DNA of 64,000 nucleotides from Ahrensia sp. (GTDB taxonomy: Bacteria > Pseudomonadota > Alphaproteobacteria > Rhizobiales > Rhizobiaceae). The first letter of the stretch is position 1, and every line of letters begins with the position of its first letter. The notes beneath the pieces were generated by a model, which saw only the letters and a program-made list of their open reading frames with translations, was not told the DNA's origin and did not search any database. Location of the stretch: contig PAKZ01000009.1 of NCBI GenBank assembly GCA_002706335.1, positions 1 through 64,000 on the forward strand. The letters run 5' to 3'. Shown here in pieces: positions 1 through 64,000 of the stretch. The translations under genes and the position numbers were made by a program.

Positions 1-2349
<2,349 letters not shown>

Positions 2350-2452
2350 GGAAGGATGACTGTTTGGGTCTTCTCTCATTTAAGCACGCGAAGCCACATG
2401 TCGATAGCATCGCGCGATCTCTGCTGACTTTCGCCGACTCGCCTGTGCAAAC

Positions 2453-2480
2453 TTGACAAGGTCATCGCGGAAAATATAGA
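2453..2480 (+). promoter_or_regulatory. Predicted sigma-70 type promoter of ssb
   Basis: TTGACA at 2453-2458 is followed after 16 bases by TATAGA at 2475-2480, close to the bacterial housekeeping consensus. It points toward ssb, whose start is about 118 bases downstream. The -10 element overlaps the LexA box by two bases, so LexA binding should block polymerase. This is an inference from pattern only; no start site has been measured. Confidence 0.6.
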
Positions 2481-2493
2481 ACAATACAAGAAC
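2479..2493. promoter_or_regulatory. LexA (SOS) box between uvrA and ssb
   Basis: The sequence GAAC-N7-GAAC (GAACAATACAAGAAC) reads GTTC-N7-GTTC on the other strand, the known direct-repeat LexA operator of alphaproteobacteria. It lies in the divergent uvrA-ssb spacer, where such boxes are expected in this group, and overlaps the predicted ssb -10 element. Confidence 0.8.
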
Positions 2494-2597
2494 AAAAAGA
2501 CCCTGTGGACCATCGCACGCCGGAGTGGAGACGCATTGCGTGCTTGGATAGGGTGGATGTTCATATCCTTTTGAATAATGGCGGGAGTGTTGGCGTC

Positions 2598-3107
2598 ATG
2601 GCTGGCAGCGTGAACAAGGTAATTTTGGTCGGCAATCTGGGTGCCGATCCTGAAATCCGTCGGCTCAATTCGGGCGACGCGGTGGTCAATCTTTCGGTTG
2701 CGACGTCCGAGACCTGGCGCGACAAGAATTCCGGCGAGCGGCGCGAACGCACGGAATGGCACCGCGTGGTGATCTTCAACGAGAACCTCGTCAAGGTGGC
2801 CGAAAACTATCTGAAGAAGGGCGCCAAGGTTTATATCGAAGGCCAGTTGCAGACTCGCAAATGGCAGGACCAGAGCGGCCAGGATAAGTACACGACCGAG
2901 ATCGTGCTGCAGCGCTTCCGCGGCGACCTCCAGATGCTCGACAGCCGCGGCGAAGGCGAGGGCTCCTATGGCGGCGGCGGATATGGCGGTGGCCAGCAGC
3001 GGGTCGGCGGAGGCGGTGGCGGCGGGTACGGCAATGACCGCGGCGGCCCGGCCCCGTCGGGCGGCGACGATTTCGTCCGCGACATGGATGACGAGATTCC
3101 GTTCTGA
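2598..3107 (+). CDS. ssb: Single-stranded DNA-binding protein SSB
   Basis: SSB coats single-stranded DNA in replication, repair and recombination. The ORF track begins at 2505, but the family N-terminus [15 protein letters not shown] starts at the ATG at 2598, giving 169 residues, the usual length. The OB fold covers about residues 5-105, followed by a glycine-rich linker and the acidic tip MDDEIPF that recruits partner proteins. It is divergent from uvrA and shares the LexA box region. The small exported protein gene starts 10 bases after its stop, so the two may be co-transcribed. Confidence 0.97.
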
Positions 3108-3117
3108 GGAATGACCC

Positions 3118-3525
3118 ATGAATGCGCGTCGCAGAACGAGGTTTGACGTTACGGCGCTGTCGATCGCGCTTGTGACCATCGCCGCCATTCTGGTGTCGCT
3201 TACCCAAGTATTTGCCGACGAAGCTGATGTCGTTGGCGTCAAGGCGCAGCCGGTAGCCGGCGGCGCTTGGCGTTTCGACGTCACAGTGCACCATGCCGAT
3301 GAGGGTTGGGACCACTACGCCGACAAATGGGTCGTGGGAGGACCGGGCGGCATCGTTTACGGTGAGCGGGTGCTATTGCATCCGCATGAGACAGAACAGC
3401 CTTTCACCCGATCCCAGACCGGCATAGAAGTCCCGGCTGACATTTCGATAGTCACTATACGCGCCCGTGACAGTGTACACGGTTTCGGCGTCGGGATGGA
3501 TGTCGATCTAGACGCGCTGCGCTGA
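3118..3525 (+). CDS. Small exported protein of unknown function
   Basis: The 135-residue product has a basic N-terminus (MNARRRTRF) followed by a hydrophobic segment at about residues 12-33 ending near VFADEADV, which fits a signal peptide or an N-terminal anchor. The remainder is a soluble, beta-rich looking domain with WRFDVTVHHADEGWDHYADKW, rich in His, Trp and Asp. I do not recognise a named family; conserved proteins like this sit next to ssb in rhizobia as far as I recall. It starts 10 bases after the ssb stop, and its TGA faces the marC-like stop three bases away inside an 11-base palindrome. Confidence 0.75.
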   Translation: MNARRRTRFDVTALSIALVTIAAILVSLTQVFADEADVVGVKAQPVAGGAWRFDVTVHHADEGWDHYADKWVVGGPGGIVYGERVLLHPHETEQPFTRSQTGIEVPADISIVTIRARDSVHGFGVGMDVDLDALR

Positions 3526-3528
3526 CGG

Positions 3529-4158
3529 TCAGGTTGCCGCGGCGAGCGCCTTGATACCGTCGGAGACGAACTGCACGGCCAGTGCTGACAGGATGACTCC
3601 GAGAAGGCGGGTCAGCACCGTGCGGCCCGTCGCGCCCAAAAGGCCCTCAACGCGCTCAGCCAAAAGAAAAATGCCATAGGTCAACGCGACTATCGCGAGA
3701 ACGATGCCGATGAGAGCGGTGCGATCGAGGGCGCTTGAGAAATCGCCTGACAGAAGGATGACTGCCGAAATCGCGCCGGGGCCCGCCATGAGCGGGATAG
3801 CCAGCGGGAACACGGACACACCGTGGATGTCATCCTGTGTGATCGCCCGTTTGGCGGTGTTTTCATGGCGCTCCTGACGGCGCTCGAACACCATTTCGAA
3901 AGCAATCCAAAACAGCAGCAGTCCGCCGGCCACGCGAAACGCGGGCAGGGTTATGCCGAACAATTTCAGGATCACCGTCCCCGCCAAAGCGAAGAGGACG
4001 AACACCGTGAACGCGATTACGCTTGCCCGCAGCGCGACCTGGCCGCGTTCGGCCCGATTCATGCCGGCGGTCACAGCCAGGAAAAGCGGTGCCAGTCCGG
4101 GCGGGTCAATGGTGACGAAAAGCGTCACGATGGCGTTTATGAGCAAATCCACGTTCAT
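3529..4158 (-). CDS. MarC family (UPF0056) integral membrane protein
   Basis: The 209-residue protein starts MNVDLLINAIVTLFVTIDPPGLAPLFLAVT, the typical MarC/UPF0056 opening with the TIDPPG motif. About six membrane segments are visible, with a conserved central SVFPLAIPLMAGPGAIS stretch in the second half. The family was first linked to multiple antibiotic resistance but that role was later withdrawn, and the true function is unknown. The gene is convergent with the preceding exported protein and divergent from gyrA across a 166-base spacer. Family assignment is firm; function is not. Confidence 0.9.
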   Translation of the reverse strand: MNVDLLINAIVTLFVTIDPPGLAPLFLAVTAGMNRAERGQVALRASVIAFTVFVLFALAGTVILKLFGITLPAFRVAGGLLLFWIAFEMVFERRQERHENTAKRAITQDDIHGVSVFPLAIPLMAGPGAISAVILLSGDFSSALDRTALIGIVLAIVALTYGIFLLAERVEGLLGATGRTVLTRLLGVILSALAVQFVSDGIKALAAAT

Positions 4159-4324
4159 GATTTCGCCTATCAGCCGCGGGTGGTATCGGGCAAGAGGCAG
4201 CCTTATATGACGAGTCTGCAGGCAGGCGGGCGAAATGATGGGAAAAACGGGGCGAAAGTTCGCTTTTTGCGGTTCGTTCGGCTAACTTCAAACCAATGAT
4301 TCTGAACAACAAAGCATAACTTCA

Positions 4325-7138
<2,814 letters not shown>

Positions 7139-7145
7139 CACAAAC

Positions 7146-7189
7146 CTCCGGCTGTGGCTTAGTCGCGACGACACCACAGCCGGAGGAGC
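7146..7189 (+). promoter_or_regulatory. 12-bp stem-loop containing the ribosome binding site of the LysE-type gene
   Basis: CTCCGGCTGTGG at 7146-7157 is perfectly complementary to CCACAGCCGGAG at 7174-7185, with a 16-base loop. It begins eight bases after the gyrA stop. The 3' arm overlaps the Shine-Dalgarno GGAGGAG at 7182-7188 of the next gene (ATG at 7195). There is no T-run, so it could be a terminator of the Rho-assisted sort, an RNA-stability element, or a structure that hides the ribosome binding site. Confidence 0.6.
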
Positions 7190-7194
7190 ATTCC

Positions 7195-7821
7195 ATGATC
7201 GACCTGAACGCCTGGTTGGCCTTCGCGATCGCCAGTTTTCTCATCGTCATCGTGCCCGGACCGACGGTAACGGTCATCATAGCCAATTCGCTGCGCGCGG
7301 GCTCGAGGGCGGGATTGCTCAACGTGGCGGGCACGCAACTCGGCATCCTGACGATGATCGCGATTCTCGCTGTCGGATTAAACACGGTCGTCGCGGTCGT
7401 CGGTGAGGCCTTCGTCGTGCTGAAGGTCGCCGGAGCGCTCTATCTGATATGGCTCGGAATCAAGCTTTGGCGCGCGGACGGATCGCTCGGCGAGGCCGAT
7501 GAATCGGTCAAGGCGCGCTCGATGGCGGGCTATGTCTGGCAGGGTTTTGTGGTGATCTGGTCCAACCCGAAGGCGCTCTTCCTGTTCGGCGCCTTCATAC
7601 CGCAATTCGTTTCCACATCGGGAAATCCTGCGGTTCAGACAGTGATTTTGGGAATGACTTTCGTTATCGTGGCGACGGTCTGCGACAGTGTCTATGCCTT
7701 GGCGGCGGGGCAGACCGGCGGCTGGCTGAACCGGAAAAATATCAGGCTCGTGGAGCGTATTTCCGGGACTTGCCTGATCGGCGGAGGCTTGTGGATGCTG
7801 GCCGCCAAGCGCTCCGTCTGA
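7195..7821 (+). CDS. LysE family translocator (RhtB-type exporter)
   Basis: This is a 208-residue membrane exporter of the LysE/RhtB superfamily, which pumps amino acids or their derivatives out of the cell; the substrate cannot be read from sequence. The ORF track extends to 7135, but the family N-terminus MIDLNAWLAFAIASF begins at the ATG at 7195, which has GGAGGAG six bases upstream. The conserved VPGPTVTVIIANSLRAG motif follows the first membrane segment, and about six hydrophobic segments are visible, with WSNPKALFLFGAFIPQF in the middle. It lies in the same direction as gyrA, separated by a stem-loop that includes its ribosome binding site. Confidence 0.92.
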   Translation: MIDLNAWLAFAIASFLIVIVPGPTVTVIIANSLRAGSRAGLLNVAGTQLGILTMIAILAVGLNTVVAVVGEAFVVLKVAGALYLIWLGIKLWRADGSLGEADESVKARSMAGYVWQGFVVIWSNPKALFLFGAFIPQFVSTSGNPAVQTVILGMTFVIVATVCDSVYALAAGQTGGWLNRKNIRLVERISGTCLIGGGLWMLAAKRSV

Positions 7822-7830
7822 TCCGGTCTA

Positions 7831-7917
7831 TCAGTGGGCGGCCTTCTTCGGCAGGAGAGCCGGGACTGCGAAGGCTGCGGTGACGAACATCATGGACATT
7901 GCGAAGAAAGCGATCAT
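7831..7917 (-). CDS. Very small membrane peptide (28 aa), unknown
   Basis: On the minus strand an ATG at 7917 opens a 28-residue frame, MIAFFAMSMMFVTAAFAVPALLPKKAAH, a single hydrophobic segment with a basic tail. It is preceded by AAAGGAGACATTCAA, a strong Shine-Dalgarno at suitable spacing, which is the main reason to call it. The ORF track's 100-residue version extends upstream without a ribosome binding site. Its stop faces that of the LysE-type gene within an inverted repeat (CTGAT-N7-ATCAG). The ORF is short, so this is a prediction that needs comparative support. Confidence 0.5.
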   Translation of the reverse strand: MIAFFAMSMMFVTAAFAVPALLPKKAAH

Positions 7918-8068
7918 TTGAATGTCTCCTTTGTTGAGACCGATCAAAGCGGTTTTCTCGTCCGGCAGATGTGCAATCGCGCACACCGTGGTATAATCGC
8001 CCCGGAGGGCCGAACAGGAGACCGCTATAACCGGTGCCCGATATTCCAATAACGCCGCTGCGGCCCTT

Positions 8069-8443
8069 TTGGTTGCAACGGTGCTTTCCGTCAGTCCCGC
8101 CGCAGCGTCCGGCGACATTATCTGCGACGCCACCGACGGATCGGGCGCGTCGATCTCGATCGGCGTCGGTCACCTGCCGGTTCTGAGTGTACTCAGCGCC
8201 AATGCGACCGATGGCTCGACGACGTGGTCGACCAATCCCTCGGGTGATGAGAAGCCGATCGTCTTCGGGCAGGGGGTTGCCGACGACCGGCAGGTGCTGG
8301 TCGATTTCACCGATCCGAATATCGAGGGGATCGTCGTCTCGCTGCGGCTGTTCCAGGCATCGGGCAGCAAGGACTATGCCGAGGCCGGCGTCCTGTCCTT
8401 CGAGGACGTCTCCGCGTTTCCTGTCCAGTGCATAAACGGTTAG
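8069..8443 (+). CDS. Putative exported protein of unknown function
   Basis: The TTG at 8069 opens a 124-residue frame whose start ([16 protein letters not shown]) looks like only the second half of a signal peptide. The frame stays open upstream to a TAA at 7994 without ATG, GTG or TTG, but an ATA at 8027 sits six bases after AGGAG and would give a normal signal peptide, with Arg, then [13 protein letters not shown] and cleavage near AAASGD. The mature part of about 110 residues has two cysteines (IICDA near the start, VQCING at the end) that could form a disulfide. I do not recognise the family. The start codon is uncertain. Confidence 0.65.
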
Positions 8444-8501
8444 CGGCAAAGAACGGCGCGCATCTTCCACGCGAAGCGATTCTGGGATAGAGCCTGCCGC
8501 C

Positions 8502-8996
8502 ATGACGAAGCATGTTGCAATCTACGGCGGGTCCTTCGACCCCATCACCAACGGTCACATGGACGTGCTGCGCGCGACGCTTGCGGTGTTCGACAAGGTT
8601 GTCGTCGCCATCGGCACACATCCCGGCAAGAAGGGACTGTTCGACTTCAAAGAACGCGTTACCTTGATCGAAGAAGTCATTGATTCAGAAGGTATTCCGA
8701 CGGATGCAGTAGAGATCGTCAGCTTCGACGGACTGATCGTCGACGCGGCCCGTTCGCATGGCGCAAAGGCGCTGGTGCGCGGCCTGCGCGACGGCACCGA
8801 TCTCGATTACGAGATGCAGATGGCTGGCATGAACGAGATGATGGCGCCCGACCTGCAGACCGTTTTTTTCCCGGCGAGCCCGTCGGTACGCACGATTACC
8901 GCCACATTGGTGCGCCAGATCGCTTCCATGGGCGGAGACACAAGCCCATTCGTACCCGCCGCAGTCGACAAGGCGTTGCGCGCGAAGTTCAACTGA
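8502..8996 (+). CDS. coaD: Phosphopantetheine adenylyltransferase
   Basis: CoaD makes dephospho-CoA from 4'-phosphopantetheine and ATP, the penultimate step of coenzyme A synthesis. The 164-residue protein has the nucleotidyltransferase motif [11 protein letters not shown] at residues 9-19, with the TxGH signature at 16-19, and a second motif near [16 protein letters not shown] in place of the usual ISSTxVR. Length and domain match the family. It stands 58 bases after the exported protein gene and 26 bases before the first cyclophilin gene, so it may lead an operon with the cyclophilins and queA-tgt. Confidence 0.96.
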
Positions 8997-9022
8997 ACGC
9001 TTCACATTGAGGAATTCTTCCC

Positions 9023-9628
9023 ATGCATCTGACGAAACGCGTCTTCATGGCCGCATGCGCGGCGACTCTCGGTCTCGCCATGGCCGGACCGGCTGCCATG
9101 GCGCAGGGACAGGCTAGCGATCCCGAAAACACGATGATCATCACCCTGAAGGATGGGAACGTCGTCATCCGTCTGCGCCCCGATCTCGCGCCCAAGCATG
9201 TTGCGCAGATCAAGACGCTGGTGCGCGAAGGCGAATATGACAATGTCGCTTTTCACCGTGTGATCCCGGGCTTCATGGCGCAGACCGGCGACGTGCAGTT
9301 CGGCGACATGAATGAAGGCTTCAACCCGGGCCGCGCCGGCACGGGCGGTTCGAAGCTGGCCGACATTCCGGCGGAGTTCACGGATGAGTCCTTCGAGCGT
9401 GGTACGGTCGGCATGGCGCGCTCCCAGAACCCGAACTCGGCCAACTCGCAGTTCTTCATCATGTTCGATCAGGGCCATTTCCTGAACGGCCAATACACCG
9501 TGTTCGGCGAAGTCGTCAGCGGCATGGAATTCGTCGACAACATCAAGAAGGGTGCGCAGGCCAATAATGGCTCGGTCAGCGACCCTGATCGCATGATCAA
9601 GGTTGTCATCGCTGCGGACGCGCAATAA
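9023..9628 (+). CDS. Periplasmic cyclophilin-type peptidylprolyl isomerase
   Basis: Cyclophilins speed cis-trans isomerisation of proline peptide bonds. This 201-residue form begins with a clear signal peptide (MHLTKRVFMAACAATLGLAM, cut after AAMAQ), so it acts in the periplasm. The cyclophilin core follows: [14 protein letters not shown] with the catalytic arginine, [11 protein letters not shown], and FGEVVSGMEFVD. It is directly followed by a second, cytoplasmic copy with the same motifs, suggesting an old tandem duplication with compartment split. Confidence 0.95.
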   Translation: MHLTKRVFMAACAATLGLAMAGPAAMAQGQASDPENTMIITLKDGNVVIRLRPDLAPKHVAQIKTLVREGEYDNVAFHRVIPGFMAQTGDVQFGDMNEGFNPGRAGTGGSKLADIPAEFTDESFERGTVGMARSQNPNSANSQFFIMFDQGHFLNGQYTVFGEVVSGMEFVDNIKKGAQANNGSVSDPDRMIKVVIAADAQ

Positions 9629-9664
9629 GTCACAGCACGAACTAGAACAAAGGAAAGCCGCCAC

Positions 9665-10171
9665 ATGGCCTACAAGGATCCCGAAAACACGCTGCTCCTG
9701 GAAACGACAGTCGGACCCGTCGTCATCGAGATGCGCCCCGACCTCGCGCCCGGTCACGTCGAGCGCATCAAGGAACTGGCGCGCGCCGGCGAGTATGACG
9801 GCGTCGTCTTCCACCGCGTCATCGACGGTTTCATGGCCCAGACGGGCGATGTGCGTTTCGGCAACAAGAATTCCAAGAGCTTCGATCCGTCACGCGCCGG
9901 GATGGGCGGTTCGTCCAAGCCGGATCTGGCGGCCGAGTTCAACGACGCCAATCACAGCCGCGGCGTCTGCTCCATGGCTCGCGCCCAGAACCCGAATTCC
10001 GCGAATTCGCAGTTCTTCATCGTTTTCGACGATGCGTCCTTCCTTGACCGGCAATACACGGTCTGGGGGCAGGTTATCGAAGGCATGGACAATGTCGACA
10101 AGATCAAGCGCGGCGAACCCGTACGCGATCCAGACTCCATCGTCTCGATGAAAGTCGCAGCCGACGCCTGA
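9665..10171 (+). CDS. ppiB: Cytoplasmic cyclophilin-type peptidylprolyl isomerase
   Basis: This 168-residue cyclophilin has no signal peptide ([15 protein letters not shown]) and should act in the cytoplasm. Catalytic and binding motifs are [25 protein letters not shown] and [14 protein letters not shown]. It is 36 bases downstream of the periplasmic paralogue and 22 bases upstream of queA, in one likely transcript. Family and fold are certain; the ppiB name follows the cytoplasmic location. Confidence 0.95.
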
Positions 10172-10193
10172 TCGCTTCAGGCAGGCGAAGCCC

Positions 10194-11264
10194 ATGCGCG
10201 TTGACGCTTTCGATTTCGACCTGCCCGAAGAGTGCATTGCCGTTCGCCCGGCATCGCCACGCGATGCCGCGCGGATGCTCGTCGTCAGGCCGGGCGAGAC
10301 GCTGGCCGATGCCGGCATTCGCGACCTGCCCGGGCTTTTGAGGCCGGGCGACGTACTCGTCTTCAACGACACCAAGGTAATCCCGGCACAACTCGAGGGC
10401 GACCGGATTCGCGCCGACGGGGCGAAGGCGCATATCGGCGCGACCTTGCACATGCGCGTCGCGCCGGATTGCTGGAAAGCCTTCATCCGCGGTGCGAAAA
10501 AGCTGAAAATCGGCGACACCGTCGATTTCTCGGCGAACGGGCATGGCTTGACGGCGGAAGTGCTGGCGCGGGGCGACGACGGGGAGGCGGATTTGCGCTT
10601 CGACCGGTCGGGCGGCGATCTCGATGCAGCCTTGGCGCTGGTCGGTCACGTGCCGTTGCCGCCCTATATCGCCTCAAAACGAGCCGAGGACGCGCAAGAC
10701 CGGCTCGCCTACCAGACGATCTATGCCCGCGAGGAAGGCGCGGTCGCCGCGCCGACGGCCGGCCTGCATTTCACCGATGGACTCTTTGCCGCGCTGGATG
10801 AAGCCGGTATCCACCGCGCATTCGTGACATTGCATGTCGGGGCAGGGACCTTCCTGCCGGTGAAGGCCGACGACACGGACGCCCACAAGATGCATGCCGA
10901 GATCGGGCATGTCGATGAAAAGACCGCTCTATTCCTGAACGAAGCGCGGGCCAAGGGCGGACGGATCGTCTCGGTCGGAACCACCTCGCTCAGGTTGCTG
11001 GAGAGCGCGGCGTCGGAAGACGGCACGATCGAGCCATGGTCGGGTGCGACCGATATTTTCATCACGCCGGGCTACCGCTTCCGGGCCGTCGACGTACTGA
11101 TGACGAATTTCCATCTGCCGCGCTCGACGCTTTTCATGCTGGTTTCGGCCTTTTGCGGGCTGGAGACGATGCAGGCGGCTTATCGCCACGCGATCGAGAC
11201 CGGCTACCGCTTCTATTCATACGGGGATTCCTCCCTGCTGTTCCCGCAAGAGACCGCGCGATGA
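10194..11264 (+). CDS. queA: S-adenosylmethionine:tRNA ribosyltransferase-isomerase
   Basis: QueA transfers the ribosyl part of S-adenosylmethionine to preQ1 at the tRNA wobble position, making epoxyqueuosine. The 356-residue length equals that of E. coli QueA. Family blocks include the N-terminal [67 protein letters not shown] and the C-terminal [17 protein letters not shown]. Its stop overlaps the tgt start (ATGA), which couples two enzymes of the same pathway. Confidence 0.97.
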
Positions 11265-12391
11265 CGACACCTTTTTCCTTCGAATTGCTGGCAACCGACG
11301 GCGCGGCGCGGCGCGGCGTCGTGCATACGGCGCGCGGCGACATCCGCACTCCGGCCTTCATGCCGGTCGGCACGGCGGGCACCGTCAAGGCGATGTATCT
11401 GGACCAGGTGCGCGATTGCGGCGCCGACATCATTCTCGGCAATACCTATCATCTGATGCTCCGACCGGGCGCGGAGCGTGTGGCGCGGCTCGGCGGTCTC
11501 CACAAGATGATCGGCTGGAAACATCCGATCCTCACCGATTCCGGCGGCTTCCAGGTGATGTCGCTGGCGGCGCTACGAAAGATGACCGAGGACGGCGTGA
11601 CCTTCCAGTCGCATATCGACGGGAAACGCTACGAGATGAGCCCCGAACGCTCCATCGAGATCCAGGGTCTGCTCGGCTCCGATATCCAGATGCAACTGGA
11701 TGAATGCACCAAACTGCCGGCCGAGCCGGACGCGATCCGTAAGGCGATGGAATTGTCGCTGCGCTGGGCCGAACGCTGCAAAACGGCCTTCGGCGACCAG
11801 CCGGAACGGGCGATGTTCGGCATCGTCCAGGGCGGCGACAACGAGATCATGCGCGCCGAATCCGCAAAGGCGCTCGCGGAGATGGACCTGAAGGGCTACG
11901 CGGTCGGCGGACTAGCCGTCGGCGAGCCGCAGGACGTCATGCTGGCGATGCTGGATGTGACCTGTCCGCTGCTGCCCGCCGATCGTCCGCGTTACCTGAT
12001 GGGAGTCGGTACGCCGCAGGACATCTTGCGGTCAGTCGGGCACGGCGTCGACATGTTCGACTGCGTGATGCCGACACGGGCCGGCCGGCACGGGCTGGCT
12101 TTCACGCGGCATGGCAAGGTCAATCTGAAGAATGCGCGCCATGCCGACGATCATCGGCCGCTCGACGAGGAATCGACTTGCCCGGCGGCGCGCGGCTATT
12201 CACGCGCCTACCTGCACCACCTCATCCGCTCGGGTGAAATGCTGGGTGCGATGCTGCTGACCTGGAACAACATCCATTATTACCAGCAACTCATGCAGGG
12301 CATCCGCGACGCCGTCGAGGCGAAGCGCTACGCCGATTTCAGTGCCGAAACCGAGGCGGCATGGGAACGCGGCGACATTCCGGCGCTTTAG
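11261..12391 (+). CDS. tgt: Queuine/preQ1 tRNA-guanine transglycosylase
   Basis: Tgt exchanges guanine 34 for preQ1 in tRNAs with GUN anticodons. The real start is the ATG at 11261 overlapping the queA stop, giving 376 residues; the ORF track's 451-residue version runs back into queA. Visible motifs are [12 protein letters not shown] with the general-base Asp, [17 protein letters not shown] with the nucleophile Asp, and GGLAVGE. The zinc site is degenerate: E. coli has CDCYTC plus a distal His, whereas here the aligned stretch is STCPAA and the His position is Asn in [11 protein letters not shown], so only one of four ligands remains. I believe this is common in rhizobial Tgt but cannot check. 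Confidence 0.96.
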
Positions 12392-12394
12392 GCC

Positions 12395-12820
12395 TCAGGT
12401 CATGCCCGGCGCGCCGCGGCGCAGCGTCACCGCATCGACTTTCCAGGTGCCGTCTTCCTGCCGCTCCATGAAATAGGTAGCGGTGTAGCCCTTGCCGTCA
12501 GGCCCGTCGATCAGCACTTCCCACTGAATCCTGCCATCCGCCATCTGTTCGGATTTGCCGAAGGCGTAGTTTCCGGGGCGCAGGACAGGCAGGTAGCCTG
12601 TCTGCACCATCGACATGAACCGCTCCAGCGTCGGGAAAATCCGCTTGATGTCGGGGGACGCGTAGGAATAGGCCCGTGGAAAATCGCCGGACAGAAAGGC
12701 TTCCAGCTGCCGCGAAATGATGTCCTGCGACGCGCCTTCGCCGCCATTCTGCGCCTTGGCCGGAACTGTGAACGCAGCAACAGCCACCAAGGCGATCAGC
12801 CATCGGGAATGTCTGGTCAT
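12395..12820 (-). CDS. Exported DUF4864-like protein
   Basis: The ATG at 12820, preceded by AGGAGGTGTCGAC, gives a 141-residue protein; the ORF track's 171-residue form lacks a ribosome binding site. A signal peptide (MTRHSRWLIALVAVAAFTVPAKA) precedes a small domain with QLEAFLSGDFPRAYSYASPDIKRIFP, a pattern I associate with DUF4864, a nuclear-transport-factor-2-like fold of unknown function. It ends by converging on tgt, three bases from its stop. Export is well supported; function is unknown. Confidence 0.8.
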   Translation of the reverse strand: MTRHSRWLIALVAVAAFTVPAKAQNGGEGASQDIISRQLEAFLSGDFPRAYSYASPDIKRIFPTLERFMSMVQTGYLPVLRPGNYAFGKSEQMADGRIQWEVLIDGPDGKGYTATYFMERQEDGTWKVDAVTLRRGAPGMT

Positions 12821-12921
12821 GTCGACACCTCCTTTTCTTCTTACGCAGGGAAATGGAGTTGGATCACCTGCCGGCAATGAGCGCTTGAACGGGCCCGGCA
12901 AATGGTGCACATCCTGCCGCC

Positions 12922-13833
12922 ATGTCGAAAGAGATCAAAGAGCCGCGCGAAGCCCGCGCCATTGACCATGCGGTCCTTCCGGTCGAGAGCCTGAAGGAAG
13001 CGCGCGAACGGCTTTCAGCGCTCGGTTTCACCGTCGCGCCGGACGGCGTGCATCCCTTCGGGACCGAGAATGCCTGCGTCTATTTTGCAGACGGCACGTT
13101 TCTCGAACCGCTGGCCATCGCGCAGCGCGAGGATTGCGAGGCGACGGCGCAGGAGGGCAATGTCTTCACCGCACGCGACCAAGCTTTCCGTTTCCGCTGC
13201 GGCGAAAACGGTTTCTCGGCGGTAGCCTTCGCGTCGGACGATGCGAAACGCGACCAGAAAGCCTTCAGGAAGGCCGGGTTTTCAGCCGGCAAGAAGCTGA
13301 AATTCAAGCGGAAATTTACCGATGCGAAGGGCAAGTCCAGCAATGCCGCGTTCAGGCTCGCCTTTGCCGGCGATCTGCGTGCGCCGGACGCATTCTTCTT
13401 CACCTGCGAGCGCGTGGCGCAGCCGAAGGTCGACCGGTCGCCGCTCGAAAGCCATGCCAACAGCGTGACCGGCATCCGCGAAATTATCCTGTCCGAACCC
13501 AACCCGACCGACTTCCAGTATCTGCTGCAGGAAGCGGTCAACAATCGCGGCGACGAAGTCCATTCCTTCGGCCTCGAAATTTCCGCCGCGAACGGGCTGC
13601 TGAACGTGATGACGCCGGAAGGCCTCACCGCCTGGTTCGGTGTGAACCGGTCCGGCGAAGGGCGAGGGCTGCGCTTCGAGGGCATGATCCTGACCGTGCG
13701 GATGCTGTCGACCATTCGCCGCGTGCTGGACGAGCATGGAATCACCCATCGCGAGATGCACAATCGGGTCATCGTCGATCCTGCGCCGGGACAGGGTCTC
13801 TTCCTAGCCTTCCAAGAAGAGGCGGCGGCATGA
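12922..13833 (+). CDS. VOC (glyoxalase-like) superfamily protein
   Basis: The 303-residue protein starts [43 protein letters not shown] in essence, the opening of a glyoxalase-like (Glyoxalase_3 type) domain, and shows a second related half with [18 protein letters not shown]. Members bind metal and act as dioxygenases, isomerases or binding proteins; substrate is unknown. His15 in IDHAV is a candidate ligand. Its stop overlaps the kdsA start by ATGA, so the two are translationally coupled even though no pathway link is evident. The 101-base gap upstream holds the promoter region shared with the divergent DUF4864-like gene. Confidence 0.8.
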
Positions 13834-14660
13834 ACCCGAATTCGACAGTCGCGGCCGGCAACGTCCGGTTCGCCAATGACGCTCCGCTATCCCTGATTGC
13901 CGGGCCCTGCCAGATGGAGAGCCGCGACCATGCTTTCGACATGGCCGGCGCGCTGAAGGAAATGTGCGACAAGGCCGGTATCGGTCTTGTTTACAAATCC
14001 TCCTTCGACAAGGCCAACCGCACCTCTCTCTCCGGTAAGCGCGGACTCGGGCTCGAAAACTCGCTGCCGGTTTTTGCCGACATCAAGGCCGAGTTCGGCT
14101 TGCCGGTGCTGACCGACATTCACACCGAGGAACAATGCGCCGAGGTTGCCGAGGTCGTCGACATCCTGCAGATACCGGCATTTCTGTGCCGACAGACCGA
14201 CCTGCTTCTCGCCGCGGCGAAGACGGGGCGCGTCATCAATGTCAAGAAGGGCCAGTTCCTGGCGCCCTGGGACATGAAGAACGTGCTGGCCAAGATCGTC
14301 GGCGGCGGCAATGCCAATGTGCTTCTTACGGAACGTGGCGTCTCGTTCGGCTACAATACGCTCGTCTCCGACATGCGGTCGCTGCCCATCATGGCGGAGA
14401 CCGGCGCGCCGGTCATTTTCGATGCGACCCATTCGGTGCAGCAGCCAGGCGGGCAGGGCGGTTCGACCGGCGGCGAACGGCGTTTCGTCGAGACGCTGGC
14501 ACGCGCGGCCGTTGCCGTCGGCGTCGCGGGCGTCTTTGTCGAGACCCATCAGGATCCCGACAATGCGCCCTCGGACGGGCCGAATATGGTCAGGCTCGCG
14601 GACATGCCGCGCCTCATCGAGACCCTGATGGCGTTTGACGGGATCGCGAAGGCCCGCTGA
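13830..14660 (+). CDS. kdsA: 2-dehydro-3-deoxyphosphooctonate aldolase (Kdo-8-P synthase)
   Basis: KdsA condenses phosphoenolpyruvate with arabinose 5-phosphate to Kdo 8-phosphate for lipopolysaccharide. The start is the ATG at 13830 overlapping the VOC gene stop, giving 276 residues; the ORF track version is overextended. Motifs are [37 protein letters not shown] and [18 protein letters not shown]. The Cys in AGPC, with DATHS and the later Glu and Asp, matches the metal-dependent class (as in Aquifex), where the E. coli metal-free enzyme has Asn. Confidence 0.96.
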
Positions 14661-14783
14661 TCAGTCCTCCGCAAGGACGACGATGTTTTCCGTCCGTTCC
14701 GGCGCGGGGGGCTGCGGGCCGAAAGCCGTCGCCAGGCCGAGTGCGATCATCGTGAAGGTGAGAATTCCTGCGAGTTGCGTCAC
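14661..14783 (-). CDS. Small membrane protein (40 aa), unknown, GTG start
   Basis: A minus-strand GTG at 14783 opens a 40-residue frame, MTQLAGILTFTMIALGLATA then FGPQPPAPERTENIVVLAED. It is preceded by AAAAAGGGAGGTCGCC, an excellent Shine-Dalgarno. The product has one membrane segment (about residues 4-20) and an acidic, proline-rich tail. It is below the ORF track's length limit. Its TGA abuts the kdsA TGA on the other strand, together forming the palindrome CTGATCAG. No family is recognised. Confidence 0.5.
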   Translation of the reverse strand: MTQLAGILTFTMIALGLATAFGPQPPAPERTENIVVLAED

Positions 14784-14910
14784 GGCGACCTCCCTTTTTG
14801 CCGACGCTCCCGTTGCCCGATTCGGAGCCTGACGCCGAAATGGGTCAAAGCGACGTCACAGAAATGAATTTCTCGGGCAGGAGGTTTCACTTTGTGATCG
14901 CCTCGGCTAA

Positions 14911-16227
<1,317 letters not shown>

Positions 16228-16263
16228 CAAGACCCGAGCATTCGATCCGTATTTTCATTGTGA

Positions 16264-16287
16264 CGCCGCCGGCAGAAGCTGGCGGCG
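16264..16287 (+). terminator. Stem-loop after eno, likely terminator
   Basis: CGCCGCCGGC at 16264-16273 pairs with GCTGGCGGCG at 16278-16287 (ten pairs, one G-T), with an AGAA tetraloop. The following GTTCCGTTTAT is only moderately T-rich, so termination strength is uncertain. Confidence 0.6.
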
Positions 16288-16353
16288 GTTCCGTTTATCG
16301 GGGCTTAACCAAAACCGGCTAGGTTCGAAGCTCCGATCCAGGGGCTTTGTATT

Positions 16354-16662
16354 ATGTGGACCCGTTATCGCCGTCGCTCTCCTCTTCGCCATCTCATCCT
16401 GCCGGTGCTTGCCAGCGGCGTGCTGGTTTACTTCGGCTATCACGCGACCAGCGGTTCGCTGGGTCTCGCCTCCAAGCAGCAATATGAGCAGAGGATCGCC
16501 GCGCTGGAGGGCGAACTTCAAGCGCTCGAAAACAAGCGCGCCGCGTTGGAAAAGAAGACGGCAATGCTTCGTGACGGGTCTCTTGAAAGGGACATGATTG
16601 ACGAACAGGCGCGTCGCCTTTTGGGGGTGACGCGGGCGAACGAGATCGTCATTCTTCAATAA
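16354..16662 (+). CDS. ftsB: FtsB/DivIC family septum formation initiator
   Basis: The 102-residue protein is a short bitopic membrane protein: a basic N-terminus (MWTRYRRRSPLRH), one membrane segment at about residues 13-33, and a coiled coil at about 41-75 (QQYEQRIAALEGELQALENK). The C-terminal part, DMIDEQARRLLGVTRANEIV, is the conserved end of the family. FtsB links FtsL and FtsQ in the divisome and helps trigger septal wall synthesis. Position between eno and pdhA is the standard alphaproteobacterial context. AGGGG lies upstream of the ATG. Confidence 0.9.
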   Translation: MWTRYRRRSPLRHLILPVLASGVLVYFGYHATSGSLGLASKQQYEQRIAALEGELQALENKRAALEKKTAMLRDGSLERDMIDEQARRLLGVTRANEIVILQ

Positions 16663-16671
16663 AAAGCAATT

Positions 16672-16699
16672 AACCGGAATTAAGTTAATCCCGGTTTTT
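16672..16699 (+). terminator. Possible intrinsic terminator after ftsB
   Basis: AACCGG at 16672-16677 pairs with CCGGTT at 16691-16696 and runs into five Ts (16695-16699), starting ten bases after the ftsB stop. The 13-base interior is AT-rich and could pair in part. The stem is short, so this is tentative. Confidence 0.45.
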
Positions 16700-16748
16700 C
16701 GAAGCGATTTGAGCTGCTTATGGAATGCCAGCCATGCGGTTTTAGGCA

Positions 16749-16776
16749 TTGCCATGTCGCAAGGTTACGCTAATCT
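16749..16776 (+). promoter_or_regulatory. Predicted sigma-70 type promoter of the pdh operon
   Basis: TTGCCA at 16749-16754, a 16-base spacer and TAATCT at 16771-16776 lie 32 bases before the pdhA ATG and after the ftsB terminator candidate. The match to consensus is moderate and the position is right for driving the long pdh operon. Confidence 0.45.
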
Positions 16777-16807
16777 ATTTGGCAGAAAAAAGCTAGGGAG
16801 TGAGCGA

Positions 16808-17848
16808 ATGGCAACCCGTGCCAAAAAAGCCCCCGCCGCATCGGCGAAGGGGAAATCCCCGTCATCCGTGAAAGCGCCGCCACCGGCGGAGTTCTCCAAA
16901 GAGGAAGAGCATCACGCCTATCGCGAGATGCTGCTCATCCGTCGTTTCGAGGAAAAGGCCGGCCAGCTCTATGGCATGGGCTTCATTGGCGGCTTCTGTC
17001 ACCTCTATATCGGTCAGGAAGCGGTCGTGGTCGGCATGCAGATGGCCGCCAAGGAAGGCGACCAGATCATCACCGGTTACCGCGACCATGGCCACATGCT
17101 GGCGACAGACATGGACCCGAAGGGCGTGATGGCCGAGTTGACCGGACGGCGCGGCGGCTACTCGAAGGGCAAGGGCGGTTCCATGCACATGTTCTCCAAG
17201 GAGAAGAACTTCTATGGGGGCCATGGCATCGTCGGTGCGCAGGTTTCACTCGGCACCGGACTGGCCTTCGCCAATCGCTACCGGGAGAACGGCGCGGTCT
17301 CGATGACCTATTTCGGCGATGGCGCGGCCAATCAGGGCCAAGTCTACGAAAGCTTCAACATGGCTGCCCTATGGAAGCTCCCGGTAGTCTACGTCATCGA
17401 GAACAACCGCTACGCCATGGGGACATCGGTCTCTCGCGCGTCGGCCCAGACCGACTTCTCGCAACGCGGCGCGTCTTTTCTCATTCCAGGCCTGCAGGTC
17501 AACGGCATGGATGTCAGGGCGGTGAAGGCAGCCGGCGAGTATGCGCTTGAACATGCCCGCTCCGGCAAGGGGCCGATCATCATGGAAATGCAGACCTACC
17601 GCTATCGCGGCCATTCCATGTCCGATCCGGCCAAATACCGTTCCAAGGACGAAGTCCAGAAGATGCGTTCCGAGCAGGACCCGATCGAGCAGATCAAGGC
17701 TCGTATGATAGAACTGGGTCATGCGGACGAAGCGGAGCTGAAGGCGATCGACAAGGAAGTACGCGACGTCGTTTCGGCCGCCGCCGAGTTTTCGCAGGCT
17801 GATCCCGAACCCGATCCGTCCGAACTCTACACAGATATCCTGCATTGA
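16808..17848 (+). CDS. pdhA: Pyruvate dehydrogenase E1 component, alpha subunit
   Basis: PdhA and PdhB form the thiamine diphosphate-dependent E1 that decarboxylates pyruvate and acetylates lipoyl groups of E2. The ATG at 16808, with AGGGAGTGAGCGA upstream, gives 346 residues; the ORF track's start at 16709 adds a non-family extension. An Ala/Lys/Pro-rich N-terminal tail of about 35 residues precedes the core. The thiamine site is GDGAANQGQVYESFNMAALW followed by VIENN, and the phosphorylation-loop-like RYRGHSMSDPAKYR is present. It opens the cluster pdhA-(membrane protein)-pdhB-pdhC. Confidence 0.97.
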   Translation: MATRAKKAPAASAKGKSPSSVKAPPPAEFSKEEEHHAYREMLLIRRFEEKAGQLYGMGFIGGFCHLYIGQEAVVVGMQMAAKEGDQIITGYRDHGHMLATDMDPKGVMAELTGRRGGYSKGKGGSMHMFSKEKNFYGGHGIVGAQVSLGTGLAFANRYRENGAVSMTYFGDGAANQGQVYESFNMAALWKLPVVYVIENNRYAMGTSVSRASAQTDFSQRGASFLIPGLQVNGMDVRAVKAAGEYALEHARSGKGPIIMEMQTYRYRGHSMSDPAKYRSKDEVQKMRSEQDPIEQIKARMIELGHADEAELKAIDKEVRDVVSAAAEFSQADPEPDPSELYTDILH

Positions 17849-17861
17849 CGGGCGCGCGTCG

Positions 17862-18140
17862 ATGCAGGCCTGGCCGGACATCAAGGTGTACCTGCTGGCG
17901 GCGGGCGTCATCGCCCTGTTCGGTTGGTTCTTCTGGCATGTCGTCAGTGCCTATGTCGGCGTCGGAAAACGGGTCGCGCACTATCTGGACAGCGGTTCCG
18001 AGCGTCGCCGTGCGGCGCTGGAGCGCGAGATCCGGTTCGGCAAGGACCCGCTTTGGCTACGCGCGCTTCGCGTCATCTTCGTTGTTGCGGCAATCGGCCT
18101 GATGGCGTTGCTTTTTTGGAATAAACTCCGGGTCCGGTAG
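17862..18140 (+). CDS. Small two-helix membrane protein within the pdh operon
   Basis: The 92-residue protein has hydrophobic segments at about residues 9-32 ([20 protein letters not shown]) and 70-87 ([16 protein letters not shown]), with a charged stretch between them ([21 protein letters not shown]). It starts 13 bases after the pdhA stop and ends 29 bases before pdhB, so it should be co-transcribed. I do not recognise the family. It might be a lineage-specific insertion in the E1 genes; a role in anchoring the complex is only speculation. Confidence 0.75.
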
Positions 18141-18169
18141 GACCTGAAAAAAATACAGGTGAGGAAACC

Positions 18170-19627
18170 ATGCCCGTAGAAATCCTGATGCCTGCGCTTT
18201 CTCCGACGATGGAGGAGGGCAATCTGGCCAAATGGCTGAAAAAGGAAGGCGATGAAGTCGCTTCCGGCGACGTGATCGCGGAGATCGAGACCGACAAGGC
18301 GACGATGGAAGTCGAGGCCGTCGACGAAGGCGTGATCGGCAAGATTCTGATCGACGAAGGCACTGAAGGCGTGAAAGTGAATACGCCGATCGCCATTCTG
18401 TTGCAGGAAGGCGAGAGCGCGGACGATATCGGCAAGAGCGGTGACAAAGGCGGATCGGAAGAGACGACCCGCGATCCGCATGGCGGACGCGGCGCAGACG
18501 GCGCGGCCGGCGAGGGTACGGCCGCAGCCGGCAATTCCGTCGAAGACATGGACGCCCGCCGCGTACCGGCCGAAGGCAAGGTGCATCCCAAGCCCAAGGC
18601 TCCGGATGTGGCCTCGGATCCCGACATTCCCGAGGGCACGGAAATGGTGCCGACCACGGTGCGCGAGGCATTGCGCGACGCGATGGCCGAGGAAATGCGC
18701 AAGGACGAAAGCGTCTATGTGATGGGCGAGGAGGTCGCCGAATATCAGGGCGCCTATAAGGTAACCCAGGGCCTGCTCGACGAATTCGGCGCCAAGCGCG
18801 TGGTTGATACACCGATCACCGAACACGGTTTCGCGGGTATAGGCGTCGGCGCAGCGATGGCCGGCCTGAAGCCGATCGTCGAATTTATGACCTTTAACTT
18901 CGCCATGCAGGCGATCGACCAGATCATCAACTCCGCTGCCAAGACACTCTACATGTCGGGCGGCCAGATGGGGGCGCCGATGGTGTTCCGCGGCCCGAAC
19001 GGCGCAGCGGCGCGCGTCGCCGCGCAGCACAGCCAGGACTACGCGGCGTGGTACAGCCACGTCCCGGGCCTGAAAGTCATACAACCCTATTCCGCTGCTG
19101 ACGCGAAAGGCCTTCTCAAGGCGGCGATCCGCGATCCGAACCCGGTCATCTTCCTGGAAAACGAAATCCTCTACGGACAGACATTCGACGTTCCGAAGAT
19201 GGACGATTTCGTTCTGCCGATCGGCAAGGCACGGATCCACAAATCTGGCAGCGACGTGACCATCGTTTCCTTCGGGATTGGCATGACCTACGCGATCAAG
19301 GCCGCAGAGGAACTGTCCGGAATGGATATCGACGCCGAGGTCATCGATCTGCGCACGATACGCCCGATGGACCTGCCGACGGTGATCGAAAGCGTCAAGA
19401 AGACCGGCCGCCTAGTGACCGTCGAGGAAGGCTTCCCGCAGAGCTCGGTCGGCGACTTTATCGCCAACCGTGTCCAGCGCGAGGCGTTCGATTATCTCGA
19501 CGCGCCGGTCATTACCATTGCCGGCAAGGACGTGCCGATGCCTTACGCGGCCAATCTTGAAAAACTGGCCCTGCCGAATGTCGGCGAAGTCGTCGACGCG
19601 GTCAAAGCCGTTACCTACGCGGGCTGA
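18170..19627 (+). CDS. pdhB: Pyruvate dehydrogenase E1 component, beta subunit, with N-terminal lipoyl domain
   Basis: The 485-residue protein joins an N-terminal lipoyl domain (about residues 1-80, lipoylation site ETDKATMEV at Lys44) to an acidic and Gly/Ala-rich linker and then the E1 beta domain from about residue 160 ([19 protein letters not shown]). The transketolase-type core includes EGFPQSSVG in the C-terminal domain. A lipoyl domain on E1 beta is known in alphaproteobacteria and some others. GAGG lies before the ATG. The lipoyl region is nearly the same as that of pdhC. Confidence 0.97.
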
Positions 19628-19641
19628 GGGGGAGAGGAACC

Positions 19642-21030
19642 ATGCCGATCAACATTACAATGCCTGCGCTCTCCCCGACGATGGAAGAGGGCAATCTCGC
19701 CAAATGGCTCGTCAAGGAAGGCGACACCGTCAGCTCCGGTGACGTGATTGCCGAGATCGAGACCGACAAGGCGACCATGGAAGTCGAGGCCGTCGATGAA
19801 GGAACGGTGGCGAAGATTCTCGTCCCCGAAGGCACCGAAGGCGTCAAGGTCAATGCCGTCATCGCCGTTCTTGCCGGGGAAGGCGAGGATGTCAGCGACG
19901 CGGTCGCGGCCGCCGGCAACGGTTCTGGCGGATCGTCGGAAAAGGCGCCTGCGAAGGAAGAGCCGAAGGCGGAAGCCGCGCCGGCCAAGGAAAAGCCCAA
20001 GGCCGCGCCGACGCCGGAATCTGCGAAGGCGGCGGTGTCGCCGAGCATTCCCGACGACGTCAAGGCCGGTCCGGTGCCGGTCAAGGACGGCGAGAAGGTC
20101 TTCGCATCCCCGCTGGCGCGGCGTATCGCCAAGGCCGAAGGCGTCGACATCACTGCCATTTCCGGCAGCGGTCCGCACGGTCGTATCGTCAAGCGCGATG
20201 TGGAATCGGCGGCCGCCGGCGGTGCAAAGGCACCGGCCGTGGCGGAAAAGGCTCCGTCCGCTGGCGCTCCTGCGCCAGCAATGGCCGCCGGCCCGTCCAC
20301 CGACGCCGTGCTGAAACTGTTCGAGGAAGGCTCCTACGAGCTGGTCAAGCATGACGGCATGCGCAAGACGATCGCCAAGCGGCTCATGGAAGCCAAGCAG
20401 ACGATCCCGCATTTCTACGTCTCGATCGACTGTGAACTAGACGCATTGCTGAAACTGCGCGGCGAATTGAACAAGGCCGCGCCGGTCAAGGACGACAAAC
20501 CGGCCTACAAGCTGTCCGTCAACGACATGGTCATCAAGGCGCTGGCGCTGGCGCTCCGTGACGTGCCGGATGCGAATGTCTCCTGGACGGACGAGGCGAT
20601 GGTCAAGCACAAGCATGCCGATGTCGGCGTTGCCGTGTCGATCCCGGGCGGACTAATCACGCCGATCGTGCGCCAGGCCGAAATGAAGCCGCTTTCAGTC
20701 ATCTCCAACGAGATGAAGGATCTCGGCAAGCGCGCCAAGGACCGCAAGCTGCAGCCGCAGGAATATCAGGGCGGCACGTCGGCGGTCTCGAATATGGGCA
20801 TGATGGGCGTCAAGACCTTCTCGGCTGTGATCAACCCGCCGCATGCGACGATCCTCGCGGTCGGCGCGGGCGAACAGCGCCCGGTCGTCAAGGACGGTGC
20901 ATTGGCCATCGCGCAGGTGATGACGGTGACGCTGTCGACCGACCATCGCTGCGTCGACGGTGCGCTCGGCGAGGAACTGCTCGCGGCCTTCAAGGGCTAT
21001 ATCGAGAACCCGATGTCGATGCTGGTCTAG
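19642..21030 (+). CDS. pdhC: Pyruvate dehydrogenase E2, dihydrolipoamide acetyltransferase
   Basis: The E2 core enzyme moves the acetyl group from lipoamide to coenzyme A and forms the scaffold of the complex. Its 462 residues contain one lipoyl domain (1-80, lipoyl Lys in ETDKATMEV), an Ala/Pro/Lys linker, the peripheral subunit-binding domain near 150-190 ([33 protein letters not shown]) and the catalytic acetyltransferase domain ending with the active-site [12 protein letters not shown]. It starts 14 bases after pdhB with GGGGGAGAGG upstream. Confidence 0.97.
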
Positions 21031-21042
21031 GCCGGTCCGGTC

Positions 21043-21681
21043 ATGAAAACCGTCCTTGCCTTCGGCGACTCGCTGACCTGGGGCTACGACCCCGATACCC
21101 TGTCCCGCCATGCGCGCGAAAACCGCTGGCCGGTGGCGCTCGCAGAGGCGCTTGGCGGACGGGTCGAGGTGATCGCCGAGGGCTTGAACGGGCGCACGAC
21201 CGCTTATGACGACCATCTGGCCGACAGCGACCGAAACGGCGCGCGGGTTTTGCCGACAGTGCTGGCTACGCACAAGCCGCTCGATCTCGTTATCCTCATG
21301 CTTGGGACGAACGACCTCAAACCGGCGGTTCACGGCCACGCGATCTCGGCGAAGAACGGCATTAAGAGGCTCGTCAGCCTCGTGCGCCATCATGACTGGG
21401 CGCTGGACGTCGAAGGGCCCGGCGTGCTGATCGTCGCGCCGCCGCCATTCTGCGAGGCTGCGACGCCGGATTTCGCCGCCATGTTCGGCCGCAGCATCGA
21501 GGAATCGCACATGCTGGGATCGCTCTACGCCGATCTCGCTGACGAAATGGAATGTGGATTCTTCGATGCGTCGACCGTCGCCAAGACCTCGCCGCTGGAC
21601 GGAATTCACCTCGACGCGGCGAACACGAAAGCCGTCGGCAAGGCGCTGGCGCCGGTCGTTTCGCTGATGCTCGGGCTATAA
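21043..21681 (+). CDS. SGNH/GDSL family hydrolase (arylesterase type)
   Basis: The 212-residue protein has the SGNH hydrolase blocks: block I AFGDSLTWGYDP with the nucleophile serine near residue 9, block III LMLGTNDLK, and block V DGIHLDAANTKAVG with the Asp-His pair. There is no signal peptide, so it acts in the cytoplasm. Members cleave esters; the natural substrate is unknown. It starts 12 bases after pdhC, and a hydrolase of this kind in the pdh cluster is a familiar rhizobial arrangement, though its link to pyruvate dehydrogenase is not known. Confidence 0.9.
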   Translation: MKTVLAFGDSLTWGYDPDTLSRHARENRWPVALAEALGGRVEVIAEGLNGRTTAYDDHLADSDRNGARVLPTVLATHKPLDLVILMLGTNDLKPAVHGHAISAKNGIKRLVSLVRHHDWALDVEGPGVLIVAPPPFCEAATPDFAAMFGRSIEESHMLGSLYADLADEMECGFFDASTVAKTSPLDGIHLDAANTKAVGKALAPVVSLMLGL

Positions 21682-21756
21682 GTTGATAAGGATCAAGGAG
21701 GGAATAGTCACAGGACGTAGGGTCGGATACACGACGAAGAAATCAGGAGGTATCCC

Positions 21757-22020
21757 ATGTCCCACGTCCCCCACGAACTGGCCGAAGAATTCCCGGAACT
21801 GGTCGCCGAAATTCATCATCTGCGTGAAACGGATGGCCATTTTCACCGGATCACGAACGAATATCACGAGGTAAACCGGGCCATTCACCGTGCCGAGACC
21901 GATGTGGAGCCGAGCGACGATTTCCGTCTGGAAGAAATGCGGAAGCAGCGTTTGGCTCTGAAAGATGAAATCTACGGGATGCTGGTCAAGCCGGAACCCG
22001 TCGCAGAAGACCCCGCATAA
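21757..22020 (+). CDS. DUF465 (YdcH-like) small coiled-coil protein
   Basis: The 87-residue, highly charged protein starts MSHVPHELAEEFPELVAEIHHLRETDGHFHRITNEYHEVN in essence, the DUF465/YdcH pattern, with a helical hairpin and LRLEEMRKQRLALKDEIYGML-like second helix. AGGAGGTATCCC precedes the ATG. Function is unknown in this family. It lies between the hydrolase and lpdA in the pdh cluster. Confidence 0.88.
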   Translation: MSHVPHELAEEFPELVAEIHHLRETDGHFHRITNEYHEVNRAIHRAETDVEPSDDFRLEEMRKQRLALKDEIYGMLVKPEPVAEDPA

Positions 22021-22101
22021 GGGCGGCGACGACGGCTCCACTCCCGAAACCGGTCCAAGCCGAACGAGGCAGCCGGTCCAAACAAGAGGAGTGGAGCGCC
22101 C

Positions 22102-23547
22102 ATGTCGAACGCGTATGACGTCATCATCATCGGATCGGGTCCCGGCGGCTACGTCGCCGCGATCCGGTCCGCGCAGCTCGGGCTCAAAACGGCGATCGTC
22201 GAGCGCGAACATCTCGGCGGCATCTGCCTGAACTGGGGCTGCATCCCGACCAAGGCGCTGCTGCGCTCTGCCGAGGTCATGGACTTCGCCAGCCACGCCA
22301 AGAATTACGGCCTCAAGCTCGACGGCACGATCAGCGCAGACACCAAGGCGGTGGTCGAACGCTCGCGCGGCGTTTCGGGCCGGCTGAACGGCGGCGTCGG
22401 CATGCTGATGAAGAAGAACAAGATCGACGTCATCTGGGGCGAGGCGAAACTCGCCGGCAAGGGCAAGATCACCGTCGGCAAGCCATCCAAGAAACCGATG
22501 GAGCCGCAGCACCCGGCACCGAAGAACACTCTGGGCGAGGGCGAATACACCGCCAAGCATATCATCGTCGCCACCGGCGCACGGCCGCGGTCGCTTCCGG
22601 GAATCGAGCCCGACGGCAAACTGATCTGGACCTATTTCGAGGCGATGGTGCCGCAGGAAATGCCGAAGAAGCTCGTCGTCATGGGCTCCGGCGCGATCGG
22701 CATCGAATTCGCGAGCTTCTACAACTCGATGGGTGTCGACGTCACGGTGGTCGAACTGATGCCGCAGGTCATGCCGGTCGAGGATGCGGAAATCTCCAAG
22801 CTCGCTCGCAAGCAGCTTGAGAAGCACGGTCTGAAGATCATCACCGAGGCGAAGGTTTCCAAGGTCGACAAGAAGGCCAATTCGATTGTCGCCCATGTCG
22901 AGACCAAGGACGGCAAGACGCAGACCATCGAGGCCGACCGGCTGATCTCGGCTGTCGGCGTGCAGGGCAATATCGAGAATCTCGGCCTTGAAGCGCTCGG
23001 CGTGAAGACCGATCGCGGCTGCGTGGTGATCGACGGCTACGGCAAGACCAATGTCGAGGGCATCTACGCCATCGGCGACGTCGCCGGCCCGCCCATGCTG
23101 GCCCACAAGGCCGAGCATGAAGGCGTGATCTGCGTCGAGAAGATCGCCGGCGTGCCGGGCGTGCACCCGATGGACCGCTCGATGATCCCGGGTTGTACTT
23201 ATTGCCATCCGCAGGTCGCCTCCGTCGGCCTGACCGAAGCCAAGGCCAAGGAAGCCGGCCACGACATCCGCGTCGGCCGCTTTCCGTTCGCCGCAAACGG
23301 CAAGGCGATTGCGCTCGGCGAGGATCAGGGCCTGATCAAGACGATTTTCGACAAGAAGACCGGGCAATTGCTCGGCGCCCATATGGTCGGCGCGGAAGTG
23401 ACCGAACTGATCCAGGGCTTCGTCGTGGCGATGAACCTGGAGACGACCGAGGAAGAACTGATGCACACGATCTTCCCGCATCCGACGCTTTCGGAGATGA
23501 TGAAGGAAAGCGTGCTGGATGCCTATGGGCGTGTGCTGAACGCCTGA
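22102..23547 (+). CDS. lpdA: Dihydrolipoyl dehydrogenase (E3)
   Basis: E3 reoxidises dihydrolipoamide with FAD and NAD+. The 481-residue protein has the FAD motif IIGSGPGGYVAAIRSAQLG, the redox disulfide GGICLNWGCIPTKALL (CxxxxC), the NAD motif VVMGSGAIGIEFASF, the second FAD motif YAIGDVAGPPMLAHKA and the C-terminal HPTLSEMMKES with the catalytic His-Glu pair. An insertion around residues 125-150 (PSKKPMEPQHPAPKNTLGEG) is seen in this alphaproteobacterial subtype. AAGAGGAGTGGAGCGCCC precedes the ATG. Confidence 0.97.
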   Translation: MSNAYDVIIIGSGPGGYVAAIRSAQLGLKTAIVEREHLGGICLNWGCIPTKALLRSAEVMDFASHAKNYGLKLDGTISADTKAVVERSRGVSGRLNGGVGMLMKKNKIDVIWGEAKLAGKGKITVGKPSKKPMEPQHPAPKNTLGEGEYTAKHIIVATGARPRSLPGIEPDGKLIWTYFEAMVPQEMPKKLVVMGSGAIGIEFASFYNSMGVDVTVVELMPQVMPVEDAEISKLARKQLEKHGLKIITEAKVSKVDKKANSIVAHVETKDGKTQTIEADRLISAVGVQGNIENLGLEALGVKTDRGCVVIDGYGKTNVEGIYAIGDVAGPPMLAHKAEHEGVICVEKIAGVPGVHPMDRSMIPGCTYCHPQVASVGLTEAKAKEAGHDIRVGRFPFAANGKAIALGEDQGLIKTIFDKKTGQLLGAHMVGAEVTELIQGFVVAMNLETTEEELMHTIFPHPTLSEMMKESVLDAYGRVLNA

Positions 23548-23586
23548 CCGGCATAGCGGAAACCTCGGGAACACGGAGGCAGGACG

Positions 23587-23832
23587 ATGAATGGAATTGG
23601 ATGGCTTGGAGCGATCATTATCGGCGGGCTCGCCGGGTGGCTTGCCGAGAAAGTGATGAAAAGCAACACCGGCCTGTTGATGAACATCGTGCTCGGCATT
23701 GTCGGCTCGATCGTCTTCAGCGCGATACTACAGGCCTTCGGCTTTTTCGGGAGAGGATGGATCGCCTTCCTGGTCCCCGGCTTCATCGGCGCGTGCCTGC
23801 TGATCTATCTTGCCCGGTTGCTCCGCAGGTAA
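23587..23832 (+). CDS. GlsB/YeaQ/YmgE family small membrane protein
   Basis: The 81-residue protein has three hydrophobic segments and the family's glycine-rich pattern: WLGAIIIGGLAGWLAEKVMKSNTGLLMNIVLGIVGS in essence. This transglycosylase-associated family is often stress-induced, but its biochemical role is unknown. GGAGGCAGGACG precedes the ATG. It lies between lpdA and lipA, its usual rhizobial place, and a six-pair stem-loop without T-run begins at its stop. Confidence 0.9.
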   Translation: MNGIGWLGAIIIGGLAGWLAEKVMKSNTGLLMNIVLGIVGSIVFSAILQAFGFFGRGWIAFLVPGFIGACLLIYLARLLRR

Positions 23833-23951
23833 GGCTGCAGAGCGCAAGGCAGCCATGTCCGGCGGATGGTCGCATTTCCTTCCGCCGGTTGCTATCTAGA
23901 TGACAGGCTAAGAGAAAGGCCGCGAGCGCGGCGAAAGAGACCGAGGAATTC

Positions 23952-24920
23952 ATGGTTACGGTGCTGGACACGACCACTCCCGAAAAGCGGGTTCGCCATC
24001 CGGAAAAGGCCCATCGCCCGGACCAGCCGGTGCAGGCCCGCAAGCCGGAATGGATCCGCGTCAAGGCGCCGAATTCGCGCGGCTATGCCGAAACCCGCCA
24101 GATCGTGAAATCGCACAACCTCTTCACGGTGTGCGAGGAGGCCGGCTGCCCGAATATCGGCGAATGCTGGGACAAGAAGCACGCCACCTTCATGATCATG
24201 GGCGAGATCTGCACCCGTGCCTGCGCATTCTGCAATGTGGCGACAGGCAAGCCCGCGCCGCTGGATCTGAAGGAACCGGAAAACGTCGCCCATGCGGTCA
24301 GGACGATGGGACTGAACCATGTCGTCATCACCTCCGTTGACCGCGACGATCTGGACGATGGCGGCGCGCAGCATTTCGTCGAGGTGATCCAGGCCATCCG
24401 CGAGGAGGCGCCCGGCACGACCATTGAAATCCTGACGCCGGACTTCCTGCGCAAGGAGAAGGCCTTGGAAAAGGTCGTCGCCGCGCGGCCGGACGTCTTC
24501 AACCACAATCTGGAGACAGTGCCGTCCAACTATCTGACCGTTCGCCCGGGCGCGCGCTATTTCCATTCGATCCGGCTTTTGCAGCAGGTCAAGGAAATCG
24601 ACCCGACGATCTTCACCAAGTCCGGGATCATGGTCGGGCTCGGTGAAGAGCGCAACGAAGTGCTGCAACTGATGGACGATCTGCGCTCGGCCGATGTCGA
24701 TTTCCTGACCATCGGCCAGTATCTGCAGCCGACCAAGAAGCACCACGCGGTCATTCGCTTCGTGCCGCCGGAGGAATTCAAGTCCTACGAGACGAGCGCT
24801 TACTCGAAGGGCTTCCTGATGGTCTCGGCAAGCCCGCTGACGCGTTCGTCACACCATGCAGGCGACGATTTCGCCCGACTCCGGGAAAATCGGGCAAAGA
24901 AGCTGGCAGCGGCCGAATAG
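23952..24920 (+). CDS. lipA: Lipoyl synthase
   Basis: LipA is a radical S-adenosylmethionine enzyme that inserts two sulfur atoms into octanoyl groups on lipoyl domains, here those of PdhB and PdhC. The 322-residue protein has the auxiliary cluster cysteines in [13 protein letters not shown], the radical-SAM cluster motif [10 protein letters not shown] (CxxxCxxC) and the C-terminal [13 protein letters not shown] with the conserved RSSxHA serine. Its location next to the lipoate-dependent complex makes functional sense. GAGG lies upstream of the ATG. Confidence 0.97.
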
Positions 24921-24975
24921 CGCATCGGCCGGCCGGCCACTTGCCAATCTCGCCCGCGATCCTTAGCTGACATCC

Positions 24976-25443
24976 ATGCCCAAGTTCCAGGATACGACAC
25001 CCGTTCCGCACAGCGCCGGACAGATGTTCGATCTGGTCGCCGATGTGGAGCGCTATCCCGAATTCCTGCCGATGTGCGAAGCCTTGCGGGTCAAGGAACG
25101 GCGCGAGCGCGACGGCATGACGATGCTGATCGCCGACATGACGGTCGGCTACAAGATGATCCGCGAGACCTTTACCTCGCGCGTGCTGCTGAAGCCCGAA
25201 GAAAACGTCATCGACGTGTCCTATCTCGAAGGGCCGTTCCGCTATCTCGACAACCGCTGGACGTTCAGACCCCGCGACGACGGCGGCTGCGACGTTGTCT
25301 TTTTCATCGACTATGAATTCAAGAGCCGCGCGCTCGGCATGGTAATGGGCGCCATGTTCGACAGGGCGTTCCACATGTTCTCTCAAGCTTTCCAAAAGCG
25401 GGCGGACGTCATCTACGGGCAGGACAACGCCCGGACTGCCTGA
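24976..25443 (+). CDS. COQ10/RatA-like START domain protein
   Basis: The 155-residue SRPBCC/START-type protein begins with the family pattern HSAGQMFDLVADVERYPEFLPMCEALRV and contains YKMIRETFTSRV and YLEGPFRYLDNRW. Relatives include mitochondrial COQ10, which binds ubiquinone, and RatA, described as a ribosome-association toxin in E. coli. In alphaproteobacteria the COQ10-like role is more plausible, but sequence alone does not decide. It follows lipA by 55 bases and converges on the cinA-like gene. Confidence 0.9.
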   Translation: MPKFQDTTPVPHSAGQMFDLVADVERYPEFLPMCEALRVKERRERDGMTMLIADMTVGYKMIRETFTSRVLLKPEENVIDVSYLEGPFRYLDNRWTFRPRDDGGCDVVFFIDYEFKSRALGMVMGAMFDRAFHMFSQAFQKRADVIYGQDNARTA

Positions 25444-25456
25444 AATCGGCTGAGAT

Positions 25457-25471
25457 GCCCTGAGGGAGGGC
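25457..25471. terminator. Small stem-loop between convergent genes
   Basis: GCCCT at 25457-25461 pairs with AGGGC at 25467-25471 around a GAGGG loop, in the 33-base gap between the COQ10-like and cinA-like stops. It is short and lacks a T-run, so it is only a weak bidirectional terminator candidate. Confidence 0.3.
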
Positions 25472-25476
25472 TCTGC

Positions 25477-26022
25477 TTAGGCGTTGCCGTGCGGCTCGTC
25501 GAATTGGGTCGCCGGCCGGCTCTCGAGCATTTCCAGCACGATCTGCAGGGCGAACATCGCCGTGTGGTAGCGGATGAAGTCGCGGCCATTGTCATCGAAC
25601 TCATTGCTGAGGACGAGGGTCGGGCCCCAGCTCATCGCGCAGGCAAACCAGACGAGGCCGACGGGTTTATCGGCAGTGCCGCCGCCCGGTCCCGCAATTC
25701 CGGTTACCGCAATCGCCAGGTCTGCATCGGCGCGGGCAAGCCCGCCTTCCGCCATGGCGGCGGCGACCTCGGACGACACCGCGCCATGTTTCTCGATCAG
25801 TTCCTCCGGAACGCCGACCATCTGTTCCTTGGCCGTGTTCGAATAGGTGACATAGCCCCGGTCCAGCACGTTGGACGATCCGGCGATATCGGTCAGCGCC
25901 GCCGAGATCATGCCGCCGGTGCAACTCTCGACCGTGGTGATCCTGACTTCCTTTTCCGAGAAGATCTCGATGACCCGTTCGGCGGCTTCATGGAGCGGAT
26001 CGATATACTGGTCGTCCGGCAT
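25477..26022 (-). CDS. CinA-like nicotinamide-nucleotide amidohydrolase (PncC type)
   Basis: This matches the C-terminal domain of CinA, which deamidates nicotinamide mononucleotide in pyridine nucleotide recycling. Motifs are TTVESCTGGMISAALTDIAGSS and AVTGIAGPGGGTADKPVGLVW. The protein is 181 residues from the ATG at 26022, which shares one base with the ispDF stop (TGATG) and has GGGAGGAC upstream; a GTG one codon earlier is also possible. It lacks the N-terminal molybdopterin-like domain of full CinA, as is common for stand-alone PncC proteins. Confidence 0.92.
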   Translation of the reverse strand: MPDDQYIDPLHEAAERVIEIFSEKEVRITTVESCTGGMISAALTDIAGSSNVLDRGYVTYSNTAKEQMVGVPEELIEKHGAVSSEVAAAMAEGGLARADADLAIAVTGIAGPGGGTADKPVGLVWFACAMSWGPTLVLSNEFDDNGRDFIRYHTAMFALQIVLEMLESRPATQFDEPHGNA

Positions 26023-27233
26023 CACTGTCCTCCCATCACTACAGTTGCGGTTGCGAGCGCGACGATGCCTTCCTCGCGGCCGACAAAGCCTATTCGTTCA
26101 TTGGTCGTCGCCTTCACCGATGTGCGGGACACGTCGACGCCCACAGTCTTGGCTATCGCCTGACGCATGATCTCGCGATGCGGGCCAATCTTCGGCGCTT
26201 CGCAAAGCAGTGTCACGTCGCAATGGGTGATGCGTCCGCCTGCGTCGCGTACAAGCTCCGCCGCATGCGACAGGAAGCGGTGCGAGGCCGCGCCCTTCCA
26301 TTGCGGATCGCTTGGCGGAAAATGACTGCCGATATCGCCTGCGCCGATCGTCGCCAGCAGGGCGTCGGTCAGTGCATGGAAGCCGACATCCGCATCGGAA
26401 TGTCCGGAGAGCCTACGATCATGCGGGATCTCGACACCACACAGGATGATGCGGTCGCCGGCGACCATCTGATGCGTGTCGTAGCCGTGGCCGACCCGCA
26501 CGTCTGGCAAGGCGGGTTCCCGGTCGGTATGCAGCATGCGTTCGGCGTCCTCGAAATCCTGCGGCCACGTGAGCTTGATATTGCGGTTATCGCCCGCGAC
26601 GAGGCGAACGGGAAGCCCGGCCCATTCATAAAGAGCGGCATCGTCCGTGAATTCGCTGTCGCATTCAGCAGCGGCGCGGCGGTGGACATCGAGAATGCCG
26701 CTGAGCGGGAAGGCCTGCGGAGTCTGTGCCCGATGCAACCCAGCACGTGGAACTGTGGAGAGGACATGGCCGTCCGCGCTCGCCGACTTGAGCGTCTCGG
26801 CGACAGGCATCGCCGGCAATACGCCGTTATCCGGGTTTTCCTCCAGCGCCTCGACAATCGCGTCCAGCATCGCTGTCGGCACGAAAGGCCGGGCGGCGTC
26901 GTGGATAAACGCGAAGTGGGGCGCGCCGTCCAAGGCGGCAAGCGATTCCAGCCCGCACAGGACCGAGGCCTGTCGCGTCGCACCGCCGATGACCACGGAA
27001 GCATTCTCCTCGCGGCCGGAAATCGCGAGCTTCAGGAGTTCGTCGTCGTCCGCATGACGCACGATAACGATCGGGCAATCACCATTCCAGACGCGAAAGG
27101 CATCGATCGTGCGCGCGATCAGCGGGATGCCTCCAAGCATGCGATATTGTTTCGGGCCGCTTCCCAAACCGGCGGCTCTTTCGCCGCGGCCGGCGGCAAC
27201 GATCACAATGCCGTAGCGTTGCGCAAGGTGCAT
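26022..27233 (-). CDS. ispDF: Bifunctional IspD/IspF (MEP pathway)
   Basis: This fusion carries out two steps of isoprenoid synthesis: the cytidylyltransferase IspD (about residues 1-230, motif IVVAAGRGERAAG) and the cyclodiphosphate synthase IspF (about 245-403, starting DVRVGHGYDTHQM and including SGHSDADVGFHALTDALLATIGAGDIG). The two activities are non-consecutive in the pathway; the fusion is known from alphaproteobacteria and epsilonproteobacteria. Length of 403 residues fits. It heads a minus-strand operon with the cinA-like gene and is divergent from dusB over a 163-base spacer. Confidence 0.97.
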   Translation of the reverse strand: MHLAQRYGIVIVAAGRGERAAGLGSGPKQYRMLGGIPLIARTIDAFRVWNGDCPIVIVRHADDDELLKLAISGREENASVVIGGATRQASVLCGLESLAALDGAPHFAFIHDAARPFVPTAMLDAIVEALEENPDNGVLPAMPVAETLKSASADGHVLSTVPRAGLHRAQTPQAFPLSGILDVHRRAAAECDSEFTDDAALYEWAGLPVRLVAGDNRNIKLTWPQDFEDAERMLHTDREPALPDVRVGHGYDTHQMVAGDRIILCGVEIPHDRRLSGHSDADVGFHALTDALLATIGAGDIGSHFPPSDPQWKGAASHRFLSHAAELVRDAGGRITHCDVTLLCEAPKIGPHREIMRQAIAKTVGVDVSRTSVKATTNERIGFVGREEGIVALATATVVMGGQ

Positions 27234-27396
27234 ATCGGACTATACTTTGTGCAGATCTTGGCGCATGGAACGGCCGCTTCCAAAAAAATCGTGTCTCGAT
27301 CCTGCTTTAACACACGGCGGCGATTGCACAACCGACGCAGAGTGTCTACTAAATAGGCAGGATGCGTTCGTGCTCAACAAACAGTCAGCTTAGTGA

Positions 27397-28404
27397 ATGA
27401 GTGACATCGCCAAACCGCTGAAAATCGGATCTGTCGAGCTGCGCAATCGCGTCTTCCTTGCACCGATGTCCGGCGTGAGCGATCTGCCTTTCCGGCAAAG
27501 GGCGTGGCAGCATGGCGCGGGGCTTGTCGTGTCCGAGATGATCGCCAGCGAAGAGTTATGCCGCGATCATCGCGAAAGCCGATCGAGGGCGCGGACCGAC
27601 GGCCTGCCGGTGCGCATGCTGCAGCTGGCCGGCCGTGAGGCGAAATGGATGGGCGAAGCGGCGCGGATCGCCGAAGGCGAGGGCGCCGACATCATCGACA
27701 TAAATATGGGCTGCCCAGCCAAGAAGGTTACCGGCGGCTATTCCGGTTCGGCGCTAATGCGCGATCTCGACCATGCCATGAAGCTGATCGAAGCCACCGT
27801 GAATGCTGTCGCTGTCCCCGTCACGCTGAAGATGCGGCTTGGCTGGGATGCCGCCACGATTAACGCGCCGGAACTGGCGCGACGCGCCGAAAATGGCGGA
27901 GTTCGGATGGTGACTGTGCATGGACGGACTCGCGAACAACTCTACAATGGCCGGGCCGATTGGAGCCGTATCCGCGCGGTACGCGAGGCCGTTTCCATTC
28001 CGCTGGTCGTCAATGGGGATGTCGCCAGTCTGGATGATGCGAAGAACGCGCTCGGAGCTTCCGGCGCCGACGCCGTAATGGTGGGGCGCGCCAGCTATGG
28101 GCAGCCATGGCTTCCGGGAATGATTGCGCGCGAGGCCGGTTTTCGGACACCGGCAGATTGCGCAGCGCCGGACGATCTCGCCAGTTATGCTGCCGATCAC
28201 TATGAGGCCATGCTCGCCCATTATGGGCGAGACGCCGGGCTTCGGCACGCCCGCAAGCATCTTGGCTGGTATTTCGACAGGCACGCGATGGAGGAGGCCG
28301 CCGGCCTTCGCCGTCGCATTCTCACGAGCACCCAACCCGACGAAGTCATTCGTCTCTTATCCGAAGCCCTGGCCCCCACAGGGCACGAAGCGAAGGCTGC
28401 CTGA
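27397..28404 (+). CDS. dusB: tRNA-dihydrouridine synthase (NifR3)
   Basis: The 335-residue flavoenzyme reduces uridines in tRNA to dihydrouridine. Motifs are [13 protein letters not shown] at the FMN barrel start, [10 protein letters not shown] with the catalytic Cys, [24 protein letters not shown] and VNGDVAS. In alphaproteobacteria the gene was first described as nifR3 upstream of ntrBC, exactly the arrangement here: its stop overlaps the ntrB start (TGATG). Confidence 0.96.
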
Positions 28405-29555
28405 TGGCATTTATGGCACGCAAGAAACTATCCGCACCCGACCCGGCCAGCGCCCTGAAGGTCCTCGACACGTTGCGCGATCCGGTCGTCCTGCTCGACC
28501 CGGACGACTACATCGCCTTTTCCAACCTTGAGGCAGAGTACTTCTTCTCGTCCTCGCAGGGGCAATTGGCGAAATCCAAAATTCAAGATTTTGTTCCGTT
28601 TTCCAGCCCTTTGCTGGCGCTTATTCAACAAGTGCGAGAGCACGAATCGCCGGTCAATGAGTATCGTGTCGACCTCTCTTCTCCGCGGCTCGGGGCCGAC
28701 CGGATTGTCGATGTCCATGTGACGCCGGTGGCCGACGAGCCGGGAGCCATGGTGATCGTTTTCCGCGAGCGCTCCATGGCGGAGAAGTTCGATCGCCAGA
28801 TGACCCACCGCGGCGCGGCGCGTTCGGTTACCGGGCTCGCTTCGATGCTCGGCCACGAGATCAAGAACCCGCTATCGGGCATTCGCGGCGCGGCGCAGCT
28901 ACTGGAGGCGGTCGTCAGCGACGAGGACCGCGCGCTGACCGCGCTGATCCGCGAGGAGAGTGACCGGATCGTATCGCTGGTCGACCGCATGGAAGTGTTT
29001 TCCGACGAACGGCCGATTGAACGAGAGCCGGTCAACATCCACGTCGTGCTTGACCGGGTTCACCAGATCGCGGCGTCGGGGTTCGCGCGCGATATCGAGT
29101 TCGTCAAGCAATACGACCCGTCGCTTCCGATGGTGCTCGGCAACAAGGACCAGCTGATCCAGGTTTTTCTGAATCTCGTCAAGAATGCCTCAGAGGCTTG
29201 CGAGCACCGCGACCATGCGCAGATCAGGCTGAAGACCGCATTCCGCCCGGGCGTGCGTCTGTCGATTCCCGGTGCGAATGAGCGCGTCGCCTTGCCGCTC
29301 GAATTTTGCGTCGAGGACAACGGGTCCGGCGTGCCCGAGGATATCCAGATGCACATGTTCGATCCCTTCATCACGACGAAACCGAACGGCTCCGGCCTCG
29401 GCCTCGCGCTGGTCGCCAAGATCGTCGGCGACCATGGCGGCGTAATCGAATGCGACTCCCAGTCCTCGAAGACGGTATTCCGCATCTTGATGCCGGCCGC
29501 ACCGGCCATGCCGACAGAAATCGTCCAGCCGCTTACCGGAGAAAAACAACAATGA
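28404..29555 (+). CDS. ntrB: Nitrogen regulation sensor histidine kinase NtrB
   Basis: NtrB phosphorylates or dephosphorylates NtrC in response to PII proteins. The 383-residue soluble kinase has a PAS domain (about 15-125), a phosphoacceptor H-box [20 protein letters not shown], and the ATP-binding N and G boxes ([31 protein letters not shown]). The start at 28404 shares a base with the dusB stop; an internal ATG at 28413 is possible. It overlaps ntrC by ATGA. Together with dusB this forms the classical nifR3-ntrB-ntrC operon. Confidence 0.96.
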
Positions 29556-31009
29556 AAGGTACCGTTCTCGTTGCCGATGATGATGCGGCTATCCGGACGG
29601 TGGTGAGCCAGGCGCTGTCGCGCGCCGGCTACGACGTCCGGCTGACTTCGAACGCCTCGACGCTGTGGCGCTGGGTGACCGCCGGCGAGGGCGATGTTGT
29701 GGTCAGCGACGTGGTCATGCCGGACGACAATCTTTTCGATCTGTTGCCGCGTATGCGCAAGGTGCGTCCAGAGCTTCCGGTCATCGTGATGAGTGCTCAA
29801 AATACCTTCATGACGGCGATCCGCGCTTCGGAAAAGGGCGCCTACGAATATCTGCCAAAACCCTTCGATCTGGTCGAACTGACCGGGATCGTAGGTCGCG
29901 CGCTGGCGGAATCGCGACGCAAGAACGGTTCCGATGACAATGCCGTCGCCGCGCCGAAGGAACATGAGGGTATGCCGCTGGTCGGCCGGTCGGCGGCCAT
30001 GCAGGACATCTACCGCGTGCTCGCCAGGATGATGCAGTCCGACCTGACGGTGCTGATCAATGGCGAATCGGGCACCGGCAAGGAGCTGGTTGCGCGCGCC
30101 CTGCACGAATATGGCAAGCGCAAGAACGGTCCCTTCGTCGCCATTAATATGGCGGCGATCCCCCGTGACCTGATTGAATCTGAGCTCTTTGGCCATGAAA
30201 AGGGCGCCTTCACCGGCGCGCAGGCGCGCTCCACCGGCCGGTTCGAGCAGGCCGAGAACGGCACCTTGTTCCTCGACGAGATCGGCGACATGCCGATGGA
30301 CGCACAGACGAGGCTCCTGCGTGTGCTGCAACAAGGCGAATACATGACCGTTGGCGGGCGGACGCCGATCAAGACCAATGTCCGCATCGTGGCCGCAACC
30401 AACAAGGATCTGCGCTCTCTGATCAATCAGGGCCTGTTTCGCGAGGACCTCTATTACCGCCTCAATGTTGTACCGCTGCGCATGCCGCCGCTGCGCGAGC
30501 GGCTCGAAGATATTGGCGATCTCGTCACTCACTTTCTAGCCAAGGTTCAAAACGAGGGGCTGGAAGCCAAACGGATCCTGCCGGATGCTCTGCAATTGAT
30601 GGCGCGCTATCATTGGCCGGGCAACGTTCGCGAACTGGAAAACCTGATCCGGCGACTGAGCGCGCTCTATCCGCAGGAAGAGATTACTCCGGAGATAGTC
30701 GCCGCGGAACTCGACGCGGGAGAGGGAGGTGAGCAGTCGCCTGCAAGCCTCCTAACCGGCGATGTAACGATCTCACAGGCGGTCGAACTTAACATGCAGG
30801 ATTACTTTCGGTCGTTCGGCGACGGCCTGCCGCCGCCGGGCCTCTATCAGCGAGTCCTTGCCGAACTGGAGCAACCACTGATCCTTGCGACACTGGCGGC
30901 AACGCGAGGCAACCAGATTCGTGCAGCCGAAGTGCTTGGACTGAACCGGAACACGCTAAGAAAGAAGATCAAGGAGCACGGTATAAGCGTCTTCAAGGGC
31001 GGCACATAA
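29552..31009 (+). CDS. ntrC: Nitrogen regulation response regulator NtrC
   Basis: NtrC activates sigma-54 promoters of nitrogen-assimilation genes. The start is the ATG at 29552 overlapping the ntrB stop (the ORF track's 567-residue form is overextended), giving 485 residues. The receiver domain has phosphoacceptor Asp53 (VVSDVVMP), the AAA+ domain has Walker A GESGTGKE, the sigma-54 contact loop GAFTGA is intact, Walker B is [10 protein letters not shown], and the C-terminal helix-turn-helix is [21 protein letters not shown]. Confidence 0.97.
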
Positions 31010-31099
31010 ATCGCGGCACCTTCCGCGCAATGTTGCAATGCTGCCACATTCTGTTGCATGTTGGTCACTCCGAGTTGTCGGACACCAGCAGATTAGAAA

Positions 31100-33427
31100 A
31101 TGTCACTGATACAGAGCGCTAAGGGCGCCCTCGATTTCGGCGTGAACGACCATTCGAGGGCCCGAAGGATGCAGATCCGCGGCATAGCCGTGATCGTTGG
31201 GGCGCTCGTGACGGCCGGTGTATCCTTTGCGGTCCTGATCGGACTGACGCCGATACAGCCCGATGCTCGCGTCACCCTTTCCGCGATCGTCATCAACGGT
31301 TTCTTCGTCTTCGCGATGCTCTGGTTGATCGGAATGGAGCTTCGCCGGATCTATCTGGCACGCAAGGCGGGAAAGGCTGCTTCGCGCCTGCATGTGCGCA
31401 TCGTCGGCCTGTTTTCGCTGATCGCAGCCATACCAGCTATCGCCATTGCCGTCGTCGCGAGCGTTACGCTTGATCTCGGGCTCGACCGCTGGTTCGAGAT
31501 CCGCACCAAGACGATCGTCGAATCATCGCTGCAAGTCGCCGAATCCTACATCAACGAGAATGCGATCAATCTGCGGGACGCAACGATCAACATGGCCTTT
31601 GCCGTGGACGGCCAACGTCGCCTCTACAGTCTCGATCAGGTCGGCTTTCGGCATTTTCTCACGCAGCAGGCCAAGGGCCGCGGGATGCTCGGCGCTTTCG
31701 TGATCCGGCCTAATGGAACCATCGTGCAAAGCGCTGAGATCGACGTTGACAATTAGTTGCCCTCGCCGCCACAGGACGCACTTGATGCGGCCAAGGCCGG
31801 CCTGCCGGTGGTCATTCCTCCGGGCGTTACCAATCTTGTCGGCGCCATCATAAAGCTGCGGGAAATTCCGAACGCTTATATCTACACGATCCGAACGGTC
31901 GACGCCAAAGTTCTGGATGCGGTACAACTTATGCAGCAGAACCGCGCGGAATATACCGGACTTGAGGCGAACCGAACATCTTTCCAGCTTGCCTTTGCGA
32001 TCCTCTATTTCGGGCTGACGCTGATCATGATCCTGTCCGCGATCTGGACTGGTATCGCCGTTGCAAACCGGCTAGTACGGCCTATCCGGCAATTGATCGG
32101 CGCCGCCGAGGAGGTCTCAGAAGGCAATCTGGATATACGCGTTCCGGTGCGCGCGTCCGACGGCGATGTCGGCTATCTCGGCCAGACCTTCAACGGAATG
32201 CTGGGCCAATTGAAGGAACAACGAGACAAGTTGCTGCACGCCAACGAACTGATCGACCAGCGTCGGCGGTTTTCCGAAGCGGTTCTATCAGGCGTGTCAG
32301 CGGGAGTGATGGGCGTGGATGATGGCGGTGTCGTCACTGTCGCCAACCGCTCGGCCGCAGCCATTCTGGGAACCGGCGAGAAAATCGAGCCGGGAACGAG
32401 AATCGACAGCTTGTCGTCGCACATCGCCGCGGTTCTCGACGAGGTCCGCAAGAGTGACCGCGACGATGTTCGCAAGCAGGTTACCTATCTCGACAGGAGC
32501 GGACGCGAACGCGTGCTCAATGTCCAGGTCACTGTCGATCGCGATGTAGGCGCCGGCCAGCGCGTTATCGAGTCCCAGTACGAGTTGGACGAAGCGCCGG
32601 CGAGCCATACGCATGTCATTACGATCGACGACATTTCCGATCTCGTCGAAGCGCAGCGTTCGACTGCCTGGGCCGATGTGGCGCGCCGCATCGCGCACGA
32701 GATCAAGAATCCGCTGACGCCGATCCAGCTTTCAGCCGAGCGGCTGAAACGCCGTTACGGCAAGGTGGTTGGCGAGGACAGCGCGGTCTTCGACCAATGC
32801 ACCGACACGATCATTCGTCAGGTCGGTGATATCGGACGCATGGTGGACGAATTCTCTTCCTTCGCACGGATGCCGAAGCCCGTGATGGAGCGCAAGGATC
32901 TACGCAATACGCTGCGCGAGGCAACATTCCTGGTGGAAGTCAGCCGCAGCGATATCAAATTCGAGCGCGATTTTGACGACGAGGAGCTTGCCTGCGATTT
33001 CGACGACCGCCTCGTCGGACAGGCTTTCGGCAACATTATCAAAAACGCGTCCGAGGCGGTCGAAGCGCGCCAGGCAAGTGATGAAGGCCGCGAAGAAGGC
33101 CATATTCTGGTTCGCGCTTATAGAAACGGCAGGGAGATCGCCGTTGACGTGATCGACAACGGCAAGGGGCTTCCGCGCCAGAACAGGGCGAAGCTCCTTG
33201 AGCCCTATATGACAACGCGCGAGAAGGGCACCGGCCTCGGTCTCGCCATCGTCAAGAAAATCATGGAAGACCATGACGGTCGGCTCGAGTTGCACGATGC
33301 ACCGGCCGACTACCATGGTGGATGCGGAGCGATGGTGCGACTGGTGTTTCCTGCTGCCGCGCAAACGATTTCGTCGGGCAATGACGCGGAACAGGAAACC
33401 GGGGCGCAAGCTGAGAGGACAGCATGA
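31100..33427 (+). pseudogene. ntrY: ntrY, NtrY-type transmembrane sensor kinase interrupted by an in-frame TAG
   Basis: Two ORFs in the same frame, 31100-31756 (218 aa) and 31757-33427, together make a 776-codon NtrY, the normal family length, split only by TAG at 31754-31756 in GACAATTAGTTGCCC. The N-terminal part has three membrane segments (about residues 28-50, 57-78, 95-120) and half of the periplasmic domain; the C-terminal part has the rest of that domain, a fourth membrane segment, HAMP, PAS, H-box (AHEIKNPLTPIQLSAERLK) and ATPase domain. No frameshift or other decay is visible, so the lesion is recent, a sequencing error, or is suppressed. It lies just before ntrX (ATGA overlap). Confidence 0.85.
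31757..33427 (+). CDS. Possible reinitiated C-terminal NtrY fragment (membrane segment, HAMP, PAS, kinase)
   Basis: The codon after the internal TAG is TTG, so ribosomes could reinitiate and make a 556-residue protein. It holds one membrane segment (about residues 74-100), HAMP, PAS, the phosphoacceptor His and a full ATP-binding domain (NIIKNASEA, DNGKGLP, EKGTGLGLAIVKK). No clear Shine-Dalgarno precedes the TTG. Such a fragment would lack the first three membrane segments and half of the sensor domain, so signal sensing would be altered if it is made at all. Confidence 0.4.
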   Translation: MPSPPQDALDAAKAGLPVVIPPGVTNLVGAIIKLREIPNAYIYTIRTVDAKVLDAVQLMQQNRAEYTGLEANRTSFQLAFAILYFGLTLIMILSAIWTGIAVANRLVRPIRQLIGAAEEVSEGNLDIRVPVRASDGDVGYLGQTFNGMLGQLKEQRDKLLHANELIDQRRRFSEAVLSGVSAGVMGVDDGGVVTVANRSAAAILGTGEKIEPGTRIDSLSSHIAAVLDEVRKSDRDDVRKQVTYLDRSGRERVLNVQVTVDRDVGAGQRVIESQYELDEAPASHTHVITIDDISDLVEAQRSTAWADVARRIAHEIKNPLTPIQLSAERLKRRYGKVVGEDSAVFDQCTDTIIRQVGDIGRMVDEFSSFARMPKPVMERKDLRNTLREATFLVEVSRSDIKFERDFDDEELACDFDDRLVGQAFGNIIKNASEAVEARQASDEGREEGHILVRAYRNGREIAVDVIDNGKGLPRQNRAKLLEPYMTTREKGTGLGLAIVKKIMEDHDGRLELHDAPADYHGGCGAMVRLVFPAAAQTISSGNDAEQETGAQAERTA

Positions 33428-34785
33428 AAGCGGACATTCTGATCGTCGACGATGAGCAGGACATTCGAGAGATCGTTGCGGGGATCCTTGAAGACGAAGG
33501 TCATGAAACGCGCACGGCCCATGACAGCGATAGCGCGCTGGCGGCAATTTCCGACCGCGCGCCGCGCCTCGTCTTCCTCGACATCTGGCTGCAGGGCTCG
33601 AAGCTCGACGGGTTGGCTTTGCTGGACGAAATTCAAACGATGCATCCCGGCATGCCGGTGGTGATGATATCCGGTCACGGCAATATCGAGACCGCCGTTT
33701 CAGCCATCAAGCGCGGAGCCTATGACTATATCGAAAAGCCGTTCAAGGCCGACCGTCTTGTACTGATTGCCGAAAGGGCGCTTGAGACCTCGGCGCTCAA
33801 AATGGAAGTGAAGGACCTAAAGCGGCGGTCAAGTGAAACTCGCGAGCTGATCGGCAGTTCGGCGGCAATCAACGCGCTGCGCCAGACGATCAATCGGGTA
33901 TCGCCGACAAACAGCCGTATCCTGATCACGGGCCCGTCTGGATCCGGCAAGGAATTGGTGGCGCGAACTATCCACGCCAATTCGTCGCGGGCAAAAGGGC
34001 CGTTCGTTGTGATCAATGCTGCGGCGATTACGCCGAGCCGCATGGAAACCGAACTTTTCGGCACGGAACCAAATGGCGGCGAGCGAAAGGTCGGCGCATT
34101 GGAACAGGCGCATGGCGGCATTCTCTATATCGACGAGATCGCCGACATGCCGTTGGAGACGCAGACCAAGATCCTCCGCGTGCTGGTCGACCAAGAATTC
34201 GAAAGGGTCGGCGGGGTGCGGCGGGTGAAGGTCGATGTGCGGATCATCTCCTCCACCGCCTTCAATCTAGAGGAACTCATCGAAGCAAAGCGGTTCCGCC
34301 GCGATCTGATGAACCGGTTGGCCGTCGTGCCCATCGAGGTGCCGCCGCTGGCGGACCGGCGCGAGGACATTCCGATGCTCGTGCAAACCTTCATGAAGCA
34401 GATCAGCGAACACACAGGCATCCGCCCGAAATTCATCGGCGACGACGCCATGGCCGTTCTTCAGGCGCATGACTGGCCGGGCAATATCCGCCAGCTGCGC
34501 AACAATATCGAACGGCTGATGATCCTGACACGCGACGAGCCGGACGACACGGTTATCGGCGTTGAAAAGCTACCCTCCGAAATTGGCGAGAACCTGCCGC
34601 GTGCGCCCACCTCTGATGACGCCCACATAATGGCGCTGCCGCTTCGCGAAGCGCGGGAGCGCTTCGAACGTGATTATCTGCTTGCCCAGATTTCGCGTTT
34701 TGGCGGAAACATCTCGCGTACGGCCGAATTCGTTGGTATGGAGCGGTCCGCGTTGCACCGAAAGCTGAAATCGCTTGGTGTCTAG
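33424..34785 (+). CDS. ntrX: Response regulator NtrX
   Basis: NtrX is the partner of NtrY, regulating nitrogen, redox and envelope functions in alphaproteobacteria. The 453-residue protein has a receiver domain with Asp53 (VFLDIWL), an AAA+ domain with Walker A GPSGSGKE and Walker B ILYIDEIADMP, and a C-terminal Fis-type helix-turn-helix (SRTAEFVGMERSALHRKLKSLG). The stretch where NtrC has GAFTGA reads GTEPNGGERKVGAL, so sigma-54 contact is not expected. It overlaps the ntrY stop by ATGA and so depends on translation through the damaged gene. Confidence 0.95.
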   Translation: MKADILIVDDEQDIREIVAGILEDEGHETRTAHDSDSALAAISDRAPRLVFLDIWLQGSKLDGLALLDEIQTMHPGMPVVMISGHGNIETAVSAIKRGAYDYIEKPFKADRLVLIAERALETSALKMEVKDLKRRSSETRELIGSSAAINALRQTINRVSPTNSRILITGPSGSGKELVARTIHANSSRAKGPFVVINAAAITPSRMETELFGTEPNGGERKVGALEQAHGGILYIDEIADMPLETQTKILRVLVDQEFERVGGVRRVKVDVRIISSTAFNLEELIEAKRFRRDLMNRLAVVPIEVPPLADRREDIPMLVQTFMKQISEHTGIRPKFIGDDAMAVLQAHDWPGNIRQLRNNIERLMILTRDEPDDTVIGVEKLPSEIGENLPRAPTSDDAHIMALPLREARERFERDYLLAQISRFGGNISRTAEFVGMERSALHRKLKSLGV

Positions 34786-34812
34786 AAGCCACCTAACCGC
34801 ACGGGGAATTTC

Positions 34813-36189
34813 ATGCGGGTAATCATCTGCGGCGCCGGCCAGGTCGGATACGGCATCGCCGAGCGGCTGGCCGCCGAGGCCAACGACGTTTCCGTCATCG
34901 ACATGTCGGCAAACCTGGTCCAGCGCATTCGTGACACGCTGGACGTGCGCGGTTTCGTAGGACATGGCAGCCATCCCGACGTGCTGGCCGCGGCCGGAGC
35001 TGATCAGGCCGACATGATCATCGCCGTGACGCTTTACGACGAAGTCAATATGACGGCCTGCCAAGTCGCCCATTCGCTGTTCGACGTGCCGACGAAGATC
35101 GCGCGTATCAGGTCGCAGAGCTATCTGCATGCCCATTACAACAATCTCTTCTCCCGCGATCATCTGCCGATCGATGTGATCATTTCGCCGGAGCGCGAGG
35201 TGGGTGATGTGGTGCTGCGCCGGATCGCTGCGCCGGGTGCGACCGACATCGTTCAGTTCGCCGAAGGCAAGGTCACGATGATGGCGATCGAGTGCCGGGA
35301 CGATTGTCCCGTCATCAACACGCCGCTGAGCCAGTTATCGGAACTTTTCCCGGATCTATCGGCAACGGTGGTCGGCGTCTGGCGCAACGATCGACTGTTC
35401 GTACCGCATTCCGTAGACCAGCTCCTCGCGCATGACCTTGTATATGTGATCGCCAATCGCCAGCAAGTGAAGCGCACCCTTAGCCTGTTCGGCCATGACG
35501 AGGCCGAAGCGCGGCGGATCATCATCGCAGGCGGCGGCAATGTGGGCCTCTATGTGGCAAGCCAGATGGAGCAGAAGCAAACCCGGGCCAAGGTCAAGAT
35601 CATCGAGGCGCATCACGACCGCGCGGTAATGGTCGCCGATCAGTTGCGGCGGACCGTGGTGCTGCATGGCAGCGCACTGGACCAGCAGGTCCTCGTCGAG
35701 GCCGATATTGAGGACAGCGAACTGATGGTTTCGCTGACCAATGACGATCAGGTCAATATTCTTTCCGCGGTGATGGCCAAGCGACTCGGCTGCCAGTCTA
35801 CGCTGGCGCTGATCAACGACCCCGCCTATCAGGGATTCACCGAAACGCTCGACATCGATGCGCATATCAATCCGCGCGCCGTGACGATCTCGCGCGTCTT
35901 GCAGCATGTGCGCCGTGGCCGAATCCGCCAGGTGCATAGCGTTCAGAAAGGGTCCGCCGAGGTGATCGAGGCGGAGGCGCTGGAAACCTCGCCCCTGGTC
36001 GGCGCGCCGTTGAAGGAACTCGACCTGCCTGAAAACATCCGCATCGGCGCGATCTTCCGAGACGGAGAAGTGATCAAGCCGAACGGGGCCACCCGGATCA
36101 AGGCAAAGGACCGTGTTGTCATTTTCGCTCTGTCCGAAGCGGTTCGCCGTGTCGAACAGATGTTCCGCGTCAGCCTCGAATTCTTCTGA
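34813..36189 (+). CDS. trkA: Trk potassium transport regulatory protein TrkA
   Basis: TrkA is the peripheral NAD(H)-binding RCK protein that gates Trk/Ktr potassium channels. Its 458 residues contain two Rossmann RCK-N domains (start MRVIICGAGQVGYGIAERL, and near 237 RIIIAGGGNVGLYVASQM), each followed by a smaller RCK-C domain. The gene lies downstream of ntrX and 40 bases upstream of a TrkH-like channel gene, so regulator and channel are probably co-expressed. GGGG lies before the ATG. Confidence 0.96.
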   Translation: MRVIICGAGQVGYGIAERLAAEANDVSVIDMSANLVQRIRDTLDVRGFVGHGSHPDVLAAAGADQADMIIAVTLYDEVNMTACQVAHSLFDVPTKIARIRSQSYLHAHYNNLFSRDHLPIDVIISPEREVGDVVLRRIAAPGATDIVQFAEGKVTMMAIECRDDCPVINTPLSQLSELFPDLSATVVGVWRNDRLFVPHSVDQLLAHDLVYVIANRQQVKRTLSLFGHDEAEARRIIIAGGGNVGLYVASQMEQKQTRAKVKIIEAHHDRAVMVADQLRRTVVLHGSALDQQVLVEADIEDSELMVSLTNDDQVNILSAVMAKRLGCQSTLALINDPAYQGFTETLDIDAHINPRAVTISRVLQHVRRGRIRQVHSVQKGSAEVIEAEALETSPLVGAPLKELDLPENIRIGAIFRDGEVIKPNGATRIKAKDRVVIFALSEAVRRVEQMFRVSLEFF

Positions 36190-36229
36190 TGCCGACGCCG
36201 GACGCGGTCCGGCCGTAACGGGAAGCGCC

Positions 36230-37714
36230 ATGCGTACCGTCATCTTCCTTCTGGGCTTTGCCTGTGCGCTGTTCTTCTTCTCGTTGGCCGCGCCGATTCT
36301 GGTCGGCTTCGCGCATGGCGAGGACCAGCACGCGCTGCGGCTCGCGGTGATGGCGTCGACGGGTGCGTTCATCGCGGTCCTGGCGATGACGGCCTCTTTC
36401 GGCTACCGCCATGTCGTTACCCCAACCCGGCTGATCGTCTCCATGGTCTTCGTGTGGCTCGGACTTGGGCTTATCGGAACGCTTCCCTTCCTGCTCGTGC
36501 TCGACCTCTCCTTCGAAAAGGCGTTGTTCGAAAGCATCTCAGGTCTCACCACGACCGGCGCGACGACCTTTGCGACTCGCGAGACGCTGCCGCAGTCGAT
36601 CCTGTTCTGGCGTTTGCAACTTGAATGGATAGGCGGCTTCCTGACACTCGCCTCGCTGTTTCTGGTCCTGTCGCCGCTCGCGATCGGCGGATTGCCGCGC
36701 CGCGCCATGGCGTCGGAATGGAGCATGGACAGGAACGCGGCGCGCGACGCCGGTTTCCAGCATCTCAAACGTTATGTGCCGATGCTCGGTTACTATCTCG
36801 CCGCCTCGGTGATTGTATTCTTCCTGTTCGTCGCCAGCGGAGCGGACAGTCTCGGCGCGGCGCATCTGACGATGACCAGCATAGCGACCGGCGGTTTCAA
36901 TCCTTACGACGACGATCTCGCGTCGCGCTTCGGGATTTCGTCCATGGCGATCATGGCAGCCGTGCTAATGATTTCGGCGACCAGCCTGTTCTGGCAGCGC
37001 TACGATCTGTTCAGCCCGTTCAGGGTCATCCGGCAAAACAGCGAGGCCTGGTGGGTCGTCATGACGGTCACCGCGCTGACCGGACTCTATTTGCTGGCGT
37101 TTCGGGGGCTGAACGCCTTTTCCGGCGAAGGCAATGTCGCCATCGTGCTGGTCGAAAGCTTCTTCGCGGCAGCCTCGGTGGTCGCAACATCGGGTCATGA
37201 GCCGCGTCCGGGCATTATCGCGCTTGTGCCCGAAATTCTGATCTTTCCGGTGGCCTTTGTCGGGGCCGCTGTTTTTTCGACCGCGTCCGGACTGAAAATG
37301 CATCGGCTCGGCGCGATGCTTGTCCAGTCGTTTCGTGAATTGAACCTGCTGATCTATCCGAGTTCGGTCATCCCGACGCGGATCGCCAATGTTGAATACA
37401 GCGAACGGACTATCGTCGAATCCTGGCCGGTGGTCCTGCTGACGTTGGCTATGCTGGCGCTTTCGGTTTTTGCATTGGCCGGCGGGCCAGGGAACTTCGA
37501 GGCTGCACTGCTGGCGGGCATGGCCCTTTTGCTCAATGCCGGGCCGCTGTATGAGGCCTATATTCCGGTTGCCGCATCGGCGGATCTGTGGCCCGAATTT
37601 CGCGACTTCAATTCTGTCGAGAGGCTGATAGCCTGTATTGTCATGCTACTCGGACGATTGGAATTCGTCGCGGTGTTTGCAATTCTCAATCTTCGTTACT
37701 GGCTGAGTCGCTAA
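36230..37714 (+). CDS. trkH: TrkH family potassium uptake channel
   Basis: The 494-residue membrane protein belongs to the TrkH/KtrB superfamily of K+ channels with four pore-loop repeats. Pore-like segments include ESISGLTTTGATTFA, MTSIATGGFNPYDDD, SVVATSGHEP and a weaker last repeat. The ATG at 36230 (GGAAGCGCC upstream) gives a membrane-type N-terminus MRTVIFLLGFACALFFF; the ORF track's earlier start overlaps trkA. Pairing with trkA supports potassium uptake. Confidence 0.92.
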   Translation: MRTVIFLLGFACALFFFSLAAPILVGFAHGEDQHALRLAVMASTGAFIAVLAMTASFGYRHVVTPTRLIVSMVFVWLGLGLIGTLPFLLVLDLSFEKALFESISGLTTTGATTFATRETLPQSILFWRLQLEWIGGFLTLASLFLVLSPLAIGGLPRRAMASEWSMDRNAARDAGFQHLKRYVPMLGYYLAASVIVFFLFVASGADSLGAAHLTMTSIATGGFNPYDDDLASRFGISSMAIMAAVLMISATSLFWQRYDLFSPFRVIRQNSEAWWVVMTVTALTGLYLLAFRGLNAFSGEGNVAIVLVESFFAAASVVATSGHEPRPGIIALVPEILIFPVAFVGAAVFSTASGLKMHRLGAMLVQSFRELNLLIYPSSVIPTRIANVEYSERTIVESWPVVLLTLAMLALSVFALAGGPGNFEAALLAGMALLLNAGPLYEAYIPVAASADLWPEFRDFNSVERLIACIVMLLGRLEFVAVFAILNLRYWLSR

Positions 37715-37729
37715 GCGCGGGAGACGCAT

Positions 37730-38593
37730 TTGTCACGCATTGCATATGTCAAGGGACGCTATCGCCCGCATGCGCAGGCGACGGTGCATATCGAGGATCG
37801 CGGCTACCAGTTCGCCGACGGCGTCTACGAGGTCTGTGAGGTGGCGCGCGGCTATATCATCGATATGACCCGGCATCTCGACCGGCTCGGGCGATCGCTG
37901 TCCGAGTTGCAAATCGTCTGGCCAGTCGAGCGAGACGCGCTGACGGCCATCATGCGCGAGGTGGTGCGGCGCAACCGGGTTCACGACGGGCTGGTCTATA
38001 TCCAGGTCAGCCGCGGGGTGGCACGGCGTGACCATGTCTTTCCGGTTTCCCCCGTGAAGCCATCTCTCGTGGTGACCTCGCGGGCAAGCGACCCGCAGGC
38101 CGCACGGGCCAAGGCGGGAGAGGGGATCGCGGTTATTACCGTGCCGGAAAATCGCTGGGAACGGGTGGACATCAAGTCAGTCGGGCTTCTTCCCAATGTC
38201 CTTGCCAAGCAGAAGGCTAGGGAGAGCGGTGCCGGAGAAGCCTGGTTCATCGACCATGATGGCATCGTCAAGGAAGGCGCGGCGACCAATGCCTGGATCG
38301 TGACGAAGGACGGCATCCTCGTGACGCGTCCTGCCGATTTTGGAATACTGCGCGGAATCACTCGGACCACAGTAATGGACATCGCCAGGGAACAGGGCCT
38401 TTCGGTGGAGGAGCGCGGATTTTCCGTCGAAGAGGCCAAACAGGCGCGTGAGGCCTTCATCACGGCGGCGACGACTTTGGTCATGCCGGTCGTGCGCATC
38501 GACGACGCGCCTGTCGCCAACGGCCATCCCGGCGGTGTGGCACTTGCGCTGCGCGATGCGTTTTTTGACACTGCGGAGAAAACGCCTGTTTAG
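37730..38593 (+). CDS. dat: D-amino-acid aminotransferase
   Basis: The 287-residue fold-type IV pyridoxal phosphate enzyme starts at a TTG (GGGAGACGCAT upstream). Motifs are HIEDRGYQFADGVYEVCEV, the cofactor lysine in VDIKSVGLLPNVLAKQKA, and EGAATNAWIV and ITRTTVMDIAREQG. It fits D-alanine aminotransferase better than branched-chain enzymes because of the FADGVYEV and DIKS patterns, and would supply D-glutamate or D-alanine; the substrate is inferred. The gene lies between trkH and hfq, a common rhizobial arrangement. Confidence 0.92.
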   Translation: MSRIAYVKGRYRPHAQATVHIEDRGYQFADGVYEVCEVARGYIIDMTRHLDRLGRSLSELQIVWPVERDALTAIMREVVRRNRVHDGLVYIQVSRGVARRDHVFPVSPVKPSLVVTSRASDPQAARAKAGEGIAVITVPENRWERVDIKSVGLLPNVLAKQKARESGAGEAWFIDHDGIVKEGAATNAWIVTKDGILVTRPADFGILRGITRTTVMDIAREQGLSVEERGFSVEEAKQAREAFITAATTLVMPVVRIDDAPVANGHPGGVALALRDAFFDTAEKTPV

Positions 38594-38638
38594 GCGCGCG
38601 AAAGCCGAAGCTGTCAGAAGGGAAAAAGAAAAAAAGGG

Positions 38639-38667
38639 GTGATTTTTTTGCCCATTGAAAAAATCAC
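38639..38667. promoter_or_regulatory. A/T-rich inverted repeat upstream of hfq
   Basis: GTGATTTTTT at 38639-38648 is a perfect inverted repeat of AAAAAATCAC at 38658-38667, with a nine-base loop. It is preceded by a purine tract (AGAAGGGAAAAAGAAAAAAAGGGG) from about 38616. In this GC-rich chromosome the block stands out. It could end the dat transcript, act as an UP-like or curved DNA element for the hfq promoter, or, if transcribed, present the A-rich and U-rich RNA that Hfq binds. Confidence 0.5.
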
Positions 38668-38689
38668 TAAGATTTTTACCATTGTCACG

Positions 38690-38718
38690 TTGCAGCGAAA
38701 CCATAACGCGACTAATTC
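38690..38718 (+). promoter_or_regulatory. Predicted sigma-70 type promoter of hfq
   Basis: TTGCAG at 38690-38695, a 17-base spacer and TAATTC at 38713-38718 lie 28 bases before the hfq ATG. The match is moderate but spacing is ideal and the region upstream is AT-rich. A transcript from here would have a leader of about 20 bases. Confidence 0.45.
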
Positions 38719-38745
38719 ATTGATTGCATGCCCAACGGATAACAC

Positions 38746-38997
38746 ATGGCCGAACGCTCCCAAAATTTGCAAGACCAGTTTCTCAATGCAGTCCGCAAGC
38801 AGAAGATACCGCTGACGATATTTCTCGTGAACGGAGTAAAACTGACCGGTGTTGTCACTTCTTTCGACAATTTCTGCGTATTGTTGCGCCGGGACGGCCA
38901 TGCTCAACTTGTCTACAAGCATGCGATCTCGACAATCATGCCCGGCCAGCCGGTCAGTTTATATGATGGCGAAGACGCCTCAGCGAAATCCGATTGA
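38746..38997 (+). CDS. hfq: RNA chaperone Hfq
   Basis: Hfq forms an Sm-like hexamer that pairs small RNAs with mRNAs. The 83-residue protein has the Sm1 motif ([26 protein letters not shown] in essence), the Gln8-equivalent in LQDQ, and the Sm2 motif [12 protein letters not shown] with the YKH that binds U-rich RNA. The short C-terminal tail is typical of rhizobia. Its TGA overlaps the TTG start of hflX, as expected for the conserved hfq-hflX pair. Confidence 0.98.
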
Positions 38998-40346
38998 CGC
39001 AACACTCCGATAGCCATCGCGAAGAGGCGCGTCCGCGCCAGAAAAAGGGCGAGGACAGGCAATATTCGCCTACCGTGGCGATAGTCCTCGAACCCGATCT
39101 GCGCGGCCCCGCAGCCGAAGGCCAGCGTCGCAGCGCTGCCGACCGTCTTCTTGAGGCCGAGGGGCTGGCGCGCGCTATCGATCTCAACATCGTCCACAGC
39201 GCAATCGTGCCGGTGGCCAAGCCGCAACCGGCGACGCTGTTCGGCGCAGGCAAGGTCGAGGAGATCGCCGGGATCGTTACCGCGAGCGAGGCCGGTCTGG
39301 TCGTTGTCGACCACGCTCTGACGCCGGTGCAGCAACGCAATCTGGAAAAGGAATGGAACGCCAAGGTTCTCGACCGGACCGGGTTGATCCTCGAAATCTT
39401 CGGCGAGCGTGCGCAGACCAAGGAAGGCTCGCTGCAGGTCGAGCTGGCGCATCTGAATTATCAGAAGGGCCGGCTTGTGCGGTCGTGGACGCACCTCGAA
39501 CGCCAGCGCGGCGGCGCCGGCTTCCTCGGCGGTCCGGGCGAAACCCAAATCGAGGCCGACCGGCGCATTCTGCAGGACAAGATCAAAAAGCTGGAGCGCG
39601 AACTGGAAAGCGTGCGCCGGACGCGAACGTTGCACCGTTCCAAACGCAAGAAGGTGCCGCTGCCGATCGTTTCGCTGGTTGGCTACACAAACGCCGGCAA
39701 GTCGACCCTTTTCAACCGGCTGACCGGCGCTGAGGTGATGGCCGAGAACATGCTTTTCGCGACTCTCGATCCGACCTTGCGGCGGGTGCGGCTGCCGGGG
39801 GGAACATGGATCATCCTGTCGGACACGGTTGGCTTCATCTCCGACTTGCCGACCCACCTTGTCGCCGCCTTTCGCGCGACGCTGGAAGAGGTACAGGAGG
39901 CCGATGTGGTGCTGCATGTGCGCGACATGTCGAGCTCGGCCACCAAGGAAGAAGCCGCAGACGTGGCCGAGATACTGCGCGATCTCGATATCGATCCCGA
40001 CGACGAGGATCACGTCATCGAAGTGTGGAACAAGATCGACGCGATCGTGCCCGAAGAACGGGCCGAACTGGTCGCGCGGGCCGAGCGTTCGGCCACTGGG
40101 CCGTCAATCGCCGCCGTGTCGGCGATTACGGGCGAGGGGATCGATCGCCTTCTGGCCGAGATCGAGACGCGAATCTCTGGCAAGCTGGTCGCGCGGCGGT
40201 TCTCCATACCGCCGGAGCGCGGGGCAGACCTCGCCTGGCTCTACGACCACGGCCAAGTCCGCCACCGCGAGACCGCAGATGACGGCACAGTGACGGTCGA
40301 CATCGAGATGACGAGCGACAACGCCGCCGCGTTTGAGCGCCGCTGA
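38994..40346 (+). CDS. hflX: Ribosome-associated GTPase HflX
   Basis: HflX is a GTPase that splits and rescues stalled ribosomes under stress. The 450-residue frame opens at a TTG overlapping the hfq stop (TTGA). Features are the glycine-rich HflX domain ([35 protein letters not shown] in essence), the coiled segment [13 protein letters not shown], and the GTPase motifs GYTNAGKST (G1), [10 protein letters not shown] (G3) and NKID (G4). Start choice rests on the overlap and family alignment. Confidence 0.95.
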
Positions 40347-40364
40347 ATATTTCCGGTTATGGAT

Positions 40365-41039
40365 CTATCGTCGCCCTGGCGGCATTTCCGCCCAGGCCAG
40401 CAGGCTCATGCATTCGCGCAGGATTTCGTCCACCTCGTCGACGGGTCGGCCTCTGCGATAGCCCGGCGGGAAGCCCGGGCGCAGCGACGTCAATCTTCGC
40501 GGACGCAGCCGTTTCAGCCGCCAGCGGGCAAGACGCCTTGCCTGAGCCGGCAGCTCGACGAGCGCGTCGAGAAGCGCCTGGGCGCGCCGGCGTAGCGATG
40601 TCGCATCGCGCGGCTCATCGGGCCGAAAGTCATGTAAGCCGGGAAAGGCTAATGGCTCCTCTTTTTCCATGTCCCCGTCAGTCATCCACGGATTGTCCGG
40701 CAGCGGCTTGAACGGGTCGAAAAGCTGGAAGGCGGGCTGCGCCACCGGCTTGCGGTCTCTCCCGGCTTTCGATCCGCTTCGGGAGGTATAGCCGGGAACG
40801 TCCTTTCGAGGGCGTTCAGGTTCCGGATCGAGGCCGATTGCTTCCAGGACGATGAGCCGGCGAACAGCGGATTCGGCAGAACGCAGCAAACGCAGAACGC
40901 GATAATAGAGACTGGCTGGTACACTGTCCGTCATGGAGCCGACAGGCGGGCGGAGCATGACGACCAACCGCATCGCGATGCGCAGAAGCGCCTCGCAGTT
41001 GAGTTCAATCGCGCCGGCCAGCCACGCCCTGTCGTCCAT
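40365..41039 (-). CDS. Conserved hypothetical protein, basic and arginine-rich
   Basis: The ATG at 41039, with AGGAGACGAG upstream, gives 224 residues; the ORF track's earlier start lacks a ribosome binding site. The N-terminal half is helical (AIELNCEALLRIAMRLVVML, LYYRVLRLLRSAESAVRRLIVLEAI) and the C-terminal half is very basic (RRLARWRLKRLRPRRLTSLRPGFPPG), followed by DEVDEILRECMSLLAWAE. I do not recognise a named domain. It converges on hflX 18 bases from its stop. The basic helical character would suit nucleic-acid or membrane-surface binding, but that is a guess. Confidence 0.7.
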   Translation of the reverse strand: MDDRAWLAGAIELNCEALLRIAMRLVVMLRPPVGSMTDSVPASLYYRVLRLLRSAESAVRRLIVLEAIGLDPEPERPRKDVPGYTSRSGSKAGRDRKPVAQPAFQLFDPFKPLPDNPWMTDGDMEKEEPLAFPGLHDFRPDEPRDATSLRRRAQALLDALVELPAQARRLARWRLKRLRPRRLTSLRPGFPPGYRRGRPVDEVDEILRECMSLLAWAEMPPGRR

Positions 41040-41186
41040 CTCGTCTCCTGTCCGCACAGCAAGGCGCGGGGTGTTCTGATTTGCGAACAAAGTGAGCCAT
41101 GGAGAAGCGCGGTGGATGGAAACTTTCGCGAGACCTCAAAAGATTTCGGGATTTCAACATGATGAGGAATTCCGTATCGAGCTTTA

Positions 41187-41990
41187 TCAAACCGGCTGGC
41201 GGACTTTTACAACCCACGCTCTCGCAGGCAGTGTTATCGGACCGTCGGTCCCGACCAGTTCGCCGAGTGCATTCCTGAGGGCAAGGAGCCCGTCCTCGCT
41301 CAGGCTGCTGCAATATCCCGGAGCGGGGCCTGCACCCAATGTGAATGGCAGCCAGAATGTCTCAAAGTCCGGAAACCCGGTCTGCGTCTCGATGGCCGAC
41401 GTCTCGATTTCGGTCAGTCCGGCGGATCTGCAAAGATCGATCAATCCCTCCCGCGTGCAGAAAGAGAAGCGACGTGCCTCATCCAGGGCCGATGCCGCCG
41501 GATCGAGCGACGTGGCGGCTTTCCAGAAGGCGTCGATGAGACCCATGCCGCCGTCCGGATAATCCCACACGAAGAACGCGATGGTGCCGCCGGGCCTAAC
41601 CACCCGCTGCATTTCCGAGATCGCCAAATGCTTGTCGAGCACGAAGTTGAGCGTGAGACCGGAGACCGCGACGTCGAAACAGGCGTCCTCGAAAGGCAGC
41701 TTTTGCGCATCGGCGATCTGGAATATCACTCGTGGATCGGAAATCAGCCGGCTTGTGTGCTCGATAAAGTCGCTGGAGAGGTCTGTGACCACGACGGACT
41801 TTGGCGCCGCCCTGGACAGAAGCGCGGATGACAGGGCACCGGTGCCGCAACCGAGTTCCAGCCAGTCAAGCTCCGGGGCGGGTTCCAGCCATTTGAGGAA
41901 CTGATCCGCTATCCGTCTGCTCCAACGGCCCATATAGTTTTCATAGTGCCGACCAGCGCTCCATGCGTCGTATCTTGCATCTTGGTTCAT
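41187..41990 (-). CDS. Class I S-adenosylmethionine-dependent methyltransferase
   Basis: The ATG at 41990 (GAGGTGACGACA upstream) gives 267 residues with the UbiE/Methyltransf_11 pattern: motif I LELGCGTGALSSALL, motif II region VVVTDLSSDFIEH, DAQKLPFEDACFDVAVSGLTLNF and VVRPGGTIAFFVWDY. The substrate is unknown; the family includes small-molecule methylases. It is divergent from an HxlR-type regulator across 154 bases, which suggests that the regulator controls it. The 147-base gap downstream holds no gene I can support. Confidence 0.88.
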   Translation of the reverse strand: MNQDARYDAWSAGRHYENYMGRWSRRIADQFLKWLEPAPELDWLELGCGTGALSSALLSRAAPKSVVVTDLSSDFIEHTSRLISDPRVIFQIADAQKLPFEDACFDVAVSGLTLNFVLDKHLAISEMQRVVRPGGTIAFFVWDYPDGGMGLIDAFWKAATSLDPAASALDEARRFSFCTREGLIDLCRSAGLTEIETSAIETQTGFPDFETFWLPFTLGAGPAPGYCSSLSEDGLLALRNALGELVGTDGPITLPARAWVVKVRQPV

Positions 41991-42144
41991 TGTCGTCACC
42001 TCGCGGCCGCCATCGTTCAAGGGAGGGTCTCGCGGCGGTCTTGCATGCAAAGGACCCGAAGATCATTCTTCGGGCACGCGCGGGGACGCTCAAGTTCATA
42101 AACTGAACCGGACTTTCCCGAAGAGCAGTAATAAGGTGTCGGTC

Positions 42145-42849
42145 ATGGGGAAGCGGCAGGGATACGGTCAATTCTGCCCGATTTCACGGGCGTCGGAACT
42201 TCTTGCAAACCGGTGGACGCCCCTGGTTGTGCGAGAACTGTATTTCGGAAGCACGCGCTTCGCCGAATTGCGGCGCGGGCTGCCCAGAATGTCGAGCGCC
42301 CTGCTGGCGCAACGCCTCAACGAGTTGGAACATGCCGGGATCGTAATCGCTGAACCGGCGGATACCGGAGCAGGGCATTTTTACAGATTAACGGAGGCCG
42401 GCCGGGCTTTGTTTCCGGTCCTCGAAAGCATGGGCAGATGGGCGCAAACGCATAGCCGTGACGACCTGACCCGCGCGGAAAATCTAGATCCAGATCTCCT
42501 AATGTGGAACATCCGGCGCAGGGTGAGCGACGACAGCATGCCCGAGGATAGCTGCTTCGCCGTTTCCTTTCATTTTCTCGGTGTGCCGGCTTCGCGGAGC
42601 TATTTCTGGCTGCTGTTCCGTGACGGCGAAACCGAAGTCTGCCTTCGCGACCCGGGCTATAAAATCGCTCTCGCAGTAACCTCCCACATCCGGACACTCA
42701 CCCGGGTCTGGCTTGGGCATCTTAAGTTAGAGGCGGCGATCCGAAAGCGCGAACTCTTGCTGGAGGGCGACAGGCGGCACGTTCTAGCCTTCCCGCGCTG
42801 GTTTCCGGTGAGCCTCTTGGCTGCGAGCGATGTCGGAGATGCGCGCTAA
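42145..42849 (+). CDS. HxlR family transcriptional regulator with C-terminal extension
   Basis: The protein has an HxlR winged-helix domain at about residues 8-100: CPISRASELLANRWTPLVVRELYFGSTRFAELRRGLPRMS in essence, with the conserved Cys and RWTPLVVREL. At 234 residues it is about twice a typical HxlR protein; the C-terminal 110-130 residues form an extra domain that resembles an SCP2-like ligand pocket in similar regulators. The ATG at 42145, with AAGGTG upstream, is preferred over the GTG at 42136. It is divergent from the methyltransferase gene and probably regulates it or itself. Confidence 0.85.
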   Translation: MGKRQGYGQFCPISRASELLANRWTPLVVRELYFGSTRFAELRRGLPRMSSALLAQRLNELEHAGIVIAEPADTGAGHFYRLTEAGRALFPVLESMGRWAQTHSRDDLTRAENLDPDLLMWNIRRRVSDDSMPEDSCFAVSFHFLGVPASRSYFWLLFRDGETEVCLRDPGYKIALAVTSHIRTLTRVWLGHLKLEAAIRKRELLLEGDRRHVLAFPRWFPVSLLAASDVGDAR

Positions 42850-42912
42850 CTCAACGCCGCAAGCGGACAATCGCGATTCGGGTAAGCGTAATTCCGATTG
42901 TTGCCAGAGGTG

Positions 42913-43131
42913 TCAGGCCTTTTTCAGGAACTCCGTGCGCAGGACGAGGCCCTTGATCTTCTCGACGCGGCATTCGACTTCGTCCGGATTGCCGGTGAGG
43001 CGAATGCCCTTGACCAGGGTGCCGCGCTTGATAGTCGAGGACGTGCCCTTGACCTTCAGATCCTTGATCACCGTCACGTTGTCGCCATCGGCCAGGATCG
43101 TGCCGTTTGTGTCGCGGGTTTCATCGCTCAT
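42913..43131 (-). CDS. PhnA/YjdM-type small protein
   Basis: The 72-residue protein starts at the ATG at 43131 and shows the C-terminal domain of PhnA/YjdM: DGDNVTVIKDLKVKGTSSTIKRGTLVKGIRLT in essence, an SH3-like barrel. The zinc ribbon of full-length PhnA is absent, as in many alphaproteobacterial members. Despite the name, a role in phosphonate use is not established. The ORF track's 128-residue version is overextended. It is 88 bases after mazG on the same strand. Confidence 0.88.
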   Translation of the reverse strand: MSDETRDTNGTILADGDNVTVIKDLKVKGTSSTIKRGTLVKGIRLTGNPDEVECRVEKIKGLVLRTEFLKKA

Positions 43132-43219
43132 GGAAGCGGCCTTTCGTGGAGTTGCGAGACCGCAGTAACCGCCGGCGGGCGAAATGGAAAGTGCGGGCGA
43201 CCGCGTCTTCCCGTCGCTG

Positions 43220-44053
43220 CTATGTCGCCGTCTTGGCTTCCTGCCAGAGCGCTTCCATTTCGTCGAGCGTGGCGTCGGCGGGGTTGCGATCCTGTTCACC
43301 GAGGCGGCGTTCGATATGGCGGAACCGGGTGAAGAATTTGTGGTTGGCGGCTTCCAGAGCGGCCTCGGGCTCGACGTCTAGATGGCGGCCGAGATTAACC
43401 AGCGCAAAAAGCAGGTCGCCATATTCCTCGCGGACCTTTTCCTCGTTGCCGGACGACATGACCTCGCGCAATTCGCCGATTTCCTCCTCGATCTTGTCGA
43501 GGATCGGCGGCGCGGTGTCCCAGTCGAAGCCGACGCGGGCGGCCTTGCGCTGCAGTTTGATGGCGCGGATAAGCGCGGGCAGGGCGCGCGGCACGTCGTC
43601 GAGCAGCGACAAGTGATCGATCTGATCAACGCCGGCTTCCTTCTGCGCCTCGGCGTGCTTCGCCGCCTTCTCGGCCTTTTCCTCAGCCTTGATCTCCTCC
43701 CACATGCCCTTGGCGAGTTTCTTGCCGCGCACGCTGTCGTCGCCGAACACATGCGGATGGCGGCGGATCATCTTTCGCGTGATCGCCTCGACCACATCGC
43801 CGAAATCAAACTGGCCGGCTTCCTCGGCCATGCGCGAATGGAAGACGACCTGGAGGAGGAGGTCGCCCAGCTCGTCGGGCAGGTCGACCATATCGTTCCG
43901 TTCGATCGCGTCGGCGACCTCATAGGCCTCCTCGATTGTATAGGGAACGATGGTCTCGAAGTTCTGCTCGACATCCCACGGACAACCGGTCTCGGGATCG
44001 CGCAAAGCGGCCATGATTTCGAGAAGCCGGGATATGTCGCGGGAAGGGGTCAT
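43220..44053 (-). CDS. mazG: Nucleoside triphosphate pyrophosphohydrolase MazG
   Basis: MazG hydrolyses nucleoside triphosphates to monophosphates, cleaning the pool and affecting the stress alarmone response. From the ATG at 44053 the protein has 277 residues and two MazG domains: residues about 30-110 with EEAYEVADAIERND and ELGDLLLQVVFHSRM (metal-binding ExxE and ExxD), and 195-250 with EEEIGELREVM and EEYGDLLFALVNLGRH. A Lys/Glu/Ala-rich linker (EEKAEKAAKHAEAQKEAG) joins them. The ORF track's start at 44164 is too early. Confidence 0.96.
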   Translation of the reverse strand: MTPSRDISRLLEIMAALRDPETGCPWDVEQNFETIVPYTIEEAYEVADAIERNDMVDLPDELGDLLLQVVFHSRMAEEAGQFDFGDVVEAITRKMIRRHPHVFGDDSVRGKKLAKGMWEEIKAEEKAEKAAKHAEAQKEAGVDQIDHLSLLDDVPRALPALIRAIKLQRKAARVGFDWDTAPPILDKIEEEIGELREVMSSGNEEKVREEYGDLLFALVNLGRHLDVEPEAALEAANHKFFTRFRHIERRLGEQDRNPADATLDEMEALWQEAKTAT

Positions 44054-44215
44054 GAACAGTCGTTTCGCTGGGAGGGCATGCCCAACATATGCCGAATGGG
44101 CCGGTTCGACGCCAGACAAGGCCGCGGATGGCGACGGGCTTTCCCCACGAGAATAAGCCGCCATGATGCATGCGCGGATTTTGTTGCATGCTTAGCGATT
44201 ATTGAAGCGGGCGCT

Positions 44216-44431
44216 TCACTCGTCCTTTGCATCTTTCGCTTCAGGCTCCCGCGGCGCAAATGTGATGAACAGTCCGTGGAACGCCACGGCGGCCAATGCG
44301 ACAAAGAGCACACCCCAGAAAGTCGCTCCGTTGATAAACTCGAAAACGCCCCACAGAACAGCCACCGCGACGACCGCGATCCGAATCCAGAGCGGCTTGA
44401 AGAATGGGTCATTGAAATCGAACAGCTTCAA
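44216..44431 (-). CDS. Small membrane protein, unknown
   Basis: The 71-residue protein MKLFDFNDPFFKPLWIRIAV... has two membrane segments (about residues 14-35 and 39-58) and a charged C-terminus (REPEAKDAKDE). Its pattern, with an N-terminal FDFNDPFFKPLWIR, suggests a conserved alphaproteobacterial membrane protein, but I cannot name a family with confidence. The 162-base gap to mazG holds no gene I can support. Confidence 0.7.
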   Translation of the reverse strand: MKLFDFNDPFFKPLWIRIAVVAVAVLWGVFEFINGATFWGVLFVALAAVAFHGLFITFAPREPEAKDAKDE

Positions 44432-44552
44432 AAGCGTATCCTAACTCACGGCCGCTGGAGATTATCAATTCGCGCAGGATTAGCACAGACCATCGCTGCG
44501 GGTGGATGCCGAAAGAGACGCTTTCGACCGGCGACATGGTTCGCTCTCGCAG

Positions 44553-44900
44553 TCAGTGTTCACTTTCTCCCGTTACTCGAAAAACCAAACGCCGATACGC
44601 GGACATCTTCGTCGGAGCCAATGGCTTGCAGCAGGGGGTGAGCGGCGGCGCGTGTCCAAACTCTCCGTCGGCCTCGATCCTGCCATCTACAAGTTGCGCC
44701 ATGCAAGCGAACGGCCGGCCGCACCCAAGGCACTGTGCGACTATTTCCACGTGATTTCCATTGTCGGACAGAGCCGGGGAATCGGAGCTCTCAACGAGCA
44801 GAATCGCCGGCGGCAACTCAATGTAATCCGCAGCATCAAGTCCGATCGGCTTCATCTCGGCGGCCAGCAAGGCAAGCCTTTCAACCAAATCCGTTTTCAC
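44553..44900 (-). CDS. Hypothetical protein with clustered cysteines
   Basis: From a GTG at 44900, preceded by AAGGTGAGGAC, the frame encodes 115 residues (MKTDLVERLALLAAEMKPIG...). The ORF track's 167-residue version has an atypical N-terminus with no ribosome binding site; a GTG at 44909 is the other option. Cysteines in CLGCGRPFAC and TPCC could bind a metal. No family is recognised. It lies downstream of a LuxR-type regulator gene, same strand, 163 bases away, in a stretch that looks more AT-rich than its neighbours. Confidence 0.5.
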   Translation of the reverse strand: MKTDLVERLALLAAEMKPIGLDAADYIELPPAILLVESSDSPALSDNGNHVEIVAQCLGCGRPFACMAQLVDGRIEADGEFGHAPPLTPCCKPLAPTKMSAYRRLVFRVTGESEH

Positions 44901-45063
44901 CGTCCTCACCTTTTTGGATAGAGTACGCTTACGGATTAATGACCCAAATGGATCACACGAGACAATGACCAATTGGCCATAAGCCCAATAAATATACCTG
45001 CTACGCAGATCAGTCCGCGAGTGGCACGAAAGAAGGGCGTCTCGCCTTACTCGCAAGAAAAGA

Positions 45064-45810
45064 TCATATGATGATGTGCCTGTCTCTAATTGCGATCGAG
45101 ACGGCGTGGATCTTGCTCACAGCGTCAAGCTTCCGGCAGATGCTCGAGATATGATACTGTACGGTATGGGTGCTGATACCGAGCGCGTCTCCGACCCGCT
45201 CGCTATTAAGTCCTTGCGCCGTGAGAATCAGGCATTCGCGCTCTCGCTCGCTCAGGACGGGCTGCCGATTGCTATTGGACGCGGCACCTACGGTCGCACG
45301 TTCAAAACCTTGTTGGGCGACATAGCTGAGCTGCATTAGATCCGAATCGGACAACGATTCACGCGCGCCGGAATACACCACGGCGCCATTCTGCCCATCA
45401 GTGGAGCGAACTGGAAGGTGGATGAGAATTTCCAGGCCGGCCTTCAATAGCGACTGCTGAAAGTCCCGGCATTCACGGTCGGTCTCGGCTTCGATTATTT
45501 CCTTTCGTTCTACAACCGACGGCAGAACGGCGCTTCTCAGCCGCGTTAATACCGGATTTTGCAACAGCGCCCGGTGGTAGCGGTAGTCAGAGAGGAATTC
45601 GGGATGCCAGTTGTTTATGCCGATGCTGACCGTCTCTCCGGTCTGATCGCCGAGCCTGAAGTTCGCGAAAGCGAAGAACTTCATTCCGGTCCCGGACACA
45701 TGGTCTTTGAACACCTTGATCAGATCGTAGTCTGTGCTCGCGGAGCGTATTTGCGCGCTGCTCTTGTTTACCCAATCACAACAAGGGGAAGATTCGGTTA
45801 TCGATTGCAT
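45064..45810 (-). CDS. LuxR family regulator with autoinducer-binding type domain (orphan)
   Basis: The 248-residue protein from the ATG at 45810 has an N-terminal autoinducer-binding type domain (about 10-165) and a C-terminal LuxR helix-turn-helix: LSERERECLILTAQGLNSERVGDALGISTHTVQYHISSICRKL in essence. Aligned to TraR, Tyr61 and Pro71 are kept, but Trp57 is Phe, Asp70 is Asn (LLQNPV) and Trp85 is Val, so acyl-homoserine lactone binding is doubtful. No luxI gene is in the window. An upstream ATG at 45882 lacks a ribosome binding site. It lies 92 bases from tRNA-Lys. Base composition looks lower in GC than the neighbours. Confidence 0.85.
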   Translation of the reverse strand: MQSITESSPCCDWVNKSSAQIRSASTDYDLIKVFKDHVSGTGMKFFAFANFRLGDQTGETVSIGINNWHPEFLSDYRYHRALLQNPVLTRLRSAVLPSVVERKEIIEAETDRECRDFQQSLLKAGLEILIHLPVRSTDGQNGAVVYSGARESLSDSDLMQLSYVAQQGFERATVGAASNSNRQPVLSERERECLILTAQGLNSERVGDALGISTHTVQYHISSICRKLDAVSKIHAVSIAIRDRHIII

Positions 45811-45901
45811 GCACTCGTTCGACTCAACGTGATTTTGAGCGCAATTATGCAATTTCCCCCCGATCAGGCATCCCAAAATCATACTCGGTTTACAGAAAAT
45901 T

Positions 45902-45977
45902 TGGTGAGCGCGCAGGGGTTCGAACCCTGGACCTACTGATTAAAAGTCAGTTGCTCTACCGGCTGAGCTACGCGCTC
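45902..45977 (-). tRNA. tRNA-Lys (anticodon TTT)
   Basis: On the minus strand the sequence folds as a standard tRNA: acceptor GAGCGCG/CGCGCTC, D arm GCTCAGCCGGTAGAGC, anticodon arm CTGACTTTTAATCAG with anticodon TTT, and T arm CAGGGTTCGAACCCTG. The terminal CCA is encoded. Length is 76 bases including CCA. Confidence 0.97.
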
Positions 45978-46187
45978 CCGAGCGGCGGCGAGGCCGCCGT
46001 CAAGACGGACCGTTCATAGGGACGGCGTCCCGCATGGTCAACCGCATTCTGGCCGGCAATGGTTGAAAAAACGTGGCAATTCGACGCCCGCGCGGATTGG
46101 TGATTTCACTGTGAGGCGCAGATGTCCTAAGACGGCCGCAATCGCCCCGGATGTGCGGGCCAAACGGACAATGCGACCGGAGAATTC

Positions 46188-46949
46188 ATGGCTGTCGACG
46201 TTTCCTATGTCAGCGCGCTGGGCGCGGGCGCGATTTCCTTCCTTTCGCCCTGCGTGTTGCCGCTCGTGCCGCCATATCTCTGCTACATGGCCGGCGTCTC
46301 GGTGGATCAGTTCCGCGGCCAGCCCGGCGCGGCCGGTGGGGCCGCTGTCGCGGCAGCGCCTGTGCGGCTGCCGCTGCTGATCGCGGCCTTCGCCTTCGTC
46401 GCCGGCTTTTCGACAGTCTTCGTCGCGCTCGGCGCAGGCGCCAGCACGATCGGCGGACTGCTGCGCGCCTATCAGCAGGAGCTGGCGATCATCGCCGGTA
46501 TCGTCATCATATTGATGGGGCTGAACTTCCTCGGCGTGTTCCGGATCGCGCTGTTCTCGCGCGAGGCGCGGTTCCAGACCCGCGGCGCGCCGGCCAATCC
46601 GTTCGCCGCCTATCTGATGGGGCTCGCCTTCGCCTTCGGTTGGACGCCCTGTATCGGGCCGGTTCTGGGGCCAATCCTGACATTGGCCGGCGCGCGCGAC
46701 AGCGTCGGCGAGGGCGCGGCGCTGCTGGCGGTCTATTCCGCCGGGCTCGGCATTCCGTTCCTGCTGGCAGCGCTGTTCTCGGGTGCATTCATGCGCTTTA
46801 TGCAGTCGTTCCGCACGCATCTCGGCACGGTGGAGAAGGTAATCGGCGGATTGCTGGTGCTGGCCGGCGTGCTGTTCCTGACCGGTGGTATGCAGTCCAT
46901 GTCGTTCTGGCTGCTGGAGCGATTCCCGGTGCTCGGGACGCTCGGCTAG
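46188..46949 (+). CDS. ccdA: Cytochrome c biogenesis protein CcdA
   Basis: CcdA carries electrons across the inner membrane to periplasmic thioredoxin-like proteins for cytochrome c maturation. The 253-residue protein has six membrane segments and the two conserved cysteine motifs, FLSPCVLPLVPPYLCYMAG in segment one and GWTPCIGPVLGPIL in segment four. It shares its TAG stop with the next gene on the other strand through a CTAG tetranucleotide. The 210-base gap from tRNA-Lys holds a short GC-rich inverted repeat near 45983-45998 and no gene I can support. Confidence 0.94.
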   Translation: MAVDVSYVSALGAGAISFLSPCVLPLVPPYLCYMAGVSVDQFRGQPGAAGGAAVAAAPVRLPLLIAAFAFVAGFSTVFVALGAGASTIGGLLRAYQQELAIIAGIVIILMGLNFLGVFRIALFSREARFQTRGAPANPFAAYLMGLAFAFGWTPCIGPVLGPILTLAGARDSVGEGAALLAVYSAGLGIPFLLAALFSGAFMRFMQSFRTHLGTVEKVIGGLLVLAGVLFLTGGMQSMSFWLLERFPVLGTLG

Positions 46950-47881
46950 GCGGGTTTCGCCTTAGGCCTGCCCAACAGTTTCGCGGGGAACGTCGCCGTG
47001 ATGACGCCCGCCATGACGAGAGCGATCCCTGCGGCGTGATAGGCGTGGAATTCCTCGCCGAGGAAGACGATGGCGAGGCCGACCCCATAGGGTGGCAGCA
47101 GGTACATGAAAACTCCGGCGATGGACGCACCAAGCGCGCGCACACCGAACTGGAAGGTCGAGAAAGCAAGCAGCGAGGAGATCAGCACGATCCCGGCGAT
47201 CGCCGCCCAGCTATGCGCCTCTGTCGCCATAGCATCGCCCTGCACCAATTCCCACAGCGCGATCGGCAGGTTCGACAGCGCGCCAAAGATGGCGACGAGT
47301 GCGAAGAGCGGCATGTTGCCCATATGGCGGAGGGGTTCCGATCGGTAGAGGATCGAATAGCCGGCCCAGCTGATTGCGCCGGCAAAGACCAGCAGGTCGC
47401 CGATATTGAAAGACAATGACAGCGCGGTCTCCAGCGAACCCCGAAGGACGATAACTGCGACGCCGGCGAATGCGAGCAGCGTGCCGGCCATCTCGCGGAA
47501 ATGGCTGCGCCGCCCGAGGAAGAGGCGTTCGAGCAGGATGATCAGGACGGGCGAGGTCGTGTAGATCAGCGTGCCGTTGGTCGCTGTCGTATATTTGAGC
47601 GCCAGGTAGATGCCGCCGCCACAGATCCCCATACCGAGAAATCCGAGCACGGCGAGCCGCCTCCACCGGGTCCGCAGCAGCGGAACAACAGTGTCGCGAT
47701 GGAGATAGAGAAGCGGCGAGAGGATCGCAGCCACTGCTGCCCAGCGGATCGTCGCGAGCAGGAAGGGCGTCACTTCTCCGGTTACGTATCGTCCGAAAAT
47801 GAGGTTGGTGGAGAAGAACAGCGGGGCCGCCAGCATCACCAGATAGGGGAGCGGCGAGGGCGAGGACGGGGTGGATGACAT
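46946..47881 (-). CDS. DMT superfamily transporter (EamA domains)
   Basis: The 311-residue protein has about ten membrane segments in two EamA repeats, with the typical opening LVMLAAPLFFSTNLIFGRYV, the first repeat ending GTLLAFAGVAVIVLRG and the second ending GEEFHAYHAAGIALVMAGVI. Such proteins export metabolites such as amino acids or nucleosides; the substrate is unknown. Its stop overlaps the ccdA stop in CTAG. It is divergent from glmU across a 136-base gap. Confidence 0.92.
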   Translation of the reverse strand: MSSTPSSPSPLPYLVMLAAPLFFSTNLIFGRYVTGEVTPFLLATIRWAAVAAILSPLLYLHRDTVVPLLRTRWRRLAVLGFLGMGICGGGIYLALKYTTATNGTLIYTTSPVLIILLERLFLGRRSHFREMAGTLLAFAGVAVIVLRGSLETALSLSFNIGDLLVFAGAISWAGYSILYRSEPLRHMGNMPLFALVAIFGALSNLPIALWELVQGDAMATEAHSWAAIAGIVLISSLLAFSTFQFGVRALGASIAGVFMYLLPPYGVGLAIVFLGEEFHAYHAAGIALVMAGVITATFPAKLLGRPKAKPA

Positions 47882-48017
47882 GCGTCCGCATTAGTGGGCG
47901 TTCGCACGCGCCGCAAGCGACCCACACGCGAAATCGGAAGGCCGATATGGAAACCGGGCGGGAATCCCGCTATTGCCCGGATTGGTCCCATCCTCGTTCG
48001 CCCGGGAGGTATATTTC

Positions 48018-49382
48018 ATGGCGCGCAGCTGTCTGACGATCATCCTGGCCGCAGGCCAGGGCACACGGATGAAATCGGCCTTGCCGAAGGTGCTGCATCC
48101 GGTCGCCGGCCTGCCGATGGCGGCGCATGTCGCGGCGACGGCGCGAGCCGCCGGCAGCGATGCGGTCGCCGTCGTCTACGGCCATGGCGGCGAGGCGGTG
48201 CGCGATGCGCTATCCGGCAAGCTCGACGGCGCGTCATGGCATGAGCAGGCGGAGCAGCTCGGCACGGCGCACGCAGTGCTGGCGGCACGCGAAGCGATTT
48301 CAAAGGGTTACGACGATATCCTCGTAATGTTTGGCGACACGCCGCTGGTCCGGCCCGACGTCATGCGGGAGGCACGAGCAAAATTGGCCGACGGCGCGGC
48401 TGTGGTGGTGGTCGGGTTTCGGCCGGACAATCCCTTCGGCTACGGACGGCTGATCGAGCGGGGCGGCGAACTTGTCGCGATCCGTGAAGAACGTGATGCG
48501 ACAGATCAGGAGAGATCCATAAGCTATTGTAATGGAGGCATAATGGCCTTCAACGGCAACATGGCGCCGCAGCTTCTCGACGCGATCGGCAACGACAACA
48601 CGAAGGGCGAATATTACATGACCGACGCGGTCGAGATCGCGCGCGCCAGGGGCCTGAAAGTGGTCGCCATCGAGGCTCCGGTGGAAGATGTCGTCGGCGT
48701 CAATACGCGGGGCGATCTCGCGGCGGTCGAGGCGATCTGGCAACGCCGCACCCGCGAAAAGATGCTTGCGGAAGGGGTGACCATGACCGCGCCGGATACG
48801 GTCTTCTTCCATCACGACACCGCGGTGCAGGCGGACGCCTCGATCGAACCGAATGTCGTCTTCGGTCCGGGCGTCACGGTGAAGGCCGGAGCACTTATAC
48901 GCGCATTCTCGCATCTGGAAGGAGCAACTGTTGGTGAAGGCGCGGAGGTCGGTCCGTTCGCACGATTGCGGCCGGGCGCGGAACTCTCGTCGAACGCCAA
49001 GGTCGGCAATTTCTGCGAGGTGAAGAAGGCCGAGATTGGCGAGGGGGCCAAGGTCAATCACCTGACCTATATCGGCGATGCGGTGATCGGCGCAGGCGCC
49101 AACATTGGCGCGGGAACCATCACCTGCAATTACGACGGCTACGACAAGCACCTGACCGAAATTGGAGCTGGCGCGTTCATCGGTTCGAATTCCGCCTTGG
49201 TCGCGCCGGTGAAGATCGGCGACAACGCCTATGTATCGTCGGGCTCCGTCGTGACCGAGGCGGTCCCGGACGACGCGGTCGCCTTTGCACGGGCGCGGCA
49301 GGTAAACAAGGATGGGCTCGCGCCGAGGCTACGGGCACGTTTCAAGGCAGCGAAGGAAGCCAAGAAGGCGAAAAAGGACTAG
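48018..49382 (+). CDS. glmU: Bifunctional GlmU (N-acetylglucosamine-1-phosphate uridyltransferase / glucosamine-1-phosphate acetyltransferase)
   Basis: GlmU makes UDP-N-acetylglucosamine for peptidoglycan and lipopolysaccharide. The ATG at 48018 (GGGAGGTATATTTC upstream) gives 454 residues. The N-terminal Rossmann-like domain has [20 protein letters not shown] and QLGTAHAV; the C-terminal left-handed beta helix has hexapeptide repeats ([27 protein letters not shown] in essence) and [21 protein letters not shown]. Its TAG stop is shared with recG through CTAG. Confidence 0.97.
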
Positions 49383-51487
49383 CCAGCGCGCAGCAGCCGG
49401 ATCGCCTCGTCGCGCTCGAACAGATAGAGCAGGATGCGCAGCGCCTTGCCGCGCTCGGTTTCGAGATCCGTATCAGTTTCTATGACGAGCCGCGCATCGT
49501 CGCGGGCGATCTCCAGCAGGTCGGCATGGTCGGCCAACGATGCTAGGCGGTATGAAGCGGAGCCCGACTGGCGGGGACCGAGCACTTCGCCTTCGCCGCG
49601 CAGTTTCAGATCCTCCTCGGCGATGCGGAAACCGTCCTCGGTCTCGCGCATGATGGCGAGCCGCGCATGGGCCACTTCGCCGAGAGGCTCCTTGTAGAGG
49701 AGCAGGCAGGTGGACTGGCCGCTGCCGCGCCCGACGCGGCCGCGCAACTGGTGCAGCTGGGCGAGGCCGAAGCGCTCGGCATGTTCGATCACCATGATGG
49801 TCGCGTCCGGCACGTCGACGCCGACCTCGATCACCGTCGTGGCGACCAGCAAGCGCGTCTCGCCTTCCTTGAAGGCCTGCATGACGGCGTCTTTCTCCTC
49901 GCCCTTCATGCGGCCATGGACGAGGCCGATCGGCGCGTCGATAGCCTTCTTCAAGGCGGCAGAGCGTTCCTCGGCGGAAGCGAGTTTCAGCTCCTCGTTT
50001 TCCTCGACCAGCGGGCAGATCCAATAGATCTTTCGGCCCTCGGCGACGGCCTTGCGCAGATGTTCGACGATCTCGTCGTAACGGCCGAGCGGCATGGCGA
50101 CGGTCGTGACCGGCTGGCGGCCAGGCGGCTTTTCGTCGAGTTTCGAGACATCCATGTCTCCATAGGCGGTCAGTACAAGCGTGCGCGGGATCGGGGTCGC
50201 GGTCATCACCAGCATGTCGGAATGCTGCCCCTTTGAAGAAAGCATCAGGCGCTGATGGACGCCAAAACGGTGCTGCTCGTCGACCACGGCGAGGCCGAGG
50301 TCGCGGAACTGCACGGCATCCTGGAACAGCGCATGGGTGCCGACGAGGATATCGATCTCGCCAGCCTTCAGCGCGGCCAGCGTCTCCTCGCGCTGCTTGC
50401 CCTTTTCGCGGCTGGTCAGGATGCGGATCGTCAGGCCTGCAGCTTCTGCCAAAGGGGCGATCGAGGCGAAGTGCTGGCGGGCGAGGATTTCCGTCGGCGC
50501 CATCATGGCCGCCTGCGCGCCGGATTCGATGACGTTTGCCATGGCGAGCAGTGCAACCACAGTCTTGCCGGAGCCGACATCGCCCTGCAATAGCCGCAAC
50601 ATGCGTTCGGGCTTCTCCTGATCGGTGTGGATTTCGCCGAGCGAACGCTCCTGCGCGCCGGTCAACGGATGGCCGAAGGCAGCGCGGATCTTCTGCGTCA
50701 GTTCGCCGGTGCCCCCGAAGGTGCGGCCGGCGGATTTCTTCATCTTGCGGCGAACGAGGCCGAGCGCCAGCTGACCGGCCAGCAACTCGTCATAGGCGAG
50801 CCGCCGTCGCGCCGGGTTCTGCAAATCGACATCGGCCGCGTCGCGCGGCGCATGCAGGCGCTGCAGGCTTTCGCGGAAGGACGAAAATCCCTGTTTCCTG
50901 ACGACATGGGGATCGGTCCATTCGGGCAGGTCCGGCACGCGGTCGAGCGCCGAGATGATCGCCTTTCGAAGCGGTTTCGGTGTGACGCCGGCCGTCAGCG
51001 GATAGACAGGCTCGACCAGCGGCAAGTCAGCGGCGTTTTCCTCGGAGACGACATGGTCTGGATGCACCATGGTCGGGCGGCCGTTGAACCATTCGACCCG
51101 GCCGGAGACCAGCATCGTTTCACCGATCGGCAGGAGCTTTTCGAGCCATGCTGCCTTGGCGTGGAAGTAGACCAGACCGATTTCTCCGGTCTCGTCATGG
51201 GCGAACACCCGGTAGGGAATATTGCCGCGCCCGCGTGGCGGCGGCTGGTGGCGGTCGATGCGGACCTTCAGCGTGACGATTGCGCCTTCCGGTGAATGAG
51301 CTATGCCCGGTTGCTGGCGTCGATCTACGATGGAATGCGGCAGGTGGAAGACCAGGCCGAGGACGCGCGGCTCGTTCATCGCCTCGGGCACGGGTAGGAG
51401 TTTGCCTAGAAGCTTGGCGATACGCGGCCCGATCCCGTCGATGACGGCGACGGGTGCAAACAGGGGATCGAGGACAGGCGGTCGCAT
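49379..51487 (-). CDS. recG: ATP-dependent DNA helicase RecG
   Basis: RecG remodels stalled forks and branched DNA. The ORF track's 826-residue frame is too long; the family N-terminus [20 protein letters not shown] starts at 51487, giving 702 residues, the normal size (an in-frame ATG at 51502 is also possible). Domains: wedge/OB fold (about 60-150), helicase with Walker [17 protein letters not shown] box, TATPIPRTL, and the motif [10 protein letters not shown]. It is convergent with glmU and divergent from sdhE. Confidence 0.96.
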
Positions 51488-51586
51488 GCGTGCATCTTTC
51501 ATGGCCCGGCAGGTGCGATCAAGGCTGACAAGCCCGCCTGCCGGCGTTATACCGCCACCGTTTTCCTGACACGCGAAGTAGACGCC

Positions 51587-51877
51587 ATGGCCACGTCCCC
51601 GCAGGACGCCGAAATCGACATTGACGCCCGCAGACGCCGCGCGAAGTTTCGCGCCTGGCATCGCGGCATGAAGGAAATGGACCTGTTGCTCGGCCAATAT
51701 GCCGACGCGCATGTGGCGACGATGACCGCGGAGGATCTGGACGGCTTCGAATCGCTTCTCGAAGTGCTCGATCGCGACCTGTTCAAATGGTTCACGGGCG
51801 AGGGGCCGGTGCCCGTCGATCATTACACGCCGCTGTTTCGCGCGATCTGCAGCCATCACGGGATCAAGCTGACATGA
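51587..51877 (+). CDS. sdhE: SdhE family FAD assembly factor
   Basis: SdhE (DUF339) helps attach FAD covalently to the succinate dehydrogenase flavoprotein. The 96-residue protein has the family core RRRAKFRAWHRGMKEMDLLLGQYADAH and FESLLEVLDRDLFKWF, with RGMKEMD corresponding to the conserved RGxxExD motif. Its stop overlaps the mfd start by ATGA; the pairing with recG and mfd is the standard alphaproteobacterial neighbourhood. Confidence 0.95.
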   Translation: MATSPQDAEIDIDARRRRAKFRAWHRGMKEMDLLLGQYADAHVATMTAEDLDGFESLLEVLDRDLFKWFTGEGPVPVDHYTPLFRAICSHHGIKLT

Positions 51878-54800
51878 GCGCCAAATCGAAGAAGCTCTGG
51901 ATCGATGTTCCCAACGTGCCGGCCGATGCCGGCCGTGTCGTCTTTTCGAGCGTCGCAGCCGGCGCGGAGCCTTTCGTCGTCAATGCGCTTTGCGCCAAGG
52001 CGGCGGCGAAGGACGGCCCGGTGATCTATGTCGCCCGCGACGGCTCGGCGCTGGCCGACTGGGCGCAGGTATTCTCCTTCATCGCGCCGGAGATCGAGAT
52101 CATCGATTTTCCGGCCTGGGACTGCCTGCCTTACGACCGCGTGTCGCCCGGCTCCGACGTGTCGGCGCGACGACTGGCGGCGATGACTCGGATCGCGGGG
52201 CTGCGCCGGAAGGCGACGCCGGCCGTCATCCTGACGACGGCGAACGCCGTCCTGCAGCGGATGCCGCAGCCGGACGAGATCGCCGGGCAGACTATCATAG
52301 CGAAGCCCGGCCAGACCGTGCGCATGGACGACATCACTGCGACACTCGCCTCGGCCGGTTTCGAACGCGTGCCGACGGTGCGCGAGGTTGGCGAATATGC
52401 GGTGCGCGGCGGCATTCTCGACATTTTCGCGCCGGGTACGCCGGAAGCGGTTCGGCTCGATTTCTTCGGCGATACGCTGGAAAGCGTGCGCGCCTTCGAT
52501 CCGGCGACCCAGCGCACCCCCGGCCAGAAGACCGAATTCACATTGCAGCCGGCAAGCGAGATTTCTCTGACGCCGGAAACCGTGGCGCGATTCCGGCAGG
52601 GCTACCTCTCGACCTTCGGCGCACCCTCGCGCGACGACGCGCTCTATGCGTCTATCACCAGCCAGCAGCGCTTTGCCGGCATGGAACACTGGCTGCCGCT
52701 GTTCCATGAGGAACTGACGACACTGTTCGAATGCCTGCCGGAGGCGCCGGTTGTGCTGGAGCATCTGACGCGCGAGGCGCTGACCGAGCGCAGGACGATG
52801 ATCGAGGATCATTACGAGGCGCGCCAGGCGCAGTCGGACGGGAAACTCGGCGGCGACGGGGTGCCCTACAAGCCGCTGCCGCCGGACGCACTTTACCTGA
52901 CGCCCGAGGAGGCCTTATCGCTGGCCGCCACGCGGCTGACCGTATCGCTGTCGCCTTTCGGCGTACCGGAGACGCCGGATGTCACTGTGTTCGACCTTGC
53001 TATCGCGTCAGGGCGCAATTTTTCGCTGGAGCGGGCCGACAAGCAGGCGAATGTCTTCGAAATGGCAGCGAAGCATGTCGCGGCGCTGCGCGCCGACGGC
53101 AAGCGGGTCTTTCTGGCCGGATGGAGCGACGGGTCGCTGACCCGGCTGATCCAGATCCTTGAGGAACACAAGCTCGGCGGCATCGAGACGGTCACAGGCG
53201 TCGGCGTTGCCATGGCGCTGAATCGAACGGTCATACCGGCGGCGGTGCTTTCCATCGAGCATGGTTTCGAGACCAAGGATTTCGCGCTCGTCGCCGAACA
53301 GGACATTCTCGGCGACAGGCTGGTTCGGCATCGCCGCCGCAAGAAGGCATCGGATTTCATCTCTGAGGCGTCGGCGCTGGCGGCGGGCGACATCGTCGTG
53401 CATGTCGATCACGGTATCGGCCAGTTTGTCGGGCTGCGCACAATCGAGGCGGTCGGCGCGCCGCATGACTGCCTCGAGATTCTCTATGCCGGCGACGGAC
53501 GACTGTTCCTGCCGGTCGAGAACATCGAACTGCTGTCGCGCTACGGCTCGGATGCTAGCACGGCGCAGCTCGATCGGCTTGGAGGCGGGGCGTGGCAGGC
53601 GCGCAAGGCAAAGCTGAAGAAGCGCCTGCTCGACATGGCCGACCAGCTGATCAGGATCGCGGCCGCGCGCGAATCGCGGTCAGCGTCTGTTCTGCGTCCG
53701 CCGGAAGGGCTCTATGACGAATTCGCGGCGCGCTTTCCCTATGACGAGACCGAGGATCAGCTGGGCGCCATCGACGCGGTGATCGGCGATCTGGTCGCGG
53801 GCAGGCCGATGGACCGGCTAGTCTGCGGCGATGTCGGCTTCGGCAAGACGGAAGTGGCGATCCGCGCGGCCTTCGTCGCGGCGCTGAACGGCCAGCAGGT
53901 GGCCGTCGTCGTGCCGACGACGCTGCTCGCCCGGCAGCATTTCCGGTCGTTTTCCGAACGGTTCCGAGGTTTGCCGGTCAATATCGCCCATGCCTCGCGG
54001 CTGGCCGGACCGAAGGCGCTGGCGGAAGCCAAGAAGGGCGTCGCCGACGGCAGCGTCGACATCGTTGTCGGCACGCATGCGTTGCTCGGGCAGGGGATCA
54101 CCTTCAAGAATCTCGGCTTGCTGATCGTCGACGAGGAGCAGCATTTCGGCGTAAAGCACAAGGAACGGCTGAAAGAGCTGAAGTCGGACGTACATGTGCT
54201 GACGCTCACCGCGACGCCGATCCCGCGCACCTTGCAGCTTGCCCTGACGGGCGTGCGTGAATTGTCGCTGATCTCGACGCCGCCGGTCGACCGGCTGGCG
54301 GGGCGCACCTTCGTCTCGCCCTTCGATCCCCTGGTGATCCGCGAAACGTTGCTGCGCGAACGCTATCGTGGCGGCCAGAGCTTCTATGTCTGCCCGCGCA
54401 TTTCCGACCTCGCCGAGGTGAAGGCGTTTCTCGACGAGCATGTCTCGGAACTGAAGGTCGCGGTGGCACATGGCCAGATGGCGCCCGGCGAACTCGACGA
54501 CGTGATGAACGCCTTCTATGACGGTAGCTACGACGTTCTGCTGTCGACCACGATCGTGGAATCGGGCCTCGACATACCGACCGCCAATACGATGGTGGTG
54601 CATCGCGCCGACATGTTCGGCCTGGCGCAGCTCTACCAGATCCGCGGCCGAGTGGGCCGTTCGAAGTTGCGCGCCTATGCGCTACTGACGCTGCCGGCGA
54701 AGAAGATGCTGACGAAGACGGCGGAACGGCGGTTGAAAGTGTTGCAGTCGCTCGATTCGCTCGGTGCCGGCTTTCAACTGGCGAGCCACGATCTCGATAT

Positions 54801-55401
54801 TCGCGGCGGCGGCAATCTGCTTGGAGAGGAACAGTCCGGCCATATCAAGGAGGTCGGGTTCGAGCTTTATCAGCAGATGCTCGAGGAAGCGGTGCTCGAA
54901 ATGAAGGGCGAAGCGGTGCACGATCACGGCCAATGGTCGCCGCAGATCGCGGTGGGCACATCGGTGATGATCCCGGAAGGCTATGTCGGCGACCTGCAAT
55001 TGCGCCTGTCGCTCTACCGCCGGCTCGGCGAGTTGGAGGAAATCCGCGACATCGACGGGTTCGGCGCTGAATTGACTGACCGGTTCGGGCCGCTGCCGGA
55101 GGAGGTCGAGCACCTACTGAAGGTGGTCTATATCAAGGCGCTGTGCCGCAAGGCCAATATCGAAAAACTGGACGCCGGACCCAAGGGCGCGGTCATCCAG
55201 TTCCGCAACAAGGAATTCTCCGATCCGGCCGGGCTGATCGGCTATATCGGCGAGCAGGGCTCGTTGGCAAAGATCCGGCCCGACCAGTCGATCCTGTTCA
55301 CCCGCGACTGGCCGACTCCGGCGAAACGGCTTGCAGGCAGCGCGATCCTTGCGACCAAGCTTGCGGCCCTCGCGGACAAGGCATCAGATAAGGCGGCCTG
55401 A
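51874..55401 (+). CDS. mfd: Transcription-repair coupling factor Mfd
   Basis: Mfd removes RNA polymerase stalled at DNA damage and recruits UvrA, whose gene is also in this window. From the ATG at 51874 overlapping the sdhE stop the protein has 1175 residues. The UvrB-like domain fills the first part, the RNA polymerase interacting domain follows (AGDIVVHVDHGIGQFVGL near residue 500), then the RecG-like motor with Walker [34 protein letters not shown] and GRVGRSKLRAYA, and the C-terminal TRCF domain. A strong stem-loop follows the stop. Confidence 0.97.
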   Translation: MSAKSKKLWIDVPNVPADAGRVVFSSVAAGAEPFVVNALCAKAAAKDGPVIYVARDGSALADWAQVFSFIAPEIEIIDFPAWDCLPYDRVSPGSDVSARRLAAMTRIAGLRRKATPAVILTTANAVLQRMPQPDEIAGQTIIAKPGQTVRMDDITATLASAGFERVPTVREVGEYAVRGGILDIFAPGTPEAVRLDFFGDTLESVRAFDPATQRTPGQKTEFTLQPASEISLTPETVARFRQGYLSTFGAPSRDDALYASITSQQRFAGMEHWLPLFHEELTTLFECLPEAPVVLEHLTREALTERRTMIEDHYEARQAQSDGKLGGDGVPYKPLPPDALYLTPEEALSLAATRLTVSLSPFGVPETPDVTVFDLAIASGRNFSLERADKQANVFEMAAKHVAALRADGKRVFLAGWSDGSLTRLIQILEEHKLGGIETVTGVGVAMALNRTVIPAAVLSIEHGFETKDFALVAEQDILGDRLVRHRRRKKASDFISEASALAAGDIVVHVDHGIGQFVGLRTIEAVGAPHDCLEILYAGDGRLFLPVENIELLSRYGSDASTAQLDRLGGGAWQARKAKLKKRLLDMADQLIRIAAARESRSASVLRPPEGLYDEFAARFPYDETEDQLGAIDAVIGDLVAGRPMDRLVCGDVGFGKTEVAIRAAFVAALNGQQVAVVVPTTLLARQHFRSFSERFRGLPVNIAHASRLAGPKALAEAKKGVADGSVDIVVGTHALLGQGITFKNLGLLIVDEEQHFGVKHKERLKELKSDVHVLTLTATPIPRTLQLALTGVRELSLISTPPVDRLAGRTFVSPFDPLVIRETLLRERYRGGQSFYVCPRISDLAEVKAFLDEHVSELKVAVAHGQMAPGELDDVMNAFYDGSYDVLLSTTIVESGLDIPTANTMVVHRADMFGLAQLYQIRGRVGRSKLRAYALLTLPAKKMLTKTAERRLKVLQSLDSLGAGFQLASHDLDIRGGGNLLGEEQSGHIKEVGFELYQQMLEEAVLEMKGEAVHDHGQWSPQIAVGTSVMIPEGYVGDLQLRLSLYRRLGELEEIRDIDGFGAELTDRFGPLPEEVEHLLKVVYIKALCRKANIEKLDAGPKGAVIQFRNKEFSDPAGLIGYIGEQGSLAKIRPDQSILFTRDWPTPAKRLAGSAILATKLAALADKASDKAA

Positions 55402-55406
55402 ACGAA

Positions 55407-55430
55407 AACGGGGCCCAAGCGGGCCCCGTT
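55407..55430. terminator. Strong stem-loop between mfd and the ialB-like gene
   Basis: AACGGGGCCC at 55407-55416 pairs perfectly with GGGCCCCGTT at 55421-55430 around the tetraloop AAGC, six bases after the mfd stop. The A-rich 5' flank and TT at the 3' side make it a good bidirectional terminator candidate between convergent genes. Confidence 0.8.
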
Positions 55431-55456
55431 CGAAGTCAGTGATTTAGCCTGAAAAA

Positions 55457-56086
55457 TCAGTTGGCCTGCTTGGCCTTGTTCTGCTCTTCCTGCAGACGCT
55501 TCTGGAAGTCGGCCTTACGCTTCTCGATGGCGTCCTGCAGCTGCTGCTGACGGCTTTCAACTTCCGACTGCTTCAGCGGCTCACCGTCGAACGCGGCGGT
55601 GAAACCGCTCAGCGAAATTTTGATCGGGTTCGGCTGGTTGCGGAAGTTGATCGAGGTCAGCGTCAGTTCGCCACCCTTTTTCAGCTGCGCGACCAGCTCG
55701 GTGGTCAACGGTGCTTCGGCGATGCAGCGGTCTGGCAGGCACATCGCATAGTTGATCTTCTGCGCCTGTCCGCCGTCGACCTGCATGCCGATTCCTGCAG
55801 GGATCACACGCCCGGTCGGTACGGCGATCTGAAAGATGGCGCGGTTCACCTTGCCGGTGATCTGGATCAGGTTCACAGCTGTCAGAAGCTGACCGGTATT
55901 GGCCGTGCGGATATTCTGCACGTTGCAGATGTCATTGTCTTCCTGTTTGGAGCAGACCTTGAACCATCCCTCAGGCATCCGCTGCTGGTTCTGTGCGCTG
56001 GCGGTTTGCGCGAAGCCGGAAACACCTGCACAAGCTACCCCCAACCCCAACACTACGGCAAATGTCTTCCTCATAATCGCGAGCAT
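55457..56086 (-). CDS. Invasion-associated locus B (IalB) family exported protein
   Basis: The 209-residue protein starts at the ATG at 56086 (AAAAGGATGCAGCTTG upstream); ATG 56074 is possible. A signal peptide (RKTFAVVLGLGVACAGVSGFAQTASAQ in essence) precedes the IalB domain with WFKVCSKQEDNDICNVQNI, four cysteines in C..C and MCLPDRCIAEAPL, and a C-terminal coiled coil rich in Gln, Glu and Lys. The family was named in Bartonella, where it aids red cell entry, but members are widespread in free-living rhizobia with unknown roles. The 226-base gap upstream holds no other gene I can support. Confidence 0.92.
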   Translation of the reverse strand: MLAIMRKTFAVVLGLGVACAGVSGFAQTASAQNQQRMPEGWFKVCSKQEDNDICNVQNIRTANTGQLLTAVNLIQITGKVNRAIFQIAVPTGRVIPAGIGMQVDGGQAQKINYAMCLPDRCIAEAPLTTELVAQLKKGGELTLTSINFRNQPNPIKISLSGFTAAFDGEPLKQSEVESRQQQLQDAIEKRKADFQKRLQEEQNKAKQAN

Positions 56087-56312
56087 CAAGCTGCATCCTT
56101 TTCTTCGTTACCCAGAACGGTCGTGCGAACCGGTGATAGTCAAATGCGGCTACACCATGACGAGCCTAATCCGGCGGTGTGATACACATGCAAAGCAGGC
56201 AATTCCAGCCCCGCCAAACAATTCCGCCGAATTTCCGGCAGAATGCTGAATTCGTCAAAAGCCCGTGCTAGGTTCCGATTCCGGTACCGCCAATGAGGAT
56301 GGAGGATTGATC

Positions 56313-58130
56313 ATGCGAATTCCTGTCAGGCAATGGCTCGGCATGCTTGCAGCCGCTGCAATGGTCGTTTCGACGCACGCCATCGCCGAACCCATGCACG
56401 GAATCGCGATGCACGGCCAGCCGGCGCTACCGACCGACTACACACATTTCCCGTATGCCAACCCCGATGCGCCGCAGGACGGCGAACTCACCTATGGCGT
56501 GCGCGGTATATTCGACAGCCTAAACCCGTTCCTTCTGAAGAGCTTCCGAAATACCGCGCGCGGCATGTGGGGAGATCCGGAATACGGCAATCTTGTATAT
56601 GAACCACTGATGCAGCGTTCGCGCGACGAACCTTTCTCCATGTACGGGCTGATTGCTGAGAAGATCGAGACAGACACCGAGCGTACCTGGGCGGAATTCA
56701 CACTGAACCCGAACGCGCACTGGTCGGACGGCAAGCATATCACGCCGGAGGACGTGATCTTCACCTTCGAACTGATGACCGAAAAAGGCAGGCCGCCCTA
56801 CAACCGCAGAATGGACCGGATCGAAAAGATCGAGAAGACCGGCGAACATAAGGTTAAGTTCACATTCAACGACAAATCCGATCGCGAATTCCCGCTGATC
56901 GTCGCCTTGTCGCCGGTCTTGCCGTCACATGTGTTCGATCCCGAGACGTTCGAGAACACGGCCACCGACATGCCTGTCGGAAGCGGGCCCTACCTCGTTG
57001 AAAGCGTCGATTTCGGCAACCGTATCGTCTATCGGCGGGATCCGGATTACTGGGGCAAGGACATCCCCTCGCAGCGCGGGTTCAACAACTACGAGACGAT
57101 CACGGTCGAGTATTTCCGGGATCAGACTGCCCTTTTCGAAGCCTTCAAGAAAGGCATTTTCGACATCTATCCGGAGGGCGATCCGGTCAAATGGGAAACC
57201 GCATATGATTTCCCCGCCGTGAAGGAAGGCAAGGTCGTGAAGTCGGTCTTCACCTCCGGCGCGCCGGTTTCGATGAACGGTTTCTTCTTCAATACGCGCC
57301 GGGAAAAGTTCGCCGATCCGAAGGTCCGCGAGGCGCTGTCTATGCTGTTCGATTTCGAATGGATCAACGCGAACCTGTTTTCCAACCGCTACACCCGAAC
57401 AGGTTCGTTCTGGCAGAATTCCGAAGAGCTTTCGGCGCTTGGTCGGCCGGCCGATGAAATCGAGAAGAAGCTTCTCGCGCCGTATATGGACAGGGTACAG
57501 CCGGATGTCATGGACGGAACATATGAACCGACGAAAACCGACGGCTCGGGTCGCGACAGGGCTATCTTGCGCGAAGCACTCAAGAAGTTCGGCGAGGCCG
57601 GCTACTCCATTGAGGACGGCAAGCTCGTCAAGGACGATCAGCAGCTGTCCTTCGAGATCATGACGTCCAATCAGGACGAGGAAAAGATGGCTCTGGCATA
57701 CCAGCGCACGGCTTCGGCGCTTGGCATCGACGTGGCTGTGCGCACGGTCGACGACGCGCAATTCCAGAAACGCCGGCAGACCTGGGACTACGATATGACA
57801 GCCGCACAACTATCCGCGTCGTTGTCGCCGGGTGCGGAGCAGGTTTGGCGTTGGGATACGCGCTCGCGCGACGTCGAAGGAACGTTCAACTATGCCGGTG
57901 CCGCCGATCCGGCTATCGACGCCATGATCGATGCGATGTTGAATGCGCGCGAGCGGGATGAGTTCGCCGCCGCCGTGCGCGCCCTGGACCGCATCCTGAT
58001 ATCCGGTCACTACGTCATTCCGCTGTACCATATCGGAGAATCCTGGGTCGCCCATTGGGCCAAGGTCAAATACCCGGAATATACGCCGCTCTATGGCTAT
58101 CAGTTGCCGGTCTGGTGGGCCGAGAAATGA
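56313..58130 (+). CDS. Family 5 extracellular solute-binding protein (peptide type, YejA-like)
   Basis: From the ATG at 56313 (GGAGGATTGATC upstream) the protein has 605 residues with a signal peptide (WLGMLAAAAMVVSTHAIAEP). The SBP_bac_5 fold is shown by PDAPQDGELTYGVRGIFDSLNPF, NAHWSDGKHITPEDVIFTFELM in essence, MPVGSGPYLVESVD and NTRREKFADPKVREALSMLFD. YejA-like proteins bind oligopeptides or related compounds for an ABC importer. No permease or ATPase gene is adjacent; the next gene, a DsbA-family oxidoreductase, overlaps by ATGA. Confidence 0.93.
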   Translation: MRIPVRQWLGMLAAAAMVVSTHAIAEPMHGIAMHGQPALPTDYTHFPYANPDAPQDGELTYGVRGIFDSLNPFLLKSFRNTARGMWGDPEYGNLVYEPLMQRSRDEPFSMYGLIAEKIETDTERTWAEFTLNPNAHWSDGKHITPEDVIFTFELMTEKGRPPYNRRMDRIEKIEKTGEHKVKFTFNDKSDREFPLIVALSPVLPSHVFDPETFENTATDMPVGSGPYLVESVDFGNRIVYRRDPDYWGKDIPSQRGFNNYETITVEYFRDQTALFEAFKKGIFDIYPEGDPVKWETAYDFPAVKEGKVVKSVFTSGAPVSMNGFFFNTRREKFADPKVREALSMLFDFEWINANLFSNRYTRTGSFWQNSEELSALGRPADEIEKKLLAPYMDRVQPDVMDGTYEPTKTDGSGRDRAILREALKKFGEAGYSIEDGKLVKDDQQLSFEIMTSNQDEEKMALAYQRTASALGIDVAVRTVDDAQFQKRRQTWDYDMTAAQLSASLSPGAEQVWRWDTRSRDVEGTFNYAGAADPAIDAMIDAMLNARERDEFAAAVRALDRILISGHYVIPLYHIGESWVAHWAKVKYPEYTPLYGYQLPVWWAEK

Positions 58131-58792
58131 CGGAGACGGTTCATATCGACATCGTGTCCGACGTGGTGTGCCCCTGGTGCTTCGTCGGCAAGAAACGGTT
58201 CGAAAAGGCGCTTGGAGAAATCGGCGAAGACATTGCGGTCGAAATCAATTGGCGGCCCTTTCAGCTCGACCCGACGATTCCGCCCGGAGGCAAGGATCGA
58301 AAACAATATCTCGCGGAGAAATTCGGCAGCATGGAGCGCTCAAACGAACTCCATCGCAATCTCGCGAATATCGGCGCGGAAGCGGGTATTCCCTTCCAGT
58401 TCGACGCGATCGAGGTTTCACCGAACACACTCGACGCGCATCGGCTCATTCGCTGGGCGCAGACAGCGGGCGACGGGGTGCAGGGGCACGTAGTCGAGGA
58501 GCTTTTCGAACTCTATTTCCTCAAAGGGCAGAACATCGGCGATCACTCCGTGTTAGTCGACGTGGCGCGCGAGGCAGGCATGGATGCGGCGGTGATCGAG
58601 ACCCTGCTGGCAAGCGATGCCGACCGGGAAGCGATTACACAGGAGATCGCTCTCGCCCAACAGATGGGCGTCACCGGCGTGCCGTGTTTCATCCTGGAAA
58701 ACAAATATGGGGTGATGGGGGCTCAAGACCCCGAGACGATCGCGGATGCGATCAGGCAGGTCGCCGCGGAGAAATCCGCGGCGACAGTCTGA
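58127..58792 (+). CDS. DsbA family oxidoreductase (FrnE-like)
   Basis: The ATG at 58127 overlapping the binding-protein stop gives 221 residues. The thioredoxin-fold active site is VCPWCFVGKKRF at about residues 13-24, and the cis-proline loop is MGVTGVPCFILENKYGVMGAQ. There is no signal peptide, so this FrnE/2-hydroxychromene isomerase-like protein acts in the cytoplasm as a thiol oxidoreductase or glutathione-linked isomerase. Its TGA mirrors that of hspQ inside a palindrome. Confidence 0.92.
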   Translation: MTETVHIDIVSDVVCPWCFVGKKRFEKALGEIGEDIAVEINWRPFQLDPTIPPGGKDRKQYLAEKFGSMERSNELHRNLANIGAEAGIPFQFDAIEVSPNTLDAHRLIRWAQTAGDGVQGHVVEELFELYFLKGQNIGDHSVLVDVAREAGMDAAVIETLLASDADREAITQEIALAQQMGVTGVPCFILENKYGVMGAQDPETIADAIRQVAAEKSAATV

Positions 58793-58799
58793 CTTAAAG

Positions 58800-59147
58800 T
58801 CAGTGTTCGAGACCCGGACGGATCGAGTAGCGCCTCGAATCCGAAACCCACTCGAAGACGTCCGGCACCTGTGGATGGCGGACCGGCTCTCCACTGTCGT
58901 CCGGAACAAGGTTCTGTTCCGATACATAAGCGACATATTCCGTATCCGCGTTTTCCGCGAAAAGGTGATAGAAGGGCTGGTCCTTGCGCGGGCGCATCTC
59001 TTCCGGGATCGCCTCGTACCATTCCTCGGAATTGGCGAATTCCGGATCGACGTCAAAGATCACGCCCCGGAACGGGTAGATCCGGTGACGGACAAGATCG
59101 CCTATCGCGTAACGCGCCATGGCGGTTTTTACATGGTTCTTTTCCAT
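58800..59147 (-). CDS. hspQ: Heat shock protein HspQ
   Basis: HspQ (YccV) binds hemimethylated DNA in vitro and acts as a Lon specificity factor in enterobacteria. The protein is 115 residues from the ATG at 59147, with the family core FAIGDLVRHRIYPFRGVIFDVDPEFANSEEWY in close form and QPFYHLFAENADTEYVAYVSEQNLVPDDSGEPVRHPQV. An internal ATG at 59120 (MARYAIGD) is the other start option. The ORF track's 396-residue frame runs antisense through the transporter gene and is not real. Confidence 0.93.
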   Translation of the reverse strand: MEKNHVKTAMARYAIGDLVRHRIYPFRGVIFDVDPEFANSEEWYEAIPEEMRPRKDQPFYHLFAENADTEYVAYVSEQNLVPDDSGEPVRHPQVPDVFEWVSDSRRYSIRPGLEH

Positions 59148-59267
59148 GTGTAACAAATGTGGCGAGCAGCGTTGAAATTCAAGGCCTTTCCAATAGGGCC
59201 GGTTCGGCTTGACCGCGCATGACGCTGCCAATAGGTGCTTGAACCGAAGCGCTTCTGGGCAGGAATC

Positions 59268-60236
59268 ATGGCAAACGTCATTGGGCTCGTGCTGCCGTTT
59301 TTCGGACTGATCCTTCTCGGCTTCGTCACCGCGAAGATCGTTCGCCAGCCTCTTGAAGCGCTCGGATGGATGAACACCTTCATCCTCTATGTCGCGCTGC
59401 CGGCGTTGTTCTTCAATTTGTTGTCGCGCACCCCGGTCGAACAGCTGGCGCAATGGCGCTTCGTCCTCGGCGCGACTTTCGGCACATATACGGTTTTCGC
59501 GCTGATGTTCGTCATCGCCGTCGTTCGGTCCGGTGGCGATATCGCCGAGAGCACGATCAAAGGGCTCGCCGCCGCCTATGGCAATATCGGCTATATGGGG
59601 CCTGGTTTGGCGCTGCTGGCGTTCGGCGAACAGGCGGTCGTGCCGGTGGCGCTGGTATTTTGTTTCGACAACACGCTGCATTTCGTAATGGCGCCGCTGA
59701 TGATGGCGCTGTCCGGCCGGGACGGAAGCCAGCAGACGCCCGCGCAACTGGCGCTCGGTGTCCTTAAGCGCGTCTTCACGCACCCCTTCATCCTGGCTAC
59801 GATCATCGGCGTCGGCGCGGCGATCCTGTCCTTCCAGACACCGGCGCCCTTGCAGACATTGCTGAACTATCTCGCCAATGCCGCCGCGCCCTGCGCTCTG
59901 TTCGCCATGGGTGTGACGCTGGCCCTTAGACCCTTGCGGCGGGTGCCGTCTGACATGGCGTTCATCGTTGCGATCAAGCTGATCATCCACCCGGTCATCG
60001 TCTATGTGTTATTGAGCCTGATTGGCAATTTCCCGCCGATCTGGGTCTATTCAGGCGTTCTGCTCGCCGCGTTGCCGACTGCGACGAATGTCTTCGTCAT
60101 CGCCCAGCAATATGATGTCTGGGTCGAACGCGCTTCGGCCTCGGTGCTGATCACGACGACGGCATCGGTCGTCACGGTCACCGGTTTACTGTTCTCTATG
60201 ACGAATGGCTGGCTCCCGGCCGATCTCTTTCCCTGA
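59268..60236 (+). CDS. AEC family transporter (auxin efflux carrier-like)
   Basis: The ATG at 59268, with AGGAATC upstream, gives a 322-residue protein with about ten membrane segments. The AEC pattern is seen in IGLVLPFFGLILLGFVTAK, FILYVALPALFFNLLSRTP, GLAAAYGNIGYMGPGL and the inner repeat HPVIVYVLLSLIG. Bacterial members export or import small organic acids such as malate or malonate; the substrate is not readable. Its 3' end overlaps the UbiH-type gene on the other strand by 41 bases. Confidence 0.92.
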   Translation: MANVIGLVLPFFGLILLGFVTAKIVRQPLEALGWMNTFILYVALPALFFNLLSRTPVEQLAQWRFVLGATFGTYTVFALMFVIAVVRSGGDIAESTIKGLAAAYGNIGYMGPGLALLAFGEQAVVPVALVFCFDNTLHFVMAPLMMALSGRDGSQQTPAQLALGVLKRVFTHPFILATIIGVGAAILSFQTPAPLQTLLNYLANAAAPCALFAMGVTLALRPLRRVPSDMAFIVAIKLIIHPVIVYVLLSLIGNFPPIWVYSGVLLAALPTATNVFVIAQQYDVWVERASASVLITTTASVVTVTGLLFSMTNGWLPADLFP

Positions 60237-61425
60237 ACGGCCGGGAAAACAAGCTTCGAAATCCGGCGCCGGGCGCCATGCCTTCGCGCATCGCGATATT
60301 TCGTAGCGGCGGAATGGCGATAAGCATGCCAAGCCCAACGGCGCGGGCGATCTGAACCGGCAGGAAACCGGTCAGAAGCGAGCGGTTGAGCATGTCGACC
60401 GTTCCCGTCCGCGTCGTCACGTCGGCACGGCGCATGCGGTCATAGCGCGCGGTGACGGCGGACGCACCCGGATCGCCGCCGGCGCGTTCGAGGCATTTGC
60501 CGAGATCGGCGATGTCTCGCATCGACAGGTTGAGACCCTGCGCGCCGATAGGCGGGAAAATATGTGCGGTCTGGCCGATCAGGACGAGCCGTTCGGCGGC
60601 GAAGCGATGCGCGATCATGCCCGAGAGCGGCCAGCATTGCGGCTTGGAGACCGCGCTCACCTTTCCGAGCATCGACTGCATGCGTTCCTCGATCATGCGG
60701 GCGAGCGTATCGCCGTCGAGCGCAGCGATGCGTTCGGCTTCGACCGGCGTTTCCACCCAAACGAGGCTGGAGCGCTTGCCCTTCATCGGAACCTGGGCGA
60801 AGGGGCCGCGCTCTGTGTGGAATTCGGTAGACACGAAACCATGATCGCGCGAATGTTCGAAGGTCAGAACGATGGCTGTCTGCGGATAGCCCCAGCGGCG
60901 CGTGCCGATGGAGGCGCTTTCGCGCAGGAGCGAATTCACGCCGTCGGACGCGACCACGAGCCTCGCCTGGAGTATCTCGCTGTTGGCGAGCAGTACCGTA
61001 GCGTGGTCAGGCCTCCAAGACGCCGAGCTCGCCATCGAGTCGACGACACGAATCGCCGGCTGCGCTTCGACCGCCTTGAGGAGGGCAGCGTTGAGAGACC
61101 TGTTGACGATGTTATAGCCGAAGGCCGGCTGATCGATCTCATAGGCCTCGAATGTCACGGTGGGAGCGCGGATAAGCCGCCTTGTCCCATCGATCAGCCG
61201 CATGGTGGTCATCGGCGTGGCGTCGGCCTCTATGTGTTCCCACGCTCCGAGCTCGGCAAGCAAATCGGTGCCCGGCATCATTAGCGCGGTCGTGCGGTCG
61301 TCGCTTTCAAGGAATGTGCCTGACGGCGCGACGAGGGTGACCGAATAGCCGGATTTGGCGGCTTGTAGCGCCGCCGCCATGCCTGCCGGTCCGCCGCCGA
61401 CAACAACGATATCGCTTTCGATCAT
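60196..61425 (-). CDS. UbiH/UbiF/Coq6 family FAD-dependent hydroxylase
   Basis: The 409-residue flavoprotein has the FAD motif DIVVVGGGPAGMAAALQAAKSGYSV in close form, the middle DG-type motif VVASDGVNSLLRE, and the second FAD motif LVLIGQTAHIFPPIGAQGLNLSMRDIADLG, the UbiH-type signature. Such enzymes add hydroxyl groups to the ubiquinone ring. The exact carbon cannot be assigned. It is convergent with the AEC gene and divergent from the ABC operon; the 230-base gap to the latter is rather AT-rich and should contain both promoters. Confidence 0.92.
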   Translation of the reverse strand: MIESDIVVVGGGPAGMAAALQAAKSGYSVTLVAPSGTFLESDDRTTALMMPGTDLLAELGAWEHIEADATPMTTMRLIDGTRRLIRAPTVTFEAYEIDQPAFGYNIVNRSLNAALLKAVEAQPAIRVVDSMASSASWRPDHATVLLANSEILQARLVVASDGVNSLLRESASIGTRRWGYPQTAIVLTFEHSRDHGFVSTEFHTERGPFAQVPMKGKRSSLVWVETPVEAERIAALDGDTLARMIEERMQSMLGKVSAVSKPQCWPLSGMIAHRFAAERLVLIGQTAHIFPPIGAQGLNLSMRDIADLGKCLERAGGDPGASAVTARYDRMRRADVTTRTGTVDMLNRSLLTGFLPVQIARAVGLGMLIAIPPLRNIAMREGMAPGAGFRSLFSRPFRERDRPGASHSS

Positions 61426-61656
61426 CGCAATTTTCCTTGTCGTAGTCCTGCCCCGACAAGTGGCGGAGCCGGTGGCGTCTGTCCAGCCCCGTCATTCAAT
61501 TCGCGGCGGGACCATTTGAAGCATGCAGCTTTTACTCCGAAAATAATTGCAGGTTTCGACTGAAAAACCACGAGAAACGGGCTTTTCGCGTTTGCGCAAC
61601 ACGTTGGAATGCGCTTAGCATTGAAACGCGAGATTTTATCAAAGGGTAAAACACCA

Positions 61657-63234
61657 TTGAACGATGTCGGGGCTACGTCATCTTCGCCGACCCTCTTGAA
61701 AGTGGAGGGCATTTCAAAGACGTTCGGCGAATTGAAAGCCAATGACAGTGTCAATCTCGATATCGTTCCGGGAGAAATCCACGCTCTGCTCGGCGAGAAC
61801 GGCGCGGGCAAATCTACTCTCGTGAAAATGCTGTTCGGATCGCTGCAGCCCGATGGCGGCACGATCTTCTGGAAGGACCAACCGGTCGTTGTCACCAATC
61901 CGATGCAGGCGCGTGCGCTCGGGATCGGCATGGTTTTCCAGCATTTCTCGCTTTTCGATGCGCTGACCACCGCCGAGAACATCGCGCTTTCACTCGACGA
62001 GAAAATCGCTATTTCGACCATTGCCGAACGCGCCCGGGCGCTCGGCGACGCCTATGGCCTGCCACTCGATCCCAATTCGGTCGTTGGCGACCTTTCCGTC
62101 GGCGAGCGCCAGCGCATCGAAATCGTGCGCTGCCTGTTGCAGAAGCCGGAACTGATTATCCTCGACGAGCCGACGTCGGTGCTGACGCCGCAGGAGGCGG
62201 AGAAGCTGTTCGAGACGCTCTTCCAGCTGAAAAGCGAGGGTAAGTCGATCCTCTACATCTCGCACCGTCTTGAAGAGGTTCAGCGAATTTGCGACCGAGC
62301 GACCGTTCTGCGCCACGGCAAGGTTGTCGCCCATTGCAAGCCGTCGGAAGAGACGCCGTCCTCCTTGGCCAGCATGATGGTTGGGGCCGATGTCGACGCG
62401 GTGGAGCGCGCGTCGAAAGAAGGTCCGGAGGGCGACGCGCTCCTGGAAATTCGTGATCTCAACCGCGCCGCCGCCAGCCCCTTCGCCGTCCCGTTGACCG
62501 CCATTTCGCTGGCGGTCAAGGCAGGAGAGGTGATCGGCATTGCCGGCGTCGCCGGCAACGGCCAGGGCGAATTGTTCGAGGCAATCTCCGGCGAGGTCCT
62601 GCAGAAGGCGGCCGGCGAGGTGCGCCTGCGGGGAAGCGATGTAGGGCGGCTGGGGATCACGCAGCGCCGCCGGTCCGGCGCAGCTTTCGTCCCTGAGGAG
62701 CGGCTCGGTCACGGCGCCGCGCCGACGATGAAGCTCTCGGAAAACCTCCTCCTGTCGCGCTACCGGACTGACGCCAAGGCGTTTCTGGGATCGCTCGGGG
62801 TAATCCGAAACGGCGCGATCACCAAAGCGACGAAGCGAATTGTCGAGGAGATGGATGTGCGCAAGAGCGCCGAAGATCCGGAAGCGGCGGCCTTGTCGGG
62901 CGGCAACCTGCAGAAATTCATTATTGGCCGCGAACTGGACCGCAAGCCGGCGGTGCTGGTCGTCAACCAGCCGACATGGGGTGTCGACGCGGGTGCCGCG
63001 GCGAAAATCCGCCAGGCGTTAATCGAACTGGCGCGGTCGGGATCGGCTGTGCTTGTTATAAGCCAGGATCTCGACGAGCTCTTCGAGGTCTCCGACGCCA
63101 TCGCCGTCATGCATAACGGCAAACTTTCAGTGCCGCTGCCGATCGCCGAAGCGACTTATGAGAAGATCGGCCTGTTGATGGGCGGCGCGGAGCCAGGGCA
63201 TGCGAGCCACGGCGTGGAACTGGGGGCGTCATGA
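61657..63234 (+). CDS. ABC transporter ATP-binding protein, two ATPase domains (nucleoside/sugar type)
   Basis: The protein has tandem ATPase domains as in RbsA/YufO-type importers: first Walker A GENGAGKST with signature LSVGERQR and Walker B LIILDEPTS, then a second domain with the degenerate Walker A AGVAGNGQGE and LSGGNLQKFIIGRE. This fits energising a CUT2-like or BMP-dependent purine nucleoside importer. TTG at 61657, ten bases after AAAGGG, gives 525 residues; the ORF track uses ATG 61609, which lacks a ribosome binding site and adds 16 residues. It overlaps the permease gene by ATGA. Confidence 0.92.
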   Translation: MNDVGATSSSPTLLKVEGISKTFGELKANDSVNLDIVPGEIHALLGENGAGKSTLVKMLFGSLQPDGGTIFWKDQPVVVTNPMQARALGIGMVFQHFSLFDALTTAENIALSLDEKIAISTIAERARALGDAYGLPLDPNSVVGDLSVGERQRIEIVRCLLQKPELIILDEPTSVLTPQEAEKLFETLFQLKSEGKSILYISHRLEEVQRICDRATVLRHGKVVAHCKPSEETPSSLASMMVGADVDAVERASKEGPEGDALLEIRDLNRAAASPFAVPLTAISLAVKAGEVIGIAGVAGNGQGELFEAISGEVLQKAAGEVRLRGSDVGRLGITQRRRSGAAFVPEERLGHGAAPTMKLSENLLLSRYRTDAKAFLGSLGVIRNGAITKATKRIVEEMDVRKSAEDPEAAALSGGNLQKFIIGRELDRKPAVLVVNQPTWGVDAGAAAKIRQALIELARSGSAVLVISQDLDELFEVSDAIAVMHNGKLSVPLPIAEATYEKIGLLMGGAEPGHASHGVELGAS

Positions 63235-64000
63235 TCCGGGTCGAACTGATAAGGCGTCCGCAGCAATCGGCGCTATTTTCCGCGCTATCGCCCTTCATCG
63301 CCTTCGCGCTGACGCTGATCGCCGGTGCGATCCTGTTCTGGTTGATCGGCAAGCCGCCGCTGCCGGCGCTTTATTCCTACTTCATCGAACCGCTGACCGA
63401 GATTTGGTCGGTCCATGAACTGATCATCAAGGCGACGCCGCTGATCCTGATCGCGGTCGGCCTGTCGGTCTGCTACATTTCCAACAACTGGAACATCGGC
63501 GCGGAAGGCCAGTTCATTTTCGGCGGCATCGTCGGATCCCTGCTACCGATTCTTGTGCCGGGCTTCGGCGGCCCGCTGCTGCTGCCGCTGATGATGATCA
63601 TGGGAATGATCGGCGGTGCCGCCTACGCAGCAATCCCCGCTTTCCTGAAGACGCGGTTCAACACAAACGAGATCCTGACGAGCCTAATGCTCGTCTATGT
63701 CGCGCAACTGTTCCTCGATTGGCTGGCGCGCGGCGTGTTCCGCGACCCGAACGGCTCCGGCTTCCCCGGCTCCATTCGCTTTCCTGCCGTAGCTCGGCTG
63801 CCGGAGATCGCGCCGTCGCAGGGCGGTGCGCATCTGGGTATCGTCTTCGCTATTGTCGCAGCGCTTGTCGTCTGGTTCATGCTGCGTTCGACCTTGAAGG
63901 GTTTCGAGGTTAGGCTCATCGGCACCAGCCCGAGGGCAGGGCGGTTCGCCGGCTTCAGCGCTTCAAAGATGGCCTTCTTCGCCTTTTTAACCTCCGGCGC
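63231..64000 (+). CDS. ABC transporter permease (BPD_transp_2 type), partial at right edge
   Basis: The ATG at 63231 overlaps the ATPase stop and the frame stays open to the window end, giving 256 codons of a permease (MIRVELIRRPQQSALFSALS...). Membrane segments are frequent, with the family stretch SNNWNIGAEGQFIFGGIVGS and KTRFNTNEILTSLMLVYVAQ, typical of the first permease of nucleoside/BMP-type importers (YufP-like). The second permease and binding protein would be expected beyond the edge. Confidence 0.93.
   Translation, partial: MIRVELIRRPQQSALFSALSPFIAFALTLIAGAILFWLIGKPPLPALYSYFIEPLTEIWSVHELIIKATPLILIAVGLSVCYISNNWNIGAEGQFIFGGIVGSLLPILVPGFGGPLLLPLMMIMGMIGGAAYAAIPAFLKTRFNTNEILTSLMLVYVAQLFLDWLARGVFRDPNGSGFPGSIRFPAVARLPEIAPSQGGAHLGIVFAIVAALVVWFMLRSTLKGFEVRLIGTSPRAGRFAGFSASKMAFFAFLTSG

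Follow-up and report, generated by a model that had tools for sequence, protein, structure and literature searches.

An in-frame amber codon in ntrY of an Ahrensia sp. genome, probably a recent nonsense mutation

The ntrY gene of Ahrensia sp. (assembly GCA_002706335.1) is interrupted by a TAG codon, which raises the question of whether the sensor kinase has been lost, whether the codon is decoded, or whether the sequence is wrong at this point. The gene lies in the window, by which we mean the whole analysed stretch of 64,000 nucleotides (contig PAKZ01000009.1, positions 1 to 64,000 of the forward strand). An initial annotation had proposed a recent nonsense mutation, read-through or suppression, or a wrong base call, and had pointed to the TTG codon after the stop as a possible restart. 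According to the analysis described below, a recent nonsense mutation is most likely, more so than a sequencing error, and special decoding is not supported.

One stop codon in a complete ntrY frame

On the + strand, sequence and translation reveal a single frame from the ATG at 31100 to the TGA ending at 33427, encoding a complete NtrY. It consists of 218 codons, the TAG, a further 556 codons and the TGA, which gives 776 when both stops are counted. Its parts are the following:

31100..31756, + strand: 5' part of ntrY, 218 codons plus TAG, with three membrane segments and the start of the periplasmic sensor domain
31754..31756, + strand: in-frame amber TAG, codon 219, seen in the sequence, the translation and the codon alignment with congeners
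31757..33427, + strand: in-frame 3' part of ntrY, with the remaining periplasmic domain, the last membrane segment, HAMP, HisKA and HATPase_c

The Pfam family NtrY_N (PF19312) is divided by the TAG, with profile positions 6-197 matched before it (E 1.1e-24) and 211-290 after it (E 2.6e-4), while HAMP, HisKA and HATPase_c follow in that order on the 3' side. Hydropathy places membrane segments at residues 24-53, 56-81, 96-129 and 293-323, and codon 219, being located between the last two, thus lies in the periplasmic domain. The catalytic boxes (H box HEIKNPLTPIQ, N box and G boxes) are undamaged, and translation of the frame 31100-33427 revealed no frameshift, indel or second internal stop. 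The initial description of a whole ntrY with its domains in order, divided by one TAG in the periplasmic domain and free of other decay, is thus borne out. The gene has the features of its class, namely the NtrY_N region, the order of HAMP, HisKA and HATPase_c with their boxes, and the gene order; what it lacks is an uninterrupted coding sequence. Its domain order and its location between ntrC and ntrX are those of known NtrY, and its protein is 76-83% identical to those of the congeners, none of which has the in-frame TAG at codon 219.

Relatives, selection and the surroundings of the stop

The host genome (G000) is a 46-contig draft of 5.1 Mb, and the TAG-bearing NtrY is the only one in it. 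The alignment to sister genomes that the initial annotation suggested as a check gave a clear answer: the residue at the codon 219 position is Pro or Ala in all five congeners, and an internal ntrY stop occurs in none of the five. For one congener, G004, the NtrY alignment is identical to that of an Oricola MAG. With about 100 wider relatives added to the five congeners, the position is always occupied by a sense residue, and it lies in a variable linker, where relatives carry P, A, E, D, G, R, T, S, V or H. A survey of Rhizobiaceae, in which 151 genomes were drawn and 146 contained NtrY at E below 1e-100, yielded a clean single internal ntrY stop in 1 of the 146, the host.

Two other candidates were not counted in this survey. 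The ntrY stops of G060 come from frame-disrupted duplicate copies in a draft genome, and the TAA of G168 is located past the point where the alignment of the gene stops. The two copies in G060 (L175 and L176) are near-identical, located on separate contigs and both frame-damaged, and are probably assembly noise. Separately, two large Rhizobiaceae genomes of 5.4 Mb (G036) and 4.2 Mb (G133) are without a strong NtrY match, as are small-genome relatives; natural loss or an assembly gap is possible for these two.

A branch model fitted to six genomes from the genus gave an omega for ntrY of 0.066 in the host lineage vs 0.051 elsewhere, which is not a significant difference (2dlnL 1.35), and 0.070 before and 0.063 after the stop within the host lineage, all of these values being approximate because the tree is weakly supported (bootstrap 25-58) and synonymous change is near saturation. 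The genes neighbouring ntrY behave normally in the same model. In an end-of-branch neutral model, the neutral share of the terminal branch is best set at about 1%, with a 2-log-unit bound of about 4%, so the break is either recent or erroneous; a fully neutral terminal branch would, according to the model, give about 32 stops in ntrY. Among 234 columns at which 98% or more of 101 wider relatives agree, the host NtrY departs at 8 and the congeners at 2 to 5, and the host's departures are mostly conservative and placed at columns where at least one congener departs as well. These patterns indicate that ntrY was functional until very recently or is functional even now. The lack of relaxed selection is also what a base error or a still-made protein would produce.

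What is expected of a recent nonsense pseudogene agrees with these data: the stop is missing from close relatives, and long-standing relaxed selection is not seen. Like such genes, ours has one stop and is otherwise undecayed, its homologues in all congeners are intact, and purifying selection acted on it until recently; nothing distinctive separates it from them except that its stop is located in a cluster of private substitutions:

31743..31756, + strand: stretch where lineage-specific substitutions of ntrY are densest, with 6 private sites within 9 nt, up to and into the TAG

This maximum of 6 private sites was reached in 5 of 1000 shuffles, which makes the TAG a little odd as an isolated point mutation. 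A template-switch origin of the cluster was considered and set aside, with no local direct match over 7 nt and no inverted match over 8 nt.

Decoding, error and restart as competing explanations

Full-length NtrY might still be made if UAG were read through or suppressed, and the frame, like those of amber-suppressed or recoded genes, does continue past the TAG without other decay. Unlike in those systems, however, no tRNA with a CTA anticodon was found among the 45 tRNAs of the host genome, where the initial annotation had advised looking for one, and RF1 (prfA) is intact (493 bits vs a cut-off of 423, GGQ present); UAG should therefore terminate. The tRNA set itself is incomplete, since tRNA-Ile and tRNA-Ala(TGC) were not found among the 45, which indicates that the draft has gaps among its tRNA genes, probably at the rRNA operons. 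Further evidence against decoding is that TAG is the natural terminator of several genes of the window, including ntrX, which ends in TGA in congeners; that no stop occurs within about 150 ABC_tran and 36 HATPase_c domains of the host genome (about 186 in all); that folding of the RNA 3' of the TAG is no better than that of shuffles (z 0.10); and that the TAG is conserved in no relative. Read-through or suppression is thus highly improbable, and this option of the initial annotation finds no support. The patch around the stop could also be taken for a gained regulatory site, of which the stop would be a by-product. Its sequence, CAATTAGTTG, agrees with the CAAN2-5TTG box of NtrX that has been reported from S. 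meliloti (PMC9223101), and the patch lies within the densest lineage-specific cluster; but CAAN4TTG occurs 11 times in the window vs 10.4 expected, and there is no promoter-like site nearby. With the motif at chance frequency, we rejected this scarcely credible reading.

A sequencing or assembly error, with a sense codon and an intact NtrY in the organism, is another explanation. It is in keeping with the unrelaxed selection on ntrY, with a draft in 46 contigs and with the survey of about 40 window genes for which a congener alignment was possible, where ntrY alone was broken and its TAG was the one internal stop. That survey of stops used best-frame filtering, and the other stops listed for real genes appear upstream of start codons. 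Yet the aligned genes are otherwise free of suspicious stops and frameshifts, which indicates a low local error rate and argues against a generally poor assembly. Moreover, the TAG differs from each congener codon at two or more positions, so a single miscall does not simply lead to it from a congener codon. True pseudogenes are also commoner than base errors in good drafts, and an error is, on balance, unlikely. The remaining explanation accepts the stop as real and assumes that initiation within the gene still yields a truncated kinase; one possible start is the following codon:

31931..31933, + strand: in-frame ATG, candidate internal start, anti-SD -3.1 kcal/mol (native ntrY start -3.0)

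Lying upstream of the last membrane segment, this ATG is the best-placed candidate for an internal start, though a weak one. Its product would comprise the last membrane segment, HAMP, PAS and kinase without most of the periplasmic sensor domain, and ntrX would stay coupled. In favor of such a product, the downstream frame is fully open with undamaged catalytic motifs and a low omega, the ribosome site of ATG 31931 is no weaker than that of the native start, and Bordetella PlrS without its PDC domain is viable, this domain controlling phosphatase activity (PMC13001219). Against it, a low omega is equally expected from a merely recent stop, the downstream starts with better scores all lie 3' of the membrane segment, and no promoter-like site, including an internal sigma-70 promoter, was recognised on the + strand of the ntrY region. 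The initial annotation was right that a TTG stands directly 3' of the TAG, but its suggestion of reinitiation there did not hold up: with no Shine-Dalgarno site (anti-SD duplex -0.4 kcal/mol), reinitiation at this codon is unlikely. A real stop with internal initiation is accordingly quite improbable. Less probable again is the stronger version, in which the whole species carries the TAG as a fixed change and its NtrY has become a shortened, internally initiated kinase that has lost membrane segments one to three together with most of the periplasmic sensor domain. If it were true, NtrYX would operate without periplasmic input, with the cytoplasmic PAS input kept.

Expected consequences for NtrX and the adjoining genes

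Among the options named at the outset, a recent nonsense mutation is the best supported, given the single stop, the absence of decay, purifying selection on both halves and the intact genes of congeners. We consider it probable that the sensor of the host lineage was inactivated by a recent amber substitution, which fell in a variable linker within the periplasmic domain. Termination of translation at codon 219 would leave a membrane stub of 218 residues that has no HAMP, PAS or kinase part, and the kinase/phosphatase half would not be made, or only at a low level. Phosphorylation and dephosphorylation of NtrX would then proceed by other routes, and NtrX~P is expected to be less controlled after such a loss.

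Studies of related systems indicate that loss of NtrY is survivable. An ntrY deletion exists in S. meliloti, with phenotypes unlike those of the ntrX mutant (PMC9223101), and in Caulobacter NtrY acts as an NtrX phosphatase (PMC9731502). Bordetella strains without most of the NtrY homologue PlrS are viable, and another donor phosphorylates the response regulator when PlrS is mostly absent (PMC13001219).

Downstream, the gene order is ntrB-ntrC-ntrY-ntrX-trkA, with ntrB, ntrC, ntrX and trkA intact. Two features adjoining ntrY are relevant to the expression of the pair:

33424..34785, + strand: intact ntrX, whose start codon shares an ATGA with the stop of ntrY; NCBIfam NtrX 726.8 bits (cut-off 600)
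31010..31099, + strand: ntrC-ntrY intergenic region, with a congener-conserved element around CCACATTCTGTTGCAT; the region is not decayed

The overlapping and intact ntrX was also as the initial annotation had described it. With ntrY translation ending early, ntrX translation may drop because coupling is lost or through polarity, though its own strong Shine-Dalgarno site (-9.4 kcal/mol) or an internal promoter could compensate. The Bordetella counterpart of ntrX is served by a separate promoter that lies inside the kinase gene, at its 3' end (PMC13001219). The conserved element around CCACATTCTGTTGCAT could serve ntrYX as a promoter or for autoregulation.

If the mutation is real, this genome carries a natural loss-of-function allele of NtrY with ntrX kept intact, and it provides a case for asking whether NtrY is mainly an NtrX phosphatase and how expression of ntrX proceeds when the cognate kinase is missing. 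The explanation itself is an ordinary one and challenges no known mechanism.

A separate observation concerns the far end of the window (44200-61600). Beyond about 44.2 kb, near a tRNA-Lys gene (45902-45977), the sequence does not match the syntenic stretches of two congeners. Since its genes look core (RecG-like, Mfd-like and a GlmU-like nucleotidyltransferase), the pattern resembles a break in synteny more than an island.
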